Positions 1 through 64,000 of a DNA stretch of 64,000 nucleotides are shown piece after piece. This DNA is from Termitidicoccus mucosus. Its GTDB lineage: Bacteria > Verrucomicrobiota > Verrucomicrobiia > Opitutales > Opitutaceae. The notes under the pieces are model-generated. The model made no database searches. It was not told the origin of the DNA and saw only the letters and a list, made by a program, of their open reading frames with translations. A program made the translations under genes and the position numbers. Each line of letters begins with the position of its first letter. The first letter of the stretch is position 1. The stretch is taken from positions 1,116,001 through 1,180,000 of the forward strand of contig NZ_CP109796.1 of the NCBI RefSeq assembly GCF_038725785.1. Direction: 5' to 3'.

Positions 1-2
1 TC

Positions 3-1583
3 TTTCTGGATATTGTCGGGCCGCGTTTGGACTACTCCGACGACAGCCTGATGCAGATGAAAAAGCAAGGCTACAACCCGGAAAACGAGGAGGAGGTCGC
101 AAGCTGGGCGCATGAAGTATTGCTGGATTATTATAAGAAAACAACCGCAGCCGCACGCGTGCATCATGCCGGCATGCCCGTGTTCCATAACTGCGGGCAC
201 ATCCAGATCGGCTCCGCCGAGCAGCTGCGTTACAACTCGCATCTCGAGCTCGAATCGCTGCCGACCGGGGGCTGGGGGTATGATCATTTTCCGCTGTCAG
301 CGCGTTATGCGATCACGACCGGACACGATTTTCTCGGAATGACAGGGAAATTCCACACGGCATGGGGTGAGTTTGGCGGATTCAAACGCCCGGAGGCGTT
401 GCGCCATGAATGCGAGGCCATGATTGCTTACGGCGCCAAATGCAGCATCGGCGATCAACTCCATCCAACCGGAAAGATCAACCGGGATACCTACAGGCTG
501 ATCGGGGAGGCTTATCGCACTGTCGAAGCAAAGGAAGCGTGGTGCGCAGATGCGCGACCGGTCGCCAGCATCGGTTTGGTAAGCGCAACGAAATCCAACA
601 TCGCGGCGACGGTGCCCGGCGGGGTGAATGTGACCCTGCCGGACGAAGGCGCTTCACGCATGTTGTTGGAATTGCATCAACCATTTCTTGTCTTGGACGC
701 AAAAGCGTCCTGGACACCATTTGCACTCATCATTTTGCCGGACGCAATTGTGTTTACCAAAGCCTTGCAGGAAAAAGCCTGCGCTTATCTTGCGAAGGGA
801 GGGAGGATTCTTGCCAGCGGCAGGAGCCTGCTCGACGAAAACGGGCAGCATATCGCACTGGCGGAAGCAGGAATCCGCTATCTCGGGACAAGCGCGAGCA
901 ATCCGGATTACATCGCAGCAGCCTCCCTTTCATCCGGCGTGCCGGTGAAAGCCCCGGTGGTGATCCACGGGGGCGCCTTGAAGGTGAAACCACTGGCCGG
1001 GACCAAGGTGCTGGCACACCGGATTGCGCCTTACTTCGACCGGACGTGGGAGCATTTCTGTTCGCACCAGCACACACCGGACAATCCCGCATCGCCGGCC
1101 AAAACATCGCTTGCCGCCACGTTGTCCGGCGATGGCAAAGTCGCTTATTTTGCTCATCGGATTTTCACACGTTACCGACTTTACGGACAGCCGCTTTACC
1201 GCGACTTTGTCCTTGCGGCGTTGACGGCGCTGCTCGGCGGAGAAGGCTCACTGCTCGTGAAGACAAAAAATCTGCCATCGTCCGGGCGGGTGAATCTCAT
1301 GGCGCAAACCGCGCAAAGACGCTTTGTTCTCCACTTCTTATACGCGCCACCCGTGTTGCGCGGCGGTGGAAAGCACGAGGGGACGAATGCCCAGCCTGTC
1401 GAGGTCATCGAGGATGTTGTTCCAATATATAACGTGGAGTGCTCGCTTCGCTTGCCGCGCAAGGTTCGATCCACGATCCTCGTCCCGGAGGGCGTTCCGC
1501 TGGAATTCACACAGCAGGGCGGCATCATCGCATTCACGGTTCCACGCGTGCTCAGCCACCAAATGGTGGAACTGGCCTGGTGA
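3..1583 (+). CDS. Glycoside hydrolase-like protein (GHL6 / beta-galactosidase-trimerisation type), 5' end missing
   Basis: The frame is open to the left edge, so the gene starts outside the window; the first visible TTG at 27 is not a real start. The visible part (about 526 residues) first resembles the end of the TIM-barrel of the GHL6/alpha-amylase-like putative glycoside hydrolases (motifs HNCGHI, GGWGYDHFP, GKFHTAWGEFGG), followed from about residue 190 by a Rossmann-like block (ILPDAIVFTKALQEKACAYL, then KGGRILASG) like the beta-galactosidase trimerisation domain. A role in cleaving plant-derived glycosides is inferred from the family; the substrate cannot be told. The next gene on the same strand is a sugar-acid aldolase 99 bp downstream, which suits a carbohydrate catabolic unit. 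An alternative is an alpha-L-fucosidase-like enzyme. Confidence 0.7.
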   Translation, partial: FLDIVGPRLDYSDDSLMQMKKQGYNPENEEEVASWAHEVLLDYYKKTTAAARVHHAGMPVFHNCGHIQIGSAEQLRYNSHLELESLPTGGWGYDHFPLSARYAITTGHDFLGMTGKFHTAWGEFGGFKRPEALRHECEAMIAYGAKCSIGDQLHPTGKINRDTYRLIGEAYRTVEAKEAWCADARPVASIGLVSATKSNIAATVPGGVNVTLPDEGASRMLLELHQPFLVLDAKASWTPFALIILPDAIVFTKALQEKACAYLAKGGRILASGRSLLDENGQHIALAEAGIRYLGTSASNPDYIAAASLSSGVPVKAPVVIHGGALKVKPLAGTKVLAHRIAPYFDRTWEHFCSHQHTPDNPASPAKTSLAATLSGDGKVAYFAHRIFTRYRLYGQPLYRDFVLAALTALLGGEGSLLVKTKNLPSSGRVNLMAQTAQRRFVLHFLYAPPVLRGGGKHEGTNAQPVEVIEDVVPIYNVECSLRLPRKVRSTILVPEGVPLEFTQQGGIIAFTVPRVLSHQMVELAW

Positions 1584-1682
1584 CATTGCGCATTTCGCCT
1601 CCGGCCGGCATCCCACTGGAATCATTTAGAAGCCAGAACGAACTTCTTGTTAAGTTTGGATACAAGTTGCCATGATTGTTCC

Positions 1683-2483
1683 ATGCCACTTGTCCCCAAC
1701 AAACTTCTTGCCAGCATGCATGCCGGCAATGTCGAGAATACATATATCTGCGGCAATCACGCGACGCCGCGGCATGTCGATTTTGTATGCGAAACAGGAT
1801 TGTTCCCCTCGATATGGTTTGATCTTGAGCATTTCGACATCCCCACCACCGAACTCGCGCTGCTTAATATGGTCGCCCGAGGCCATGGGGTGACGACACT
1901 GGCAAGATTCAAAGCCGGCGATTATCAGGTGGTGCAGCGTGTGCTGGAAACCGGTGTCGGCGGCATCATGTGCGCAATGGTTGAAAACGCGCAAGAGGCG
2001 CGTTCGATTGTCCGCTGGGCAAAGTTTAATAATCCGGCGCCCATCCCCGGAGAAGTGCTGGGGCAGCGCGGTTGGAATGGCGGAGGCATCGACGCCCGCT
2101 ATGGCACAATCCCGGCGAAGGATTACGTGCGTTATCAAAACAATGAAGTAGCCATCTTGTGCCAGATCGAAACAGAAGAGGCGCTGGCTCAAGTGGATGA
2201 TATTATCGGCACGCCGGGCGTGGACGCGATCTTTTTTGGCCCGGGCGATTTTGCCCACCGGATTGGATATCTCAGCCAACTTGGGCATCCTGATGTGCTC
2301 AGCGCGATGGAGAAGGTCGCCGCCGCTTGCAAACGTCATGGCAAATGGTGGGGAACACTGGGCATCGGACCGGAGCATTACCGCAAGGTCAAGGCTCTCG
2401 GCGCACAATTGATCTGCCCGGGTGGCGATGTTCGCGTCATGCTAAATGGCATTCGGGAGCTCGCCAAAACCTTTCAGGAATGA
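1683..2483 (+). CDS. HpcH/HpaI family aldolase (2-keto-3-deoxy sugar acid aldolase-like)
   Basis: A 266-residue class II pyruvate-dependent aldolase of the HpcH/HpaI family, which splits 2-keto-3-deoxy sugar acids or related hydroxy-acids into pyruvate (or phosphoenolpyruvate-type products) and an aldehyde using a divalent metal. Visible family marks are the FDLEHF segment near residue 40, the metal-ligand block CQIETEEAL near residue 162 and GVDAIFFGPGDFAHRIG near residue 180. The ATG at 1683 is chosen over an upstream in-frame TTG at 1647 because it starts directly before the conserved core. It follows a glycoside hydrolase and points towards a convergent regulator, which suits breakdown of a deoxy-sugar acid from plant or algal polymers. 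The exact substrate is unknown. Confidence 0.8.
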   Translation: MPLVPNKLLASMHAGNVENTYICGNHATPRHVDFVCETGLFPSIWFDLEHFDIPTTELALLNMVARGHGVTTLARFKAGDYQVVQRVLETGVGGIMCAMVENAQEARSIVRWAKFNNPAPIPGEVLGQRGWNGGGIDARYGTIPAKDYVRYQNNEVAILCQIETEEALAQVDDIIGTPGVDAIFFGPGDFAHRIGYLSQLGHPDVLSAMEKVAAACKRHGKWWGTLGIGPEHYRKVKALGAQLICPGGDVRVMLNGIRELAKTFQE

Positions 2484-2531
2484 CGAGCCCCCGAGCAGGC
2501 TTGCGCACGGAGGAGCAGCGTCCCGCCGCCC

Positions 2532-2603
2532 GGCACGTGAAACGCGTGCCCGTCGCATCTCGATAAACCTCGCGCAAACCGGCGAGGCTTTCACCTCGTG
2601 CGC
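2532..2603. terminator. Two GC-rich hairpins between convergent genes, possible bidirectional terminator
   Basis: Between the stops of the aldolase and the minus-strand regulator lie two short inverted repeats: GGCACG at 2532-2537 with CGTGCC at 2545-2550, and CGAGG at 2583-2587 with CCTCG at 2594-2598, the latter flanked by GCGC on both sides (2572-2575, 2600-2603). No clear T-tract follows, so a rho-independent terminator is only a guess from the convergent context. Confidence 0.3.
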
Positions 2604-2667
2604 AAGCGTCTCTCTCTTAACCAAGCGACCTTCCGCCAGACGCATTCTCTCTGCCGTCGGCCAAGGA

Positions 2668-3762
2668 TCAAACCGCGGGCGCGTTTGCCACGGATTCTCC
2701 TTTGATAAATTTCGGCTCGATGCGGACGTGTCGTTGCGGCAGCGGCGTGTTGCCTATAATGTGCGTGATGATCTTGTAGAGTTTCCCGGCATAAAACTGC
2801 GAATCGCTGCCGTAACGATAGCGAGTCGGGGTCGGCACCAGCGCGTCGAGAAACGTGTCGTCATTGCGGGATATGACAGACACCTGGGATGGAATATAAA
2901 ATTTGCGCTGGGCCATGAAACTGATTACCGTGAGATAATCCATGCCGTGCGTTGTAATAATCGCGGTGGGGAGCGGAGGGGATGAAAACAACTGTCTGAG
3001 AACGCGCAACAGATTGTCCGCGCCGCGCTTGTGATAAACGATTATTGGCTCAGCCCCGTCATGGGGCCTCCGTTTGAACGCGTCCCGGAATCCAGCCTCG
3101 GCATCTTGTTCGCTGGCCATGTATCGGGGTGACTCTGTGAGCAGCAGCACCACCTTGCGATGCCCTTTCCCGAGGATGGTGTTGGCTGCGTGGAAGCACA
3201 AGGCCCAGTGGTCGGTATCAATGTCAGGAAGGTTGACCTCTGGATGCGAGGTGCCGGCAAGGACGCAGGGGACTTTTTGCTCGGCGAACCACCTTTGGGT
3301 TTCCAGGGAAGAGCGGGCAATCACCCAGCACGACTGCGGATTGCATTCAACGAGGCGGCCAAGTGCGCCGGCGGGATGCTTGGAAAAATATTTTGCCCCG
3401 TGAAAAGTGGTCAACACCCCACCCTCTTCGGAAAGCTTCGAGCGCAGATCATTCACCCACAAGGCCGTGCCGGGACGCATCAGGCCCAACGGGTCGGGAA
3501 TAAGCAGGCCGACCTTATGCCCTGCATGCATCTCGGGACACATTGGCTGCATGCGTTTGACGATGCGGTTTCCCCTGCCCTTCTCTGACCTGACGATATT
3601 CTCTTTGTTCAGCAGTATGATGGCCGCGCTCAAAGTCCTGCGGCTGACTTGCAGAATTTCGGCGAGCACCCGCTCCCCGGGGAGCCATTCCACCCAGCGC
3701 CCCTTCGTAATCTCCTGGGTGATATGCTCGGCAACTTGGATGGGTAGTGACCTGAACTTCAT
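2668..3762 (-). CDS. GntR/LacI hybrid transcriptional regulator
   Basis: A 364-residue regulator with an N-terminal GntR-type winged helix (about residues 4-70; motifs GERVLAEILQVSRRTL and EKGRGNRI) joined to a LacI-type periplasmic-binding-like effector domain (about 85-345; GLLIPDP, CVLAGTSHPEVNLPDID, ITTHGMDYLTVI). This order is the one known from AraR-like sugar regulators, so it probably senses a sugar or sugar acid and represses nearby catabolic genes. The ATG at 3762 is preferred to an upstream in-frame start at 3804, because the winged helix begins almost at once. It is divergent from the AraC-type gene at 4002, with 239 bp between the starts. Which genes it controls is not visible. 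Confidence 0.85.
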   Translation of the reverse strand: MKFRSLPIQVAEHITQEITKGRWVEWLPGERVLAEILQVSRRTLSAAIILLNKENIVRSEKGRGNRIVKRMQPMCPEMHAGHKVGLLIPDPLGLMRPGTALWVNDLRSKLSEEGGVLTTFHGAKYFSKHPAGALGRLVECNPQSCWVIARSSLETQRWFAEQKVPCVLAGTSHPEVNLPDIDTDHWALCFHAANTILGKGHRKVVLLLTESPRYMASEQDAEAGFRDAFKRRPHDGAEPIIVYHKRGADNLLRVLRQLFSSPPLPTAIITTHGMDYLTVISFMAQRKFYIPSQVSVISRNDDTFLDALVPTPTRYRYGSDSQFYAGKLYKIITHIIGNTPLPQRHVRIEPKFIKGESVANAPAV

Positions 3763-3953
3763 GGGTGTTGTGGGCAGTAACTTGTTCGTGCAGACCGGCC
3801 TCATTAACCACAGATGCAGCCAAGAGTATCAGGATTCTGATCCCGGATGGAGGCAGCCGGAGAAGGGAGAACCGGTATGCTGCAAGTGTGAGGGGACAGG
3901 GATTCCGCTCAATGTCAGATCATGTCATAATACCGCCAATAGTATCAAAAATC

Positions 3954-3969
3954 CGCCATTGAAATGGCG
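3954..3969. promoter_or_regulatory. Perfect 7+2+7 palindrome, candidate operator
   Basis: CGCCATT at 3954-3960 and AATGGCG at 3963-3969 form a perfect inverted repeat with a 2-bp centre. It lies 32 bp before the ATG of the AraC-type gene and inside the gap shared with the divergent GntR/LacI gene. Size and symmetry fit a LacI- or GntR-type dimer site; binding is inferred only. Confidence 0.45.
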
Positions 3970-4001
3970 TCTCGGTTCGGCAAGATATTGCAGGACAAAA
4001 C

Positions 4002-4991
4002 ATGAATGCGCCCATCATCAGCGGACCCTCTTCGGAATTGCTCTCCCTCAAGCAGGCCATGAAGGGGAAAAATCCGCGTGAGGCTTTCATCAAACTGCTA
4101 AGCCGTTTGGTTGATAATGCCTACCCGCATGCGGTGTCGCTTCATCACAATCCCCAAGGAAAGTTGCCACGCAATCGGAATAAGCCGGTCTGGGAAGAGG
4201 CCATGCTCTCCTACAATGCGGAATCACGTTTCATTCTTACCCTGGCAGGAGCGCATCACTCCATACAATCGGTCAGCGAGCCGGCCATGGACGTTGTCAT
4301 CCCCGCGGGAGAGTTATGCTGGATGCCATTTCATAGCTGGTATCTGGTGCGCAATAACGTGGAGCGAAACATGCTGGCGGTCGTATTTCGAAATCAACAC
4401 ACCCGTTTTGTCTGGTATCATAACTTGCCCCCAAAGCCCACTGAAGCAGCAAAAGGTCCTTCACTGATTCAACTTTTTTATCAGACGGCCATGCCTCCGA
4501 GCACGACGCTCCAGCAAGCCGTGGTGCTGATGAATTCCGCATGTACGGGTCCAAACTTGCGCAAAACCACAGTCAATCTGGCCACCTCTCACGCGCTGCT
4601 GGCGTGGTGCCTGCAAGAACTGCTGGACGATGAACACCCTGATGATGGTCATCCGCCAGATACGCCCGGGCAAAAATTGGTTGATGAAATTTGCGCCTAC
4701 ATATCAGACCGATTACAAAGCGATCTGTCCCGAACGAAGGTAGCTTCAGTATTTCACATCAGCAGGGATCACCTGACCAGACTGTTTAGAATACACACTC
4801 CGAACGGGTATCTTGATTACGTCAACCGCAAGCGGCTTCAGTTTGCAGAAAATCTGTTAATCCACAGTTCGTTGTCCATCAAGGAAATCGGATCGGCGTG
4901 CGGATTCAACTACAGTGCCTACTTTGTGAAGTGCTTCAGAGACCTGCATGGCGTCTCACCGCGCAGCTGGCGATGCATGCGACGCAACTGA
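4002..4991 (+). CDS. AraC family transcriptional regulator
   Basis: A 329-residue protein with a cupin-like sensor half (about residues 55-140, ending with a run of beta-strand-like residues around AVVFRNQHTRFVWYH) and a C-terminal pair of AraC helix-turn-helix motifs (about 225-325): TKVASVFHISRDHLTRLF and SIKEIGSACGFNYSAYFVKCF, ending in the typical GVSPRSWR. AraC proteins of this layout usually activate carbohydrate genes after binding a sugar. It is transcribed away from the GntR/LacI gene and has the palindrome at 3954-3969 just upstream, so cross-control or self-control is plausible. The downstream gene is convergent, so its regulon is not the next gene by operon logic. Confidence 0.88.
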   Translation: MNAPIISGPSSELLSLKQAMKGKNPREAFIKLLSRLVDNAYPHAVSLHHNPQGKLPRNRNKPVWEEAMLSYNAESRFILTLAGAHHSIQSVSEPAMDVVIPAGELCWMPFHSWYLVRNNVERNMLAVVFRNQHTRFVWYHNLPPKPTEAAKGPSLIQLFYQTAMPPSTTLQQAVVLMNSACTGPNLRKTTVNLATSHALLAWCLQELLDDEHPDDGHPPDTPGQKLVDEICAYISDRLQSDLSRTKVASVFHISRDHLTRLFRIHTPNGYLDYVNRKRLQFAENLLIHSSLSIKEIGSACGFNYSAYFVKCFRDLHGVSPRSWRCMRRN

Positions 4992-5064
4992 ATATTACTT
5001 TCGGCTTCTTTTAAGAAGACTGTGGAGACGCGCATCATCCCGTGCCGCAAAGCGGGCAGTCGCT

Positions 5065-5997
5065 TCAGCGTCCTCTCCATAACTCTGGCAAATCGCGCCG
5101 CGCCGCCTGCGCCAGCCGGGCCACTTCCTCCGCATCCACACTGCGATATGGCCAGCGCAGCCGCGGCCCCACGCCTCCCCACCCGCCAGCCGCAGCCAGC
5201 GCCTTGTCAATGGCCGCCGGGCAAATCCCCAGCGCGGCCAGCGGCGCCACCTGCGCCTGAAAAAAGGCTCGCAACCGGCCCTCGAAGGCCAGCGCGGCGG
5301 ATGGGTCGCGTTCCATTAACTCATACCAGATTTGAGCGCCGCGCGGGCTCAGGCAGGCGACGTTGGAATAGCTGCCGGTCGCCCCCTCCCGGTGGCCTGT
5401 CGCGAGATGATGCCCGGGCACGAAGACCGAAAAACCAGGCAGATTGCGACGCATCGCCTCATACCAAGAGGCGTCCCCGTCAGGAGTCTTCACCCCGATC
5501 AGCCTAGGCACGTCCGCGCGCAGCCGCCCCACCGCGGCGGGATCAAGCGACCGCTTGGCATGGCCGGGCGTATAGAGCACCAGCCCGACTGGATCGGCCA
5601 GCTCGGCCATCGTAGTCAAAAATGCCCGCGCCTCGTCTGGCGACACCGGCACCCAATCCGGCAGAATCACCTGCACCGCGCCAGGCGCGAGCAGCTTCGC
5701 CCGGCGCAGGCGCTCGCGCGAGAGCTGCGCGCTCATATGGCAGACACCGAGCTGAAAAGGCCGTCCGCGACGTGCGCACCGCTCGGCCACCAGGACACTG
5801 ATCCGGTCGAACTCCTCTTCCGTCTGGGTGTGGAATTCGCCGGCGGTGCCGTTGGTGTAGAGCCCGGCCAGCCCGGCATCCAGCAATGCCTCCACTTGCT
5901 CCGCCAGCGCGCCGTAGTCGATGGAGTCGTCCGCGTTCAGAGGAAGCAAAACGGCTCCCCACGTTCCGGTGATGTCCGCGCTGCGCAGCGGTTTCAT
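5065..5997 (-). CDS. Dihydrodipicolinate synthase / N-acetylneuraminate lyase family aldolase
   Basis: A 310-residue TIM-barrel aldolase of the DapA/NanA family. Marks: the N-terminal G-T-AGEF motif (NGTAGEFHTQTEEE, near residue 47), a tyrosine at the usual catalytic position (LVLYTPG), and the Schiff-base lysine in LIGVKTPDG. Family members condense or cleave pyruvate with an aldehyde; the specific substrate is not readable. It lies 43 bp downstream of a sialidase-like gene on the same strand, so the two are probably co-transcribed. A sialic acid route would fit such a pair, but no kinase, epimerase or sialic acid transporter is present, and many such paralogues act on other 2-keto-3-deoxy acids. 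Sequence is GC- and alanine/arginine-rich. Confidence 0.8.
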   Translation of the reverse strand: MKPLRSADITGTWGAVLLPLNADDSIDYGALAEQVEALLDAGLAGLYTNGTAGEFHTQTEEEFDRISVLVAERCARRGRPFQLGVCHMSAQLSRERLRRAKLLAPGAVQVILPDWVPVSPDEARAFLTTMAELADPVGLVLYTPGHAKRSLDPAAVGRLRADVPRLIGVKTPDGDASWYEAMRRNLPGFSVFVPGHHLATGHREGATGSYSNVACLSPRGAQIWYELMERDPSAALAFEGRLRAFFQAQVAPLAALGICPAAIDKALAAAGGWGGVGPRLRWPYRSVDAEEVARLAQAARRDLPELWRGR

Positions 5998-6040
5998 GAA
6001 TGATGGAAGAAGGATTGGAAGGAACCGGCTCGCACAAGCC

Positions 6041-7762
6041 TCATCGCACCAAGTCCTTTTCCGTCACAAGATAGGCGCGGATGAACGGTGCCACTCCCGC
6101 CACATGGGAACAGTCGATGTTTGCCGTGGTGTAGTCGAGGATTGCAATGCGGCCGTCCGGAAGCTGCGCCCATGAGCTGTAGCCACAGTCGGCGAAGAAT
6201 GCCCGGTCGAGCACGACGATGCGGTCACGCCGGAACTGGTCGGGATAGCCTCGCGCGGGCGTCCAGTCCCACGAGATTGAGTAGTCGAGGGAGTTTTCAA
6301 CTTTGACCGACACACGGCGCCAGTGGCTGATGCCCGCGTTGCGCACGTAGGGCTGCCCCTCCGGATTCATCGAGCTGATCGTTTCCTCCACCGGACGGTT
6401 GCCGAAGCGGACGGACTGCACCCAGATGTCGGTGATGGATTCCTGGAGCCTTTCCTTGCCGTCGACAAAGATCCGGATCGTACCCTTTTCGCGCAAAATC
6501 CGGTAATCATGCCATACGCGCGTATCGAGGGCAAAGCCGGCCTCCGGGCGGTCGCCCAAATAGACTCGGTCCGGAGCGAATTGTACCCAGCAGCCCGCGC
6601 TGATTGCAACCGCGTGGGATTCTGCCACCTCGACTCGCAACGCAGCCTCGATCTCCACCCGCGACTGGTCGTCCTGCGCTGGATAAAGCGAGAACTCCAC
6701 CGCACCGAGTTTGCCGTTCGCAGTGCGCAGCGTAAGCGAGTCTTTCCCGAGTTCACAACGCTCCTCCTCGACGATCCAGGAAGTCGGCTGGAATCCGAGC
6801 TTCTCGTCGGGATCGAAGACCAGCGCCCGGGAGCCCGGTGAGCCCCAATAGTTGCGAAACGTGGCCAGCAGCTTCCCCGATTGCAACCGGCCGAGGTGGA
6901 CGCGGTGTCCGTAAAACGGCGCCAGCACGGGTTTCTCCCAAGTGCGCCCGCAGTCACGACTCCACACCAGTCGGCTGGGATTGCCAAACCGGCTTAGCCC
7001 GAAGCCAATCCGCGTGGCCGCCAGCACGCGGCCATCGCCCAAGTCGGCGAGCCCGGTCTCGCAATCACCATGAAAAGGACTGTCTGCCAGCCAGGCACTC
7101 TCACCCCAAGTTTTACCGCCATCGCGGGAGTAGACGATCTCACTCCGGTAGTAAATGTTACCCCAAGGCAGGGGCGGTTTCTTCAACAGGTCGGTTTCCG
7201 CCGACGACGTGCGGGTGAACGCCAGCGTGCCGTCGGCGAACTCCTCAATATAGCTCGGCTGGCCGCCCACGTCATCGATCTTCCGCGGACCGGTCCAAGT
7301 CCGGCCGTTGTCCGAACTCCAGAAGAGATGGCTGGACATGCCGCGATCGCGCTTCTGCCATTGCGACAGCATGGGGGAATTCTGACCGGGATCCCGCTGG
7401 CCCCAATCGCAAATGATGACGATGCGTCCATCCTTCAGGACGCTCATCTGCGGCACGACCCAATATCCGCGCTGCTCCCAGACATTGCTGCTCGCGATCA
7501 CCTGATAATCCCCCCAGACACGCCCGCCGTCCGTCGAACGCGCAACCATGATATGGCTCAGCAGCGAGGTGTGGTTGTCCGAAAGTTGCCAGGACGCGAC
7601 GAGCGTGCCGTCCCGCGCCAGCACCACGTTGGCGCACTTGTAATACCAACCGCGCGGGTTTGGGTTGGTGAGACTCGGGTAATCCTTCTGCGTTACGGTG
7701 AATTTTTGGGCATCCGAAATTGCCAGCGGATCGCGGTGAAAGGTTAAGGGAGCATTACACAT
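6041..7762 (-). CDS. Sialidase-like BNR-repeat beta-propeller protein without signal peptide
   Basis: About 573 residues from the ATG at 7762; an in-frame start at 7807 would add 15 residues and is less likely. At least four Asp-box/BNR repeats are visible (STDGGRVWGD, SSDNGRTWTG, SRDGGKTWGE, SRDCGRTWEK), the hallmark of six-bladed sialidase-fold propellers. After the first propeller part comes a LamG-like insert (about residues 315-470 with RVWHDYRIL and FVDGKERLQ) and then a final blade. No signal peptide or lipobox is seen, which is odd for a polymer-degrading sialidase. It lies upstream of the DapA/NanA-like aldolase and probably heads that operon. It may be a true sialidase or one of the many BNR proteins with other sugar substrates. 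Confidence 0.75.
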   Translation of the reverse strand: MCNAPLTFHRDPLAISDAQKFTVTQKDYPSLTNPNPRGWYYKCANVVLARDGTLVASWQLSDNHTSLLSHIMVARSTDGGRVWGDYQVIASSNVWEQRGYWVVPQMSVLKDGRIVIICDWGQRDPGQNSPMLSQWQKRDRGMSSHLFWSSDNGRTWTGPRKIDDVGGQPSYIEEFADGTLAFTRTSSAETDLLKKPPLPWGNIYYRSEIVYSRDGGKTWGESAWLADSPFHGDCETGLADLGDGRVLAATRIGFGLSRFGNPSRLVWSRDCGRTWEKPVLAPFYGHRVHLGRLQSGKLLATFRNYWGSPGSRALVFDPDEKLGFQPTSWIVEEERCELGKDSLTLRTANGKLGAVEFSLYPAQDDQSRVEIEAALRVEVAESHAVAISAGCWVQFAPDRVYLGDRPEAGFALDTRVWHDYRILREKGTIRIFVDGKERLQESITDIWVQSVRFGNRPVEETISSMNPEGQPYVRNAGISHWRRVSVKVENSLDYSISWDWTPARGYPDQFRRDRIVVLDRAFFADCGYSSWAQLPDGRIAILDYTTANIDCSHVAGVAPFIRAYLVTEKDLVR

Positions 7763-8887
7763 TGGAGTGAACAAAACACGCGCATTTCGTCCGCGGCCAC
7801 CGGACAAGGCAACTCATCGCAGCTGGCTGCGTTTTGCAGCCACTTATCCGGTTCCCGCGGACGGTTCACGATTCACGGCCAAGGCCCTGGCGACGCAGCG
7901 TGCCTCATGTCTCGATGGTGCAAAATCCGGCGGTGCCATTCTCCGTTAAGATGCCGCTATCGCACCAAAAGCCTGTTTCGCTGGAATTGGGGACACTACT
8001 CAGGGGATATCCAAGAGCAGACGGATGATACAGGTGCGCCAGACTTGGCGCCGCCGCACACAAGGCCGCGTCGCTTTCCCACGCGTAATACCGACTCGCG
8101 AGATACCAATAAGCATCGCACAACACCTTGCTTGGATAGCAGCAACCGCGCTTGCATATGACACGGAACTGGCAGGCAAAGAGAAAGCCTTCGCACGTGT
8201 ACCGCGATTGAAATACAAGCCTCTCCATTCTGGACACGAATCCGGCCAGAGAGTCGGTCTTCCTATTCTTGGCGGAAATTGGTAGGCGGACACCTGATCG
8301 CACGCACGGGTCGGGGACAAAGCTGCGAGGCGGTTAATGTTTCAATTTCCCACTAAATATCAATGGGTTGTAAAGTTCCAATAAGGCCGCCAATCACATC
8401 CGCCAGCGTTCGCTTGTTTGTGGCTTTTGTGACCGCATTACATGACGCCGCTTCTGGAATAGGCAGCTTGGCGAACTGAGGTTGCCGATGTTGGTCCCTA
8501 TGTTTGTTTGAAACGAACTCTGAAAAGACGAGGCGAAGGCATCCTTGCCCATGGGGAAGGCCGCATCACCAATGCCTTCGGAGGGACTCAACAGCGTGGG
8601 CAAACGCAAAGCTCGCAGTTTCCGCTCCGTGGACAACCTCATCGCCATGCTTTACTTCCACTCCGCCAGCTTCCCGTTCCCCGTCTTCCACTCAAAATGG
8701 CGAAGAACTTTTATGGATAAGAATTCTCTACCAGTCATAAACCGAAAGGCATAGCGCGCGCCCAAATGCCTGAATCGGCATCATTCGCACCATTTCCGAA
8801 CTCAAACGGGTGCAAAGGCGTTGAAATCCCTCCGAGTTTTGTGCGCAGTCTGCCCATCAACGCCAATGCCCAGAACCCGTCTGGAGC
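7763..8887. other. Gene-poor stretch, about 1.1 kb
   Basis: No convincing intact gene on either strand. Open frames here are short and without family motifs. The only recognisable item is a possible transposase tail at 8575-8754, annotated separately. The region sits between the start of the minus-strand sialidase gene and an insertion sequence and looks like accumulated debris; the promoter of the sialidase/aldolase pair must lie in its first few hundred bases but no clear box was found. Confidence 0.5.
8575..8754 (+). pseudogene. Possible C-terminal remnant of an ISL3-like transposase
   Basis: A frame ending at 8754 contains LNSVGKRKARSFRSVDNLI followed by AMLYFHS. The pattern basic-ARxFRS-x-NLIxMLYF resembles the end of ISL3-type transposases (ARGYRSxxNLIxxIYF). 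No upstream catalytic domain in frame is visible, so if correct this is a fragment. This is a memory-based resemblance, hence low confidence. Confidence 0.25.
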
Positions 8888-8914
8888 TATAGCATTTCAA
8901 ATAAAGTTATAACC
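8888..8914. repeat. Left terminal inverted repeat of the IS630-type element
   Basis: Starts TATAGCATTTCAAATAAAG; its reverse complement recurs at 9865-9891 with a single mismatch. The transposase stop codon (8897-8899, minus strand) is embedded in it. Confidence 0.88.
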
Positions 8915-9837
8915 GCATGCGGAAAACCAGCCGAGGGCATCCTGAGGGGAGACGGCGAGCAAGGCCGAGGCGATGGCGTTGAGCAGATCGGAGTGGGTGC
9001 GAGCCTGGGCCTTGCGAAGGAGGGCCTTGACCTTGCTCCACATCATTTCGATGGGGTTGAGATCGGGAGAGTAAGCGGGAAGGAAACGGACCTGTGCGCC
9101 AGCTTGTTCGATGAGGGCGAGCGTCCGGTCGTTTTTGTGGGCGCCAAGGTTGTCCATGACGACGATGTCTGCGGGCCGAAGCGTGGGCACGAGTATCTCG
9201 CGAACATAGGACTGGAAGACCTCGGTATTGGTGGCACCCTCGATGGTCATGCAGGCGGTGGTGCCGTCCAGCCGCACCGAGGAGATCATCGTGGTGGTGC
9301 CCCAATGCCCGTGCGGGGCATGGCAGACCAGTCGTTGGCCCTTGGGCGCGCGACCGCGCAAGCGCGTCATGTTCGTCTTGGCCGACGACTCGTCGATAAA
9401 GACCAGCCGGGCCGGGTCGAGCCCGCTTTGGCCGCGTCTCCATCGGCGGCGCGCTTTCGCGATGTCCGCCCGGTTTTGCTCAGCCGCATGGAGCGTCTTT
9501 TTTTATATGTCAGCCCCATCTTCTTGAGCACCCAGTGGATCGCCCCAATCGTGCAGTCCAGCCCCAGCCGCTCCTTCATCTGCGCCAGCGTCAACTCCGG
9601 CTCTTGGGCGATCAGTTGCTTCAACGCCTGCCCATGCTCCGGCAGCACCTTCGCCTTCCTCCCGCAATACCTATACCTCGGCCTCAAATCCCCCGTCCTT
9701 TTCCTCTGCCTGAGCAGCTTCTTCACCAGCTCCAACGACACCTTGAACCTCCTCGCCACCTCTTCCCTGCTCCCCTCCTTCCCGTCATACGCCTCCACTA
9801 TCCTCTCTCTCAGATTCATCGATATCGCTTTCTTCAT
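8897..9837 (-). CDS. IS630 family transposase, read through a -1 frameshift
   Basis: The first frame (from ATG 9837) encodes a helix-turn-helix DNA-binding half (LRERIVEAYDGKEGSREEVA, then RRFKVSLELVKKLLRQ) up to GLTYKK. There the minus strand has seven A (9504-9498). Slipping back one base continues as KTLHAAEQNRADIAKARRRW and reaches the DDE domain: VFIDESSAKTN, VVMDNLGAHKND and the glutamate in YSPDLNPIEMMWSK. Without the slip the first frame runs on through arginine/serine-rich sequence to a stop at 9367. The joined product is about 313 residues, normal for the family. Because the run is a classic slippery tract and the rest is intact, programmed frameshifting (ribosomal or transcriptional) is more likely than decay. 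A simple A-run length error is the alternative. Confidence 0.85.
9498..9504 (-). other. Slippery A7 tract in the transposase gene
   Basis: Seven T on the plus strand, seven A in the mRNA, followed by G. The upstream frame reads AAA AAA AGA; a -1 move gives AAG ACG and opens the DDE domain. The tract lies exactly between the DNA-binding and catalytic halves. Confidence 0.65.
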
Positions 9838-9864
9838 CCTCTCTTCTTTATCTCTCTCCCTTTA

Positions 9865-9891
9865 GGTTACAACTTTATTTGAAATGCTATA
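9865..9891. repeat. Right terminal inverted repeat of the IS630-type element
   Basis: Ends CTTTATTTGAAATGCTATA, the mirror of the left end with one mismatch, and abuts a TA that matches the TA at the left border. Confidence 0.88.
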
Positions 9892-10013
9892 ATTGCAACA
9901 TCGGGGTATTTTCTGACCTACCGGAATACGCCTGTCTTCGCCTAACTACGAACGCGCTGTCTTGTCCTGTTATTTGGAATTGCCGCGAGGCGTACATTCC
10001 CCATCCTAATTTT

Positions 10014-10086
10014 TTGGTAATGGATTCTGCCAACCCGCTTCCTGCGGGAAAACTGCCCGACGAAAGTTGGCGCTGATGACTCCTAC
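10014..10086 (+). ncRNA. Fluoride riboswitch (crcB motif) aptamer
   Basis: The leader before crcB matches the crcB-motif pattern: an opening stem with a GG..ATGGA...GCC segment (TTGG 10014-10017 pairing CCAA 10030-10033), an AAAACTGCC segment in the middle, and the highly conserved CTGATGACTCCTAC at 10073-10086. Fluoride riboswitches switch on export and repair genes when fluoride binds. The downstream gene is the fluoride channel crcB, followed by other fluoride-associated families, which makes the call strong even though the structure was judged by eye. Confidence 0.85.
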
Positions 10087-10111
10087 GGCGAACTGACGCC
10101 CTAGGAATCAT
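10076..10111 (+). promoter_or_regulatory. Riboswitch expression platform: hairpin hiding the crcB ribosome-binding site
   Basis: 10076-10090 and 10097-10111 are complementary in 13 of 15 positions around a 6-base loop (AACTGA). The 5' arm is the conserved GATGACTCCTAC end of the aptamer and the 3' arm contains the AGGA ribosome-binding sequence at 10103-10106, 6 bases before the crcB ATG. The aptamer fold and this hairpin are mutually exclusive, so fluoride binding should free the ribosome site. No T-run follows, which argues for translational rather than terminator control. Confidence 0.7.
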
Positions 10112-10112
10112 C

Positions 10113-10511
10113 ATGTCTCTATACTTCTGGATATTTTTCGGCAGTGGTCTCGGTGGAGTAGCGCGGTTCGCGCTTTCCGGCCTGATTGCACATCGTTTTG
10201 GCGAGACGTTCCCTTGGGGCACGTTTGTGATCAACATCTCGGGCTCGTTCCTGATCGGGTTTATCGCGCAGTTCACCGCTCCCGAGGGGCGCCTCCTTGT
10301 GAGCGGCACCGTCCGGCAGTTTCTCATGACGGGAATTATCGGCGGCTACACGACCTATTCGTCGTTCAGCCTCCAGACCCTAGCCCTCGCCCGCGATGGC
10401 GAATGGTTCCGAACCGGCGCCAACGCGCTGGGTACGTTCACACTTTGTTTCCTCGCCGTGTGGCTCGGGCATCTCTGCGCCGCCTGGCTTGACACTATGA
10501 AGGGTTCTTGA
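10113..10511 (+). CDS. crcB: CrcB/Fluc fluoride ion channel
   Basis: A 132-residue membrane protein with four hydrophobic helices and the Fluc signatures GxGGxARF (GSGLGGVARF), WGTFVINISGSFLIGF and the glycine-rich GIIGGYTTYSSFS with the polar TTYS track. Fluc proteins form dual-topology dimers in the inner membrane and let cytoplasmic fluoride leak out. Length is normal. The ATG at 10113 follows an AGGA site that is part of the riboswitch hairpin. Its stop (10509-10511) is 2 bp from the DUF190 start at 10514, so it is the first gene of the fluoride operon and the only fully intact one there. Confidence 0.95.
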   Translation: MSLYFWIFFGSGLGGVARFALSGLIAHRFGETFPWGTFVINISGSFLIGFIAQFTAPEGRLLVSGTVRQFLMTGIIGGYTTYSSFSLQTLALARDGEWFRTGANALGTFTLCFLAVWLGHLCAAWLDTMKGS

Positions 10512-10513
10512 CC

Positions 10514-10873
10514 ATGCAGATCCCGACCGAATCCACACTCCTACGCATTTTTATCGGCGAATCCGACCGCCACGAGGGACAACCGCTCTACGAAGCCATC
10601 GTGCTTAAGGTTCGCGAAACCGGCCAGCTGGTGCGACCGTACTCCGCAGCCCGATGGGATTTGGTGCGGCGAGTCGTCTGCGCACGGCAAGATCCTGCGG
10701 CTCTCCGGCGATCTGCCAATCATCGTCGAGATCGTCGACGATGAGGCGAAGATCAATGCCTTCCTGCCGATTCTGGACACCATGATGGGCGGCGGACTCG
10801 TCACCCTCGAAAAGGTCCGCGTGATTCACTACCGCCATGAGAACGGCGCGACAAAGAAGAAGGACGCCGCGTC

Positions 10874-10877
<4 letters not shown>
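10514..10877 (+). pseudogene. DUF190 protein, broken by two indels
   Basis: The ATG at 10514 starts TLLRIFIGESDRHEGQPLYE, typical of the DUF190 (PII-like) family often found with CrcB and CLC fluoride carriers. The frame is lost near 10630; the next frame reads ATVLRSPMGFGAASRLRTA, and after a second shift near 10690 the third reads KILRLSGDLPIIVEIVDDEA, ending MGGGLVTLEKVRVIHYRHE and a stop at 10875-10877. With one base restored at each site the product is 121 residues, the usual size, with all conserved blocks present. The stop overlaps the GTG of the CLC gene. Either two sequencing deletions or a very recent inactivation. Confidence 0.8.
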
Positions 10878-14239
<3,362 letters not shown>

Positions 14240-14242
14240 ACC

Positions 14243-15466
14243 ATGGAGCCCTCCGGCAAAAGTCCTTGTCCGCGTTGGCTGAACTCGACCGTGCTCGGCA
14301 TCGGGCTCGCGTCGCTGCTCAGCGACTGGTCGCACGAGATCGCGACGACTGCGATGCCGGCGTTTCTCGCGACGATGGGTGTCGCCGCCGCCTGGGTCGG
14401 ATTGATCGAAGGCGTGTCGGATGGATTGTCGAGTTTCGCGAAGCTGGCCTCCGGCCACTGGACGGATCGCCTGCCGCGCCGAAAGCCGATCATGGTTATC
14501 GGCTACCTCGTCACCGCGCTGGGCACGGCCGGCTTCGGACTCGCGACGACGGCGTGGCACGTCCTGCTCGCGCGCGCGACGGCCTGGCTCGGTCGCGGCA
14601 CACGCACGCCCGTGCGCAAGGCGCTGCTCGCCGCGGCCGTCACTCGCAAAACCTACGGACGCGCTTTCGGTTTCGAGCGCATGATGGACACGCTCGGTGC
14701 CATTGTCGGTCCAGCGACCGCGTTTTTCCTGCTCAACGCACTCGGGCACGACTACGCGCGGCTCTTCTTCTGGACACTCGTGCCCGGCCTCGCGGCGGTG
14801 GCTGCCATCGTGTTTCTCGTGAAGGAAAAGCAACGCACGCGTGTGGCCAGCGTGTCGTTCCGCGATGGGCTGCGCCAACTGCCCGTGCGTTACCGCAAGT
14901 TTCTTGTCGCAGTCGGCTTGTTCGGCGCAGGCGACTTCGCGCACACGCTGCTCATCCTGCTCGCGGCGCAATCACTCTCGCCGACCTTGGGCACAACCGG
15001 GGCCGCCAGTGCCGCGGTCGGCCTCTACGTCGCGCACAATGTTTTCTATGCGGGCTTCGCGCTTCTGGCGGGTTGGCTCGCCGACCGCGTGAGCAAGCCA
15101 AAGCTGCTTGCGTCCGGCTATGGGCTGGCCGCGCTGATGGCGCTCGCGATCGTCGCGCTGCCGCTCGGACTTTGGGTGTTGGCCGGTGTTTTCATTCTCG
15201 GCGGAGTCTATGTCGCCATCGAGGAAACGCTGGAGGATTCGTTCTGCGCCGAACTGGTGGGCGAGGAATAGCATGGCATGGCTTTCGGCGTCCTCGCCAC
15301 CGTCAACGGAGTGGGAGATTTTCTCTCGAGCGTGGTTGTGGGTGCGCTATGGAGCGCGTTCGGGATTTCGGTCGCGTTTAGTTACAGCGCGGTGCTGTTC
15401 GCAACCGGGGCGTTCTTGGTTCTCAGAGCAGGTTCGGCGGAAGACGCGAAAAAGGCGTCCGGGTGA
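14243..15466 (+). pseudogene. MFS transporter interrupted by an amber codon
   Basis: Starts 3 bp after the enolase stop. The first 342 residues hold about ten membrane helices and MFS landmarks: a DRLPRRKPIM loop between helices 2 and 3, and LGRGTRTPVRKALLA, as in a subfamily of short MFS proteins often annotated only as MFS transporter. At 15269-15271 TAG interrupts GEE-HGMAFGVLATVNGVGD; the same frame continues for two more helices to a TGA at 15464-15466. A single C-to-T change in a CAG codon explains it. Total about 407 residues. Role in the fluoride operon unknown; export of a by-product is a guess. Truncation would lose the last helices. Confidence 0.8.
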
Positions 15467-16085
15467 TCCGTCCACCGTGATGCGCGAGGGTTACGCGCTC
15501 CGCTCGGCTTTCAGCTTCGCGATCTGCCGAAGATTAACGTGTGCGCGTGATCGCGCGAGCTGACTACGCTTCTTTACAGCCGCGCTCGTAGACAAGCGAA
15601 CATAACCGTTCGTCGCTCGCGGAGCCGAAAACGGCTTGGAATGTATTCTCGCGTCGGAGCATTGGCTCGCAACAGGGTCCACTTGGTTTTCATTCGCTGA
15701 TTCGATTGGTGCATGCAGAAATAGAGGGGCGAGCACGGGGCGTTAGCCGCAACCGACACGCCGTCCTCGGTAATTTTCCAGCGCGAGGGGCCGTCGTGGG
15801 CAGCAAAGAATGATGTATTACAAGTGGCGGTAGCGGCACCTATAGAAGAGCAAAAGCTTGCTGATAAAATCGAGCAGCAGGCTGCGCGGCTGTGGACGAC
15901 TGGCGTAACATTGAAAATAGCCAACTTGGACTAGGTTCGTGGCAACTCAACCAGCCGCAGGGCTACGTTATAGTAGTCAGAATGAAGTCTGACTATTACA
16001 ATTGATGCGACAGGGACATGTGACTAAAATTATAAATACATCCTTTCTTCATGTGATTAAGTGTTTCGATTGGCGCTCTGTGCGC
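15467..16085. other. Gap between the fluoride operon and the PL10 gene
   Basis: About 620 bp without a convincing gene. One plus-strand frame after a TAG at 15722 stays open for about 70 codons to 15935 and ends AAPIEEQKLADKIEQQAARL plus a short tail; it resembles the coiled end of type I restriction S subunits (P-x-EQ-x-x-IA-x-KIE) but has no start or upstream domain, so at best it is a remnant. A hairpin at 15971-15998 is annotated separately. Confidence 0.4.
15971..15998. repeat. 11-bp stem, 6-base loop hairpin
   Basis: TAGTAGTCAGA (15971-15981) and TCTGACTATTA (15988-15998) pair in 11 positions with one G-U, around ATGAAG. It lies about 90 bp downstream of the minus-strand PL10 stop, so it may end that transcript, but no T-run follows on that strand. 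Confidence 0.4.
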
Positions 16086-17258
16086 TCAAGGTTCGACTTT
16101 TCTTGCGTGCGGGTTGCGTTTCAACCAAGCGGGATAGTCCTTTTTCAGGATGTTTTTCGGATACTCTCCGAACCAAGGCGTGCCGGTGCGGCGCTCGCGA
16201 TCCATTTCATTGAAATCGTACTTTTTTACACCGTCGCGGCCGGAGAAGATAGGACGATCAGTGTCCATTTCGTAACAGCGTGCCCAAATGGGACTGGCTG
16301 ACGGATCGGCGACCACGCGTTTGTCCTCATCGGTGTTGTGGCGCAGATATTTCGCCTTTGGTGCCTTGAACTTTTCGACTCTCATGCCGGTGAGGCGAAC
16401 TCGCTCCATCCAAGCCACAGCGGCTTGGATGGAGCGAATGACGGCGTCATCGGGATTGTCGATCTTCATGAGAAAACTGACGATCTCGCTTGTATTTTGC
16501 GGAGTGATACAAGCCAGTTCGAAGTCACGTCCGTCAGAGGGCAGGCCGGTTTTCGGATCATGCTGCTGCCCCCAGCCTGTCAGAACTCCGTCTTTCTGGT
16601 GGTACTGTATGGCGAGAATGCAGGCGATGCCGCGCTCGACAGCGGTTGCGGCTTTTTTTCGTCGGACATCGTCAAGCCAGTCCCAGCCATTGGCTCCTTT
16701 GGCAGCGTCATCAAGCACGTTCATGATGCCCATCATCACACCGTCGTTGAAAGTGATGTGGGCATGGAAGGAGCGCGGATTTGGCCAACGTTGCGGAAAC
16801 CCGCCGCCCTTTAGCTGAGCCGCAAGCATGAAATCGAACCCACGCAGGCACGCGGCGCGATAATCCTCCTTGCGCGTTGCGGAAAAAACTTTCGCAAGAT
16901 AGGCGACCTGAGGATGAATGTTATGGTTATCGAAACTGGTGTCGTCTTTGTTGCGGGTGGCGGCCACCATCTGTGCCTGCTCTCGGGTGAGAATGGCGAG
17001 CATGTCGTAGTCCTTGGGCCAGCCGCCGTTCGCACGCTGGAAAAGCAGTATGTTTGCCGCGATCTGACTGACCTGATAAACCTTGTAGCGCGGCTGATTC
17101 GGGAGCGCCTGAATGACATAGCTGTCGTTCTTGATTTTGCGCCAATGGTTGGCGCTGTCCTGAAACCCACCAATATCATCGAGACGAAATGGCGGTTCCT
17201 GTGCGAAAAGGCAGGGTGCGAGGAACAAAAATAGCGGAAGGCGGCGGAGCAAGCTCAT
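16086..17258 (-). CDS. Pectate lyase, PL10 family, exported (isolated copy)
   Basis: A 390-residue PelA-type pectate lyase with a signal peptide (residues 1-19, ending LFAQE). PL10 enzymes cut alpha-1,4-galacturonan by beta-elimination with calcium. Conserved blocks: RANGGWPKDYDM, TSFDNHNIHPQVAYLA (Asp for calcium or catalysis), HITFNDGVM, and TGWGQQHDPKTGLPSDGRDF, with the arginine that is the catalytic base in characterised PL10 lyases. The C-terminal DPSASPIWARCYEMDT and DRERRTG blocks are shared with the seven tandem copies at 44-53 kb. It faces away from the plus-strand catabolic genes across a 347-bp divergent region, so it probably has its own promoter there. Confidence 0.93.
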   Translation of the reverse strand: MSLLRRLPLFLFLAPCLFAQEPPFRLDDIGGFQDSANHWRKIKNDSYVIQALPNQPRYKVYQVSQIAANILLFQRANGGWPKDYDMLAILTREQAQMVAATRNKDDTSFDNHNIHPQVAYLAKVFSATRKEDYRAACLRGFDFMLAAQLKGGGFPQRWPNPRSFHAHITFNDGVMMGIMNVLDDAAKGANGWDWLDDVRRKKAATAVERGIACILAIQYHQKDGVLTGWGQQHDPKTGLPSDGRDFELACITPQNTSEIVSFLMKIDNPDDAVIRSIQAAVAWMERVRLTGMRVEKFKAPKAKYLRHNTDEDKRVVADPSASPIWARCYEMDTDRPIFSGRDGVKKYDFNEMDRERRTGTPWFGEYPKNILKKDYPAWLKRNPHARKVEP

Positions 17259-17605
17259 GATGACATCCGCATGACGAGATATGAACGCGTGGATTGCAAG
17301 AAAAGATGAAATGAAATAAATGGCATTAATGTTCTATTTCATTAGGCGTATCTCATTAATTTTAATAATGTTACAAAAAAATTCCATTGCTGGTAAATAT
17401 AAGATGGTCCAGGAAAAGGAAAAATAAGGCTCGTCATGACCTCATTCCGATGCTCGACTCGGTATCGTGTCCGTTTTTCTGAACGAGCGCCCCAATCCCC
17501 TCCCGCAGCTCTCTTCTTTCGCACAAATCCGACCACTCCGCATATTTCCGATCGCGGTTTTTTGGTGAAACCGACCCATCCGCTTTTGAACCAATTCTTC
17601 TCCCC
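17259..17605. promoter_or_regulatory. Divergent promoter region with an AATGAAATA inverted repeat
   Basis: This AT-rich gap separates the divergent PL10 and phosphatase genes. AATGAAATA (17310-17318) and TATTTCATT (17335-17343) are a perfect inverted repeat with a 16-base spacer; ATTTCATT boxes recur as a direct pair near 29597-29613 upstream of the second Gfo/Idh/MocA gene. CGTGTCCG followed by T's near 17467 also recurs at 29692-29699. These shared elements make it a candidate regulator-binding region; no sure -35/-10 pair could be assigned. Confidence 0.4.
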
Positions 17606-19450
17606 ATGATCGCACGCCGCGTCCTCAGCCCGGGAAATCAACCGTTTTGTATTGCATTCACCATCGCCGTGCTCGGCTCGTCCGCCCTCATCAACGCGCC
17701 GCGCTCGGCTGCGCATACGTTGGATGGCCCGTCGTTCCACGACACCATGGCTGCAACCCGCGAGCGCTTGATCAACGTATGCGGCACCGAAAAACTGGCG
17801 GCGATGTCACTGGATGAACTAACCGCCCAGCTTACTGCCGACGAGAGGCACCTGCTCGGCACGACATTCATCAATTTTCATATTTCCAAACCGGCATGGG
17901 TGCATGTGGTAATCCCAACCGTTAAGAAAGGAGATCCGTTCTGGCTGAATAACCGTGGCTTCATCCGTGGCGAGGGACGCTGGAACGTCTCGTCGATAGA
18001 ATACGAAACATGGTCACGTCAGTTCTCGCCCGGGCATGTCGGTCTCGGTCTCCCGTCGCTTTCAGGCATACCTGAGAATTACGCGGTGGTCATCACCCCG
18101 GCGGAGAAAAACGGCCCGGAGCCCGAAGTCTCGGAGCTTTATCCAGGTCACTTGCGACTCGGTAAGGTGGCCCTGAAGGAGCGCCTTTATGTGGACAGCG
18201 AACGCCGTCTTTCCAAGGCCCCGGACGAGTTCATTGGTCGCACGCTAATCCTCACGCAGCGCTCCATGCGTGACAAAGGCAAGCTCTACCGCGAATTCCG
18301 CCTCAGCCCCTATCCCAGCTCGACGAAGCCTGACAATATCCTTCTCACATGGACGGACGAGCCGGACACAACGCAGACCATACGCTGGCGCACCAACGCC
18401 GCGACAACCCGGGGCGCGCTTGCGCTCGCCGAAGGAAAATCATCCCCGATCAAGATTGGCCGCGCGCAAAAGATCGCCGCGACCACCGAAGAATTCGTGA
18501 CAAACGACATCGCCAACGATCCTGTCATCCACCTGCACACCGTCCGACTCACCGGACTCAAGCCCGACACCACTTATACCTACACTATCGGCGACGACAC
18601 TGACGCAGGCTGGATAAAGCCGGTTGAGTTCACCACCGCTCCCGGGCGGCCAAAGACGTTTTCGTTCATTTATCTCGGCGACGCCCAGAACGGTTTCTTG
18701 GAATGGGGGCGCATGATGAAAGACGCGGTGAAACAACGCCCCGATGCCGCCTTTGTTATAATGGCCGGCGATCTGGTGACCCGCGGAAACGAGCGTGACG
18801 ACTGGGATGACCTCTTCCATAACGCTACCGGTCTCTTCGACCGCCGCCCTATCGTGCCCGTGATCGGCAATCACGAATATCAAGGGGAAAAACCTCTTTT
18901 GTATCAACGCTTTTTCGCTGTCCGCGACAATGGTCCGAAAAATATCGACCCGGGCCGCGCCTATTCCTTTGAATATGGCAATGCTTTGGTCATCGTGCTT
19001 GACTCCAACAAAAATATTCCCGAGCAGGCCGGATGGCTGGAGCAGCAACTCCGCGACACCAAGGCGCTCTGGAAATTCGTCTCCTATCACCATCCCGCCT
19101 ACGCTTCTCGCTCCGGACGGTCGTATCCGGACATAAACAAGCACTGGGTTCCGATTTTCGACCGTTATCATGTGGACCTCGCCTTGCAAGGCCACGACCA
19201 CGCCTACCTGCGCACCTACCCGATGAACGCAGGCCGGCGTGTCGGGAAACCCGCCGGCGGCACAATCTATCTTATCACTGTCTCCGGGACCAAATTATAC
19301 GAACAGGAAAAACATGACTATACCGAGGTCGGCTTCACCAAGGTGCCCACCTGGCAGATACTCGATATCAAGATCGAGGACCGGACGCTGCTTTACCGCG
19401 CGTATGGCGTGGATGGAAAACTGCGTGACGAGTTCGTCATCGAAAAATAA
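17606..19450 (+). CDS. Exported purple-acid-phosphatase-like metallophosphoesterase
   Basis: A 614-residue protein with an N-terminal signal-like stretch (about 1-37), an unassigned N-terminal part, a fibronectin-like domain of the purple acid phosphatase type (about 235-345, motifs LLTWTDEPDTTQTIRWRTN and LTGLKPDTTYTYTIG) and a metallophosphoesterase domain (about 348-590). The metal ligands are all present: YLGDAQNG, MAGDLVTRGN, PVIGNHEYQG, SYHHPAY and LQGHDHAYLR. It should hydrolyse phosphate esters in the periplasm or outside. The first gene of a plus-strand run of exported catabolic genes, 38 bp before the GH2 gene. Its job in a pectin locus is not obvious; phosphate release from phytate or sugar phosphates is possible. 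Confidence 0.88.
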   Translation: MIARRVLSPGNQPFCIAFTIAVLGSSALINAPRSAAHTLDGPSFHDTMAATRERLINVCGTEKLAAMSLDELTAQLTADERHLLGTTFINFHISKPAWVHVVIPTVKKGDPFWLNNRGFIRGEGRWNVSSIEYETWSRQFSPGHVGLGLPSLSGIPENYAVVITPAEKNGPEPEVSELYPGHLRLGKVALKERLYVDSERRLSKAPDEFIGRTLILTQRSMRDKGKLYREFRLSPYPSSTKPDNILLTWTDEPDTTQTIRWRTNAATTRGALALAEGKSSPIKIGRAQKIAATTEEFVTNDIANDPVIHLHTVRLTGLKPDTTYTYTIGDDTDAGWIKPVEFTTAPGRPKTFSFIYLGDAQNGFLEWGRMMKDAVKQRPDAAFVIMAGDLVTRGNERDDWDDLFHNATGLFDRRPIVPVIGNHEYQGEKPLLYQRFFAVRDNGPKNIDPGRAYSFEYGNALVIVLDSNKNIPEQAGWLEQQLRDTKALWKFVSYHHPAYASRSGRSYPDINKHWVPIFDRYHVDLALQGHDHAYLRTYPMNAGRRVGKPAGGTIYLITVSGTKLYEQEKHDYTEVGFTKVPTWQILDIKIEDRTLLYRAYGVDGKLRDEFVIEK

Positions 19451-19488
19451 AATCCGTCTGGGTTGGATTTATAAAAACACAAACAGCC

Positions 19489-22191
19489 ATGGCCGACACC
19501 CAGTATAACCAAGTGGGAAACCCTACTCGCAGCGGCGGCACGCCGGCCCCTTGGCTGTCTTTGGTAATGGCTGTCACGGTATTCATCCCCACCCTGCACG
19601 CCACGCCCGAAGTGCAGTCAGACAGTCCGCGCGAGCGCCTGCCTTTCAACAGAGGATGGCTGTTTTCCCGCAACGACCCACCAGACGCAGGGGACGCCCT
19701 TGTTTATGAACGCATCAAGGATTGGCTGCTCCCGTGTGGAGACCACCTGCTCAACCTTTCACCCCGGCGTCACTCCCCACTCGGCACCGGTCCCGGCGAA
19801 ATGCGCGTCGTCGGCATTTCATACACGCTCGCCGATTACGACGACTCCCGCTGGCGCAAGCTAAATCTTCCACACGACTGGGGCATCGAAGGGCCGTTTC
19901 ATCCCGATCTCACCGGCAAAACCGCCAAGCTCCCGTGGTTCGGCGTCGCCTGGTATCGAAAACATTTCGCCCTGCCCGCCATCGATACGGGGCGCCACGT
20001 TTATCTCGACCTCGACGGCGCCATGGCCTACGCGACCGTGTGGATAAACGGCATTTTTGCCGGCGGCTGGCCCTATGGCTACACATCCTGGCGAGTAGAC
20101 CTCACGCCTTATATAAAATTCGGCGGGGAAAACACCCTTGCTATCCGCCTCGACAATCCTCGCGAATCCTCGCGGTGGTATCCAGGCGGAGGCATTTATA
20201 GAAACGTCTGGCTCGTCAAGACAGCCCCTGTGCATATCGCGCAATGGGGCGTGCGCGTCACTACACCCGTTATCACAAACGACTCCGCCGTGGTGAATGT
20301 CGCGGTTACGATTGACAACAAGACCGGCAATAAATCCGAGACCAATGTCATTACGAAGATATATCAGGCCGACCACGCCGGCTTGCCCGTTGGCCAAGCC
20401 ATTCTGCAAAGCTCGTCTGTGACCGCCCGGATCGAGGCGGGGGAACAGGCATGGGTCTCGCATTCCCTTGTCGTCCCATCCCCCCGGCTCTGGAGCCTCG
20501 AAACGCGCAACCGCTACGTTGCCGAAACCGACATCACCCGGGACAGTGCAATCATCGATCGCGTGCGCACCCCCTTCGGCATCCGCGCAATCCAGCATAC
20601 TGCGGGCAACGGTTTCCTGCTTAATGGGAAACGCGTGCCCATTCGCGGCGTGTGCATGCATCACGATCTTGGCGCGCTAGGCACGGCGATCAACTTTCGT
20701 GCAATGGAGCGCCAACTCGAAATTCTGCATGAGATGGGCTGCAATGCCATCCGTACCAGCCATAATCCCCCCGCACCCGAATTGCTCGAACTCTGTGATC
20801 GCATGGGTTTTCTTGTGCAGGCCGAGGCATTTGATTGCTGGGCATCCGGCAAAGTTCGAGATGACTACAGCCGCCTCTTCCCCGACTGGCACGAGAAGGA
20901 CTTGCGCTCAATGGTGCGACGCGATCGCAATCACCCATGCGTCATCCAGTGGAGCATCGGCAACGAAATCCGCGAGCAAGGTTCGTCCGGCGGCCGGAAA
21001 CTCGCCGCGCACCTAGCCGGTATCGTGCGTGAGGATGACCGTTCCCGTCCCGTCGTCGCCGGCTTCAATCTGATACAATCCGGCTACAACGGCATGATGA
21101 CAGCAGCCGATATTGTAGGCTATAATTACAAGCCGTTTGAATATTCAAAAATACACCGGACGCACCCGCAGTATCCCATCCTCGGCACAGAGACCGCCTC
21201 CACGATCAGCTCGCGCGGTGAATATGTATTTCCGGTCTCCGAGAACAAATTGGACGGACGCAACAAAAGCACCTATCAAGTCAGCTCGTATGATTTATAC
21301 GCGCCCAAATGGGGCTCCACCCCCGACACCGAGTGGCGGGCGCAGGACGAAAATCCAAGCGTGATGGGTGAATTTGTTTGGACTGGTTTCGATTATCTCG
21401 GCGAACCCACGCCCTACAATAGCGACACTACCAATCTGCTCAACTTTGCCACCGCCGCCGAGAGCGCGCAGGCGGCAAAGGAGCTAGACGGGCTCGCCAA
21501 GGTGCGTGCTCCGTCACGCAGTTCCTATTTCGGTATTGTCGACCTCGCCGGCTTTCCAAAAGACCGGTATTATTTATATCAATCCCGTTGGCGCCCCGGC
21601 TTGCCCATGGCGCATATTCTGCCGCACTGGAATTGGCCCGGCCGCGAGGGACAGATCACGCCTGTTCATGTGTACTCATCCGGCGACGAAGCGGAATTGT
21701 TCTTGAATGGCAACTCGCTTGGCCGCAAAAAACGTGGAGCTTTTGAATACCGGTTCCGCTGGGACGACGTTGTATATTCACCGGGTGAGTTGAAAGTCGC
21801 CGTCTGGAAAAATGGGAAACCGTGGACGGAGACCGTGCGCAAGACCACAGGCTCCGCCGCGAAACTCCTACTAACGCCCGACCGCGCGCAACTCCGCGCG
21901 GACGGGGCCGATTTGGTCTTTGTCACTGTGACCGTCGCCGACAAAGACGGACTGCCTGTCCCGCGGGCTCAAAACTCCATCCGATTCAGTGTGACCGGCC
22001 CTGCTGAAATCGCCGCCGTGGACAATGGCGATGCCACCAGCTTCGCGCCGTTTCAAGGCAGTGAACGCGCCGCCTACAACGGATTCGCTCTTGTCATCTC
22101 GCGCACCAAGCCGGACAAATCGGGCATCCTCGTCCTCCGTGCCGAATCGGACGGACTGGAGCCGGCAGCAATCGAGTTAAGCAGTAAATAA
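19489..22191 (+). CDS. GH2 beta-galactosidase, exported
   Basis: A 900-residue glycoside hydrolase family 2 enzyme with an N-terminal hydrophobic export segment (about residues 20-40). Order: sugar-binding jelly roll (about 80-225, FNRGWLF, LPHDWGIEGPF), immunoglobulin-like domain (about 230-340), TIM barrel (about 345-640), and C-terminal DUF4982-like and Ig-like domains. The acid/base glutamate is in IQWSIGNEIREQ near residue 494 and the nucleophile glutamate in ILGTETASTISS near residue 567; RTSHNPPAPE is the usual family block. It should remove terminal beta-galactose (or related sugars) from pectic side chains such as galactan or arabinogalactan. Placed between the phosphatase and a propeller protein in a likely operon. 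Confidence 0.93.
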   Translation: MADTQYNQVGNPTRSGGTPAPWLSLVMAVTVFIPTLHATPEVQSDSPRERLPFNRGWLFSRNDPPDAGDALVYERIKDWLLPCGDHLLNLSPRRHSPLGTGPGEMRVVGISYTLADYDDSRWRKLNLPHDWGIEGPFHPDLTGKTAKLPWFGVAWYRKHFALPAIDTGRHVYLDLDGAMAYATVWINGIFAGGWPYGYTSWRVDLTPYIKFGGENTLAIRLDNPRESSRWYPGGGIYRNVWLVKTAPVHIAQWGVRVTTPVITNDSAVVNVAVTIDNKTGNKSETNVITKIYQADHAGLPVGQAILQSSSVTARIEAGEQAWVSHSLVVPSPRLWSLETRNRYVAETDITRDSAIIDRVRTPFGIRAIQHTAGNGFLLNGKRVPIRGVCMHHDLGALGTAINFRAMERQLEILHEMGCNAIRTSHNPPAPELLELCDRMGFLVQAEAFDCWASGKVRDDYSRLFPDWHEKDLRSMVRRDRNHPCVIQWSIGNEIREQGSSGGRKLAAHLAGIVREDDRSRPVVAGFNLIQSGYNGMMTAADIVGYNYKPFEYSKIHRTHPQYPILGTETASTISSRGEYVFPVSENKLDGRNKSTYQVSSYDLYAPKWGSTPDTEWRAQDENPSVMGEFVWTGFDYLGEPTPYNSDTTNLLNFATAAESAQAAKELDGLAKVRAPSRSSYFGIVDLAGFPKDRYYLYQSRWRPGLPMAHILPHWNWPGREGQITPVHVYSSGDEAELFLNGNSLGRKKRGAFEYRFRWDDVVYSPGELKVAVWKNGKPWTETVRKTTGSAAKLLLTPDRAQLRADGADLVFVTVTVADKDGLPVPRAQNSIRFSVTGPAEIAAVDNGDATSFAPFQGSERAAYNGFALVISRTKPDKSGILVLRAESDGLEPAAIELSSK

Positions 22192-22235
22192 GCATTCCGC
22201 GCCACCTGTTTGTTATTAACCAGTATTACAATATC

Positions 22236-24362
22236 ATGAAATCGCCTGCTTCTTCCATCAGAACTACCATTGGCCTCGCATTCGCCATCGTGCTGTCAGG
22301 TCTCGCTCCCACCTCCGCCGGCGGTTGGCCCCCGGGGGTTGTTTTCAAGGACAACTTCGACCAGCTCCCGTCCGGGGTGCTGCTCGGTGTCGTCGGCGCG
22401 GAGGCTGAGTATCATTACATCCAGGCCACCTCGCCGACAGCCGGCTGGGCGGTCTCGACCTATCGCTCCGAAGTGGAATGGCAGCGCGCTTGGCGCGGCA
22501 TCGAGGTGGATGGCCGTCGCATGGTGGGACAGTTTATGAAAAACACCAAATACGCCGATGTACATCCCATGCTCGCCGCCGGCAATCCGCTTTGGCAGGA
22601 CTACACGGCAAATGTCCGTTTCATGCCGCACGCCACGGATGGAATCAGCGGCGTGGTGTTTCGCTACCAGACCGACCGCCGCAACTACATGCTCGTGGTT
22701 GAAAAGGACAAGGCGATTATAAAACTCGTCAAAGACGGTGCCGGCTTCCGCGTGCCCTTCGAAAAGATACTGGCGGAAAAACCGTTCCCTTATAAAATCG
22801 ATAAGTATATAAACGCCGTCATCAGTGTCAACGGCGATAGAATCCGAGCGACCCTCAACGACAACACCGTGCTCGAGGCGGTCGATGCCACTTTCCCGCG
22901 CGGAGGCATCGCGCTCGTCGCCGACGTGCCTGCGACTTTCGCCGAAGTCACGGTGACGATGACTCCGGAAGGCAAGGATCTGCTTGAGGCTGCCCAGGCA
23001 ACCAAGGACGCCGACGAATGCGAGCTCCAGGCGAACAATCCGAAACCGATGGTCTGGAGAAAAATACAAATCGGAAACTTTGGCATTGGCCGCAATTTTC
23101 GCTTCGGTGACTTGAACGGCGACGGGCGGAAGGAAATCGTCATCGCCCAAGTCAAACACCATGGACCCAAGGACGCCAACGCCGAGATCAGCTGCATCAC
23201 CGCCATTAATCTCGACGGAGAAATTCTCTGGCAGGTGGGCGAACCCGATCCATGGAACAGCCATCTGAGCAACGATGTCGCGTTTCAGATTCATGACATC
23301 GACGGCGACGGGCGCAACGAGGTGATTTATACCATGGGGCAGCGCATCATCGTCGCCGATGGCGCAACCGGTAAGGAAAAATACAGCGCCGCCACGCCGG
23401 AACGCCCGCTCGTGTCGCCTAAAATCAAGCGTCCGCCGCCGCATAATAAATGGTTTCCACGCATTCTTGGGGATTCGATTGCGTTTTGCGATGTGCGCGG
23501 CACCGGACGCAACGCCGATATTTTGATAAAAGACCGCTATACGAGTTTCTGGATTTTTGACGATAAACTCAACCTGCTCTGGAGCGCCCAATGCGTGACC
23601 GGGCATTATCCATTTCCTTGCGATATCGATGGCGATGGCAAGGATGAGATTGCCATCGGTTACTCACTCTACGATCATGACGGGAAGCTGCTCTGGACGC
23701 TCGACGACAAGCTGAAGGACCACGACGACGGACTGGCCGTGTTCAAGATGCACCCCGACGACAAGGAGATGTCCATCTTCATCGCTGCCAGCGACGAGGG
23801 CGTGGTCATCACCGACCTGAAGGGAAATATTCTGAGACATCACTATATAGGCCATGTGCAGAATCCCGGCGTCGCCGATTTCCGCCCTGATTTGCCGGGA
23901 CTGGAAACCGTGACCGTCAATTTTTGGGGCAATCAGGGGATTATACATTTTTTCGACTCCAAAGGTGAGATTTATCATGTCATGGAGCCGTTCCAGCACG
24001 GCAGCGTGTGCCTCCCGGTCAACTGGACCGGAAAGCCCGGCGAATTTGTCATGCTTTCGGCCAACCATGAGGACGGCGGCCTCTTCGACGGCTGGGGCCG
24101 GCGAGTCGTCCGTCTTCCCGCCGACGGGCATCCGGACCTGTGCTATCACGCCCTCGACCTAACCGGTGACTGCCGCGACGAGATCGTGGTGTGGGACTTG
24201 AATGAAATCTGGATTTACACGCAGGACGACAATCCCAAGCAAGGCGGGCTCTACCAACCCGTCCGCCCAGGCTGGCTATCCAACGATTCCAACTACCGCG
24301 CCTATTTCTCACTGCCGCCCGGCTCCAATGTGAAACCATACAGAATCGACAAGGGACAATAA
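22236..24362 (+). CDS. Exported two-domain protein: LamG-like domain plus VCBS/FG-GAP beta-propeller (rhamnogalacturonan-lyase-like)
   Basis: A 708-residue protein with a signal peptide (about 1-28). Residues about 35-245 look like the concanavalin-type domain seen in DUF1080/3-keto-disaccharide hydrolase-like proteins (VFKDNFDQLPSG, GISGVVFRYQTDRRNYMLVV). The rest is a beta-propeller with calcium loops of the DxDGDGxxE type: DLNGDGRKE, DIDGDGRNE, DIDGDGKDE and a degenerate DLTGDCRDE. The end, with IWIYTQDD and NDSNYRAYFS, recalls PL11-type rhamnogalacturonan lyases (YesW-like), which use such a propeller. Enzymatic activity on rhamnogalacturonan fits the locus but is an inference; a binding protein is the alternative. 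Confidence 0.65.
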   Translation: MKSPASSIRTTIGLAFAIVLSGLAPTSAGGWPPGVVFKDNFDQLPSGVLLGVVGAEAEYHYIQATSPTAGWAVSTYRSEVEWQRAWRGIEVDGRRMVGQFMKNTKYADVHPMLAAGNPLWQDYTANVRFMPHATDGISGVVFRYQTDRRNYMLVVEKDKAIIKLVKDGAGFRVPFEKILAEKPFPYKIDKYINAVISVNGDRIRATLNDNTVLEAVDATFPRGGIALVADVPATFAEVTVTMTPEGKDLLEAAQATKDADECELQANNPKPMVWRKIQIGNFGIGRNFRFGDLNGDGRKEIVIAQVKHHGPKDANAEISCITAINLDGEILWQVGEPDPWNSHLSNDVAFQIHDIDGDGRNEVIYTMGQRIIVADGATGKEKYSAATPERPLVSPKIKRPPPHNKWFPRILGDSIAFCDVRGTGRNADILIKDRYTSFWIFDDKLNLLWSAQCVTGHYPFPCDIDGDGKDEIAIGYSLYDHDGKLLWTLDDKLKDHDDGLAVFKMHPDDKEMSIFIAASDEGVVITDLKGNILRHHYIGHVQNPGVADFRPDLPGLETVTVNFWGNQGIIHFFDSKGEIYHVMEPFQHGSVCLPVNWTGKPGEFVMLSANHEDGGLFDGWGRRVVRLPADGHPDLCYHALDLTGDCRDEIVVWDLNEIWIYTQDDNPKQGGLYQPVRPGWLSNDSNYRAYFSLPPGSNVKPYRIDKGQ

Positions 24363-24445
24363 TTAATTTCCGCATGATTACCTTCGTGGACCGCAGGCAT
24401 CATGTCCGCAGTTCGCATTTTTTGCCTGAAATTCAACCCTCCGAT

Positions 24446-25774
24446 ATGAACCGCCGCTCCTTTCTTAAAACCCTCGCCGTCTCCTCCGCCGCCGCCACGT
24501 TTCCATCCATCGTCCGCGCCCAGGCACTCGGTCTCGGCGACACGACCGCGCCGTCGGTCCGTCTTAACATCGGCTGTATCGGCACCGGCATCCAGGGACG
24601 CGCCAACCTAACCAACGCCCTTGCCAATTCATCTGTCCGCGTCGTGGCCGTGTGCGATGTGGATAAAAAACACCGCGAACAGGCGCACCGCATGGTTGAG
24701 GAGACTTACGCCAGGGAAAAACGCTCCGGCACCTATAAAGGTTGCGCCGAATATGACGACATGCGCGAACTCCTGGCGCGCCCCGACATCGACGCCGTGC
24801 TCATCGCCACACCGGAGCACTGGCACGCGCTCAATGTCATTTATGCCGCGCGCGCCGGAAAACATATTTATTGCGAGAAACCCGCTGGTGCCTCCATTCC
24901 CGAGACACGCGCCATGCTTAACGCCGTGCAATTCGCCGGCGTGGTCTGCCAGATTGGCAGCCAGCAGCGATCCAGCACCGACTTTCTGCGCGTCATCGAC
25001 CTGACGCGCGGCGGCTACCTTGGCGCGATCAAACGCGTGCGAGTCGGCCTCCCCTCCGATATGAACAAGCGTCCAGCGCAGGCCGTTCCGGGCATGCCCG
25101 AGCCTGTCCCTCCGGAGCTTGACTATGAAACATGGCTCGGACCGGCCGGGCCCCTTCCCTACTGCAAGGCTCGCGTTCATTACAACTGGCGATGGAACTT
25201 TGCCTTTGGCGGCGGCCGCCTGACCGACTGGGTCGGCCACCATTTCGATTCAGCCGCTCTCGCCATGCGTGTAAGCAACATGATGCCCATCGCGATCCGC
25301 GAGGCAAAGGCGCGCTTCCTCGACGATAGCCCGTTATATAATACCGCCGCCGATTACTCATTCGAAGCCCATTACGCAAACGGCATTGTCATCGAGGTCA
25401 GCTCCGCGCTCCGCGAGGGCGTGCATATCGACGGCTCCGAGGGCTCGGTTTATGTCAACCGGGGCATTGTGGAATACAGCGCTCCGCACCTGCGTCGCAT
25501 ACAAATCCCCACGCAAAGGCTCTCCCTCTCGCAAAGCGGTCCGCGCGGCCATATGAACGACTTTGTCGAATGCGCGCTCAGCGGTGCGAGGCCGCGCGCC
25601 CCGATGAGCGATGCACATTGCGTGACCGCTGCCGCGCATCTCGCAAACGTCGCCTTCCGCGCCGGGCGCCGCGAACTCCGCTTTGATCCGGTCGTCGAGC
25701 AACTCGTGGACGCGCCCGATGCTGTCCGCTATTTCCAGCGCACCATGCGCGCTCCGTGGACGCTTGATGCGTGA
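24446..25774 (+). CDS. Gfo/Idh/MocA family oxidoreductase with twin-arginine signal
   Basis: The ATG at 24446 is chosen because it starts the Tat-type leader MNRRSFLKTLAVSSAAATF; an upstream in-frame start at 24374 would bury it. The 442-residue protein has the Rossmann start LNIGCIGTGIQGRANL, the VAVCDVD turn and the family core YCEKPAGASIPETR, followed by the C-terminal alpha/beta domain (GLPSDMNKRPAQ, FGGGRLTDWVGHHFD). Such proteins bind NAD(P) tightly and oxidise, reduce or hydrolyse sugars through a keto intermediate; Tat export folds them with cofactor. It follows the propeller protein by 83 bp. The substrate is unknown, possibly a sugar released by the neighbouring hydrolases. Confidence 0.9.
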   Translation: MNRRSFLKTLAVSSAAATFPSIVRAQALGLGDTTAPSVRLNIGCIGTGIQGRANLTNALANSSVRVVAVCDVDKKHREQAHRMVEETYAREKRSGTYKGCAEYDDMRELLARPDIDAVLIATPEHWHALNVIYAARAGKHIYCEKPAGASIPETRAMLNAVQFAGVVCQIGSQQRSSTDFLRVIDLTRGGYLGAIKRVRVGLPSDMNKRPAQAVPGMPEPVPPELDYETWLGPAGPLPYCKARVHYNWRWNFAFGGGRLTDWVGHHFDSAALAMRVSNMMPIAIREAKARFLDDSPLYNTAADYSFEAHYANGIVIEVSSALREGVHIDGSEGSVYVNRGIVEYSAPHLRRIQIPTQRLSLSQSGPRGHMNDFVECALSGARPRAPMSDAHCVTAAAHLANVAFRAGRRELRFDPVVEQLVDAPDAVRYFQRTMRAPWTLDA

Positions 25775-25827
25775 CGAGCCGCCCAAGCTTATTTCTGATT
25801 TATTCTCAATTTATATAAACTCCCGCC

Positions 25828-27732
25828 ATGCGTCCTATTGTATATTTTATACTATTTTCCGTTTTTTTATTTATAGCCGGCCAGCCTCCCTCGCCAGCCG
25901 CCGCTGCCAACAATAACACCGACGTCCTGCTCGCCGACATCGCCCGTTACGACTACGGCCAGCCGCTCGCGCCATTGATCGCCTGCGAGCAGCAACTCCA
26001 CGCCGCTTCCCCGTCACAACGCGCCGCCAGCGAAGCAGAGATGCTTGAGCTGCTCGGCGCCCCCGGCACCACCACCGCCTCGCAGCGCGTCTTCATCGAC
26101 TGGCTCGGCGCAATTGGCTCGGACAAGTGCGCGCCTGCGCTTGCTCGCCTCGCTGCCGCGCCGGACCTGACCTTCAACGTATGCCGCGCGCTCGCCGCGA
26201 TACCCGGCACCGCCGCAGAGAAGGCCGTCATTGCACTCCTCGACAGTCCCTCCCGCCCCGTGCGCCTCGCTGCCATCAACGCACTCGGCCAACGCCGCGC
26301 CGAGGACGCCGTGCCCGCACTCACCCGTTTCATCGATGGCGAAGACACCGGGCTCGCCAACGCCGCCCTTGAGTCCATCGCCGCCGTGGGCACGTTTTAC
26401 GCCGTCGAGGCACTGCGCGTGTATCCCATTCCCGGGCCGCACGAGCTTCCACGTGCCCGGGCCCTGCTTGCAGCCACCGCCAATGCCGTCAACCGCACTC
26501 CTCCTGACCAGATGGTCGCCGCGCAAATCTACGCCGGGCAAATCTGCAATGAGACTCTTCGCGCCGTTGAAACGACAGCCGGTAAAATCGAGGCCGCCCG
26601 GGCCCTTGTCACGCTAAGCGACCGCGCGGCCAGCGACGACCTGCTCCCCCTGCTTGCCGATCCCAATCCTCGCTTGCGTGCCGCCGTTGCGGGCAGCCTC
26701 GCCGCTTCACCGCAACCCGCCGCAGTGAAAATGGCGCTGGCTCATTTCTCCAGGCTCCCGACCGACACGCAGCTCGCCATGCTGGCCTCCATCACCGGCA
26801 GCCGCAATGCCGCCGCTCTTCCCATTGTCGAAACCGCCCTTGCCTCCGGCATCTCCGAGCTCCGCACAGCCGCCATTGCCGCTGCGGCAGCGTGCGGTGG
26901 CGATTCACTCATTCCCACGCTTGTCCATGCTCTTGGCTCCGCGGACAAGAACACAGCACTCGCGGCTCAATACGCGCTCCAGGAATTTTCATCAAACAAT
27001 ACAGACGCACTCCTCCTTGCCCGCCTCTCCTGCTCCAATGAAACCACACTCCGCGCCCGCCTTCTCGCCGTCCTCGCCGCGCGACAGGAACGCGAGGTGT
27101 TTGCTCGCGCGGTCGAATGGACATCCTCGCCCACCGCGCAACTCCGAGCCGCCGCCTTTGCAGCCATCGCCCGCCTTATCCGCCCCGGCGATCTGGTCAT
27201 CGTGCTGCCACTCGCATCCAACATCGAATCAGCGACCGATCGCCGTGAATGGACGCAGGCGCTGTTTGCCGCCGTCGCCTCCGAGTCGGACGCCGCCACG
27301 GCCGCGAAGCTGCTCGCCGGACGACTCTCGGACCGTGGCACACCTGAACGCGCCGCGATCATCGGTGCGCTCACGGTGATTTCCGCCCCTGCCGCTACGG
27401 ACACTTTGAAATCCATGCTTTCCTCGCCCGACGCCACCGTCCGGAAAGAAACCATCCGGGCGCTCTCCGCCGCGCGCACACCCGACGCTTATGGACTCTT
27501 GCTCAAGACCGCCACCACCGCTCCCGCGCCCTCCGAGCAAGTTCTCGCGCTCATCGGAGCCATCGCGACCCTTGAAAAACTCACCATGCCGTCCGCCGCC
27601 AAAGTCGCAGAATATCGCAAAACGTGGGACCTCGCCACCCGCAGCGAGGAGCGGCAGACCATCGTCGCCGCAGTGCGTAAAATCCGCCACCGCACGGCCT
27701 CCGCATTCTTAAAGGAAATCGCGCCGGAATAA
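25828..27732 (+). CDS. Exported HEAT-repeat protein
   Basis: A 634-residue protein with a signal peptide (residues 1 to about 26, very phenylalanine-rich, ending PAAA) and then alanine-rich helical repeats of about 30-40 residues throughout, for example SPSRPVRLAAINALGQRRAE with DAVPALTRFIDG, and DATVRKETIRALSAARTPDA. These are HEAT/PBS-lyase-like repeats and form a solenoid for protein binding. No catalytic domain is seen. It lies in the run between a Gfo/Idh/MocA gene and an ADP-ribosylglycohydrolase gene and may be a scaffold or a partner of an exported enzyme, as HEAT proteins are next to Gfo/Idh/MocA or membrane-bound dehydrogenase genes in planctomycetes and verrucomicrobia. Function unknown. 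Confidence 0.75.
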   Translation: MRPIVYFILFSVFLFIAGQPPSPAAAANNNTDVLLADIARYDYGQPLAPLIACEQQLHAASPSQRAASEAEMLELLGAPGTTTASQRVFIDWLGAIGSDKCAPALARLAAAPDLTFNVCRALAAIPGTAAEKAVIALLDSPSRPVRLAAINALGQRRAEDAVPALTRFIDGEDTGLANAALESIAAVGTFYAVEALRVYPIPGPHELPRARALLAATANAVNRTPPDQMVAAQIYAGQICNETLRAVETTAGKIEAARALVTLSDRAASDDLLPLLADPNPRLRAAVAGSLAASPQPAAVKMALAHFSRLPTDTQLAMLASITGSRNAAALPIVETALASGISELRTAAIAAAAACGGDSLIPTLVHALGSADKNTALAAQYALQEFSSNNTDALLLARLSCSNETTLRARLLAVLAARQEREVFARAVEWTSSPTAQLRAAAFAAIARLIRPGDLVIVLPLASNIESATDRREWTQALFAAVASESDAATAAKLLAGRLSDRGTPERAAIIGALTVISAPAATDTLKSMLSSPDATVRKETIRALSAARTPDAYGLLLKTATTAPAPSEQVLALIGAIATLEKLTMPSAAKVAEYRKTWDLATRSEERQTIVAAVRKIRHRTASAFLKEIAPE

Positions 27733-27748
27733 AAAACAGCGAGGAATC

Positions 27749-29440
27749 ATGAAAAAAAACAAGATACACCTAATCGCCATTGGTCTGCTGGCTGGTTCGA
27801 TGATCAGCCTGGCTTCGGCGCAGACGGCGGAATTGCGTAAAATATCGCTCGCGGAATACCGCGACAAAATGAAAGCAGGCTGGGTTGGCCAGATCGCCGG
27901 GGTCTGCTGGGGCGGTCCCACCGAGTTCAAATGGAAAGCCGCCGTCATCCCTGCGGAAAAAATGCCCGCATGGAAGCCGGAAATGATCAACAACGCCTTC
28001 AAGCAGGACGATCTTTATGTGGAAATGACGTTTCTGCGCAGCATGGAGGAGCACGGTTTCGACGTTTCCCAGCGGCAGGCGGGGATCGATTTTGCCAACA
28101 GCGGTTACAAGCTCTGGCATGCCAACCGGGAAGGCCGCAAAAACCTGCGGTGCGGCATTGCCCCGCCGGATTGCTCGCATCCGCAATTCAATGCCCATGC
28201 CGACGATATTGACTATCAAATCGAGGCCGATTTCTCCGGCTTGATCGCGCCGGGGATGCCGGGGGCCGTTATTGAGCTTGGCGACAAATTCGGGCGGCTG
28301 ATGAATTACGGCGACGGCGTTTATGGCGGGGTGTTTATTGGCGCCATGTATGCGGCGGCCTTTTTTGAAAACGACGTGGAAAAAATCATTGCAACCGCGC
28401 TCCAGTCCATTCCGGCGGACTCCCAGTATGCCGAAATGGTGCGCGACATGCTGCAATGGCACCGGGAGGAGCCCGGCGACTGGGAAAAAACGTGGCGGAA
28501 GGTGGAGAAAAAATACCAAGACAATCCGCGTTACCGGCGGGTGTCCTGCGACACGAGTGAATACAACATAGATGCCAAAATCAACGGCGCGTATGTTTTG
28601 ATGGGATTGCTTTACGGCGAAGACGATCCGGACAAGACCATCATTATTTCCACGAGGTGCGGCCAGGATTCCGACTGCAACCCGTCCAGCGCGGCCGGCG
28701 TGCTGTTCACCACACTCGGTTTCGCCAGACTTCCGGCGCGATTTACCGAAAAGTTGGATGAAAGCCGGGAGTTTTCCCACACAGCGTATAATTTCCCTCT
28801 GTTGGTGAATGTTTGCGAAAAACTCGCCCGGCAGGCGGTGGTCGGGGCCGGCGGTCATATTGAGAAAGATGCCGCGGGGGAAGAATTCTTTATCATTCCG
28901 ATTCAAAAACCGCAGCCCGGCCCAGCCCTGAAAAGCTGGATGCCCGGGCCGCCGGCCAATTCCCGTTACACCTCCGCCGAGCGCGCTCAGATCAAATACA
29001 GCGAGTTTCTTACCATGCAGGATGCGGTCTCCCATTGGTGTCCCGGCTGGATCATCGCCGATTGCGGTCTGCAAATGAACTCGGGCATGCAGGAGGAGTT
29101 CCAAGGCAGACGGAACATCCTTCTGACGCATCCGAAGGCTCGCGACGTGCCGTGCGTTTTGAGCCGCGAAGTAATCCTCCCCGAGGGGAAAACCACCCGG
29201 CTGTTGCTTTCAATCACTCATGCCCGGAATGGCGGCGACTGGGATTTGGTTGTGAGGGTCAACCAAAAGGAATTGCTCAGGCAAACCATAGGAGGGGACA
29301 AAAAACCGGCATGGATCGACCTCGCGGTTGATCTTTCCTCGTATGCCGGTAAAAAAATCCAAATCGAACTCCTGAACCAGTCCAACGACTGGAAGAGGGA
29401 GGCCGCTTACTGGTCGCGCATTGAGATCGAGAGCCGGTGA
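27749..29440 (+). CDS. Exported ADP-ribosylglycohydrolase-family protein
   Basis: A 563-residue protein, signal peptide 1 to about 24 (ending LASAQT), then an ADP-ribosylglycohydrolase-like all-helical domain: AGWVGQIAGVCWGGPTEFKW at the start, DDLYVEMTFL, the HADDIDYQIEADF segment and the late STRCGQDSDCNPSSAAG block, which carries the acidic residues that bind the two magnesium ions in the family. The last about 100 residues form a beta-rich extra domain. Exported members of this family in polysaccharide loci are unlikely to act on ADP-ribosylated proteins; a glycosidic substrate is more plausible (inference). It begins 16 bp after the HEAT gene. The end of this plus-strand run may be here, since a 412-bp gap follows. 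Confidence 0.85.
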   Translation: MKKNKIHLIAIGLLAGSMISLASAQTAELRKISLAEYRDKMKAGWVGQIAGVCWGGPTEFKWKAAVIPAEKMPAWKPEMINNAFKQDDLYVEMTFLRSMEEHGFDVSQRQAGIDFANSGYKLWHANREGRKNLRCGIAPPDCSHPQFNAHADDIDYQIEADFSGLIAPGMPGAVIELGDKFGRLMNYGDGVYGGVFIGAMYAAAFFENDVEKIIATALQSIPADSQYAEMVRDMLQWHREEPGDWEKTWRKVEKKYQDNPRYRRVSCDTSEYNIDAKINGAYVLMGLLYGEDDPDKTIIISTRCGQDSDCNPSSAAGVLFTTLGFARLPARFTEKLDESREFSHTAYNFPLLVNVCEKLARQAVVGAGGHIEKDAAGEEFFIIPIQKPQPGPALKSWMPGPPANSRYTSAERAQIKYSEFLTMQDAVSHWCPGWIIADCGLQMNSGMQEEFQGRRNILLTHPKARDVPCVLSREVILPEGKTTRLLLSITHARNGGDWDLVVRVNQKELLRQTIGGDKKPAWIDLAVDLSSYAGKKIQIELLNQSNDWKREAAYWSRIEIESR

Positions 29441-29852
29441 TGAATTCTGCCTGGATATGCCGAATGGGGTGACATCGATAAAATCAGAGGCGGCCAGCGA
29501 TTTCGTGCAATCCTGTTCTTGCTGTGCCCCAGTGCCTCCCAAGCAAAGCCAGCATGAGGCAATACACCGGTTGGATTAGCGGATACCGTCATCTAATTTC
29601 ATTATATTTCATTGGTTATACAATAATTCATTGTCTTCGATTAAATTTGCTGGACACGTGACCGTGTTCTTGTTTCATCCTTAGTTTAACACGTGTCCGC
29701 GTTTTAATTTTACCTCCCAAGAATCTCGGATCATCACCCCTGTCTTTTATCCCCTCCCGTCGCTTACCCGTGTGTGGTCCGTTCCCCTTATTTCCCACGC
29801 GTGCCCGTTATTTTTCACTCGGCTATCATTTCATCCCGATAATTTCATCACC
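29441..29852. promoter_or_regulatory. Regulatory gap with a long CACGTG inverted repeat
   Basis: A 412-bp gap before the second Gfo/Idh/MocA gene. GGACACGTG (29652-29660) is repeated inverted as CACGTGTCC (29690-29698), nine perfect bases with a 29-base spacer. Just upstream is a direct pair of ATTTCATT boxes (about 29597-29613) shared with the 17.3-kb region. The AT-rich stretch 29590-29650 is a plausible promoter zone. No gene seen. Confidence 0.4.
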
Positions 29853-31475
29853 ATGATCTCCCCATCAAACACCACCAGCGCCCTCGACACGCCGCCGTGC
29901 GACATCGACCGTCGCACCTTCGTGAAAACAGTCTCCACCGCCACCATCGGATTTGCCGCTGGCGGCTCCGTACTCGGTGCGGCGACTGCCGCGGCCCCCT
30001 CCGGCGCTCTGGTCACGGCCACTGGTCCGCGCCGCCGCTATGCCATCGTCGGCTGCGGCAGCCGACACCGCATGTATCTCACCGCCATTCTTGAGAACTA
30101 TAAACACATCGCCGAACTCGTCGGCGTATGCGACATGAACGAGGGCCGCGCGAAACGCTCGCAAAAAGTCGCTGAGAAAGCCGGCGTGAAAATCAAGGCC
30201 TATTATCCCTCCGCGCCCAACCCACGGACGCCGGACTTCGACCGCATCATCCCGGAATTCGAAACCATGATCCGGGAGACCAGGCCCGACATCGTCATCG
30301 TCACCACGGTGGACACCGCGCACGACCTCTACTTGGTCCGTGCGATGGAGCTTGGCTGCGACACCATCACGGAAAAGCCGATGACCATCACCGCCGAGAA
30401 ATGCCAGCGCATCCTCGACACGCAAAAGCGCACCGGCAAAAAAGTCCGCGTCACCTTCAACTACCGCTACTCCCCGCCACGCACCCAGGTGAAGGACATC
30501 CTCATGTCCGGCGAGATCGGCGAGATCCTCTCCGTCGATTTCCAATGGCTGCTCAACACCCGCCACGGCACCGACTATTTCCGCCGCTGGCACAGCAACA
30601 AGAAAAACTCCGGCGGCCTCATGCTGCACAAGGCCACGCACCATTTCGACCTCGTCAACTGGTGGCTCAGCGCCTCCCCCGTCTCGGTCACCGCCGTCGG
30701 CAAGCGCGAATTCTACACGCCCGAAATGATCCGGCGCATGGGGCTGAGCGGCCCCCACGAACGCTGCATGACCTGCCCCGAGGGGAAACAATGCGGCTTC
30801 TACATCGACATGCCGAACAGCTCCGGCCTCAAATCCCTCTACCTTGACAACGAAAAATACGACGGCTATATGCGCGATCGTTGTGTGTTCCGGCCCGATA
30901 TCGACATCGAGGACACGATGAACGTCGTCGTGAAATACGACACTGGCCCCACGCTTAACTACACTCTCAATGCCTTCAATGCGTGGGAAGGCTACCAGAT
31001 CGCCTTCAACGGCACGCAGGGACGCCTTGAACACTCCATCGTCGAGGCAATGTATGTGAATGGCGCCGATAGCGACGATGCGCAGGGTGCGATCAAGGCC
31101 GGCGGCACAAAAATCCGCGTCATCCCTCTGCGCGACAGCGCCCGCGACATCAAGCCTTGGAAAGGCACCGGCAGCCACGGTGGCGGCGACACCGTCATGC
31201 TTGATGACATTTTCCTGCCCAATCCTCCCGCCGACAAATACCAGCGCAATTCCGACGAGCGTGGCGGCGCGGCCTCCATCCTCATCGGCGCGGCAGCCAA
31301 CATCAGTTTTGTCACTGGCAAGACTGTCCACATGTCCGACATGGTCAAAAACTTCCTGCGCCCCGACTACCCTCGTATGCCCTCGCACGCCACCCCCGTG
31401 CCCATGCCGCGCCAGCTCAAGGATAATGTCCTCAATCGCCCCAATCCTGTCGAAGAAACTAATAAAAAAACATAA
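29853..31475 (+). CDS. Gfo/Idh/MocA family oxidoreductase, Tat-exported, long form
   Basis: The ATG at 29853 starts a 540-residue protein with a twin-arginine leader (CDIDRRTFVKTVSTATIGFA, cleavage near residue 50). Then the Rossmann block RRYAIVGCGSRHRMYL, VGVCDMNEGRA, the DTITEKPMTITAEKCQ core (Lys for catalysis), and a C-terminal domain containing the segment ERCMTCPEGKQCGFYIDMP. It is about 100 residues longer than the other copy at 24446, with an insertion holding the cysteines, which might bind a metal or form disulfides. It is separated by 510 bp from the autotransporter and preceded by the 412-bp regulatory gap, so it is probably a single-gene transcript. Sugar oxidoreductase activity is inferred from the family. 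Confidence 0.9.
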   Translation: MISPSNTTSALDTPPCDIDRRTFVKTVSTATIGFAAGGSVLGAATAAAPSGALVTATGPRRRYAIVGCGSRHRMYLTAILENYKHIAELVGVCDMNEGRAKRSQKVAEKAGVKIKAYYPSAPNPRTPDFDRIIPEFETMIRETRPDIVIVTTVDTAHDLYLVRAMELGCDTITEKPMTITAEKCQRILDTQKRTGKKVRVTFNYRYSPPRTQVKDILMSGEIGEILSVDFQWLLNTRHGTDYFRRWHSNKKNSGGLMLHKATHHFDLVNWWLSASPVSVTAVGKREFYTPEMIRRMGLSGPHERCMTCPEGKQCGFYIDMPNSSGLKSLYLDNEKYDGYMRDRCVFRPDIDIEDTMNVVVKYDTGPTLNYTLNAFNAWEGYQIAFNGTQGRLEHSIVEAMYVNGADSDDAQGAIKAGGTKIRVIPLRDSARDIKPWKGTGSHGGGDTVMLDDIFLPNPPADKYQRNSDERGGAASILIGAAANISFVTGKTVHMSDMVKNFLRPDYPRMPSHATPVPMPRQLKDNVLNRPNPVEETNKKT

Positions 31476-31985
31476 CAAATTGATTATAATATAAGTTACG
31501 AAATATAACTATTTTAGTAAACTTATTTTGTTGCTATCCCTATCATTTATGTAGGAATAAGATTTAATTTTCTCAATAAAATACAACAATCTAATTATCA
31601 ATTAGATGTAATTCAAACGGTCACCATGACTTTGATTCCATCGCCCCCTCCCTACTACACGCAGCCCGTCGGCAAGACATCCCGGCAAGGGCTTTGGCGA
31701 TGCTCATTTGCTCTGGTCACACTTCTGGGAACCGCCTTTGGCAACTCATTTTACGCTCTCTGCCTGTTTGATGATCCGCAATCGATTCCGCTGGCACATC
31801 CATCTAGGCGATTCAACACGGCGTTGTTCTCCTTCCCCAACACCACTGGTGAAATCGGTTAGCAGACAGCCGTTCGTCACTTTTCTATATTCCTGTGCTT
31901 TCGTGATTACTCCCCACATTCCTTTCCATGCTGAGAACGAACAGTGCCCCAAAAATACAATAAACTCCTTCAATTCACACAAATT
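31476..31985. promoter_or_regulatory. AT-rich leader of the autotransporter-led pectin locus, with a palindrome
   Basis: A 510-bp AT-rich gap. ATCTAATT (31589-31596) and AATTAGAT (31600-31607) form a perfect inverted repeat with a 3-base centre. A 78-codon frame at 31626-31862 has a hydrophobic middle but no recognisable family and no clear ribosome site, so I do not call it a gene. The long leader before a very large surface-protein gene suggests regulation here. Confidence 0.4.
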
Positions 31986-34900
31986 ATGAAAACCAAAATC
32001 AACTCACAAAACAGCATCAAGATGAATGCGACCTTGATCGCGATTGGCGGCGGCAAGGCGAAGCCGGGATTGCGCATGCCGGTAATTCTTCTTGCGGCGG
32101 CGTTTCTTCTGCCGGGCGCCGCTCCCGAGGTCCTGGCCCAGACGGACATCAGCGGTCAAAGCTATGTCGGCAGCACCAAAAGCGGAAACGGTGGAAGCAC
32201 GTTCAGCGGAAACTATGTAAGCGGAAGCAATGTCCTGTTTGCCAGCAACACCTCGACCGGCGGTTCGGGCGGCGCCATGTATTTTAGCGGCACTATGTTT
32301 CTTTATAGTGGCACATTTGACAATAATACTAGTAGTTCTCAAGGTGGCGCGATACGCCTCCGAAACAATGGATTGCTCAACTTCACCAACGTGCTCTTCA
32401 GCAACAACCAATCCACTACTAATTACGGCGGTGCCATCGGCATGACAGACGCCTCGCCCCAGCTCATTCTGGTATCCAGTACCTTCCTTAATAATTCTAC
32501 GCTGGTCTCTGGCAACGCTGGACGCGGCGGTGCCATCATAGTCAACCAGTCATCGGGAGACGCCGTCTTCATGGGAACGAATCTTTGGTTTCAGGGGAAT
32601 TATTCGACTCTGTCCGATGGCGGTGCTCTTTATAATACCGCAAATACCGCCGCAAATTTCAACTTGAATGGTGCCTATTTTATAAGCAACACCGCCGGCA
32701 ATAATGGTGGCGCCCTCTATATGAACAAGGCCGGCACCATCATCTCCGCAACGTTTGTGGGCAATGTCGCCGGACAGGCAGGCGGCGGGCTTTATGTTAA
32801 CGACAGCAGCATTACCTTGGACTCCGATTTTATCTTCACCAGCAACACCGCGAGTAGCGGCAACGGTGGCGGCGCGAATATCAGCAGTGCCGCCAGCTTG
32901 CAGGACATAACTTTTTCCAGTCGGGCAATTTTCCAAAACAACCTGGCGTCCGCCTCGGGCGGCGGCATCGCGTTGGGTGCCAATCGTTCGGTGACGTTCA
33001 GGGACGAGGTCCTATTCAAAGGCAACAACGCCGTGGGCAGCAATGGCGGCGGCCTGTCTATGGACAGTCAGGGGATCATCATGAATAATGCCACCGGAAA
33101 AACGCTGACGTTCACAAACAACGTGGCGGGCGGGGCCGGTGGCGCGCTTTACGGCGGCTCGGGTTCCGCGGCATTGTTGGTCAATGCGCCGACGTCCGCC
33201 GTGGTATTTAAGCAAAACGCCGCGGCCAGCGACGGCGGCGCGGTGCGCATGGCCAGCGAGGTTTCGATCACGGGCGTATCAATCGAGTTTTCCGGCAACC
33301 AGGCGGGTGGTGGCGGCGGCGCCTTATCCCTCGGCGCCAATGACGGGGCCGCGGGTGTGCCGGCCTACCGCGTCGCGCTCAACGCCCCTGCCCTGTTCAA
33401 GGACAATTCCGCACTTTCCACCGGCGGCGGGGCGATCGCAACCGGCGGCGACTCCACCACGGTCAATAACATCCGTGTTTCCGGCAGCAGCTCATTTATA
33501 AACAATTACGCGGCCGGCAGTGGTGGCGCGTTCTACATCACCGGCACCTCGTCAACCGTCTCACTGGATGCAAGCACGGGGGATATTAATTTTGCTAACA
33601 ACAAGGCGGGCGTGACTTTCGCGGGCATGCTCGACGCCCCTGCGCTGGCCCTCATCGCCAGTGGTTCCAACGGCTTCGTTTCCGCTGTGGCCGATACGGG
33701 CAGCGGCAACGACATTCATTTCGCCCACGGCGGAGCCAGCCTGATCTTGGATACCGCTGCCGGACGGGCCATCTCCTTCGGCGGCGGCATCACCGCCGGT
33801 GATCCGCTCACCGCGATCACTGTCACCAAAAACGGCGCGGGCACGGTCGTATTCGACGGCGCGCCGTCGTCCGCAATGACCAACACGCAGGTAAACGCAG
33901 GCATTTTTAAGCTCATCAACAACGCCGTTTACGGCAACGGCGGCACGCTGACGCTGGCAGGGGCCGCTGTGACACTGTCGGTAAGCGGCACCCTGCATGA
34001 GACCGTCATTGGCAACGACGGCAAAATCGCGGTCGGCGACCTCAACTCGGGCGTCGCGCAAACCTTCGCCCTCACCAAGGATCTCAGCGTCAACAACGCC
34101 ACGCTCTCATTCGACCTGCTCGGCGGCGACGGCGTTTCCGACCCGCACGACAAGCTCCTCGTCACCGGCAGCGTAACCGCCGCAGGCGTCAATAAAATTG
34201 ATGTCACGGGGCTGGGCACGGGTGTTTATAAAATTGTCACGACCGGCAGCGGCATCGCCGGCACGGACGGCAATTTCACGCTCTATGTGAACGGCGGCGC
34301 GATGACCTCGCGCAACGCCGGTTCCACGCTGGCTATCGTCGGCAACGAACTCGTGCTCACCGGCACAATGGTCAATCTGGAAACGACTTGGGGCGCGACC
34401 GCCGGCCGCTTGTGGCAAGACAGTGTCGGCGCAAGCTGGGTGGCAACGACGGACAGTGCCGAAAAATTCTTCCGCAACGGTGACCGAGTGATCTTCGGTG
34501 CTACGGGTTCGGGCACGGTTTCGATCTTCGATGCGGGCGTGGTAGTCTCCGAGATGAAGATTGAGGGAGCCTCCGATTACACCTTCACCGGCTCCGGCGG
34601 CATCACGGGGTCAAAGAATGCCGTCGACACCACGCTGGCCTCGCCCTCGGGCAAGCTCATCAAAAATGGCACGGGCGTGCTGGCCTTCGCCAACACGGCC
34701 GCCAACCAGTTTGACGGCGGCATCGAGATCAACGCCGGTGCCATCGCCTTCAGCGATGGCGCGCAACTCGGTGTCACCGGCACCGCCATCACCTTCGCTG
34801 GCAGCGGCTCGCTCCGGGCCACTGCCGACACCACGCTAGCCGGTGCCATCGCCATCGGTGCCGGCAACGCCGCGACGGTGGACACCAACGGCCGCACGGT

Positions 34901-37900
34901 GACCTATTCCGGCGCGCTGACTGCGGCTGCGGGCGGCACGCTCACCAAGACCGGCGCGGGCGCGCTCTCGATCACGACGGACAACTCCGGCTTCACCGGC
35001 GCCACCACGATCCAGCTCGGTGCGATCAATCTTGCCAGCGCCACCTCCAAACTCGGCGGCGCGGTCACGATCAACAACACCGCCGTCGTGAGTGGCATTG
35101 GCGCGTTTACCGGTGTCGTCACCGCCAGTGCGGGCTCGATCATACAACCCGGACTCGATTCCGTCACCAGCGGCACGCTCACGTTTGCCACGCTCAACCT
35201 GAACAACGCCAAACTCCAGTTCGACCTCTTCGACGGTAATGTGAGCGACAGGCTGGCGGTCGCCACGCTCAATGTCACCGGCACAAACATCATTGATGTC
35301 AACGCGCCCAAAGTTGGCGTATTCGATCTCGGTAACATCGCCAATTACACCAGTGCCGGCACCAAGGTCACCATCGGCGGGCAGGACCAAGTGGTCGGTG
35401 CGCGTCAGACCGCCTCGGTCAGCGGCTCGTCCAACGGGCACCTTTACCTGACCTACACGGCCGACAGTTCGCGCCAGGTCAAGTGGACCGGCGCCTCCAG
35501 TGCCGTTTGGAATTCCACCATCACCAATTGGGCCGAAAATGGAAGCGCCATCATGTTCGCCGCCGGCGACCGCGTGATTTTCGACGCCACCGGCAGCAAC
35601 CGCACCATCGCGCTCGAAGGATCAGCTCGCATCAATACTGTTGATATGTGGGTGCAAGGCGCTGCCGATTATACAATAACCGGCTCGACCGGCATCACGG
35701 CCGACGTGGCCAATGTCATGATGGACCAGAATGCCCTCGGTGGCGTCGCGGCGGCGGGACAACTCGTAAAGGAAGGCGCAGGCACGCTCACCTTTGAAAA
35801 TACCGGCACCAACATTTTCAAGGGCGGCATCGTGATAAAGGGCGGCACACTCGCTTTCTCCGACGCGAGCCAGATCGACACGACCGGCACCAACATCAGC
35901 TTCGCCGATAATGGCACGCTGATGGTCAAGGCTGCCGCGCTCACGCTGTCCAACGCGATTTCGATGGCCGATGGCAAGACCGGCACGCTCGATACGCAAA
36001 GCGGCACCGTCACCTATGCCGGCGCGCTCTCCGCCACCGGCACCGGCGGCACGCTCGCCAAGGCCGGCACCGGCACGCTGCTGCTCACGACCGACAACTC
36101 CGCTTATACCGGCAAACTCGCGATCAACGCCGGGGAGGTTTACACGGCCCCCGGAGCCAAAATCGGCGGCGTGGTCGAGGTGACCGCGGCACGCATTTTC
36201 GGTGGTGCCGGCCAGGCGGCCACCGTCAACGCCCTCGGCGCCGCAAACATCCAAGTCGGCATGCCCGGCGGCACCGGCGCCGAAACCCTCGCCATCACCC
36301 GGCTCAATCTCGACACCGGCGCGCGCATTCAGGGCTCCGGCACTCTGGTGGGCGCGGTTTCGTTGGCCGGCAGCTATGCCAACATTGCGGTTGACGCGGG
36401 CAAAACCCTTTTCCTCACGGCCACGACCAGCGGCACCGGCATGCTCGTGACCACTGGCAGCGGCACGGTGGAATTCGCCATCCCGGCGTCGCTCGGGCAC
36501 GGCTCCACGGAAATCCGAGCCGGTGTCACCACACTGGGCGATGCCGTGATCGCAAGCGCGACCTCGATCGCCCACAAGTTCGTCCTTAACGGCGGCTGGC
36601 TTGATCTTTCCGATTCGACTTTCGACTCCACCGGGGCCACCGCCAACGACTGGGCGCGCCTCGACATCAGCTCCAATGTAAACGCCACCACGGGCGGCGT
36701 CATCGGCAGCAACGACAAGCTCACTCTGAAAAGCAGTGTCAGCGTGCCCATCGGCATCACCGGCACCGGTGGAAAGGACGGCCTGTTTGTCGTCATCGAC
36801 CCCGGCGCGGGCAAAACCGTGGCGCTGACCGGCACCAACACTTACGCCGGCTACACCATGATCAAGAGCGGCACCCTTCAGGTCAGTGCCGACTGGCAGC
36901 TAGGCTCCACCACGCTGGCGCGCCCGGTCATCTTTGCCGAGAGCGGCAGCGGCGCGCTGTCCATCAGCCCGACTGGCACCACGATATTCAACCGCAATCT
37001 GGAATTGCGCGGCGACGGCATCGTGAGCGTGGCGGATGGCGGCATAGCCCGCTGGCGCTCGATTCAGGAATCGGGCGGGAGCCATTTGCTCACCATAACC
37101 GGACAGGGAGGGCTCACGCTGCTGGAGGCGTCCGCGCACAGCGGCACCACCTTGGTTTACGGGTCGGTGACGCTCAATCTCTGGCATGGCGCGGCCTTGG
37201 GCACGAGCCTCGTCGTGGCGGGGACGGAGGACGACAATGCGTACATCACATTGGGAGTGGCGAATATGCACATCGCCAACGCCATCCGCCTTGATGGCGA
37301 CTTGACAATCCAGTCATTCAATTTCAGCGGCACGCTCAGCGGCGCACTCAGCGGCTACGGAGCTTTGGAAAAAACCGGTTCCGGCGCGCTCACCCTGCTG
37401 GCGCAAAACACCTACCGTGGCCGCACGACGGTGACCGAGGGCACCCTGCGCTCGGGCACCGCAGGCGCCATCCCGGTTGGCCCGGTCGGCGTGGCTGCGG
37501 GCGCGACCCTCGATTTCAACGGATTTGCCCACAATATCACGGAATTAAGCAATTTCGGCACCGTCCGGCTCGGCCCCTCCGGCACCACCGCGCCGTTGCC
37601 CGGCAATGTGGTCACGATCGCCGGCAACTACCTAGGCCCTGTCTCCGGCACCGCCACACTGCTGCTTAACATTGACGTGGACGGCGCTGGCAAACTCGTG
37701 TCGGACCGGCTCGATATCGGCGGCTATGCGACGGGGAACACCCGCATCGTGCTCATGCACAGCGGATCGGCCAGATATAATTTTCCGGAGGACCAGGCGG
37801 TGGATTTTCGTGGGGTAAAGTTTGTCACCATCGGCGAGGGAGAGGTGGCCGAGGCATTTTCCGGCTATGGCCTCGAGATCGGTGGCGAGCTTTACCAGTT

Positions 37901-38861
37901 CGGCGACGACGGCTCCTACGGCCTCGAATTGCAGCCCAAGGGCTATGCGCCGACGGTGATTGCCACCATCGGACTCGACGCGGCGGCACTCTTCGTGGGC
38001 AAGGCCGCCAACGAATCGCTGAGCCGCCGTTTCACCGCGCTGCGCGCGAACGACGCGCAATCCCGGAAGAAGCGCGGCTTCGAACTCTGGTTGAACGGCC
38101 TCAAGCGCGAGGACACCGTGCGCGACACGATTTACAAAGACGCGAAATCCAGCCTCCAAGGCGTGCAGGTTGGTGGCGACTTGATCGAGTCAAACGGAGA
38201 CAATATATTCACGCTCGGCCTGTTTGGCGACTATGTGAGCGGCGACATGAAGCTGGCTGGGAATATCGCAAAGACGGAAAGCGAAGCCCGTGGCGCCGGC
38301 ATTTATGCCAGCGCCCGCAACGGCCCGTGGTATCTCGACGCCATGTTCCGCTTCTCGTCGGACGAATATACCGTCGCCTCGGATTACACCGCGCCGTTCG
38401 ACCTCAAGGGCACAAGCTATGGCGGCTCGCTTGAGACCGGCTATGCTTTCGCGGTAGCCCAATCCGGATGGAATGTGGAGCCGCAGCTCCAGCTTTCGTT
38501 GCACCGTTCCAATATCGAGGACGCCACGGACAGTTACAACCGAAACTATACCATCGACACCGTGCAATCCACCGTGGGCCGTTTTGGCGTGAAGGCGTTC
38601 AAAACGTTCGAATGGCGCAAGAACCGGCGTATCACGCCCCACATCAGGGCCAGCATCGAGCAGGAGTTTGGCGGCGACGGCAGCGTCACGGTCGGCATCA
38701 CCCGGGTCGGCGGCGACTTTGGCGGCTCCACGGCGCTCCTTGATACCGGCGTGGTCATGCAGATTTTCGGTCGTTTCGACCTGTCGGCGGACGCGGCTTA
38801 TTACACCGGCGACAAATATGACGGCTACAGCCTGAATCTTGGCGCGCGTTTCAATTGGTAA
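31986..38861 (+). CDS. Giant autotransporter with Pmp-like and PATR repeats
   Basis: The ATG at 31986 (MKTKINSQNSIK) is preferred over a GTG at 31944. 2291 residues: long signal peptide (to about residue 53, ending EVLAQT); a passenger start of about 500 residues with many GGA(I/L) and FxxN motifs (GGAIRLRN, FSNNQS, GGALYM, FISNTAG, FQNNLAS), the pattern of chlamydial polymorphic membrane proteins; then autotransporter-associated beta-strand (PATR) repeats such as GTLTKTGAGALSITTDN, GTLAKAGTGTLLLTTDN and GALEKTGSGALTLLAQN; then a C-terminal autotransporter beta-barrel of about 270 residues (from about NDAQSRKKRGFELWLNGL) ending LGARFNW with a terminal aromatic residue. Surface-exposed beta-helix, perhaps for adhesion to plant fibres or host tissue. 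The TonB receptor gene follows closely. Confidence 0.93.
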   Translation: MKTKINSQNSIKMNATLIAIGGGKAKPGLRMPVILLAAAFLLPGAAPEVLAQTDISGQSYVGSTKSGNGGSTFSGNYVSGSNVLFASNTSTGGSGGAMYFSGTMFLYSGTFDNNTSSSQGGAIRLRNNGLLNFTNVLFSNNQSTTNYGGAIGMTDASPQLILVSSTFLNNSTLVSGNAGRGGAIIVNQSSGDAVFMGTNLWFQGNYSTLSDGGALYNTANTAANFNLNGAYFISNTAGNNGGALYMNKAGTIISATFVGNVAGQAGGGLYVNDSSITLDSDFIFTSNTASSGNGGGANISSAASLQDITFSSRAIFQNNLASASGGGIALGANRSVTFRDEVLFKGNNAVGSNGGGLSMDSQGIIMNNATGKTLTFTNNVAGGAGGALYGGSGSAALLVNAPTSAVVFKQNAAASDGGAVRMASEVSITGVSIEFSGNQAGGGGGALSLGANDGAAGVPAYRVALNAPALFKDNSALSTGGGAIATGGDSTTVNNIRVSGSSSFINNYAAGSGGAFYITGTSSTVSLDASTGDINFANNKAGVTFAGMLDAPALALIASGSNGFVSAVADTGSGNDIHFAHGGASLILDTAAGRAISFGGGITAGDPLTAITVTKNGAGTVVFDGAPSSAMTNTQVNAGIFKLINNAVYGNGGTLTLAGAAVTLSVSGTLHETVIGNDGKIAVGDLNSGVAQTFALTKDLSVNNATLSFDLLGGDGVSDPHDKLLVTGSVTAAGVNKIDVTGLGTGVYKIVTTGSGIAGTDGNFTLYVNGGAMTSRNAGSTLAIVGNELVLTGTMVNLETTWGATAGRLWQDSVGASWVATTDSAEKFFRNGDRVIFGATGSGTVSIFDAGVVVSEMKIEGASDYTFTGSGGITGSKNAVDTTLASPSGKLIKNGTGVLAFANTAANQFDGGIEINAGAIAFSDGAQLGVTGTAITFAGSGSLRATADTTLAGAIAIGAGNAATVDTNGRTVTYSGALTAAAGGTLTKTGAGALSITTDNSGFTGATTIQLGAINLASATSKLGGAVTINNTAVVSGIGAFTGVVTASAGSIIQPGLDSVTSGTLTFATLNLNNAKLQFDLFDGNVSDRLAVATLNVTGTNIIDVNAPKVGVFDLGNIANYTSAGTKVTIGGQDQVVGARQTASVSGSSNGHLYLTYTADSSRQVKWTGASSAVWNSTITNWAENGSAIMFAAGDRVIFDATGSNRTIALEGSARINTVDMWVQGAADYTITGSTGITADVANVMMDQNALGGVAAAGQLVKEGAGTLTFENTGTNIFKGGIVIKGGTLAFSDASQIDTTGTNISFADNGTLMVKAAALTLSNAISMADGKTGTLDTQSGTVTYAGALSATGTGGTLAKAGTGTLLLTTDNSAYTGKLAINAGEVYTAPGAKIGGVVEVTAARIFGGAGQAATVNALGAANIQVGMPGGTGAETLAITRLNLDTGARIQGSGTLVGAVSLAGSYANIAVDAGKTLFLTATTSGTGMLVTTGSGTVEFAIPASLGHGSTEIRAGVTTLGDAVIASATSIAHKFVLNGGWLDLSDSTFDSTGATANDWARLDISSNVNATTGGVIGSNDKLTLKSSVSVPIGITGTGGKDGLFVVIDPGAGKTVALTGTNTYAGYTMIKSGTLQVSADWQLGSTTLARPVIFAESGSGALSISPTGTTIFNRNLELRGDGIVSVADGGIARWRSIQESGGSHLLTITGQGGLTLLEASAHSGTTLVYGSVTLNLWHGAALGTSLVVAGTEDDNAYITLGVANMHIANAIRLDGDLTIQSFNFSGTLSGALSGYGALEKTGSGALTLLAQNTYRGRTTVTEGTLRSGTAGAIPVGPVGVAAGATLDFNGFAHNITELSNFGTVRLGPSGTTAPLPGNVVTIAGNYLGPVSGTATLLLNIDVDGAGKLVSDRLDIGGYATGNTRIVLMHSGSARYNFPEDQAVDFRGVKFVTIGEGEVAEAFSGYGLEIGGELYQFGDDGSYGLELQPKGYAPTVIATIGLDAAALFVGKAANESLSRRFTALRANDAQSRKKRGFELWLNGLKREDTVRDTIYKDAKSSLQGVQVGGDLIESNGDNIFTLGLFGDYVSGDMKLAGNIAKTESEARGAGIYASARNGPWYLDAMFRFSSDEYTVASDYTAPFDLKGTSYGGSLETGYAFAVAQSGWNVEPQLQLSLHRSNIEDATDSYNRNYTIDTVQSTVGRFGVKAFKTFEWRKNRRITPHIRASIEQEFGGDGSVTVGITRVGGDFGGSTALLDTGVVMQIFGRFDLSADAAYYTGDKYDGYSLNLGARFNW

Positions 38862-38936
38862 ATGACGGTTCGCCGGACCCGGCGCCCCCGCACCGGGTTC
38901 CGCAAACATTCAATGCAACCCGCAACCCTCGCATTT

Positions 38937-41900
38937 ATGAAACGAAACACACCACCCTTTCTTGCGCGTCTGCCGGCCATGCTGGCGCTGGCCTGTGTCC
39001 TGCCCCTCGCGCTTCTTGCCCAAGAGAACAACACCGGCGTCATTGAAGGCCGGGTTTCAAGCAGAGCCGATCAGAAATACCTCGTCAACGCCCGCATCAC
39101 CATAGACGGCACCCATTATCAGGACCTCACCAATGACTATGGCGAATATCGCATTGCCGGCATCCCGGCGGGCGAAGTCACGGTCACGGCGCTCTTTTCC
39201 GGCCTGAATCCAAAATCATACAGAATCACCCTCGCGCCGGGCGCGCGCGTGACACAGGATTTCGAGCTGAGCACATCCGAGGTGGACAGCCTGGGTTCGA
39301 CCGTGCTGCTGGAAAAATTCGAGGTCGTTTCTACCCGCGACACGGCCAACAACATCATCGCGACGAACGAGCAGCGCTTCGCACAGAACATCAAGACGGT
39401 GATCGAGACCGATGCGTTTGGCGATGTCACCTCGGGTAATATCGGCGAATTTCTGAAATTCATGCCCGGCGTCGCCGTCGATTATGACAACGCGGACCCA
39501 AACTCGGTTTCCGTGCGCGGTTTCGGCTCCGCCTACACGGCCGTGACGACCGATGGTATGTCGATGGCCAACGCCGCGTCGGGCAGCGAGACGCGCACGT
39601 TTGAGTTCGACCAGACCTCCATCAACAACGTCTCCCGCATCGAAGTCACCAAGGTGCCGCTCCCTTCCCAGCGCGCGGACTCGCTCGGCGGTCAGGTCAA
39701 CTTGGTGCCCAAAAACGCCTTCGAGCGCAGAAAGATGTCTTTTAATTTCCGCGCCGCCGCCGGCATCAACAGCGAAAACCTGGATTTCTTCCGAAAAACG
39801 CCGGGGCCGCAATATGGCAACACTTACAAGATCAAGCCCAACTTCGACTTTGATCTGACCATCCCGTTCAGCAAAAAATTCGGCATCGTGCTGACCGGGA
39901 TGCGCACCGAGCAATATAATGAGCAGCACCGCTCGCAAATGGAATGGCAGTTCAACCGGGTGCCCGATGAATTCAGCGGCAGCGACCGGTCCAAGTATGC
40001 GAACAACCCCACCATTGTGGAGCTCATCGACAGCCGCAATCTGCGCACGGATCCCTACCTGCGCAACTACAGGATGCAGGACAGCCCCAAGGCACAGATC
40101 AAAAACTCGCTCGGACTGCGCGCGGACTGGAAGATCGCGCGCAATCACACCCTGTCAGCATTTTACCAGTTTGGATCCTCGGAGGCACATACCGGCACCC
40201 GCGACATCCAATGGGACATGAAGGAATACGTCGTTTACCATCCGACCCTGCGCCCGGACGGCACCATTGATCCAAGCATCCTCCGCCGCTGGGGTTATGA
40301 TGAGATGTATGGTGGCTACTACACCATGAGCACGACCGGAAACCGCGCCAAGATAAAGCACAACTCGGGCCTCAATGACAAGTATGGCATCACCAACACG
40401 CTCAATCTGCGATATCGCTATACGGGAAACAACTGGGAGTTTGACGCGGCGCTGAACGGCTCCTTTGCCCGGAGCTGGGAGCGCGATATGTCCAACGGGC
40501 ATTTCTCCAATTCCGCGACCGAGCTCGTCGGCGAGGTGGAGCGCCTCCTGATCGGCGGAATCCAGAAACAGGACGCCCCCACGGTCCTGAAAGGCTACCG
40601 GATTGACGGCACATTGATAGATGTCTTTGACCTCACCAACTACACTGTCAAAACTGTCACGACCAACCCCAAGGATGCGCGGGATGAATTCAAGACCGGA
40701 CAATTTAACATAAAACGAAACCTCAACATGTTCCCGTTTTACGCCACGCTGAAATCCGGCGGCGAGATCAGGGAACAATACCGCGAGATTGTGCAGCAGA
40801 GGGCGTTTCTAGAATACAACCCTACCGACGGCCGACCCAATCAGGCTATCGATTTTCTCGATGTGCCCTACAGCACCAAGGAGCAGGCGTGGGGCATGCC
40901 CCACATGCCCACGCCCTCGCCCTATCTCCTTTACCAAGCGTATCTGGAAGATTTGCAACGGCCGGAGGGATCGCGCTTCTTCACCCTGCCGCCGGGCCGC
41001 GAGAAGGACGCCTTGGAGTCAAATTACAGAAACAACGGTTCCTTCAACGAGAAGGTCACCTCCTTCTATGTCCAGCTTGACGCCAAGTTCTTCGACAACC
41101 GCCTGTCCATCGCCACCGGATTCCGTTATGAAATGACAGAAGACCGCGGAAAGGGCTCTTACATGCCGAACTACAAGATCCTCGATCCAAACAACCCGGA
41201 CCGCTACCTCACCGACGAGGAATTGGAGGATGGTGACTATGACGCGCAAATGGTCGATTTCATAAAAAAGAACTGGAAGTTCAACGGCGTGAACACCTAC
41301 CGGACTTACGGGGACATCTACCCAAGTTTCCACGCAAATTTCAATATCACGGGAAACATGATCGCACGCTTTGCCTATTCGATGACGCTTGGCCGTCCGG
41401 ACCTCAAGAACATCATGCCGAACAACATCAAATATGAGACCGAAATCGACGAGGAAATGAACGAGCCCTACACCATCGTGAAGTGCAATAACCCGGCGCT
41501 GAAACCTTACGAGGCCAACAACTATGATCTATCGCTGGAATATTATCTGCAAAACGGCGGCATGCTCAGCGGCGCGGTCTTCTACAAGTCGATCTCGGGC
41601 TTCTTCGGCCAAGAGCGCGTGCAGGGCACGACGGCGATGCTGCGGCAGGTCGGCGCCCCGCCGGGCCTGAACAATCCCATCCTGATCATGCCCATCAACC
41701 TCGATGACATGACGACCGTGCAGGGCGCGGAAGTCGCCATGCGCATGCCGCTCAGTTTCATTCCCGGTATCGGCCGATACGTGAATGTTTTCGCGAATGC
41801 GACCGTGCTCGACATGCGGGCGAACTATCGCGCCAACTTCGGCGGCTTTATCGAGCAAACAGCCAATTGGGGCATTAATATAATCACGCCCAGGCTGGTG

Positions 41901-42206
41901 CTTCGCCTCAACTGGAACTACCGGGGGCGCCAGAAAACCGACGCGCAGGAGGGCACCGCGTATCAGGACGAGGACTCGCTCGATTTCCAAGGTTACTATG
42001 AATACGTGGCTCCCCGCCTGATGGTGGACATGAACCTGGAATACAAGCTCAACAAACGCATCAACTTCTTCATGAACGCGCGCAACCTCACCAACGAGCG
42101 CTTGGTGCTGGAGCGTTACAACGATCTCTCACCCGACTACGCCAAAACCTATCGGGCAATGGAATACGGAGTCCAGATCACCGCCGGCATAAAAGGCTCG
42201 TTTTAA
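38937..42206 (+). CDS. TonB-dependent outer-membrane receptor
   Basis: The ATG at 38937 begins a signal peptide (MKRNTPPFLARLPAMLALAC, ending LLAQE); an upstream in-frame start at 38862 would hide it. 1089 residues: a carboxypeptidase-regulatory-like beta-sandwich (about 15-105, GVIEGRVSSRADQKYLVNAR, NDYGEYRIAGIPAGEV), a TonB-box-like LLEKFEVVS, the plug (DAFGDVTSGNIGEFLKFMPG, SVRGFGSAYTAVTTDGMSMA), and a large 22-strand barrel ending GVQITAGIKGSF with a terminal Phe. It imports oligosaccharides too big for porins using TonB energy. In this phylum such receptors work without SusD. Its position between the autotransporter and the lyase genes suggests uptake of galacturonan fragments. Confidence 0.93.
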   Translation: MKRNTPPFLARLPAMLALACVLPLALLAQENNTGVIEGRVSSRADQKYLVNARITIDGTHYQDLTNDYGEYRIAGIPAGEVTVTALFSGLNPKSYRITLAPGARVTQDFELSTSEVDSLGSTVLLEKFEVVSTRDTANNIIATNEQRFAQNIKTVIETDAFGDVTSGNIGEFLKFMPGVAVDYDNADPNSVSVRGFGSAYTAVTTDGMSMANAASGSETRTFEFDQTSINNVSRIEVTKVPLPSQRADSLGGQVNLVPKNAFERRKMSFNFRAAAGINSENLDFFRKTPGPQYGNTYKIKPNFDFDLTIPFSKKFGIVLTGMRTEQYNEQHRSQMEWQFNRVPDEFSGSDRSKYANNPTIVELIDSRNLRTDPYLRNYRMQDSPKAQIKNSLGLRADWKIARNHTLSAFYQFGSSEAHTGTRDIQWDMKEYVVYHPTLRPDGTIDPSILRRWGYDEMYGGYYTMSTTGNRAKIKHNSGLNDKYGITNTLNLRYRYTGNNWEFDAALNGSFARSWERDMSNGHFSNSATELVGEVERLLIGGIQKQDAPTVLKGYRIDGTLIDVFDLTNYTVKTVTTNPKDARDEFKTGQFNIKRNLNMFPFYATLKSGGEIREQYREIVQQRAFLEYNPTDGRPNQAIDFLDVPYSTKEQAWGMPHMPTPSPYLLYQAYLEDLQRPEGSRFFTLPPGREKDALESNYRNNGSFNEKVTSFYVQLDAKFFDNRLSIATGFRYEMTEDRGKGSYMPNYKILDPNNPDRYLTDEELEDGDYDAQMVDFIKKNWKFNGVNTYRTYGDIYPSFHANFNITGNMIARFAYSMTLGRPDLKNIMPNNIKYETEIDEEMNEPYTIVKCNNPALKPYEANNYDLSLEYYLQNGGMLSGAVFYKSISGFFGQERVQGTTAMLRQVGAPPGLNNPILIMPINLDDMTTVQGAEVAMRMPLSFIPGIGRYVNVFANATVLDMRANYRANFGGFIEQTANWGINIITPRLVLRLNWNYRGRQKTDAQEGTAYQDEDSLDFQGYYEYVAPRLMVDMNLEYKLNKRINFFMNARNLTNERLVLERYNDLSPDYAKTYRAMEYGVQITAGIKGSF

Positions 42207-42298
42207 CCTGCCCTTATTCGCTGGAAGAACTTTCCCGGCTAAAAATACGCCTGGCCCAGCAATGGCGGCCATAAAACGCGCAAGGTGTAATGCCATTT

Positions 42299-43963
42299 AT
42301 GAAAAGACATCATCCTTCGCCGACCTCAAGAAGCACAGCCTGCGCTGCGTGTCTTGCCGTCGCCATGTTTATTCTGTTTTCATTTCGCGCCAGTGCCGCG
42401 CAGGATGCCGGCTGGGTGCTCAACCCGTCCGACCTCGAAATGTTCATCCTGTCCGCCAAGGACGAGCAGGGCGGGCATAACATCCACCCCACCGCCGACG
42501 GCGGCTGCATCGTCGCCGCCTGCGTTTCCAATCCCGGCAGGGGTCGCGACCTCGGCGTCTATAAATTCACTGCAGGCCTGAAGCCCGATCTGGCCTTCGG
42601 CGACAACGGCCTCTGGACCGCCGGCTCCACCGGCGTGGATCAGGCCATTGATGCCATCGAGGTTATAGGTCCCAATGGCCAGCCCGACGGATACCTCGTC
42701 GCCGGCTATGTTTCCGCAGGAGATGGTGACTTTGCAAATTGTGGCTACCATCCCTCCTCGCCCGATGCGAAACAGGGCACGACCGGCGATATTGTTCTCG
42801 TCCGTCTCACCCGCGATGGAAAACTCGATGCCTCCTTCGGCCACAGCGGCATGCGCTGCTATGGCGGCTCCGACAATGATACCATCATCTACCATCCGTC
42901 GAATTATTCCGAGCCCGGCAACAAACTCCTTCAGACTACGAACGGTTTCCTCCTCGCCGGTATCACGCGCTCCCGCGACGGAGACCTCCAAGACATCAAG
43001 ACCGTCGGTTACACGCGCTCCTACGATACATGGATTTTCAAGGTCGATGCGCGCGGCGAATTTGCCCGCGATTTTGCCGACAAGGGCTCCCTGCGCGTCG
43101 GCACCAAGCCCGGTGAGCACATCGGCAAACGCCCCGCCAACGAATACCCTTGGTCCATCAAAGCCGACCCTGCCGGCGGCTTCATTGCCTCCGGCTACCA
43201 CTTCGGCGCCTGCTTCCCTTATGGCCAAAAGGACGGCGCGCTCATCCCCTCGCCCGGCAACGCCGCCCTCACCACCGCCGCCGAAAACGCCAGCGGCGAT
43301 GTCAACGACGCCAGCATGGACGGCTGGCTTTTCCGCGCCAACGACAAGGGCCGCTTGCGCGATGACTGGGCCGGGCACGGTCTCATCTTCATCGGCGGCA
43401 CCCGCCAGGAAAAAATGTATGACCACATTGTCACGCCCGATGGCGGCTATGTTGTCAGCGGGCGCACCTCCTCCTCCGATCTCGCGTTCACTCGTCCAGG
43501 AGGAAAAGTAGAAAACTTCGGCGCCTTCCTCGTCAAATACGACAAAACCGGTGCGCTCGTTCCCGCCTTCGGCAACAACGGCCACGGCATCTGCTTCCTC
43601 GACTATTGTGGCGACCAAGTCTCCCGTGTCGCCAACTACGACGAGGGGGATATCATTGGAGTCGTAGCCGGCACCAACGCGGCCGCCTCGCAACTCTCGC
43701 TGCCCGTCGGCTACGGCATGCAGTTCGTCGTCGTCCGCCTCGACGCGCAAGGTCGTCCCCTTCGTTACTGGAGCCTTGGGCGCGAGGGCGATGACTGGGC
43801 TTGCGGCATGGACGTGGACTCACGGGGCCGCATCCTCCTCACCGGCTTCAATGACAAGGGACGCCCGACCGGCGAAAAAGCGCCCGCCACTGGCGAGAAA
43901 AAAGGCGTCCATCCCCACCGCGACCTCGTGGTCATGCGTTTCACTCCGCACCTCAAAAATTAA
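42299..43963 (+). CDS. Exported delta-60 repeat protein
   Basis: A 554-residue protein starting at the ATG 42299 (three codons after an alternative start at 42290), with a signal peptide ending FRASAAQD. It carries delta-60-type repeats of about 55-60 residues: a glycine-aspartate-rich strand then a LTRDGKLDASFGHSGM or YDKTGALVPAFGNNGHG block and the GGYVVSGRTSS-type strand. Delta-60 proteins form beta-propeller-like folds of unknown function; some occur in adhesins or with cell-surface enzymes. It sits directly after the TonB receptor and 25 bp before the first tandem PL10 gene, so it may be a surface glycan-binding partner in place of a SusD protein (inference). Confidence 0.75.
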   Translation: MKRHHPSPTSRSTACAACLAVAMFILFSFRASAAQDAGWVLNPSDLEMFILSAKDEQGGHNIHPTADGGCIVAACVSNPGRGRDLGVYKFTAGLKPDLAFGDNGLWTAGSTGVDQAIDAIEVIGPNGQPDGYLVAGYVSAGDGDFANCGYHPSSPDAKQGTTGDIVLVRLTRDGKLDASFGHSGMRCYGGSDNDTIIYHPSNYSEPGNKLLQTTNGFLLAGITRSRDGDLQDIKTVGYTRSYDTWIFKVDARGEFARDFADKGSLRVGTKPGEHIGKRPANEYPWSIKADPAGGFIASGYHFGACFPYGQKDGALIPSPGNAALTTAAENASGDVNDASMDGWLFRANDKGRLRDDWAGHGLIFIGGTRQEKMYDHIVTPDGGYVVSGRTSSSDLAFTRPGGKVENFGAFLVKYDKTGALVPAFGNNGHGICFLDYCGDQVSRVANYDEGDIIGVVAGTNAAASQLSLPVGYGMQFVVVRLDAQGRPLRYWSLGREGDDWACGMDVDSRGRILLTGFNDKGRPTGEKAPATGEKKGVHPHRDLVVMRFTPHLKN

Positions 43964-43988
43964 AAACATGCCGTCAGAAAATCATTTT

Positions 43989-45182
43989 ATGAAGACCTTC
44001 TCACTGACTTCCATCCTTCGATTTTCCGCCATGCCGGTCTTTTTCGTTGCCATCTGCGCCATATTGCTGCGCGCCGACGACGCCCTCCAGCCGATCGACG
44101 TCTCCGCCTTCGTCGATAGCGCCCACCACTGGCGCAATGTTCACGGATCCAGCGATAATCCCCTGAAACCCCGTCCCGGCCACCCGTCGTACAAACCGGA
44201 ACAAGTCCGCGAAATCGCCGCCAACGTCCTCCTTTTCCAGTGCGACAACGGCGGCTGGCCCAAAAACTACGACATGTGCGCCATCCTTAACGACGAGGAA
44301 AAAGCCGCGGTTCTCTCCATTAAAAACCGCAAAACCGTCACTTTCGACAACGAGACCACCCACTCGCAAGTCGCCTACCTCGCCAAGGCTTATGCACAAA
44401 TCAAAGAGCCCGCCTACCGCGACGCCTGCGTGCGCGGCCTCGACTTCATGCTCTCCGCCCAACTCCCCGGCGGCGGCTTTCCGCAGCGCTGGCCGGACCC
44501 CGAGGGTTACCACGCCTATATCACCTTCAACGACCGAGTGATGGTCGGCATCCTCACCGTCCTGCGCGACGCCGGCAACGGCGTCAATGGCTTCGCCTGG
44601 CTCGACACCGCCCGCCGCGAAAAATGCCGCAACGCCCAGGAACGCGGCACTGCCTGCATCCTCGCCTGCCAGTATCGCAATGCCAAGGGAGAACTCGTCG
44701 CCTGGGGCCAGCAGCATGATCCCAAAACCCTCCTTCCCGCCAAGGGCCGCGGCTTCGAGCTCCCCAGCCTCTGCGCACAGGACACCCCTGAGATCATCCG
44801 TTACCTCGCCGGCTTCGAACAACCTGCCCCGGAAATCATCGCCGCCATCCGGGCCGGTGTCGCGTGGTTGGAGCAATCCAAAATCACCGGCATCCGCGTC
44901 GAAGAGTTCAATTCCACCCCGGTCAAGTTCCGCTTTCACGACACCGACATCGACCGCCGCGTCGTCAACGATCCGTCCGCCCCGCCCATCTGGGCGCGCA
45001 TGTATGAAATGGAAACCAACCGCCCCATGTTCTGCGGCCGCGACCAGAAAAAAGTATATGCTTTCGCCGAAGTGGACCGCGACCGCCGTACCGGTTACGA
45101 CTGGTATGGCTACTGGCCCGCCGACGAACTCTCCGGGTTGTATCCCGCCTGGCTGAAAAAACACGGTTTCTCGAAGAAATAA
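43989..45182 (+). CDS. Pectate lyase PL10, tandem copy 1
   Basis: 397 residues from ATG 43989, which starts the signal peptide MKTFSLTSILRFSAMPVFFV; a start at 43968 is also possible and a far upstream frame start at 43776 overlaps the previous gene and is not real. PL10 blocks: CDNGGWPKNYDM, TFDNETTHSQVAYLAKAY, YITFNDRVM, VAWGQQHDPKTLLPAKGRGF with the catalytic-base arginine, and the C-terminal APPIWARMYEMETN and DRDRRTGYDWYGYWP. Cuts polygalacturonate by beta-elimination. First of seven head-to-tail paralogues. Confidence 0.95.
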   Translation: MKTFSLTSILRFSAMPVFFVAICAILLRADDALQPIDVSAFVDSAHHWRNVHGSSDNPLKPRPGHPSYKPEQVREIAANVLLFQCDNGGWPKNYDMCAILNDEEKAAVLSIKNRKTVTFDNETTHSQVAYLAKAYAQIKEPAYRDACVRGLDFMLSAQLPGGGFPQRWPDPEGYHAYITFNDRVMVGILTVLRDAGNGVNGFAWLDTARREKCRNAQERGTACILACQYRNAKGELVAWGQQHDPKTLLPAKGRGFELPSLCAQDTPEIIRYLAGFEQPAPEIIAAIRAGVAWLEQSKITGIRVEEFNSTPVKFRFHDTDIDRRVVNDPSAPPIWARMYEMETNRPMFCGRDQKKVYAFAEVDRDRRTGYDWYGYWPADELSGLYPAWLKKHGFSKK

Positions 45183-45332
45183 TATAACATTTTCAATACC
45201 CCGCCGTCTTCATTTCCGTCTGTACATAATCCAAGGACACGAAGCCGCCATGAATATATGCCCCGCTTTTTTGCGCATCTCGCGGCCATAAAAAATAATT
45301 CTATATAATCCAGTATCCATACGCTTGATATT

Positions 45333-46529
45333 ATGAAAAAGAACTCGTCCATCCCCGGTCTGATCGTATCCGTCGCCGTCGCCGCAGCCGTCACCTTCGC
45401 TGGCTGCTCCAAGTCGAGGAAACCCGAGCCCATCGGCGTTGATGCCTTTTGGGATGCCGCCCACCACTGGCGCGATGTCGGTGGCCCCGGCAAAATTGTG
45501 ATGCCCCGCCCCGACCATCCCTCCTACAAGCCGGAACAGGTGCGCGAAATCGTCGCCAACATTCTTCTCTACCAGCGCGACGGCGGCGGCTGGCCGAAAA
45601 ACTACGACATGCTCGCCATCCTCACCGACGAGGAAAAGGCCGCCGTAGCCGCCACCCGCGACCGCGCCGATGCCACCTTCGACAACGAAACCACGCACCC
45701 GCAGGTCGCCTACCTCGCCAAGGCTTATAACCAGCTCAAGGATCCCGCCTGCCGCGATGCCTGCCTGCGCGGCCTCGATTATATGATTGCCGCGCAAAAT
45801 CCCAGCGGCGGCTGGCCTCAGTTTTATCCCAATGCCAAGGGCTACTTCGCTCAGATCACCTTCAACGACCGCGTCACCACCGGCCTCCTCGCCGTCCTGC
45901 GCGATGCCGCCAATCGCGCCAACGGTTTCCAGTGGCTCGACGACGAGCATGCCGCCAAGGCCCGCGCCTCCGTCAAGCGCGGAGAGGACTGCATCCTCGC
46001 CTGTCAGTTCACCGCCAACGACGGCACGCTTCGCGCATGGGGCCAGCAGCACGACGAAAAAACCCTCAAGCCCGCCAAGGGTCGCGCCTACGAACTCCCC
46101 AGCCTCTGCTCGCAGGACACCGCCGAGATTTGCACCTATCTCATGCGCATCGAAAACCCAGCTCCCGGAATCATACGTTCCATCCAGGCCGGCATAAAGT
46201 GGCTCGACGACGCCAAGATCGAGGGCCTCCGCTACGAGGAGTTCGAATCGACTCCCGCCGAGTTTTCCCGCCATAAGACCAGCCTGGACCGCCGTGTCGT
46301 CCCCGATCCCACCGCGCCCGTCATCTGGGCCCGGATGTATGATCTGGATACAAACCTGCCCACCTTCTGTGGCCGCAACGGCGTGAAGGTGAAAACCTTC
46401 GCTGAGGTCGACCGCGACCGCCGCACCGGCTACAACTGGTATGGTTTCTGGCCCGCCGACGTCCTCGCCAAGGATTATCCCGCCTGGCTGAAAAAGAACA
46501 ATCAGAAGGACATTCGTATCGGGAAATAA
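45333..46529 (+). CDS. Pectate lyase PL10, tandem copy 2, lipoprotein
   Basis: 398 residues. Its N-terminus is a hydrophobic leader followed by VTFAGCSKS, a lipobox-like site, so unlike its neighbours it is probably anchored in a membrane by a lipidated cysteine. PL10 blocks are complete: RDGGGWPKNYDM, TFDNETTHPQVAYLAKAY, QITFNDRVT, RAWGQQHDEKTLKPAKGRAY with the arginine, and NWYGFWPADVLAKDYPAWLK. 150 bp after copy 1, the largest gap in the array, with an AT-rich stretch that could hold an internal promoter. The closest relative in the array by eye is copy 1. Confidence 0.95.
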   Translation: MKKNSSIPGLIVSVAVAAAVTFAGCSKSRKPEPIGVDAFWDAAHHWRDVGGPGKIVMPRPDHPSYKPEQVREIVANILLYQRDGGGWPKNYDMLAILTDEEKAAVAATRDRADATFDNETTHPQVAYLAKAYNQLKDPACRDACLRGLDYMIAAQNPSGGWPQFYPNAKGYFAQITFNDRVTTGLLAVLRDAANRANGFQWLDDEHAAKARASVKRGEDCILACQFTANDGTLRAWGQQHDEKTLKPAKGRAYELPSLCSQDTAEICTYLMRIENPAPGIIRSIQAGIKWLDDAKIEGLRYEEFESTPAEFSRHKTSLDRRVVPDPTAPVIWARMYDLDTNLPTFCGRNGVKVKTFAEVDRDRRTGYNWYGFWPADVLAKDYPAWLKKNNQKDIRIGK

Positions 46530-46659
46530 AACAATCAACCTCATTCCGTATTCATATCGCTCCTTCCGATTTTCCCCCGAATGGGCTAAGGAAAGAATAA
46601 GGAGGCGTAAGAAAACGGAAACGATGGCAGATTTCTTCATTCTCAATATTCACAATGAT

Positions 46660-47829
46660 ATGAAAATTTTTCACATCCTCCTCGCCGTCCTCGCACTCGC
46701 CGATGCCGGTCTTTCCGCCGCGACCGAGGCCGGCATCGAGCCCATCGACATCTCCGGCTTCCGCGACAGTTCGAACCACTGGCGCAACATCAGAAACGAC
46801 GGCTATTTCATCCAGGCCACTTCGAAGGACCAGCCTCATTACGACAAAAAACAGGTGCGCGAAATCGCCGCCAACATCCTCCTTTTCCAGCGTGCCAATG
46901 GCGGCTGGCCCAAGGACTACGACATGTGCGCCGTCCTGACCCGCGACCAAGCCGAGAAAGTCGCCGCCACGCGCAACAAAACCGACACCTCCTTCGACAA
47001 CCACGGCACGCATCCGCAGATTGCCTATCTCGCAAAAGTATATGAAGCCACGAGGGAGGATGCTTATCGCAAGGCCTGTGAGCGCGGCATCGACTTCATC
47101 CTCTCAGCCCAATATAAAAACGGCGGCATCCCGCAGCGTTATCCAGGCAAGAACGCCATCGGCGTCCTCGTCACGCTCAATGACGGCGTCATGGGCGGCG
47201 TGCTCGGTGTGTATCGCGACGCCGCGCGCGGCCAAGACGGATTTTCATGGCTCGACAACAAGCGTCGCGAAAAATGCCGCGCCGCCTTCGACAAAGGTGT
47301 CGCCTGTCTCCTCGCCATGCAAAACCGCAACAAGCAGGGCGTGTTGCAAGGCTGGGGCCAGCAATATAACCAGAACACGCTCAAGCCCGCCCTCGGACGC
47401 CCCTTCGAGCACCCCTGCAACGCACCTGGCGAGACCTGCGATGTCCTTGACATCCTTATGCGCATCGAAAAACCCTCGCCTGAGATCGTTGCCGCCGTAA
47501 AAAGTGCCGTCGCCTGGCTCGACAAGGTCAAACTCACCGGCATTCGCGTAGAAAAAGTCGCAGCCGAGGAAAATGTTTCCAACCGCAAAACCTCCAAGAC
47601 CGACACCATCGTCGTGCAAGATCCGTCCGCCACCGAGCCGCTCTGGGGGCGCATGTATGAGCTCGAGACTGACCGCGTGCTCTATTCCGATCGCTCCGGT
47701 GCCATCAAGTATTCGCTCGCCGAAATCGACCGCGAACGCCGCTCCGGCTCCAACTGGTTCGTCACCGGACCCCATAAGATCATCGAGCGCGCGTATCCCG
47801 CGTGGATGGAAAAAAATAATATTAAATAA
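46660..47829 (+). CDS. Pectate lyase-like PL10, tandem copy 3, altered WGQQ motif
   Basis: 389 residues from ATG 46660 (signal peptide to about LSAATEAG); an earlier frame start at 46624 is less likely. It keeps RANGGWPKDYDM, SFDNHGTHPQIAYLAKVY and the arginine in KPALGRPFEHP, but the block that is WGQQHDPKT in most copies reads WGQQYNQNT, and ITFND reads VTLND. The region after it (APGETCDVLDILMRIEK) also differs. These changes are near the substrate cleft in PL10 lyases, so specificity or activity may differ. Only 13 bp separate it from copy 4. Confidence 0.9.
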   Translation: MKIFHILLAVLALADAGLSAATEAGIEPIDISGFRDSSNHWRNIRNDGYFIQATSKDQPHYDKKQVREIAANILLFQRANGGWPKDYDMCAVLTRDQAEKVAATRNKTDTSFDNHGTHPQIAYLAKVYEATREDAYRKACERGIDFILSAQYKNGGIPQRYPGKNAIGVLVTLNDGVMGGVLGVYRDAARGQDGFSWLDNKRREKCRAAFDKGVACLLAMQNRNKQGVLQGWGQQYNQNTLKPALGRPFEHPCNAPGETCDVLDILMRIEKPSPEIVAAVKSAVAWLDKVKLTGIRVEKVAAEENVSNRKTSKTDTIVVQDPSATEPLWGRMYELETDRVLYSDRSGAIKYSLAEIDRERRSGSNWFVTGPHKIIERAYPAWMEKNNIK

Positions 47830-47842
47830 TAAAACACGCGTC

Positions 47843-49003
47843 ATGCTCCAGCGTTCCATATTATTATTCTTCATTTATTATTCTGCATTATGCATTAGCG
47901 GCATCGTCCGTGCCGCCGCCATCGATATCTCCGGTTTCAAGGACAGCGCCTCGCACTGGCGCCATATCAACGAGCCCGAGCGCGTCATGCAGCCCGTCCC
48001 CGACCAGCCGTCCTATAAGCCTGAGCAGGTCCGCGAGATTTGCGCCAACATCCTCCTTTTCCAGCGCTCCAACGGCGGCTGGCCCAAGGATTATGACATG
48101 TGCGCCATTCTCAACGACAACCAGATACAAGCCCTCCGCGACTCGCATAAACGCAACGACACCACCTTTGACAATCACGCCACCCATACCCAGGTCGCCT
48201 ACCTCGCCAATGCCTACCGCCAGCTCAAGGAGGAATCGTGGCGCGATGCCTGCCTGCGCGGCCTCGCCTTCATTTTCGATGCACAATATCCCAATGGCGG
48301 ATTCCCGCAGCGTCATCCCAACCACAAGGGCATCGCCGGTCTCATCACTTTCAACGACGGCGTCATGGTTGGCATCATGAACCTGCTCGGAGACATCGCT
48401 CACAAACGCAACGGCTTCGAGTGGATTGACGACACCACCGCGAAAAAAGCCCGCGCCGCCTCCGACCGGGGGCTCGCCTGCATTCTCGCCATGCAATATA
48501 AAGACAAGCAGGGCGTCCTTCAGGGGTGGGGCCAGCAACACGACCCGAAAACCCTCCTGCCTGCGCAGGCACGCACCTTCGAGTTCGCCTGCCTCAGTCC
48601 GCAGGATACCTGCAAAATTCTCACCTATCTCATGGGAATCGAACGTCCCGGCGACGCTGTCACTCGCGCGATTCAATCCGCCGTTGCATGGCTCGATACC
48701 ACGAAACTAACCGGCATCCGTGTCGAAAACTTCAAGGCTGGCTACATCGAATTCAATCGCCATAAAACCGGCTCCGATCGCCGTGTCGTCGAAGATCCGT
48801 CCGCCCTGCCGCTCTGGGCGCGCATGGTTGAGCTGGAGACCAATCGTCCCATTTTCGCTAGTCGGGACGGCGTGCGAAAATACAGCCTCGACGAAATCGA
48901 CCGCGAGCGCCGCACCGGCTACGGCTGGTATGGCTCCTGGCCGCTCGCGATTCTCGAAAAACAATATCCCGTCTGGCTCAAGAAAAATAACCTCTCCGAA
49001 TGA
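47843..49003 (+). CDS. Pectate lyase PL10, tandem copy 4, heptanucleotide-repeat leader
   Basis: 386 residues from ATG 47843; the frame is open upstream to 47573 but overlaps copy 3, so the start beginning the signal peptide MLQRSILLFFIYYSALCISG is used. The leader codons 47859-47900 are built of 7-base units (ATTCTTC, ATTTATT, ATTCTGC, ATTATGC, ATTAGCG). PL10 blocks: SNGGWPKDYDM, TFDNHATHTQVAYLANAY, LITFNDGVM, QGWGQQHDPKTLLPAQARTF with the arginine. Its TGA overlaps an upstream possible start of copy 5 (ATGA at 49000). Confidence 0.95.
   Translation: MLQRSILLFFIYYSALCISGIVRAAAIDISGFKDSASHWRHINEPERVMQPVPDQPSYKPEQVREICANILLFQRSNGGWPKDYDMCAILNDNQIQALRDSHKRNDTTFDNHATHTQVAYLANAYRQLKEESWRDACLRGLAFIFDAQYPNGGFPQRHPNHKGIAGLITFNDGVMVGIMNLLGDIAHKRNGFEWIDDTTAKKARAASDRGLACILAMQYKDKQGVLQGWGQQHDPKTLLPAQARTFEFACLSPQDTCKILTYLMGIERPGDAVTRAIQSAVAWLDTTKLTGIRVENFKAGYIEFNRHKTGSDRRVVEDPSALPLWARMVELETNRPIFASRDGVRKYSLDEIDRERRTGYGWYGSWPLAILEKQYPVWLKKNNLSE
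47859..47900 (+). repeat. Heptanucleotide repeats in the leader of PL10 copy 4
   Basis: Six imperfect 7-base units in register: TATTATT, ATTCTTC, ATTTATT, ATTCTGC, ATTATGC, ATTAGCG. Inside signal-peptide codons; gain or loss of one unit would shift the frame. Confidence 0.6.
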
Positions 49004-49023
49004 ATCATTTGTTTTTTAGTCAC

Positions 49024-50763
49024 ATGAAAAAAACAATTCTCGTCACCCTCGCCTTTTCCATCTTCCTGCTCGTCGCCCGCGCCGCCGACACCCCCGTCAC
49101 CATCGACCTCAGCGGCTTCGCTGACAGCGCGCAGCATTGGTATGATTATAAAAACCCACGTCGGGTGATGGAGTGCGTGCCCGGTCAGAAACAATACGCC
49201 CCGACCCTAATCAGTGACATCGCCGACAATATTCTCCTCTTCCAGCGTGCCAACGGAGGTTGGCCTAAAAACTACGACATGCAGGCCATTCTCACGCCGG
49301 AGCAACGCAAGGCTGTCATCGAGTCGCACGACCACAACGATACCACGCTCGACAACCGCACCACGCACACGCAGATCGTCTATCTCGCCAAAGCCTATGA
49401 ACGCCTCGGTCTTCCCTCCTACCGATATGCCTGTCTGCGCGGTTTTGACTTCATCCTCGACGCACAGCTCGACTGCGGTGGTTTTCCGCAAATCTGGCCG
49501 GATCCCGATGGTTATCACGCCTTCATCACCTACAACGACGGTGTCACCATCGGATTATTCGGTCTCCTGCGCGACATGGCCGAAGGCCGCAATGGTTTTT
49601 CATGGATGGACAATACTCGCCGCGAACAGGCCCGCGCCGCGCTCGACCGCGGCATCACCTGCCTGCTCAGTACGCAATACACAAACAAGCAGGGAGTCCT
49701 CCAAGGTTGGGGCCAACAACACGACCCGAAAGACATGCAGCCTGCCCTCGCCCGCAAATACGAGCTTCCCTCACTCTGCGGACAGGATACCGCCGAGATC
49801 GCGGCCTTTCTCATGGAGGTCGAAAACCCATCCGCCGAAATCATCCGCTCCGTGAAGGCCGCCGTGGCCTGGCTCGACGCGGTCAAAATCACCGGCAAAA
49901 AACTCATCACCCACGACGCATCCGGCACGAAAGTCGCCGACCGCACCGTCGTCGCTGACCTGGCCGCGCCGCCCATGTGGGCGCGCCTCTACGAACTCGA
50001 AACCAACCACCCCATCTTCGCCGGACGTGACGGTGTAAAACACTACGATATCGCTGAAATCGACCACAACCGCCGCAATGGCTACGATTGGTATGGGCAC
50101 TGGGCGCTGGATGTCCTTGCGAAACAATATCACGCCTGGCTCGAAAAAATCTCCGCCGCCACCACGTCTGACGATTTTCGTCACGACCTGGGCAAATGGG
50201 CCGTCGAGCAGATGCCCGGCGGCACTGTCACCGCCGCCGATGGCGTGCTCACCATCACCGACACCAAAGGTTGCACTGTGTGGTTCCGTCAGAAACTCAC
50301 CGCTCCGCTCACCATCCGCTATGATGCCACCATGGACTCCGATGCCCGCGTCTCCGACCTCAACTGTTTCTGGATGGCCTCCGACCCCGGGAACCCCGCC
50401 GATCTCTTCCATTCCGCGCACCAGCGCAACGGAAAATTCTCCACCTATGACAGCCTCCTCACCTACTACGTAGGCTACGGTGGCAACAATAACACCACCA
50501 CCCGCTTTCGCCGCTACGACGGCACCGGAGACCGCCCGCTCCTCCCTGAGCACGAATTCACCGATCCCGCGCACCTTCTCCAACCCGACCGCACCTACGC
50601 CATCACGATCACCGTGGCCGCCGACGGCACCACCACATACATCCGCGACGGCGAGACCATCTTCGCCTACCGCGATCCACAGCCGCTTGCCGAGGGCTGG
50701 TTCGGTTTTCGTACGGTAAAATCCAAAATTAAAATTGAAAATTTTCGCGTCACCAAAAACTGA
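49024..50763 (+). CDS. Pectate lyase PL10, tandem copy 5, with C-terminal DUF6250-like domain
   Basis: 579 residues from ATG 49024 (MKKTILVTLAFSIFLLVARA); the ATG at 49000 overlapping the previous stop is an alternative. Residues about 25-375 are a PL10 lyase (RANGGWPKNYDM, TLDNRTTHTQIVYLAKAY, FITYNDGVT, QGWGQQHDPKDMQPALARKY). Residues about 385-579 are an added beta-sandwich that resembles DUF6250-type domains: TVWFRQKLTAPLTIRYDATM, NCFWMASDPGNPADLF, YYVGYGGNNNTTTRFRRYDG and a final AYRDPQPLAEGWFGFRTVKS. Such domains are probably carbohydrate-binding or assist pectin enzymes. The only copy with an extra domain. Confidence 0.92.
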   Translation: MKKTILVTLAFSIFLLVARAADTPVTIDLSGFADSAQHWYDYKNPRRVMECVPGQKQYAPTLISDIADNILLFQRANGGWPKNYDMQAILTPEQRKAVIESHDHNDTTLDNRTTHTQIVYLAKAYERLGLPSYRYACLRGFDFILDAQLDCGGFPQIWPDPDGYHAFITYNDGVTIGLFGLLRDMAEGRNGFSWMDNTRREQARAALDRGITCLLSTQYTNKQGVLQGWGQQHDPKDMQPALARKYELPSLCGQDTAEIAAFLMEVENPSAEIIRSVKAAVAWLDAVKITGKKLITHDASGTKVADRTVVADLAAPPMWARLYELETNHPIFAGRDGVKHYDIAEIDHNRRNGYDWYGHWALDVLAKQYHAWLEKISAATTSDDFRHDLGKWAVEQMPGGTVTAADGVLTITDTKGCTVWFRQKLTAPLTIRYDATMDSDARVSDLNCFWMASDPGNPADLFHSAHQRNGKFSTYDSLLTYYVGYGGNNNTTTRFRRYDGTGDRPLLPEHEFTDPAHLLQPDRTYAITITVAADGTTTYIRDGETIFAYRDPQPLAEGWFGFRTVKSKIKIENFRVTKN

Positions 50764-50811
50764 GCAGACCTGCTCGGCGCCCCTTTCTTCTCGCAATCAC
50801 ACCTACTCGCC

Positions 50812-51993
50812 ATGAATCCCCGCTGTCTTTTAACGATATTCTGCATTTTTTATTCCGCGTTCCCAGGTAGCGGCCAAGCTGCACCGGGTGCGCCCTCCAT
50901 CGATACCAGCGACTTCCATGACAGTGCGCAGCATTGGTATAATGTAAATACCGATAGTGCCGACCGCGTCATCCGTGCCCTGCCCGACCAGCCGAAATAT
51001 AAAGATACCCAGATCCGCGAAATCGCCGACAACGTCCTCCTCTTCCAGCGGGACAACGGTGCCTGGCCTAAAAACTACGACATGCAGGCCATTCTCACGC
51101 CGGAGCAGCGCAAGGCCGTCATCGCCACCCGCTCTGCCGTGGACACCACCATCGACAATCACAACACCCATTCGCAAATTGTTTATCTTGCCAGGGCCTA
51201 CGGTATTCTTGGCGACGAAAAATACCGTGTTGCCTGCGAGCGGGGTTTTGATTTCATCCTCACTGCGCAACTGCCCTGCGGCGGCTTTCCGCAAATCTGG
51301 CCCAACCCGAAGGGATTCCACGCCTTCATCACCTACAACGACGGCGTCACCATCGGCATGTTGAAAATGTTGCGCGACTGCGCCGACGCCCGTGCCGGCT
51401 TCGAATGGTTTTCTCCCGAACGCCGGGAGAAGGCGCGCGCTGCCGTGGCCAAAGGCGTCGAATGCCTGCTCGCCACGCAATATGCAAACAAGCAGGGCAT
51501 CCTCCAAGGTTGGGGCCAGCAACACGATCCGAAGGATATGAAACCTGCCAAGGCTCGCAAATACGAACTTCCCAGCCTCTGCTCCGTGGACACCGCCGAG
51601 ATTATACAATACCTCATGGGATTTGATAACCCCGACGCCCGTATCATCCGTGCCGTGCAGGCCGGTGCCGCGTGGCTCGACAAGGTGAAAATTACGGACG
51701 TCAAGGTCGAGAATTTCAAGACCACTGACTCGAAAACAGGTAAGCCGGTCACCGACAAACGCGAGGTGCCCTCCCCCGGAGCCGGTCCGTTGTGGACACG
51801 TTTCTACGAACTCGAAACCGACCACCCCATGTATGCCACCCTCAAAAGCGAAGTTGTATATACTTTCGCCGAGGTCGATCAGGAACGCCGCCGCGGCTAC
51901 GCTTGGCATTCCCAAAAACCCGCCGGCATCCTCGCCAAATCCTATCCCCAATGGTTGAAAAGGAATAATGTAAAAACTAATATTTCAAAATAA
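50812..51993 (+). CDS. Pectate lyase PL10, tandem copy 6
   Basis: 393 residues, signal peptide MNPRCLLTIFCIFYSAFPGS with leader codons 50838-50865 in 7-base units (ATTCTGC, ATTTTTT, ATTCCGC, GTTCCCA). Very close to copy 5 in its lyase part: RDNGAWPKNYDM, the shared MQAILTPEQRKAVI, TIDNHNTHSQIVYLARAY, FITYNDGVT, QGWGQQHDPKDMKPAKARKY. Differs at the end: the usual WYGYWP is WHSQKP and VVNDPSAPPIWAR is replaced by PSPGAGPLWTR. Signals a fairly recent duplication of copy 5 or 6 without the C-terminal extension. Confidence 0.94.
   Translation: MNPRCLLTIFCIFYSAFPGSGQAAPGAPSIDTSDFHDSAQHWYNVNTDSADRVIRALPDQPKYKDTQIREIADNVLLFQRDNGAWPKNYDMQAILTPEQRKAVIATRSAVDTTIDNHNTHSQIVYLARAYGILGDEKYRVACERGFDFILTAQLPCGGFPQIWPNPKGFHAFITYNDGVTIGMLKMLRDCADARAGFEWFSPERREKARAAVAKGVECLLATQYANKQGILQGWGQQHDPKDMKPAKARKYELPSLCSVDTAEIIQYLMGFDNPDARIIRAVQAGAAWLDKVKITDVKVENFKTTDSKTGKPVTDKREVPSPGAGPLWTRFYELETDHPMYATLKSEVVYTFAEVDQERRRGYAWHSQKPAGILAKSYPQWLKRNNVKTNISK
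50838..50865 (+). repeat. Heptanucleotide repeats in the leader of PL10 copy 6
   Basis: Four imperfect 7-base units: ATTCTGC, ATTTTTT, ATTCCGC, GTTCCCA, within the signal-peptide codons. Confidence 0.55.
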
Positions 51994-52063
51994 TCACGGC
52001 ATGGGCCCCCCTCCGATGCCTCTCTGCACAGCATCCGAAAGACAATCATCTCTTCGCTTTCAC

Positions 52064-53233
52064 ATGCACCGTTCAATTAAATTCGCCTTGTCATTCTGCG
52101 TTCTGCATTCCTCATTCTGCATTAGCCTCAGCGTCCGCGCTGCCGACATCATCGATGTCTCGAACTTCGAGGACAGCGCCCAGCATTTCCGCGAAGTCAT
52201 CCAGCCTGAGCGCGCTATCCAGATGCTCTCCGACCAGAAACATTATTCTTCGGAGCAAATCCGTGAGATCGCCGGCAACATTCTCGTCTATCAACATGCC
52301 AATGGCGGCTGGCCGAAGGACTACGACATGCTGGCTATCCTTACGCCCGAACAACGCGCCGCCGTCCTTGCCCGTCGCGACAGCAAGTCCAGCACCTTCG
52401 ACAATAACTCCACACACACACAGGTCACCTATCTCGCCAAGGCCTACTGCCTCACAGGTGACACCGCCCTCCGTAATGCCTGTCTGCGCGGAATTTGCTA
52501 TATCCTCAGCGCGCAATATCCGATCGGCGGCTGGCCCCAAAGCTGGCCCGACCCCAAAGGCTATGCTCCGCGCCTCACGCTTAATGACGGCGTGATGGTG
52601 GGAAACCTTCGCGTCCTCCGCCACATTGTAGACCGCACCGGCGGCTTCCTCTGGGTTGACGACGCTCTCCGCGAGCAAGCCCGCAAAGCCTATGAAAAAG
52701 GAGAGGGTTGCCTGCTCGACGCTCAAATACGTACGTCTGACGGCAGGCTCACCGGCTGGGCGCAGCAATACCACGAACACACCCTCAAACCCGCGCAAGC
52801 CCGCAAATTCGAGTATCCAGGCACCAGTGGCGAAGACACACCGGAGGTCATGCAATACCTAATGGAAATCGAGAACCCCAGCCCGCGAATCATCGTCGCC
52901 GTGCGTGCCGCCGCCGCTTGGCTCGATGCAGCCAAAATCACCGGCATTCGTATCGAGGAGTTCAAAATTCCCTATTACGAGACCGTCCGCCACAAGGGTG
53001 ACTTCGACCGTCGCGTCGTCAACGATCCCGCCGCCCCCGCGATCTGGGCTCGCATCTACGACATCAACACCGGCAACCCCGTCTTCGCCAACCGCGATGG
53101 CTCGCGCAAGGACTCCCTTGCCGAACTCGAACTCGACCGCCGCGTCGGTTATCATTGGTATGGCTACTGGCCCGCCAATGTGATGGAAAAGGAATATCCC
53201 GCATGGCTCAAAAAACACGGTCTCACCCCCTGA
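52064..53233 (+). CDS. Pectate lyase-like PL10, tandem copy 7, altered WGQQ motif
   Basis: 389 residues from ATG 52064 (MHRSIKFALSFCVLHSSFCI); an open frame reaches back to 52001 but that start lies before the leader. The leader codons 52093-52127 are five 7-base units (ATTCTGC, GTTCTGC, ATTCCTC, ATTCTGC, ATTAGCC). It keeps HANGGWPKDYDM, TFDNNSTHTQVTYLAKAY and the arginine in KPAQARKFEYP, but has WAQQYHEHT for WGQQHDPKT and LTLND for ITFND, like copy 3. Last lyase of the array, 30 bp before the leucine-rich-repeat gene. Confidence 0.92.
   Translation: MHRSIKFALSFCVLHSSFCISLSVRAADIIDVSNFEDSAQHFREVIQPERAIQMLSDQKHYSSEQIREIAGNILVYQHANGGWPKDYDMLAILTPEQRAAVLARRDSKSSTFDNNSTHTQVTYLAKAYCLTGDTALRNACLRGICYILSAQYPIGGWPQSWPDPKGYAPRLTLNDGVMVGNLRVLRHIVDRTGGFLWVDDALREQARKAYEKGEGCLLDAQIRTSDGRLTGWAQQYHEHTLKPAQARKFEYPGTSGEDTPEVMQYLMEIENPSPRIIVAVRAAAAWLDAAKITGIRIEEFKIPYYETVRHKGDFDRRVVNDPAAPAIWARIYDINTGNPVFANRDGSRKDSLAELELDRRVGYHWYGYWPANVMEKEYPAWLKKHGLTP
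52093..52127 (+). repeat. Heptanucleotide repeats in the leader of PL10 copy 7
   Basis: Five 7-base units, two identical: ATTCTGC, GTTCTGC, ATTCCTC, ATTCTGC, ATTAGCC, within the signal-peptide codons. Confidence 0.7.
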
Positions 53234-53263
53234 TCTCTTCCATAACCGCAGCTGTATATAACC

Positions 53264-54208
53264 ATGCGATTCTGTTCAAAAAGTTTCTTGTGCGTCCTGC
53301 TCATGCTCTACGCCATCAGCGCGTCCGTCATTGCGCGCACCGTGTCGTTGGCTGATTATGCCAGAGCGGGCCAACCTCTAAAAATATACACCGTCCCGCA
53401 AAAATTCGATGCGTCGGGTATTCCTCTTTTGAAATCCGACCAGATAAATAATTTCAAGGAGGGCGACCACGTGCTGCCGCTCTCCGATAAAAAGTTGACC
53501 GATCTGAAAGGCATCAGCACGCTCAAGGTGGAGTTCGGCGGGAAAATCGTCCCCATTATCACCGTCCCGCGGCTCCAACTTTTTTTCAATAAAAACGATC
53601 TCCACGATATTCCCGCGGAAATCGGACGGCTGGAGAATGTCATCTTCATATATTTCAAGGAAAACAAACTGACTCATATCCCGCCCGCCATCGCCGGAAT
53701 GAAATCACTCCAAGGAATGTATTTTACCGATAATAAAATCACTGAAATTCCGCCCGAGGTGTTCACCCTTGCCGGGCTCCGTAAACTCGAAATCGCCGGA
53801 AACCAGCTTTCCGTGCTCCCCCGGGAAGTCGGCAATCTCACCAAGTTGATTCATTTCCGCCTGGACAAGAACAAGCTCACCTCTCTGCCCGATTCTATCA
53901 GCAATCTGAAAGAACTGCGTGTGGTTGATTTTTCCGACAACGACCTTGCTGAGATTCCGCAGGCTTTCGCCGAGGTTTCGATTCGTTATGAACTGCGTCT
54001 TCGCGGCAACAAAAAACTTCGTACCCTGCCTTATGGGAAAGGGTTCGCCTCAATGACCGCCGCCATCGATATCAAGGACACCGGCATCGATCCCGCCTCT
54101 CTCCCGCCGGAAATCCGTGCCCGCACCGAGGCCACGCGTCCGCCGGGTGCCTATGCCAAGGCTCTGGCTGAGCGCGGCGAAACGAAGAAAACGGCAAGAG
54201 ATAAATAA
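53264..54208 (+). CDS. Exported leucine-rich-repeat protein
   Basis: 314 residues with a signal peptide (1 to about 24, ending SVIART). A first globular part (25-100, ending KLTDLKGISTLKVEFG) is followed by about seven leucine-rich repeats of 23 residues with the bacterial/plant-type consensus LxxLxxLxxLxLxxNxLxxIPxxI: NDLHDIPAEIGRLENV, NKITEIPPEVFTLAGLRKLE, NQLSVLPREVGNLTKL, NKLTSLPDSISNLKELRVVD. The basic, lysine-rich tail is probably unstructured. Such proteins bind proteins; nothing enzymatic is seen. It may be a surface or periplasmic binding factor; eukaryote-like repeats also occur in host-associated verrucomicrobia. Confidence 0.8.
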   Translation: MRFCSKSFLCVLLMLYAISASVIARTVSLADYARAGQPLKIYTVPQKFDASGIPLLKSDQINNFKEGDHVLPLSDKKLTDLKGISTLKVEFGGKIVPIITVPRLQLFFNKNDLHDIPAEIGRLENVIFIYFKENKLTHIPPAIAGMKSLQGMYFTDNKITEIPPEVFTLAGLRKLEIAGNQLSVLPREVGNLTKLIHFRLDKNKLTSLPDSISNLKELRVVDFSDNDLAEIPQAFAEVSIRYELRLRGNKKLRTLPYGKGFASMTAAIDIKDTGIDPASLPPEIRARTEATRPPGAYAKALAERGETKKTARDK

Positions 54209-54259
54209 CATATTGCTCGCCGATTCTTCAACCAGACCAACCGCCACATCTCCATAATC

Positions 54260-55600
54260 ATGACAAAATCCAGACTCCTCTTCGGCGTCTTTTCCGGCAT
54301 CCTCGCATCGACCATCGCCTCGACGGCACTCTACGCCCAGGCCAACATCGGCGCCGGCGAAGGCCATGAGGAGGCCACCACACCCGCCGGACGCCGCACG
54401 CCCGACCCTGGCGTCACCGTGAGGCAGCTTACCGGCGGTCCGCGCAATCACTATTTCGGCTACATCGGCCAGTGCCGCACCATCCCATGGAACGATACCG
54501 GTCGCTACATCCTCTGCCTCGAGACACTCATCCAGGACCGTCTTCCCGAGGCCGGCGACCCCGCCGGTGTCTGCCTTTATGACACCACCACCGGCCAACT
54601 GCGCGTCGTTGACCAAACTCGCGGCTGGAATCCGCAGCAGGGCACGATGTTTTATTGGAATCCCGAGCATCCCGAGACGCAGTTTTTTTTCAACGATCGC
54701 GATGTGAAGACCGGCAAAATCTTCACCGTGCTCTATGACATCACCGCCGGGCTCGACGGCAAAGGAGGCCGCATCCGCGAATACTGTTTCGACGGCTGTC
54801 CCGTGGCCAATGGAGGCGTCGCACAAAATGGCCGATACTTTTTCGCCATCAACTACGCCCGTATGGCCCGCCTGCGCCCCGTCACCGGTTATAAGGGCGC
54901 GACCGACTGGACGGACGGCGTCGCCGCGCCTGAGGACGACGGCATCCATCGTGTCGATATCAACACCGGCGAACGCAAGCTCATCGTTTCCTTCGCCCGA
55001 CTCCGCGAGGCCATCCGCCCCATGGACCCGAAGCGCATCGACACGCGTCACCTCTTTATCAACCACACCTTGGCCAACCGCAACAACGACCTCATCTACT
55101 TCTTCTGTCGCGCTGACTTCGAGACCGAGCCGCAGACGCGAATCAACGTTCCCTTCACCGTGCGTCAGGACGGCACGGGCCTTACCGCGCACAGCATTTT
55201 CATCGGCGGTCATCCCGACTGGGATTCCGGCGCATACATGATCGGTTCGAACAGCGACAAACAGGTCATCTACGACACTGCCACGAAGAAAATCATCGGT
55301 GACCTCGGCGGCAACGAACTCTACACTGACACCGAAGGCGACATATCCGTCTCGCCCAACGGCCGCTGGTTCGTCAACGGCGACCGCATTGGAAAATATA
55401 ATTATTATATATTCCTCGACCGCAAGACCGGCCGCACTCTCAAGTCCCCCGGCGTTTACATGGCCGACTGGACCATCAAATGGGGCGCGCTCCGTCTTGA
55501 CCCCGCACCCGCGTGGAATCGCGAGAGCAACGCCATTGTCGTCCCCGGTATCGCAGGGGACGACACCCGACAGATGTTCATGATTTCCCTGCCCGACTAA
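54260..55600 (+). CDS. Oligogalacturonate-lyase-like beta-propeller protein (PL22-like), copy 1
   Basis: 446 residues, signal peptide 1 to about 29 (ALYAQAN). The rest is a seven-blade-type propeller typical of oligogalacturonide lyases: RQLTGGPRNHYFGYIGQC, GWNPQQGTMFYWNPEHPETQ, VNRHLFINHTL-like RHLFINHTLANRNNDLIYFF and IFIGGHPDWDSGAYM with histidines that in PL22 bind manganese and sit in the cleft. PL22 enzymes cut unsaturated or saturated digalacturonate to monomers. Exported here, whereas classical PL22 is cytoplasmic, so the exact substrate may differ. Followed 79 bp later by a paralogue with stretches of near-identical DNA. Confidence 0.8.
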   Translation: MTKSRLLFGVFSGILASTIASTALYAQANIGAGEGHEEATTPAGRRTPDPGVTVRQLTGGPRNHYFGYIGQCRTIPWNDTGRYILCLETLIQDRLPEAGDPAGVCLYDTTTGQLRVVDQTRGWNPQQGTMFYWNPEHPETQFFFNDRDVKTGKIFTVLYDITAGLDGKGGRIREYCFDGCPVANGGVAQNGRYFFAINYARMARLRPVTGYKGATDWTDGVAAPEDDGIHRVDINTGERKLIVSFARLREAIRPMDPKRIDTRHLFINHTLANRNNDLIYFFCRADFETEPQTRINVPFTVRQDGTGLTAHSIFIGGHPDWDSGAYMIGSNSDKQVIYDTATKKIIGDLGGNELYTDTEGDISVSPNGRWFVNGDRIGKYNYYIFLDRKTGRTLKSPGVYMADWTIKWGALRLDPAPAWNRESNAIVVPGIAGDDTRQMFMISLPD

Positions 55601-55679
55601 ACCTGATATTTTATGTAATATTTGGAAACAATCCCCGACAAGATCGATCTCTCCGAGGCCACCACAACCATGTATCAGC

Positions 55680-56993
55680 ATGAAGCATTTCTCATTATAC
55701 ACACTCATCTTCTCTGCGTTTTTTTCCCTCGCCTCCCACGCGCAGGGCATCTCCAGCAAACCGCTCAAAGACGCCGCCCTGCGCTCAGCAGATCCCGGCG
55801 TGGCGGTCCGCCAGATAACCCAAGGGCCCGCCAATCACTATTTCGGCTACATCGGCCAGTGCCGCACCATCCCATGGAACGATACCGGTCGCTACATCCT
55901 CTGCCTCGAAACACAATTCCAGGACCGCCTCCCCGACGCCGGTGATGCCGCCGGTGTTTGCCTCATCGATACGCGCGACTATAGTATTCGAGTTCTAGAT
56001 GCCACTCGCGGCTGGAATCCGCAGCAGGGCACGATGTTTTATTGGAATCCCGAGCATCCCGAGACGCAGTTTTTTTTTAACGACCGCGATGTGAAGACCG
56101 GCAAAATCTTCACCGTGCTCTATGACATCACCGCCGGGCCCGACGGCAAAGGCGGCCGCATCCGCGAATACCGTTTCGACCACTGCGCCGTGGCCAACGG
56201 CGGCATCGCGCAAAACGGTGGCTACTTCCTCGCCATCAACTACGCCCGCATGGCCCGCCTGCGCCCCGTCACCGGCTATAACGGCGCGCACGACTGGACG
56301 GACGGCGTCGCCGCACCCGAGGATGATGGCATTTACCGCGTCGATATCGAGACCGGCGGACGCAGGCTTCTCGTTTCCTTTGCCCAGCTCCGCGAAAAAC
56401 TCCGCCCGCTCGACCCGGAGCGCATCGACTCGCGCCACCTGTTCATCAACCACACCCTCAACAACCGCAACAATGACCTTGTCTATTTTTACTGCCGCGC
56501 CGATTTCGAAACTGAGAAACCCGGTTCGCGCATCAATGCCCCCTTCTCCATGCGTCCCGACGGTAGCGAGCTCATGTTGCATGAAACCTACATCGGAGGC
56601 CATCCCGACTGGGACATGGACGGCTGCATGATTGGCGCCATCAAGGACAGCCTCATCCGCTATGACGTGCGCGCTCGCAAGGTCGTCGCCGAACTCGGCG
56701 GACCCGGGCTGTTCATTTCACCTGGCGGCGACACCGCAGTCTCGCCTGACGGACGCTGGCTTGTGAACGGTTCGCGCATCAGTGAATACAATCATTATAT
56801 GTTCCTGGATCGCAAAACCGGCCGCAGCTTCAAGTCCCCCGGCATCTGGCTTTCCGTGTGGTCCACCGGCAAGGCCGGTGCGCTCCGCCTCGACGCTTCG
56901 CCCGCATGGAATCGCGAGGGCAATGCAGTCGTCGTTCCCGGCATAGCGGAGGACGGCACCCGCCAGATGTTTCTCATCAGCCTGCCGGACTGA
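55680..56993 (+). CDS. Oligogalacturonate-lyase-like beta-propeller protein (PL22-like), copy 2
   Basis: 437 residues, signal peptide MKHFSLYTLIFSAFFSLASH (ending AQG). Same propeller and motifs as copy 1: QITQGPANHYFGYIGQC, GWNPQQGTMFYWNPEHPETQ, RHLFINHTLNNRNNDLVYFY, IGGHPDWDMDGCMIG. DNA of the two genes is almost identical over about 78 bp (from 54447 and 55833) and about 140 bp (from 54619 and 56003) but clearly diverged elsewhere, including the signal peptide and C-terminus. A run of nine T (56070-56078) lies in the QFFFND codons; copy 1 has eight. Same probable role on oligogalacturonides. Confidence 0.8.
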   Translation: MKHFSLYTLIFSAFFSLASHAQGISSKPLKDAALRSADPGVAVRQITQGPANHYFGYIGQCRTIPWNDTGRYILCLETQFQDRLPDAGDAAGVCLIDTRDYSIRVLDATRGWNPQQGTMFYWNPEHPETQFFFNDRDVKTGKIFTVLYDITAGPDGKGGRIREYRFDHCAVANGGIAQNGGYFLAINYARMARLRPVTGYNGAHDWTDGVAAPEDDGIYRVDIETGGRRLLVSFAQLREKLRPLDPERIDSRHLFINHTLNNRNNDLVYFYCRADFETEKPGSRINAPFSMRPDGSELMLHETYIGGHPDWDMDGCMIGAIKDSLIRYDVRARKVVAELGGPGLFISPGGDTAVSPDGRWLVNGSRISEYNHYMFLDRKTGRSFKSPGIWLSVWSTGKAGALRLDASPAWNREGNAVVVPGIAEDGTRQMFLISLPD

Positions 56994-57031
56994 TTCATAT
57001 TATATAATCAGACACAATCACCTTTCCCATC

Positions 57032-58438
57032 ATGAAAAATACCACCCCCTCAAACCATATAAAATTCGCTGCGATGCTTGCGCTCGCAGCCTCATCCGTG
57101 ACCGCGCTGCTCGCCGACGGTCCGTTTCGCAATCGCGATAATCCTGCGCCCTATGATATTTCCGAAGGAGGCTATCCCGTTCCTTATCAAATGCCGCAAA
57201 AGGCCGAAATCATCGATCTGCTCGTCCGCGTCCGTGATTATCTCGATCAGGCCTGCGTCACCCGCGTCATCGATACCAGGACCGGCGACCAGATTCTTGA
57301 TAAGAACACCATCATCAAGACCGCGGTCATGGAGCGTGGCGAGGCTGGCTCGCACAGCGTGTTTGATTACACCATGGGCGTCACCCATTCCGGCATGCTC
57401 CAGTGCGCCGAGGTCACCGGAGACAAAAAATTCCGCGACTTCACCGCACGCCACATGGCCTTCATCCACGACTGGCTGCCCTACTTCAAGGCACAGCACG
57501 ACAAATTTGGAAAGCCCGTCCTCATCAAACAAAACGGATTCCGCAATATCATCGAACCCGATTCGCTCGACTCGTGCGGAGCGATGTGCGCCGCGCTTAT
57601 CAAGGCCCGCATGGCTGGTGTCGATTCCGACTTGAAGGAGGTCATCGACCGCTGGAGCCACTACATCAGCAAGGAGCAAATGCGTCTCAAGGACGGCACC
57701 CTCGCGCGCAAGCGCCCGCAACCCGAGTCGCTCTGGAGCGACGATTTCTACATGAGCATTCCCGCCCTCGCGCAAATGGGTCGTATGACTGGTGACAAGT
57801 CCTGGTATGACGACGCGGCGAAACAAGTCGTGCAGATGTCCCGGCGCCTCTTCAACGAGAATACCGGCCTCTATGCCCACGGCTGGAATTCCAACCAGCC
57901 CGACAATCCCTGCTTCTACTGGAGCCGAGCCAACGGATGGGTCATGATGGCGACCATCGAGCTGCTCGACGTGCTACCCGAAACCCATCCGCAACGCGAT
58001 GCCATTCTCGACTACCTGCGCAAACACATCTATGCGATCGCCACGCTTCAGTCCGGCACCGGCATGTGGCACCAGATGCTCGACAAGGCCGAAACCTTCG
58101 AGGAAACCTCCGGCACCGCGATGTTTGTATACAGCATTTACCGCGCGATAAACAAAGGGTGGATCAGCCCCGTGACCTACGGCTCGATCGCGCAGGCCGG
58201 CTGGATTGGCCTGAGCCAGAAGGTAAACCGCCGCGGCCAGCTTGAGGACACCTGCGTGGGCACGACCTTTGCCAGCGACAATGTATATTATTACAATCGA
58301 CCCCGCAGTCCTTACGCCACCCACGCCTACGGCGCGTTTCTCCTTGCCGGGTCGGAAATGATAAGGGCGATGGAAAACCCGACCATCGACATCCAATACA
58401 AAACTCGCACCTATCATTACGTGCCGAAAAAGAAATAA
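57032..58438 (+). CDS. GH105 unsaturated glucuronyl/rhamnogalacturonyl hydrolase
   Basis: 468 residues, signal peptide 1 to about 28 (SSVTALLAD). An (alpha/alpha)6 barrel of the GH88/GH105 group: YTMGVTHSGMLQCAEVTGD, LWSDDFYMSIPALAQMGRMT with the catalytic aspartate, YAHGWNSNQPDN, CFYWSRANGWVMMATIELLD and the late SGTAMFVYSIYRAIN. These enzymes hydrate the unsaturated uronic acid left by lyases and so release it, the natural next step after PL10 and PL22-like cleavage. 38 bp after the second PL22-like gene. Preference for rhamnogalacturonan or homogalacturonan products cannot be decided. Confidence 0.92.
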   Translation: MKNTTPSNHIKFAAMLALAASSVTALLADGPFRNRDNPAPYDISEGGYPVPYQMPQKAEIIDLLVRVRDYLDQACVTRVIDTRTGDQILDKNTIIKTAVMERGEAGSHSVFDYTMGVTHSGMLQCAEVTGDKKFRDFTARHMAFIHDWLPYFKAQHDKFGKPVLIKQNGFRNIIEPDSLDSCGAMCAALIKARMAGVDSDLKEVIDRWSHYISKEQMRLKDGTLARKRPQPESLWSDDFYMSIPALAQMGRMTGDKSWYDDAAKQVVQMSRRLFNENTGLYAHGWNSNQPDNPCFYWSRANGWVMMATIELLDVLPETHPQRDAILDYLRKHIYAIATLQSGTGMWHQMLDKAETFEETSGTAMFVYSIYRAINKGWISPVTYGSIAQAGWIGLSQKVNRRGQLEDTCVGTTFASDNVYYYNRPRSPYATHAYGAFLLAGSEMIRAMENPTIDIQYKTRTYHYVPKKK

Positions 58439-58524
58439 CGCCAAAACGGGCGCATCATTCCCGTCAAGCAGGGGCTTTGCAAGCGGAGCCCTTGCTTGGC
58501 GCTTCATCTTGTTATTTCCGCCCC

Positions 58525-61023
58525 ATGCATTGCTTCGCTCCATATATTAAAGTCACGCTTCTCGCGGGCGGGTTGTCTCTGTTGTGTTCATGCGCACCCG
58601 CCGACGTCCCGTTCACAAACTCGCTCGGCATGAAAATGCTGCCCATCCCGGCAGGCTTGTTTGTCATGGGCGAGACAAACGATACACCGGCTGAGGCATT
58701 CACGCAGGGCACGCATCTTAAGCGCGGCGACTGGGACGAGCATCCTGCGCATCGGGTGACAATTTCCCATCCCTTTTATATTAGCGAGGTCGAGGTCACG
58801 ACTGAGCAATTCAAAAAATTCCGCGGCACCTATACGGGCAATCCCGACACACAGCCTTATGCCTCCGGCGTGAGCTGGCACGATGCCGCCGCCTTCTGCC
58901 GCTGGCTCTCGAAGCGCGAAGACAAACCCTACCGCCTTCCCACCGAGGCTGAATGGGAATACGCCTGTCGGGCCGGTACAACCACGTTGTTTTCGTCAGG
59001 TAGCGAACCACCTTCGTCGGAAACCGCGAATGCTTGGGGCGTGAAGAACATGCATACTGGGGTGGGCGAATGGTGCCTCGACTGGCACGGCAAATATTCG
59101 TTCGACGCGCAGACCGACCCAGTCGGCCCGGCCTTCGGCGTCGCCCGCGTGATTCGTGGCGGCGGGCTCGACCGCGAGACCACATTCTACGCACGCTCTG
59201 CCAACCGTGCCGGCTTGCCCCCAGATTTTCCGCCCTGCCCGCTTGAGGAATTGCAAATCGCCAGCCGCGCAGCCAATGCCGGAAAACACCCCGCAAACTC
59301 CGGGGAGAATCCCGAGCGTCATTCATTCCGCAAAACACCCAACCGCCACGGTCAGGGCCGCACCGGCTTCCGCATCGTGCTTGCGCCCCCGCCGGAATCT
59401 GCGCCAAAGCCTGCCGTTACGCCGCTCACCTCGCGCGCCGTCGTGCAATCCGGCGCAAATGCCACCATCGCACCAGACCCAGCACGCCCGTATTTTAGAA
59501 AACGCCTCCTGCTCCCCACCCCGCCGGAAAATGTCCGTACTTCCGAACTTGTCACTTTCCGCGCGCTCGGCTGGCCGCGGGCATTTCTCCGCCACCAGCA
59601 TAGCCCTGCACTCATCGCATGCGACAACGGTGATTTGCTCGCCGTGTTTTTTAGCGCCTCCGCCGAGCATGATCCGGAAGTTGCGCTCATGGGGCTGCGT
59701 CTGCGCTTCGGCGCTGATCAATGGGATCCTCCGGACCAGTTTCTCGATATCCCCGACGTAAACGACCACGCACCGATGCTTTGGAACGACACCGGGCGTC
59801 TCTGGTTTTTCTGGGGCTTCAACAACTACGCCGCGGGGTTCCCCTTCCAATGGATGATGTCCGACGACCACGGCGCAACGTGGGGCACGATCAACTTTCC
59901 GCGCCTCCCCGATCCGGTCGGCCCACATTCCGCGCAACCTGTCACCAACGCTTTCCGCGATCGCCACGGCGTCATCAATGTTGCCTGCGATGGCCATGGA
60001 TCTGTGTCGTTGCTCTGGCGCAGCGCCGACAACGGCGTCACTTGGGCCGACCCCGGCGGACGCACCGGCGGGCGGCACACCGCGTTTGTCGAACTGCGCG
60101 ACGGACGAATCCTCGGCATGGGTGGCAAGAGCTCCAACATCGAGGGCTATATGCCGCGCTCGCTTTCTTCCGATGGGGGAAAAACATGGGCCGTCTCCAA
60201 AACCCCCTTCCCCGCGCTCGGCAGCAACCAGCGGCCTTCGCTCATCCGCCTCGCCAGCGACCGCCTCCTCTTCGCCTGCGACCTGCAGAGCGACAAGGGC
60301 AAGGCGCCTGCCTCCATCGAGAAGCGAGGCGCGCTCGTCGCGCTCTCCGACGATGAAGGCGAAACATGGGCAACCCGCATTCTCCCTGGTGTGCAATTGC
60401 ACGAGAGGCCCGAACGTGCGGCGGCGATGGGAGGCGGCACACTTGGCTACTCTGTCGCGCGCCAGGCGCCGAACGGCATGATACACCTTATCACTTCGAT
60501 GAACCAACCGTGCCTGCACTTTGAGTTCAACGAAGCATGGATCCTGCAATACGATATCGCCGCGCCCGCTCCCGATGCGAAGTTGCTGTGTTCAACGGCG
60601 TCGCACGTTCCGGTGGTGAAGGAATACACCGAGACCGACGAAGTCGGCCGCGTGCGCCTGCGCTACTCAGGCGGCATCGCCGATGACGGACGCTTCCTCC
60701 TACATGGGAAATTCCAATCCTTCCACGCCGACGGCACACCCGAATTCGAGGCCAACTACGCGCTTGGAGCCCTCTCTGGGCGTCAATCCCTGGGTCTGCC
60801 CGGCGGCATCCTGTCATGGACTCGTGAATACAAACAGGATGGATCCATGGAGTGGACGAACTACTGGCCCGATGGCTCCATCCGCACTCGCTCGACTTGG
60901 CGCGATCTCGCGGCCGACGGTCCGGCGGTTTTGTACGACCGCGTCACGAAAAAAGAAATCTACCGCGTGGAATTCGAGCGCGGTCGAGTGAAGTCGAAGA
61001 AAGGAAGTCCCGGCGAAAACTAA
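58525..61023 (+). CDS. Three-domain lipoprotein: FGE/SUMF1-like + sialidase-like + MORN-like
   Basis: 832 residues from ATG 58525; a frame start at 58477 would bury the leader. Leader with lipobox-like LSLLCSCAPAD. Domain 1 (about 30-285): formylglycine-generating-enzyme-like fold, NSLGMKMLPIPAGLFVMGET, EVTTEQFKKF, VSWHDAAAFCRWLSKRED, PYRLPTEAEWEYACRAGT, GEWCLDWHG, RGGGL, RTGFRIVL. Domain 2 (about 340-690): sialidase-type propeller with Asp boxes SDDHGATWGT, SADNGVTWAD, SSDGGKTWAV, SDDEGETWAT. Domain 3 (about 715-810): MORN-like repeats GKFQSFHADGTPEFEANYAL and TNYWPDGSIRTRSTW. An exported FGE-fold protein is unlikely to mature the neighbouring sulfatase, which is modified in the cytoplasm; such domains often act as sugar-binding or other oxidases. 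Possible multi-part glycan enzyme. Confidence 0.85.
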   Translation: MHCFAPYIKVTLLAGGLSLLCSCAPADVPFTNSLGMKMLPIPAGLFVMGETNDTPAEAFTQGTHLKRGDWDEHPAHRVTISHPFYISEVEVTTEQFKKFRGTYTGNPDTQPYASGVSWHDAAAFCRWLSKREDKPYRLPTEAEWEYACRAGTTTLFSSGSEPPSSETANAWGVKNMHTGVGEWCLDWHGKYSFDAQTDPVGPAFGVARVIRGGGLDRETTFYARSANRAGLPPDFPPCPLEELQIASRAANAGKHPANSGENPERHSFRKTPNRHGQGRTGFRIVLAPPPESAPKPAVTPLTSRAVVQSGANATIAPDPARPYFRKRLLLPTPPENVRTSELVTFRALGWPRAFLRHQHSPALIACDNGDLLAVFFSASAEHDPEVALMGLRLRFGADQWDPPDQFLDIPDVNDHAPMLWNDTGRLWFFWGFNNYAAGFPFQWMMSDDHGATWGTINFPRLPDPVGPHSAQPVTNAFRDRHGVINVACDGHGSVSLLWRSADNGVTWADPGGRTGGRHTAFVELRDGRILGMGGKSSNIEGYMPRSLSSDGGKTWAVSKTPFPALGSNQRPSLIRLASDRLLFACDLQSDKGKAPASIEKRGALVALSDDEGETWATRILPGVQLHERPERAAAMGGGTLGYSVARQAPNGMIHLITSMNQPCLHFEFNEAWILQYDIAAPAPDAKLLCSTASHVPVVKEYTETDEVGRVRLRYSGGIADDGRFLLHGKFQSFHADGTPEFEANYALGALSGRQSLGLPGGILSWTREYKQDGSMEWTNYWPDGSIRTRSTWRDLAADGPAVLYDRVTKKEIYRVEFERGRVKSKKGSPGEN

Positions 61024-61038
61024 GCCGGCGTCTCGCAT

Positions 61039-62454
61039 ATGAAAATAACATCCATGCTCCCGTTCCGTCGTGCCTCGCTCGCCGCCACGTCATCTGTCGC
61101 GCTGACGCTTCCAGCCGCCACCGCGCAACCCGCGGAGCCACCACCCAACATTGTCATCATCCTCGCCGATGACATGGGCTGGAACCAGACCGGCTTCAAC
61201 GGCTCCACGTGGTATGAGACACCCAACCTCGACCGCCTCGCGCGCAGCGGCGCGGTTTATACGCAGGCGTATGCCGCCGCACCCATCTGCTCTCCGACCC
61301 GAGCGGCTCTCATGACCGGCAAATGGCCTGCTCGCCTGCATCTCACCAACTTCATCCCCGGCAGTTCCGGCAAAGGCCGTCCGCTCGTCACGCCCGAGAT
61401 GCAGCAGGGCCTCCCGCTCCCCGAAGTCACCATCGCCGAGCGGTTGCGCGACCGGGGCTACATCACCGGCTTGTTTGGCAAGTGGCACCTCGCTCCGGAT
61501 TATAATTACAAACCCGGCCGTCCGATGGATCCCGAGTCGCAGGGATTCGATGTCGTGTTTCATACCCGAAAGCCCAGTGCGAAAAATGCCGACAAACCCG
61601 ATGCGCACAATGTCGCCGCTATCACCGACCATGCACTGGAATTCATGCGGGGCAACAAGGACCGTCCGTTTTTCTGCTACATCGCACACAACGTCGTTCA
61701 CACGCCTCTGACCGAGCAACCCGCGCTTGTCGCTAAATACGCCAACAAACCCGGTGCGGTCCGCCCTGAAAATCATCCGGTCATGGCCGCGATGATTGAA
61801 CGCATGGACGCGCATATCGGTCGCATCCTCGACGAGCTCGATAAACTCGATTTGACGCGACGCACCCTCATCGTCTTCGCATCCGACAATGGCAATGTCA
61901 TGTCCCTGCAAAGCCAGACGCCGTTTCGCGGCGGCAAGGCGACCGTGTGGCAGGGCGGCCTGCGCGTTCCGGCCTGCGTGAGCTGGGCCGGAGTCATCCC
62001 TGCCGGCGCGCGTTTCGACACCCCCGTCATCACGCAGGATCTGTTCTTCACGCTCACCGAGGCCGCCGGGTGCGACACCTCCGATGTGCCGGCCGACGGC
62101 ATGAGCCTGCTCGCGCAACTCCGCTCCGGCATGCCGCTCGCGGCGCGCCCGCTATTCTGGCATTTTCCACACTACCACAGCCTCGGAGAATATCATCCCG
62201 CCTCAGCCATCCGCGACGGAAACCACATGCTCATCGAATGGCACGAGGGCGCGCTGCTCGGCATCGGTCCGGCGGCGAGCCTTTTCGATTTGTCCGCCGA
62301 CGAGGGACAAGAACGCGATATCGCCGCCGAAAACCAGGCCCTCGTCTTGAAATTGCGCGCGAAGCTCGCCCAGTGGCAACGCGATATAGACGCGCAGGAA
62401 ATGACCGTCAGCCCGAAAGCTGCCGCCGTTCTTTCAAGCAACCCGAAAAAATAA
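61039..62454 (+). CDS. Arylsulfatase-family sulfatase, exported
   Basis: 471 residues, signal peptide 1 to about 30 (LPAATAQPAE). Type I sulfatase: metal-binding NIVIILADDMGWNQTG, the C-x-P-x-R maturation signature CSPTRAALMTGK near residue 84 (the cysteine becomes formylglycine), GLFGKWHLAP with lysine and histidine of the active site, HNVVHTP and FASDNGNVMS (metal ligands Asp-Asn). A cleaves sulfate esters from sugars. Fifteen bp after the FGE/sialidase lipoprotein and 10 bp before GH28. Sulfated substrate suggests algal or animal glycans mixed with pectin, or sulfated mucin in a gut setting. No dedicated cytoplasmic formylglycine enzyme is in this window. Confidence 0.93.
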   Translation: MKITSMLPFRRASLAATSSVALTLPAATAQPAEPPPNIVIILADDMGWNQTGFNGSTWYETPNLDRLARSGAVYTQAYAAAPICSPTRAALMTGKWPARLHLTNFIPGSSGKGRPLVTPEMQQGLPLPEVTIAERLRDRGYITGLFGKWHLAPDYNYKPGRPMDPESQGFDVVFHTRKPSAKNADKPDAHNVAAITDHALEFMRGNKDRPFFCYIAHNVVHTPLTEQPALVAKYANKPGAVRPENHPVMAAMIERMDAHIGRILDELDKLDLTRRTLIVFASDNGNVMSLQSQTPFRGGKATVWQGGLRVPACVSWAGVIPAGARFDTPVITQDLFFTLTEAAGCDTSDVPADGMSLLAQLRSGMPLAARPLFWHFPHYHSLGEYHPASAIRDGNHMLIEWHEGALLGIGPAASLFDLSADEGQERDIAAENQALVLKLRAKLAQWQRDIDAQEMTVSPKAAAVLSSNPKK

Positions 62455-62464
62455 CATCACCATC

Positions 62465-63883
62465 ATGCATTCATACCTGAAGAAAATATCCGCCACCCTG
62501 TTCTGCCTTTCGCTCTGCGCGATCCTCACCTTGCCGATCTCCGCCGACGCGTGGAATCATAATGTCACGGAACACGGTGCCATCGGCGACGGGAAAACCC
62601 TGGACACCGCCGCCATCCAGAAAACCATCGATGCCTGTCACGCCGCGGGCGGCGGCACGGTTTATTTTCCAACAGGGAAATTTCTTTCCGGCACCATCCA
62701 TCTGAAAAGCAACGTGACGCTCCACCTTTCGCCAGGCGCGACAGTGCTCGGCAGCAGGGACATCGCGGATTATCCCCCGCAGGAAAGCCTCTACTTGGAA
62801 GGCATCATCGATATCGACGGGAAAAACCAAAAGGGCTATCCGATGCGTCATTTCATCTATGCTTGCGGCGCGGAAAACATCGGCATCGAGGGGCGTGGTT
62901 TCATTGATGGCAACGGCGACTCGTTCTTCAATAATGACATCACCATCGCCCACGCCCGCCCCACCCCCCTGATTGAATTGATAGACTGCCGCAACATCCG
63001 CATCACCGATGTTGCCATCCGCAACGCGCCCGGCTGGACACTGCATCCGAAAAACTGCGACGGTGTTTATATACGGGGCATCTCAATCATAAATAACCTG
63101 CGCGCCATCAACAGTGACGGCATCGACGTCGATTCCTCGCGCAACGTCATCATCTCCGACTGCCACATCGAGGCAGGCGACGACTGTATTGTGTTAAAGA
63201 CAACCAAGATGGGTGACGTCACACCGCCGGTGGAGAATGTCGTCGTGACCAACTGCGTGCTGCAAAGCTCCGCCACCGCGCTCAAGCTCGGCACCGAAAG
63301 CTACGGCGACTATCGCCGTGTGCTTTTCTCGAACTGTGTGATTCATTCCGCCCGCACCGGCCTGGGCCTCATCTGCAAGGACGGCGGCACGATGGAAAAC
63401 GTGCGCTTCGATAATATCACCCTTCTCACCAAGCGCAAATGGAGCAAGGGCTACGAGATTCCCATTATCATCGAGCTCAGCAAACGCGGCAAATCCTCGC
63501 CCGATGGCATCGTGCGCAACATCGCCTTCAGCGACATTACTATCGAGACCAATGGTCGCGTGATGGTGCACGCCATCGACGGCCTCGCACTGGAAGATAT
63601 CTCTTTCTCTAACATTTCCTACCGCATTGGCGGCTTCGAAACATTCAATGAAGCACGCGGGCCATCGCCGGTGACAAATAAATCCTTCGGTGCCATCCCT
63701 TCGGCCTTCATTTTCAAGAATGTGAAGGGCCTGCGCATCGCGAACCTGAACGCCGTCTGGCCTTCCGTCGAAAATGCGCCCGCCCGCAGCCTGCTCTATT
63801 TCGACAATGTGGAAAACCCCCTCATCGAGTCCATCCACGGCGGCGCCTCCACACCAAGTGCGGAGGCCATCAGCAGGCGGTAA
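62465..63883 (+). CDS. GH28 polygalacturonase, exported
   Basis: 472 residues, signal peptide 1 to about 30 (LPISADAW). Right-handed beta-helix of GH28: TEHGAIGDGKTLDTAAIQKT, GGGTVYFPTGKFLSGTIHLK, then the catalytic region INSDGIDVDSSRNV (about residue 217) and EAGDDCIVLKT (the Asp-Asp pair near 239), and ALKLGTESYG, GLGLICKDGG further on. It hydrolyses alpha-1,4-galacturonan or rhamnogalacturonan with inversion. Complements the PL10 lyases: hydrolase plus lyase attack on pectin. 10 bp after the sulfatase. Last complete gene of the window. Confidence 0.93.
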   Translation: MHSYLKKISATLFCLSLCAILTLPISADAWNHNVTEHGAIGDGKTLDTAAIQKTIDACHAAGGGTVYFPTGKFLSGTIHLKSNVTLHLSPGATVLGSRDIADYPPQESLYLEGIIDIDGKNQKGYPMRHFIYACGAENIGIEGRGFIDGNGDSFFNNDITIAHARPTPLIELIDCRNIRITDVAIRNAPGWTLHPKNCDGVYIRGISIINNLRAINSDGIDVDSSRNVIISDCHIEAGDDCIVLKTTKMGDVTPPVENVVVTNCVLQSSATALKLGTESYGDYRRVLFSNCVIHSARTGLGLICKDGGTMENVRFDNITLLTKRKWSKGYEIPIIIELSKRGKSSPDGIVRNIAFSDITIETNGRVMVHAIDGLALEDISFSNISYRIGGFETFNEARGPSPVTNKSFGAIPSAFIFKNVKGLRIANLNAVWPSVENAPARSLLYFDNVENPLIESIHGGASTPSAEAISRR

Positions 63884-63970
63884 TAACACCACAGGTTTCC
63901 CATGGATAGAATTTCGCCGGATTTCTATTATCTAGAACCAAAATCATAATGATTTGAGCAATCCTCACTC

Positions 63971-64000
63971 ATGAATCCGATGCCTCGTAAATCCACTCAC
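63971..64000 (+). CDS. Possible start of the next gene, cut by the window edge
   Basis: An ATG at 63971 opens a frame of ten codons (MNPMPRKSTH) to the edge, 87 bp after the GH28 stop and on the same strand. Too short to assign. Confidence 0.25.
   Translation, partial: MNPMPRKSTH

Follow-up and report, generated by a model that had tools for sequence, protein, structure and literature searches.

A run of seven intact PL10 pectate lyase genes, arranged head to tail at positions 43989–53233 of the window (the whole 64,000-nucleotide stretch of Termitidicoccus mucosus DNA that was analysed), falls, together with an eighth copy, in a ~77-kb pectin island shared by two genomes placed in different genera. 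The seven copies are old and long-diverged, and horizontal transfer of the ~77-kb block between lineages is the best explanation for the shared island.

Layout and family membership of the tandem genes

All eight PL10 proteins of the window match the Pfam profile PF09492 (Pec_lyase) with E values of 1.8e-73 to 1.7e-88, cover 289–292 of its 292 positions, and exceed the cut-offs of both PF09492 and TIGR02474, and none of the eight genes contains an internal stop (Table 1). The preliminary description of the locus, namely seven head-to-tail PL10 genes in 9.2 kb with no other gene among them, gaps of 13–150 bp, and a divergent eighth copy ~27 kb off, holds in each of these points. Specifically, apart from overlapping shadow frames, the ORF list shows nothing among the seven that could plausibly be a further gene; the six intergenic gaps measure 150, 130, 13, 20, 48, and 70 bp with the starts backed by orthologous DNA; and copy 8 is separated from the array by 26.7 kb. 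In copies 3, 5, and 7, starts at 46660, 49024, and 52064, respectively, seem preferable to those at 46624, 49000, and 52001, which lengthen the frames and are probably upstream extensions. The genome carries a ninth PL10 copy outside the window, 1.18 Mb away (C1:2347651-2348544).

The array is part of a long series of genes that share one direction, stand close together, and follow a TonB-receptor gene. Around it, neither promoter-like sites (8 versus a chance mean of 4.9, sd 2.4) nor terminator-like sites (15 versus a chance mean of 14.3, sd 4.4) go beyond chance. Sulfatase-family genes lie downstream of the array. The proteins encoded at 54260 and 55680 have no Pfam match, and no solved relative was found for the former.

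Two of the differences between copies had been noticed before, a change in lipidation in copy 2 and an added domain in copy 5. The lipobox-like FAGC of copy 2, read by eye, is present and recurs in its orthologue. The added domain is DUF6250 (residues 419–582 counted from ATG 49000, E 2.5e-64), for which a low-confidence model gives a lectin/CBM66-like beta-sandwich. Among the loci compared, a two-sequence profile, which is a weak test, detected DUF6250 nowhere but on copy 5 and the orthologue of that copy.

Table 1. PL10 genes and other island features, in window coordinates.
Feature	Coordinates	Strand	Evidence
PL10 copy 8, left end of shared island	16086..17258	-	PF09492 1.1e-84
Shared pectin island, in-window part	16091..64000	.	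74.9 kb alignments, mean 92.3% nt, to G921:C4
Rhamnogalacturonan lyase PL11-like protein	22236..24362	+	PF21348 1.4e-12
PATR-repeat protein, 2305 aa, upstream of array	31944..38861	+	PF12951 4.5e-16
TonB-dependent receptor, 1114 aa	38862..42206	+	PF00593/PF07715; TIGR01782 above cut-off
Delta-60-repeat protein, 25 bp upstream of copy 1	42290..43963	+	TIGR02608 2.1e-15, below its cut-off
PL10 copy 1, 397 aa	43989..45182	+	PF09492 1e-84; orthologue R1 in L010
PL10 copy 2, 398 aa, lipobox-like FAGC	45333..46529	+	PF09492 1.7e-88
PL10 copy 3, H513Y	46660..47829 (46660 preferred over 46624)	+	PF09492 1.8e-73
PL10 copy 4	47843..49003 (ATG 47843; GTG 47840 also possible)	+	PF09492 7.1e-84
PL10 copy 5, C-terminal DUF6250	49024..50763	+	PF09492 1e-87, PF19763 2.5e-64
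PL10 copy 6, Arg610 -> Leu	50812..51993	+	PF09492 3.4e-84
PL10 copy 7, H513Y	52064..53233 (52064 preferred over 52001)	+	PF09492 1.4e-79
GH88-family protein (unsaturated uronyl hydrolase type)	57032..58438	+	PF07470 1.6e-85
GH28 polygalacturonase-like	62465..63883	+	PF00295 1e-25

Active-site residues and age of the copies

In the numbering of Cellvibrio Pel10A, residues D389, N390, D451, R524, E527, and R596 are retained in all eight copies, in their eight orthologues, and in the ninth copy; the roles of residues in PL10 catalysis are taken from the available parts of PMC10992409 and PMC6278402. Arg596 and Arg610 are our own mapping of R355 and R370 of Paenibacillus PpPel10a. The latter is kept in seven of the eight copies and is replaced by leucine in copy 6 (R610L), while copies 3 and 7 carry H513Y, each substitution being common to the corresponding orthologue. 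The preliminary description was therefore right to single out the active sites of copies 3 and 7, but it passed over copy 6, which has lost Arg610. Copy 1 resembles Azospirillum PelA (1r76, E 8e-48) and Cellvibrio Pel10A (1gxm, E 1e-36; structures 1gxm/1gxo), and the copies share their core catalytic residues with Pel10A, PelA, and PpPel10a. Judged from their sequences, the window enzymes are ordinary PL10 members; unlike these known enzymes, they occur as seven tandem paralogues, one of them with DUF6250.

The paralogues are 43–64% identical in amino acids (28 pairs, of which pair 6/8 yielded no dS), and the copies form one-to-one orthologue pairs with those of an independent metagenome-assembled genome (MAG) at 91–95% identity over the mature part; together, these values rule out recent amplification. 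Gene conversion is rejected, with no sign of it in a scan in which 0 of 307 segments of 90 nt were nearer a paralogue, and so is decay of the copies, given dN/dS ratios of 0.09–0.18 (NG86; 0.07–0.22 by YN00) across all eight orthologue pairs, which are under purifying selection. In the supported tree (56 rows, 27 of which were selected among the near clade's 37 non-Ereboglobus rows), the orthologue pairs have support of 100/100, copies 5 and 6 group at 100/99, copies 1 and 2 group with the ninth copy at 99/99, and copies 1 and 2 group with each other at 92/65. Monophyly of the PL10 expansion is not firmly supported (68/77), and the quick tree needs two changes (112 rows; hits scoring below 225 bits were removed, as were eight loci repeating window genes and the split gene of L056).

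Orthologues, which evolve under purifying selection, have the copy-specific residues and DUF6250 in common, so that specialisation fits. These features are compatible with the division of labour proposed in the preliminary description and are not proof of it; the core catalytic residues are kept in every copy, which leaves room for dosage.

A pectin island shared by two genomes

The second genome, an independent MAG titled Ereboglobus (G921), carries the same seven PL10 genes, with their order unchanged, as well as the eighth copy; the array is therefore not an assembly artefact. The window itself belongs to a 7.8-Mb contig. With the old divergence of the copies added, an assembly artefact or a very recent amplification is extremely improbable. 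The two findings that had been named in advance as fatal to the proposal, a misassembled array and a single very recent clade, are thus not what we see: the array recurs in an assembly of another genus, and each copy pairs with its own orthologue.

Homology to the MAG stops at ~16091, at copy 8, and on the other side continues to ~92703 in window coordinates (G000:C1:1208703). In the MAG, the island junctions are at C4:227508 and C4:305569. Eight alignments, picked at >=1 kb and >85% to exclude paralogue matches, cover 74.9 kb of the 76.6-kb block at a mean of 92.3% nucleotide identity. Outside the island, 40 alignments of >=500 bp sum to 68 kb at a mean of 78.4%, with a maximum of 87.9% per whole alignment. 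The median dS is 0.21 in the island (43 genes) versus 1.03 in 58 outside pairs, or 0.72 in the 29 of these with >=70% amino-acid identity (overlapping ORFs and ORFs with dN >=0.6 dS dropped; uncomputable dS set to 3), and rpoB, in a region of 88.6% nucleotide identity, has a dS of 0.49. Between the two lineages, the island is more similar than core genes are. Two of the 58 outside pairs have a dS as low as the island, indicating that exchange or similarity between the genomes is not limited to it; one of the two encodes a TonB receptor and reaches 93.7% identity over 3.6 kb within a longer alignment of 86.2%.

Two Pfam scans, of 8 and 7 flank proteins (15 in all), revealed no integrase or transposase; the GH2 and TonB-receptor assignments also come from these scans. 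The island ends of the MAG share no repeat of >=15 bp (shared words reach 14 bp), and a tRNA-Ser lies 0.7 kb outside one of them. In the window's own genome, a 309-bp inverted repeat (81%) flanks the island, 1.1 kb beyond its right end and 6.6 kb beyond its left end. A homologous stretch lies <=25 kb from the island in each genome, with the orientation reversed; this could point to an ancient common location that was later inverted. Base composition gives no direction of transfer, with a G+C content of 58.5% in the own island, 61% in its flanks, and 57–71% across the rest of the own genome, taken in 20-kb pieces.

In agreement with the earlier statement that most pectin loci hold one or two PL10 members, other genomes have at most four full-length copies, and at most two in tandem, among the matches listed. 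The large genome searches scored the best 5, 6, or 9 candidates per genome; the tallies of those with 6 and 9 candidates, like that of the near-relative search, count the own genome (G000) itself. A PL10 match is present in 137 of 252 Opitutaceae genomes, own genome and MAG included. With the best nine candidates per genome, G000 has nine matches and G921 eight; three other genomes have six and one has seven, many of them partial. G877 has five matches, at least four of them full-length, and there may be more full-length copies in G877 and in the genomes with six or seven matches. The locus comparison took in 50 of 77 non-Ereboglobus loci. PF09492 was not found in G001 and G002, from the window's genus (72% and 68% complete), or in G004, from the MAG's genus, in which G920 has one PL10 match; this distribution among relatives describes PL10, not the whole island.

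Competing explanations and significance

We consider it likely that the locus is a pectin-utilisation island of ~77 kb with an old tandem PL10 family, later passed between lineages. Tandem duplications in an ancestral member of the Opitutaceae would have built up the array, with copies 5 and 6, and probably copies 1 and 2, as neighbouring sisters. The PL10 enzymes would be exported, with one of them possibly being a lipoprotein, and would cut homogalacturonan by Ca-dependent, arginine-based beta-elimination, the copies differing in their preference for chain length or methylation pattern, in mode, or in attachment. Fragments would then be taken up via the TonB receptor and finished by GH88- and GH28-type enzymes, and the island would have moved between the lineages of both genomes after the genera split. 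More tentatively, the island may be a self-contained, transferable unit in which seven PL10 enzymes, among them a lipoprotein-like one, one bearing a lectin-like domain, and some with changed active sites, split the work on homogalacturonan and are passed on as a block between genera.

Gene dosage, in which all seven enzymes catalyse one reaction on one substrate and their number simply raises lyase output, agrees with the known catalytic residues kept throughout and with the short gaps between co-directional genes, which suggest co-transcription. Arrays kept for dosage only would, however, be expected to remain more similar than these paralogues, among which gene conversion was not seen, and the orthologue-shared H513Y and R610L, the lipobox-like copy, and the DUF6250 copy also count against dosage, which we regard as possible but doubtful. 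The same substitutions, and the downstream sulfatase-family genes with their hint of modified substrates, would fit a reading in which copy 6, and perhaps copies 3 and 7, have ceased to be ordinary pectate lyases and now act as pectin-binding proteins or lyases of modified uronans; retention of Arg524 and Asp389/Asn390/Asp451 in every copy makes this unlikely.

As for the island, vertical inheritance would place it in the ancestor that the two genera share, with loss in relatives and unusually slow evolution. The homologous, inverted neighbourhood of both islands and the commonness of PL10 in Opitutaceae favour it; its standing is raised slightly by the inverted repeat that flanks the own island and offers a possible inversion route. 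It is nevertheless quite improbable, given that dS, which is little affected by protein constraint, is so much lower in the island than in rpoB or elsewhere, and that three near relatives have no PL10 match. That the array belongs to an island that seems to have moved is not visible from the window alone.

Some Dickeya pel genes form tandem clusters, and the Dickeya Pels belong mainly to other PL families, in smaller clusters. The present array is like the Dickeya Pel isoenzymes in bringing many pectate lyase paralogues together in one organism, and unlike them in consisting of PL10 genes, seven of them side by side. Horizontally transferred polysaccharide utilisation loci are known from Bacteroidota; as in these, a whole glycan locus is shared across genera at an identity above core genes, whereas here the host is a member of Verrucomicrobiota (Opitutaceae), and the locus is ~77 kb, directed at pectin, and equipped with a lyase array, with no mobile element found. 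The Dickeya paralogues given in the available part of PMC6127512 are PelA, B, C, D, E, I, L, N, W, X, and Z, and the available part of PMC6278402 describes PpPel10a as the only PL10 in its genome. A literature search on tandem duplication of PL10 pectate lyase genes returned no paper, and a search that included the available parts of PMC12613999 and PMC6952651 found no report of a ~77-kb pectin locus transferred between Opitutaceae genera. What is new here is the size of the array and its probable joint transfer, not the enzymes.

The seven old paralogues, held in fixed order in two genera, provide a test bed for why bacteria retain many versions of one carbohydrate enzyme, with the residue changes naming the copies of interest. 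The locus also offers an apparent case of a complete pectin region of ~77 kb moving from one Opitutaceae genus to another. If the island is indeed a self-contained unit whose copies share out the work, division of labour would have been selected and inherited blockwise, not gene by gene.

Complement, surroundings and active sites of the PL10 genes

All eight PL10 ORFs of the window score above the curated thresholds for PF09492 and TIGR02474, and on the features tested their sequences place all eight, namely the seven tandem genes of the array (copies 1–7) and the lone copy 8, among the PL10 pectate lyases. A whole-genome search of Termitidicoccus mucosus (G000; 7.92 Mb in two contigs, with the window at C1:1116001-1180000) identifies a ninth PL10 gene outside the window. 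With gene starts picked by comparing orthologous DNA, the intergenic gaps of the array are 150, 130, 13, 20, 48 and 70 bp. Copy 5 is the only window copy that carries a DUF6250 domain. The predicted model of this domain is weak (mean pLDDT 57.5) and in structure comes closest to lectin-like domains and CBM66, so binding of sugars can only be guessed at.

Upstream of the array, on the same strand, lie genes for a 2305-aa PATR-repeat protein, a TonB receptor and a delta-60-repeat protein, with successive gaps of 0, 83 and 25 bp up to copy 1. Downstream, at gaps of 10-79 bp, follow genes for a leucine-rich-repeat protein, a pair of related proteins that match no Pfam family, GH88, an FGE-sulfatase/BNR protein, a sulfatase and GH28. 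At a guess, the related pair may be propeller-type enzymes that break down oligogalacturonides. Further left, the window holds a GH2 galactosidase and a PL11-like lyase, as well as an enolase-like gene spread over several frames, with Enolase_N and part of Enolase_C in separate ORFs, which is either a decaying copy or the product of assembly indel errors. Past the window lie a second FGE/BNR protein, a LacI-type regulator, a sodium-solute symporter, GH28 and a sulfatase. Genome-wide, GH28 has 17 matches (one inside the window) and pectinesterase has two; PL1 has six weaker ones, of which five lie in frames of more than 1300 residues. At C1 ~104-109 kb, PL1-like and pectinesterase matches each fall in a 4057-residue frame and thus probably belong to a single very large multidomain pectinase.

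Active-site residues were read by aligning the copies with the enzymes of Cellvibrio and Azospirillum (Cellvibrio Pel10A numbering). Specifically, D389, N390, D451, R524, E527 and R596 are kept in all eight copies, in the ninth copy, and in all eight orthologues from the MAG titled 'Ereboglobus sp. isolate Reactor_metabat.82' (G921). Tyr replaces H513 in copies 3 and 7, and R610 gives way to Leu in copy 6 and to Val in the ninth copy. At E535, copies 1, 2, 4, 5, 6 and 7 have Asp, whereas copy 3 has Glu and copy 8 has Asn. Asp at 535 is ordinary, since it is also found in four of six PL10 sequences from outside the lineage in the same alignment. The listed residues of copies 3, 6, 7 and 8 are identical in their respective MAG orthologues. 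Roles of D451, R524 and E535 are described in PMC10992409, and PMC6278402 gives D138, N139, R273, E276, R355 and R370 for PpPel10a, which we map to D389, N390, R524, E527, R596 and R610. Differing action modes among the paralogues are plausible, because characterised PL10 enzymes vary between endo and exo action (PMC6278402). The copies may divide the labour among themselves.

Coordinates of the features discussed
Feature	Location	Strand	Match or identity
PL10 copies 1-7, tandem	window 43989-53233	+	PF09492, TIGR02474
PL10 copy 8	window 16086-17258	-	PF09492, TIGR02474
Ninth PL10 gene (L003, L250)	G000:C1:2347651-2348544		
Two adjoining related proteins	window 54260-55600, 55680-56993		95-97% identical to MAG orthologues
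Enolase-like gene	window 12901-14300		
Island, G000	G000:C1:1132091-1208703 (window 16091 to 92703)		
Island, MAG	G921:C4:227508-305569		
GH2 gene between copy 7 and leucine-rich-repeat gene, MAG	L144:16467-19496	-	PF02836 1.7e-46
CAP12/TIR effector-type protein adjoining right island end, G000	L189:8891-9733, G000:C1:1208891-1209733	-	PF10137 3.9e-38
Inverted repeat, 309 bp, beyond both island ends	G000:C1:1125191-1125490 (window 9191-9490), C1:1209774-1210082		81%
TonB-receptor gene outside island	L237:1597-5229, G000:C1:5941597-5945229	-	93.7% identical to MAG over 3.6 kb

Age of the array and its counterpart in the MAG

The MAG carries the same seven genes in the same order, with an eighth ~26 kb away on the same contig (JARKRC010000063.1; L010 and L011). 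The genome search finds eight PL10 genes in the MAG, none of them a counterpart of the ninth PL10 position of G000. The main local difference is a GH2 gene of ~3 kb, absent from the window.

The window paralogues share 43-64% amino-acid identity, with NG86 dS of at least 0.7 in 27 of 28 pairs (the 27 with computable dS), while the eight orthologue pairs are 91-95% identical in amino acids, with dS of 0.16-0.34 and dN/dS of 0.09-0.18. In a careful tree of 56 rows, every copy is joined to its orthologue at 100/100; copies 5 and 6 group at 100/99, copies 3 and 8 at 97/91, and copies 1, 2 and the ninth at 99/99 (1 and 2 at 92/65). All 17 sequences fall to one side of a branch with support of just 68/77, and an earlier quick tree needed two changes. 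In a gene-conversion scan, a paralogue is closer than the orthologue in 0 of 307 windows of 90 nt. The array is therefore not a recent one, it has not been homogenised, and every copy has been kept.

A pectin island common to two genera

The array and copy 8 lie in a ~77-kb island common to G000 and the MAG, which fall in separate genera by genome-search group codes (g1 and g3). Across the island, eight alignments covering 74.9 kb have a mean identity of 92.3% (88.4-94.2%), whereas 40 alignments of at least 500 bp outside it, from a comparison of 0.92 Mb of one genome with 0.78 Mb of the other, have a mean of 78.4% and a per-alignment maximum of 87.9%. The rpoB region of G000 is 88.6% identical to that of the MAG, versus 94.0% and 91.8% for its two genus mates. 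Median dS is 0.21 (0.10-0.38) for 43 island genes and 1.03 for 58 other reciprocal best pairs; among the 29 of those pairs that share 70% or more of their amino acids it is 0.72 (Mann-Whitney p 3e-11 versus the island). On sequence comparison, this is the pattern that transfer after the split of the genera would leave. Two of the 58 outside pairs have dS inside the island range; one is a TonB-receptor gene, whose similarity hints at further exchange, and transfer was perhaps not limited to the island.

The island ends with the final codons of copy 8 on the left and immediately beyond a sulfatase gene on the right. Against transfer counts the location of the island: in both genomes a homologous stretch lies no more than 25 kb from it, in opposite orientation. 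An inverted repeat beyond both ends in G000 could be a substrate for inversion. A Pfam scan of 15 flank proteins found no integrase or transposase. The right end in G000 adjoins a gene for a CAP12/TIR effector-type protein, a kind known from anti-phage defence, and in the MAG a tRNA-Ser gene lies 0.7 kb beyond one end.

PL10 arrays in other genomes

Whole-genome profile searches with PF09492, in genome samples that overlap, gave matches in 14 of 38 genomes (G000 and relatives), 137 of 252 from the family of G000, 58 of 387 from its phylum, 105 of 392 from the phylum of G424 (L031, Planctomycetota; 97 above cut-off) and 54 of 395 from that of G433 (L041, Bacteroidota; 53 above cut-off). Besides G000 and the MAG, the highest genome count among the matches listed is at least four full-length copies (G877), and the longest tandem among them is two (L038, L045, L062 and G877:C69). 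Seven PL10 genes occur in just one of 79 loci examined with up to 10 kb per side, the MAG locus L010. Five others have two PL10 ORF matches: tandem pairs in L038, L045 and L062, two genes ~5 kb apart in L086, and in L056 apparently a single gene split between frames.

What is new here is the degree and the combination: this is the largest tandem run of PL10 genes among the samples examined, and it is old and conserved, within a pectin island that apparently crossed a genus boundary.
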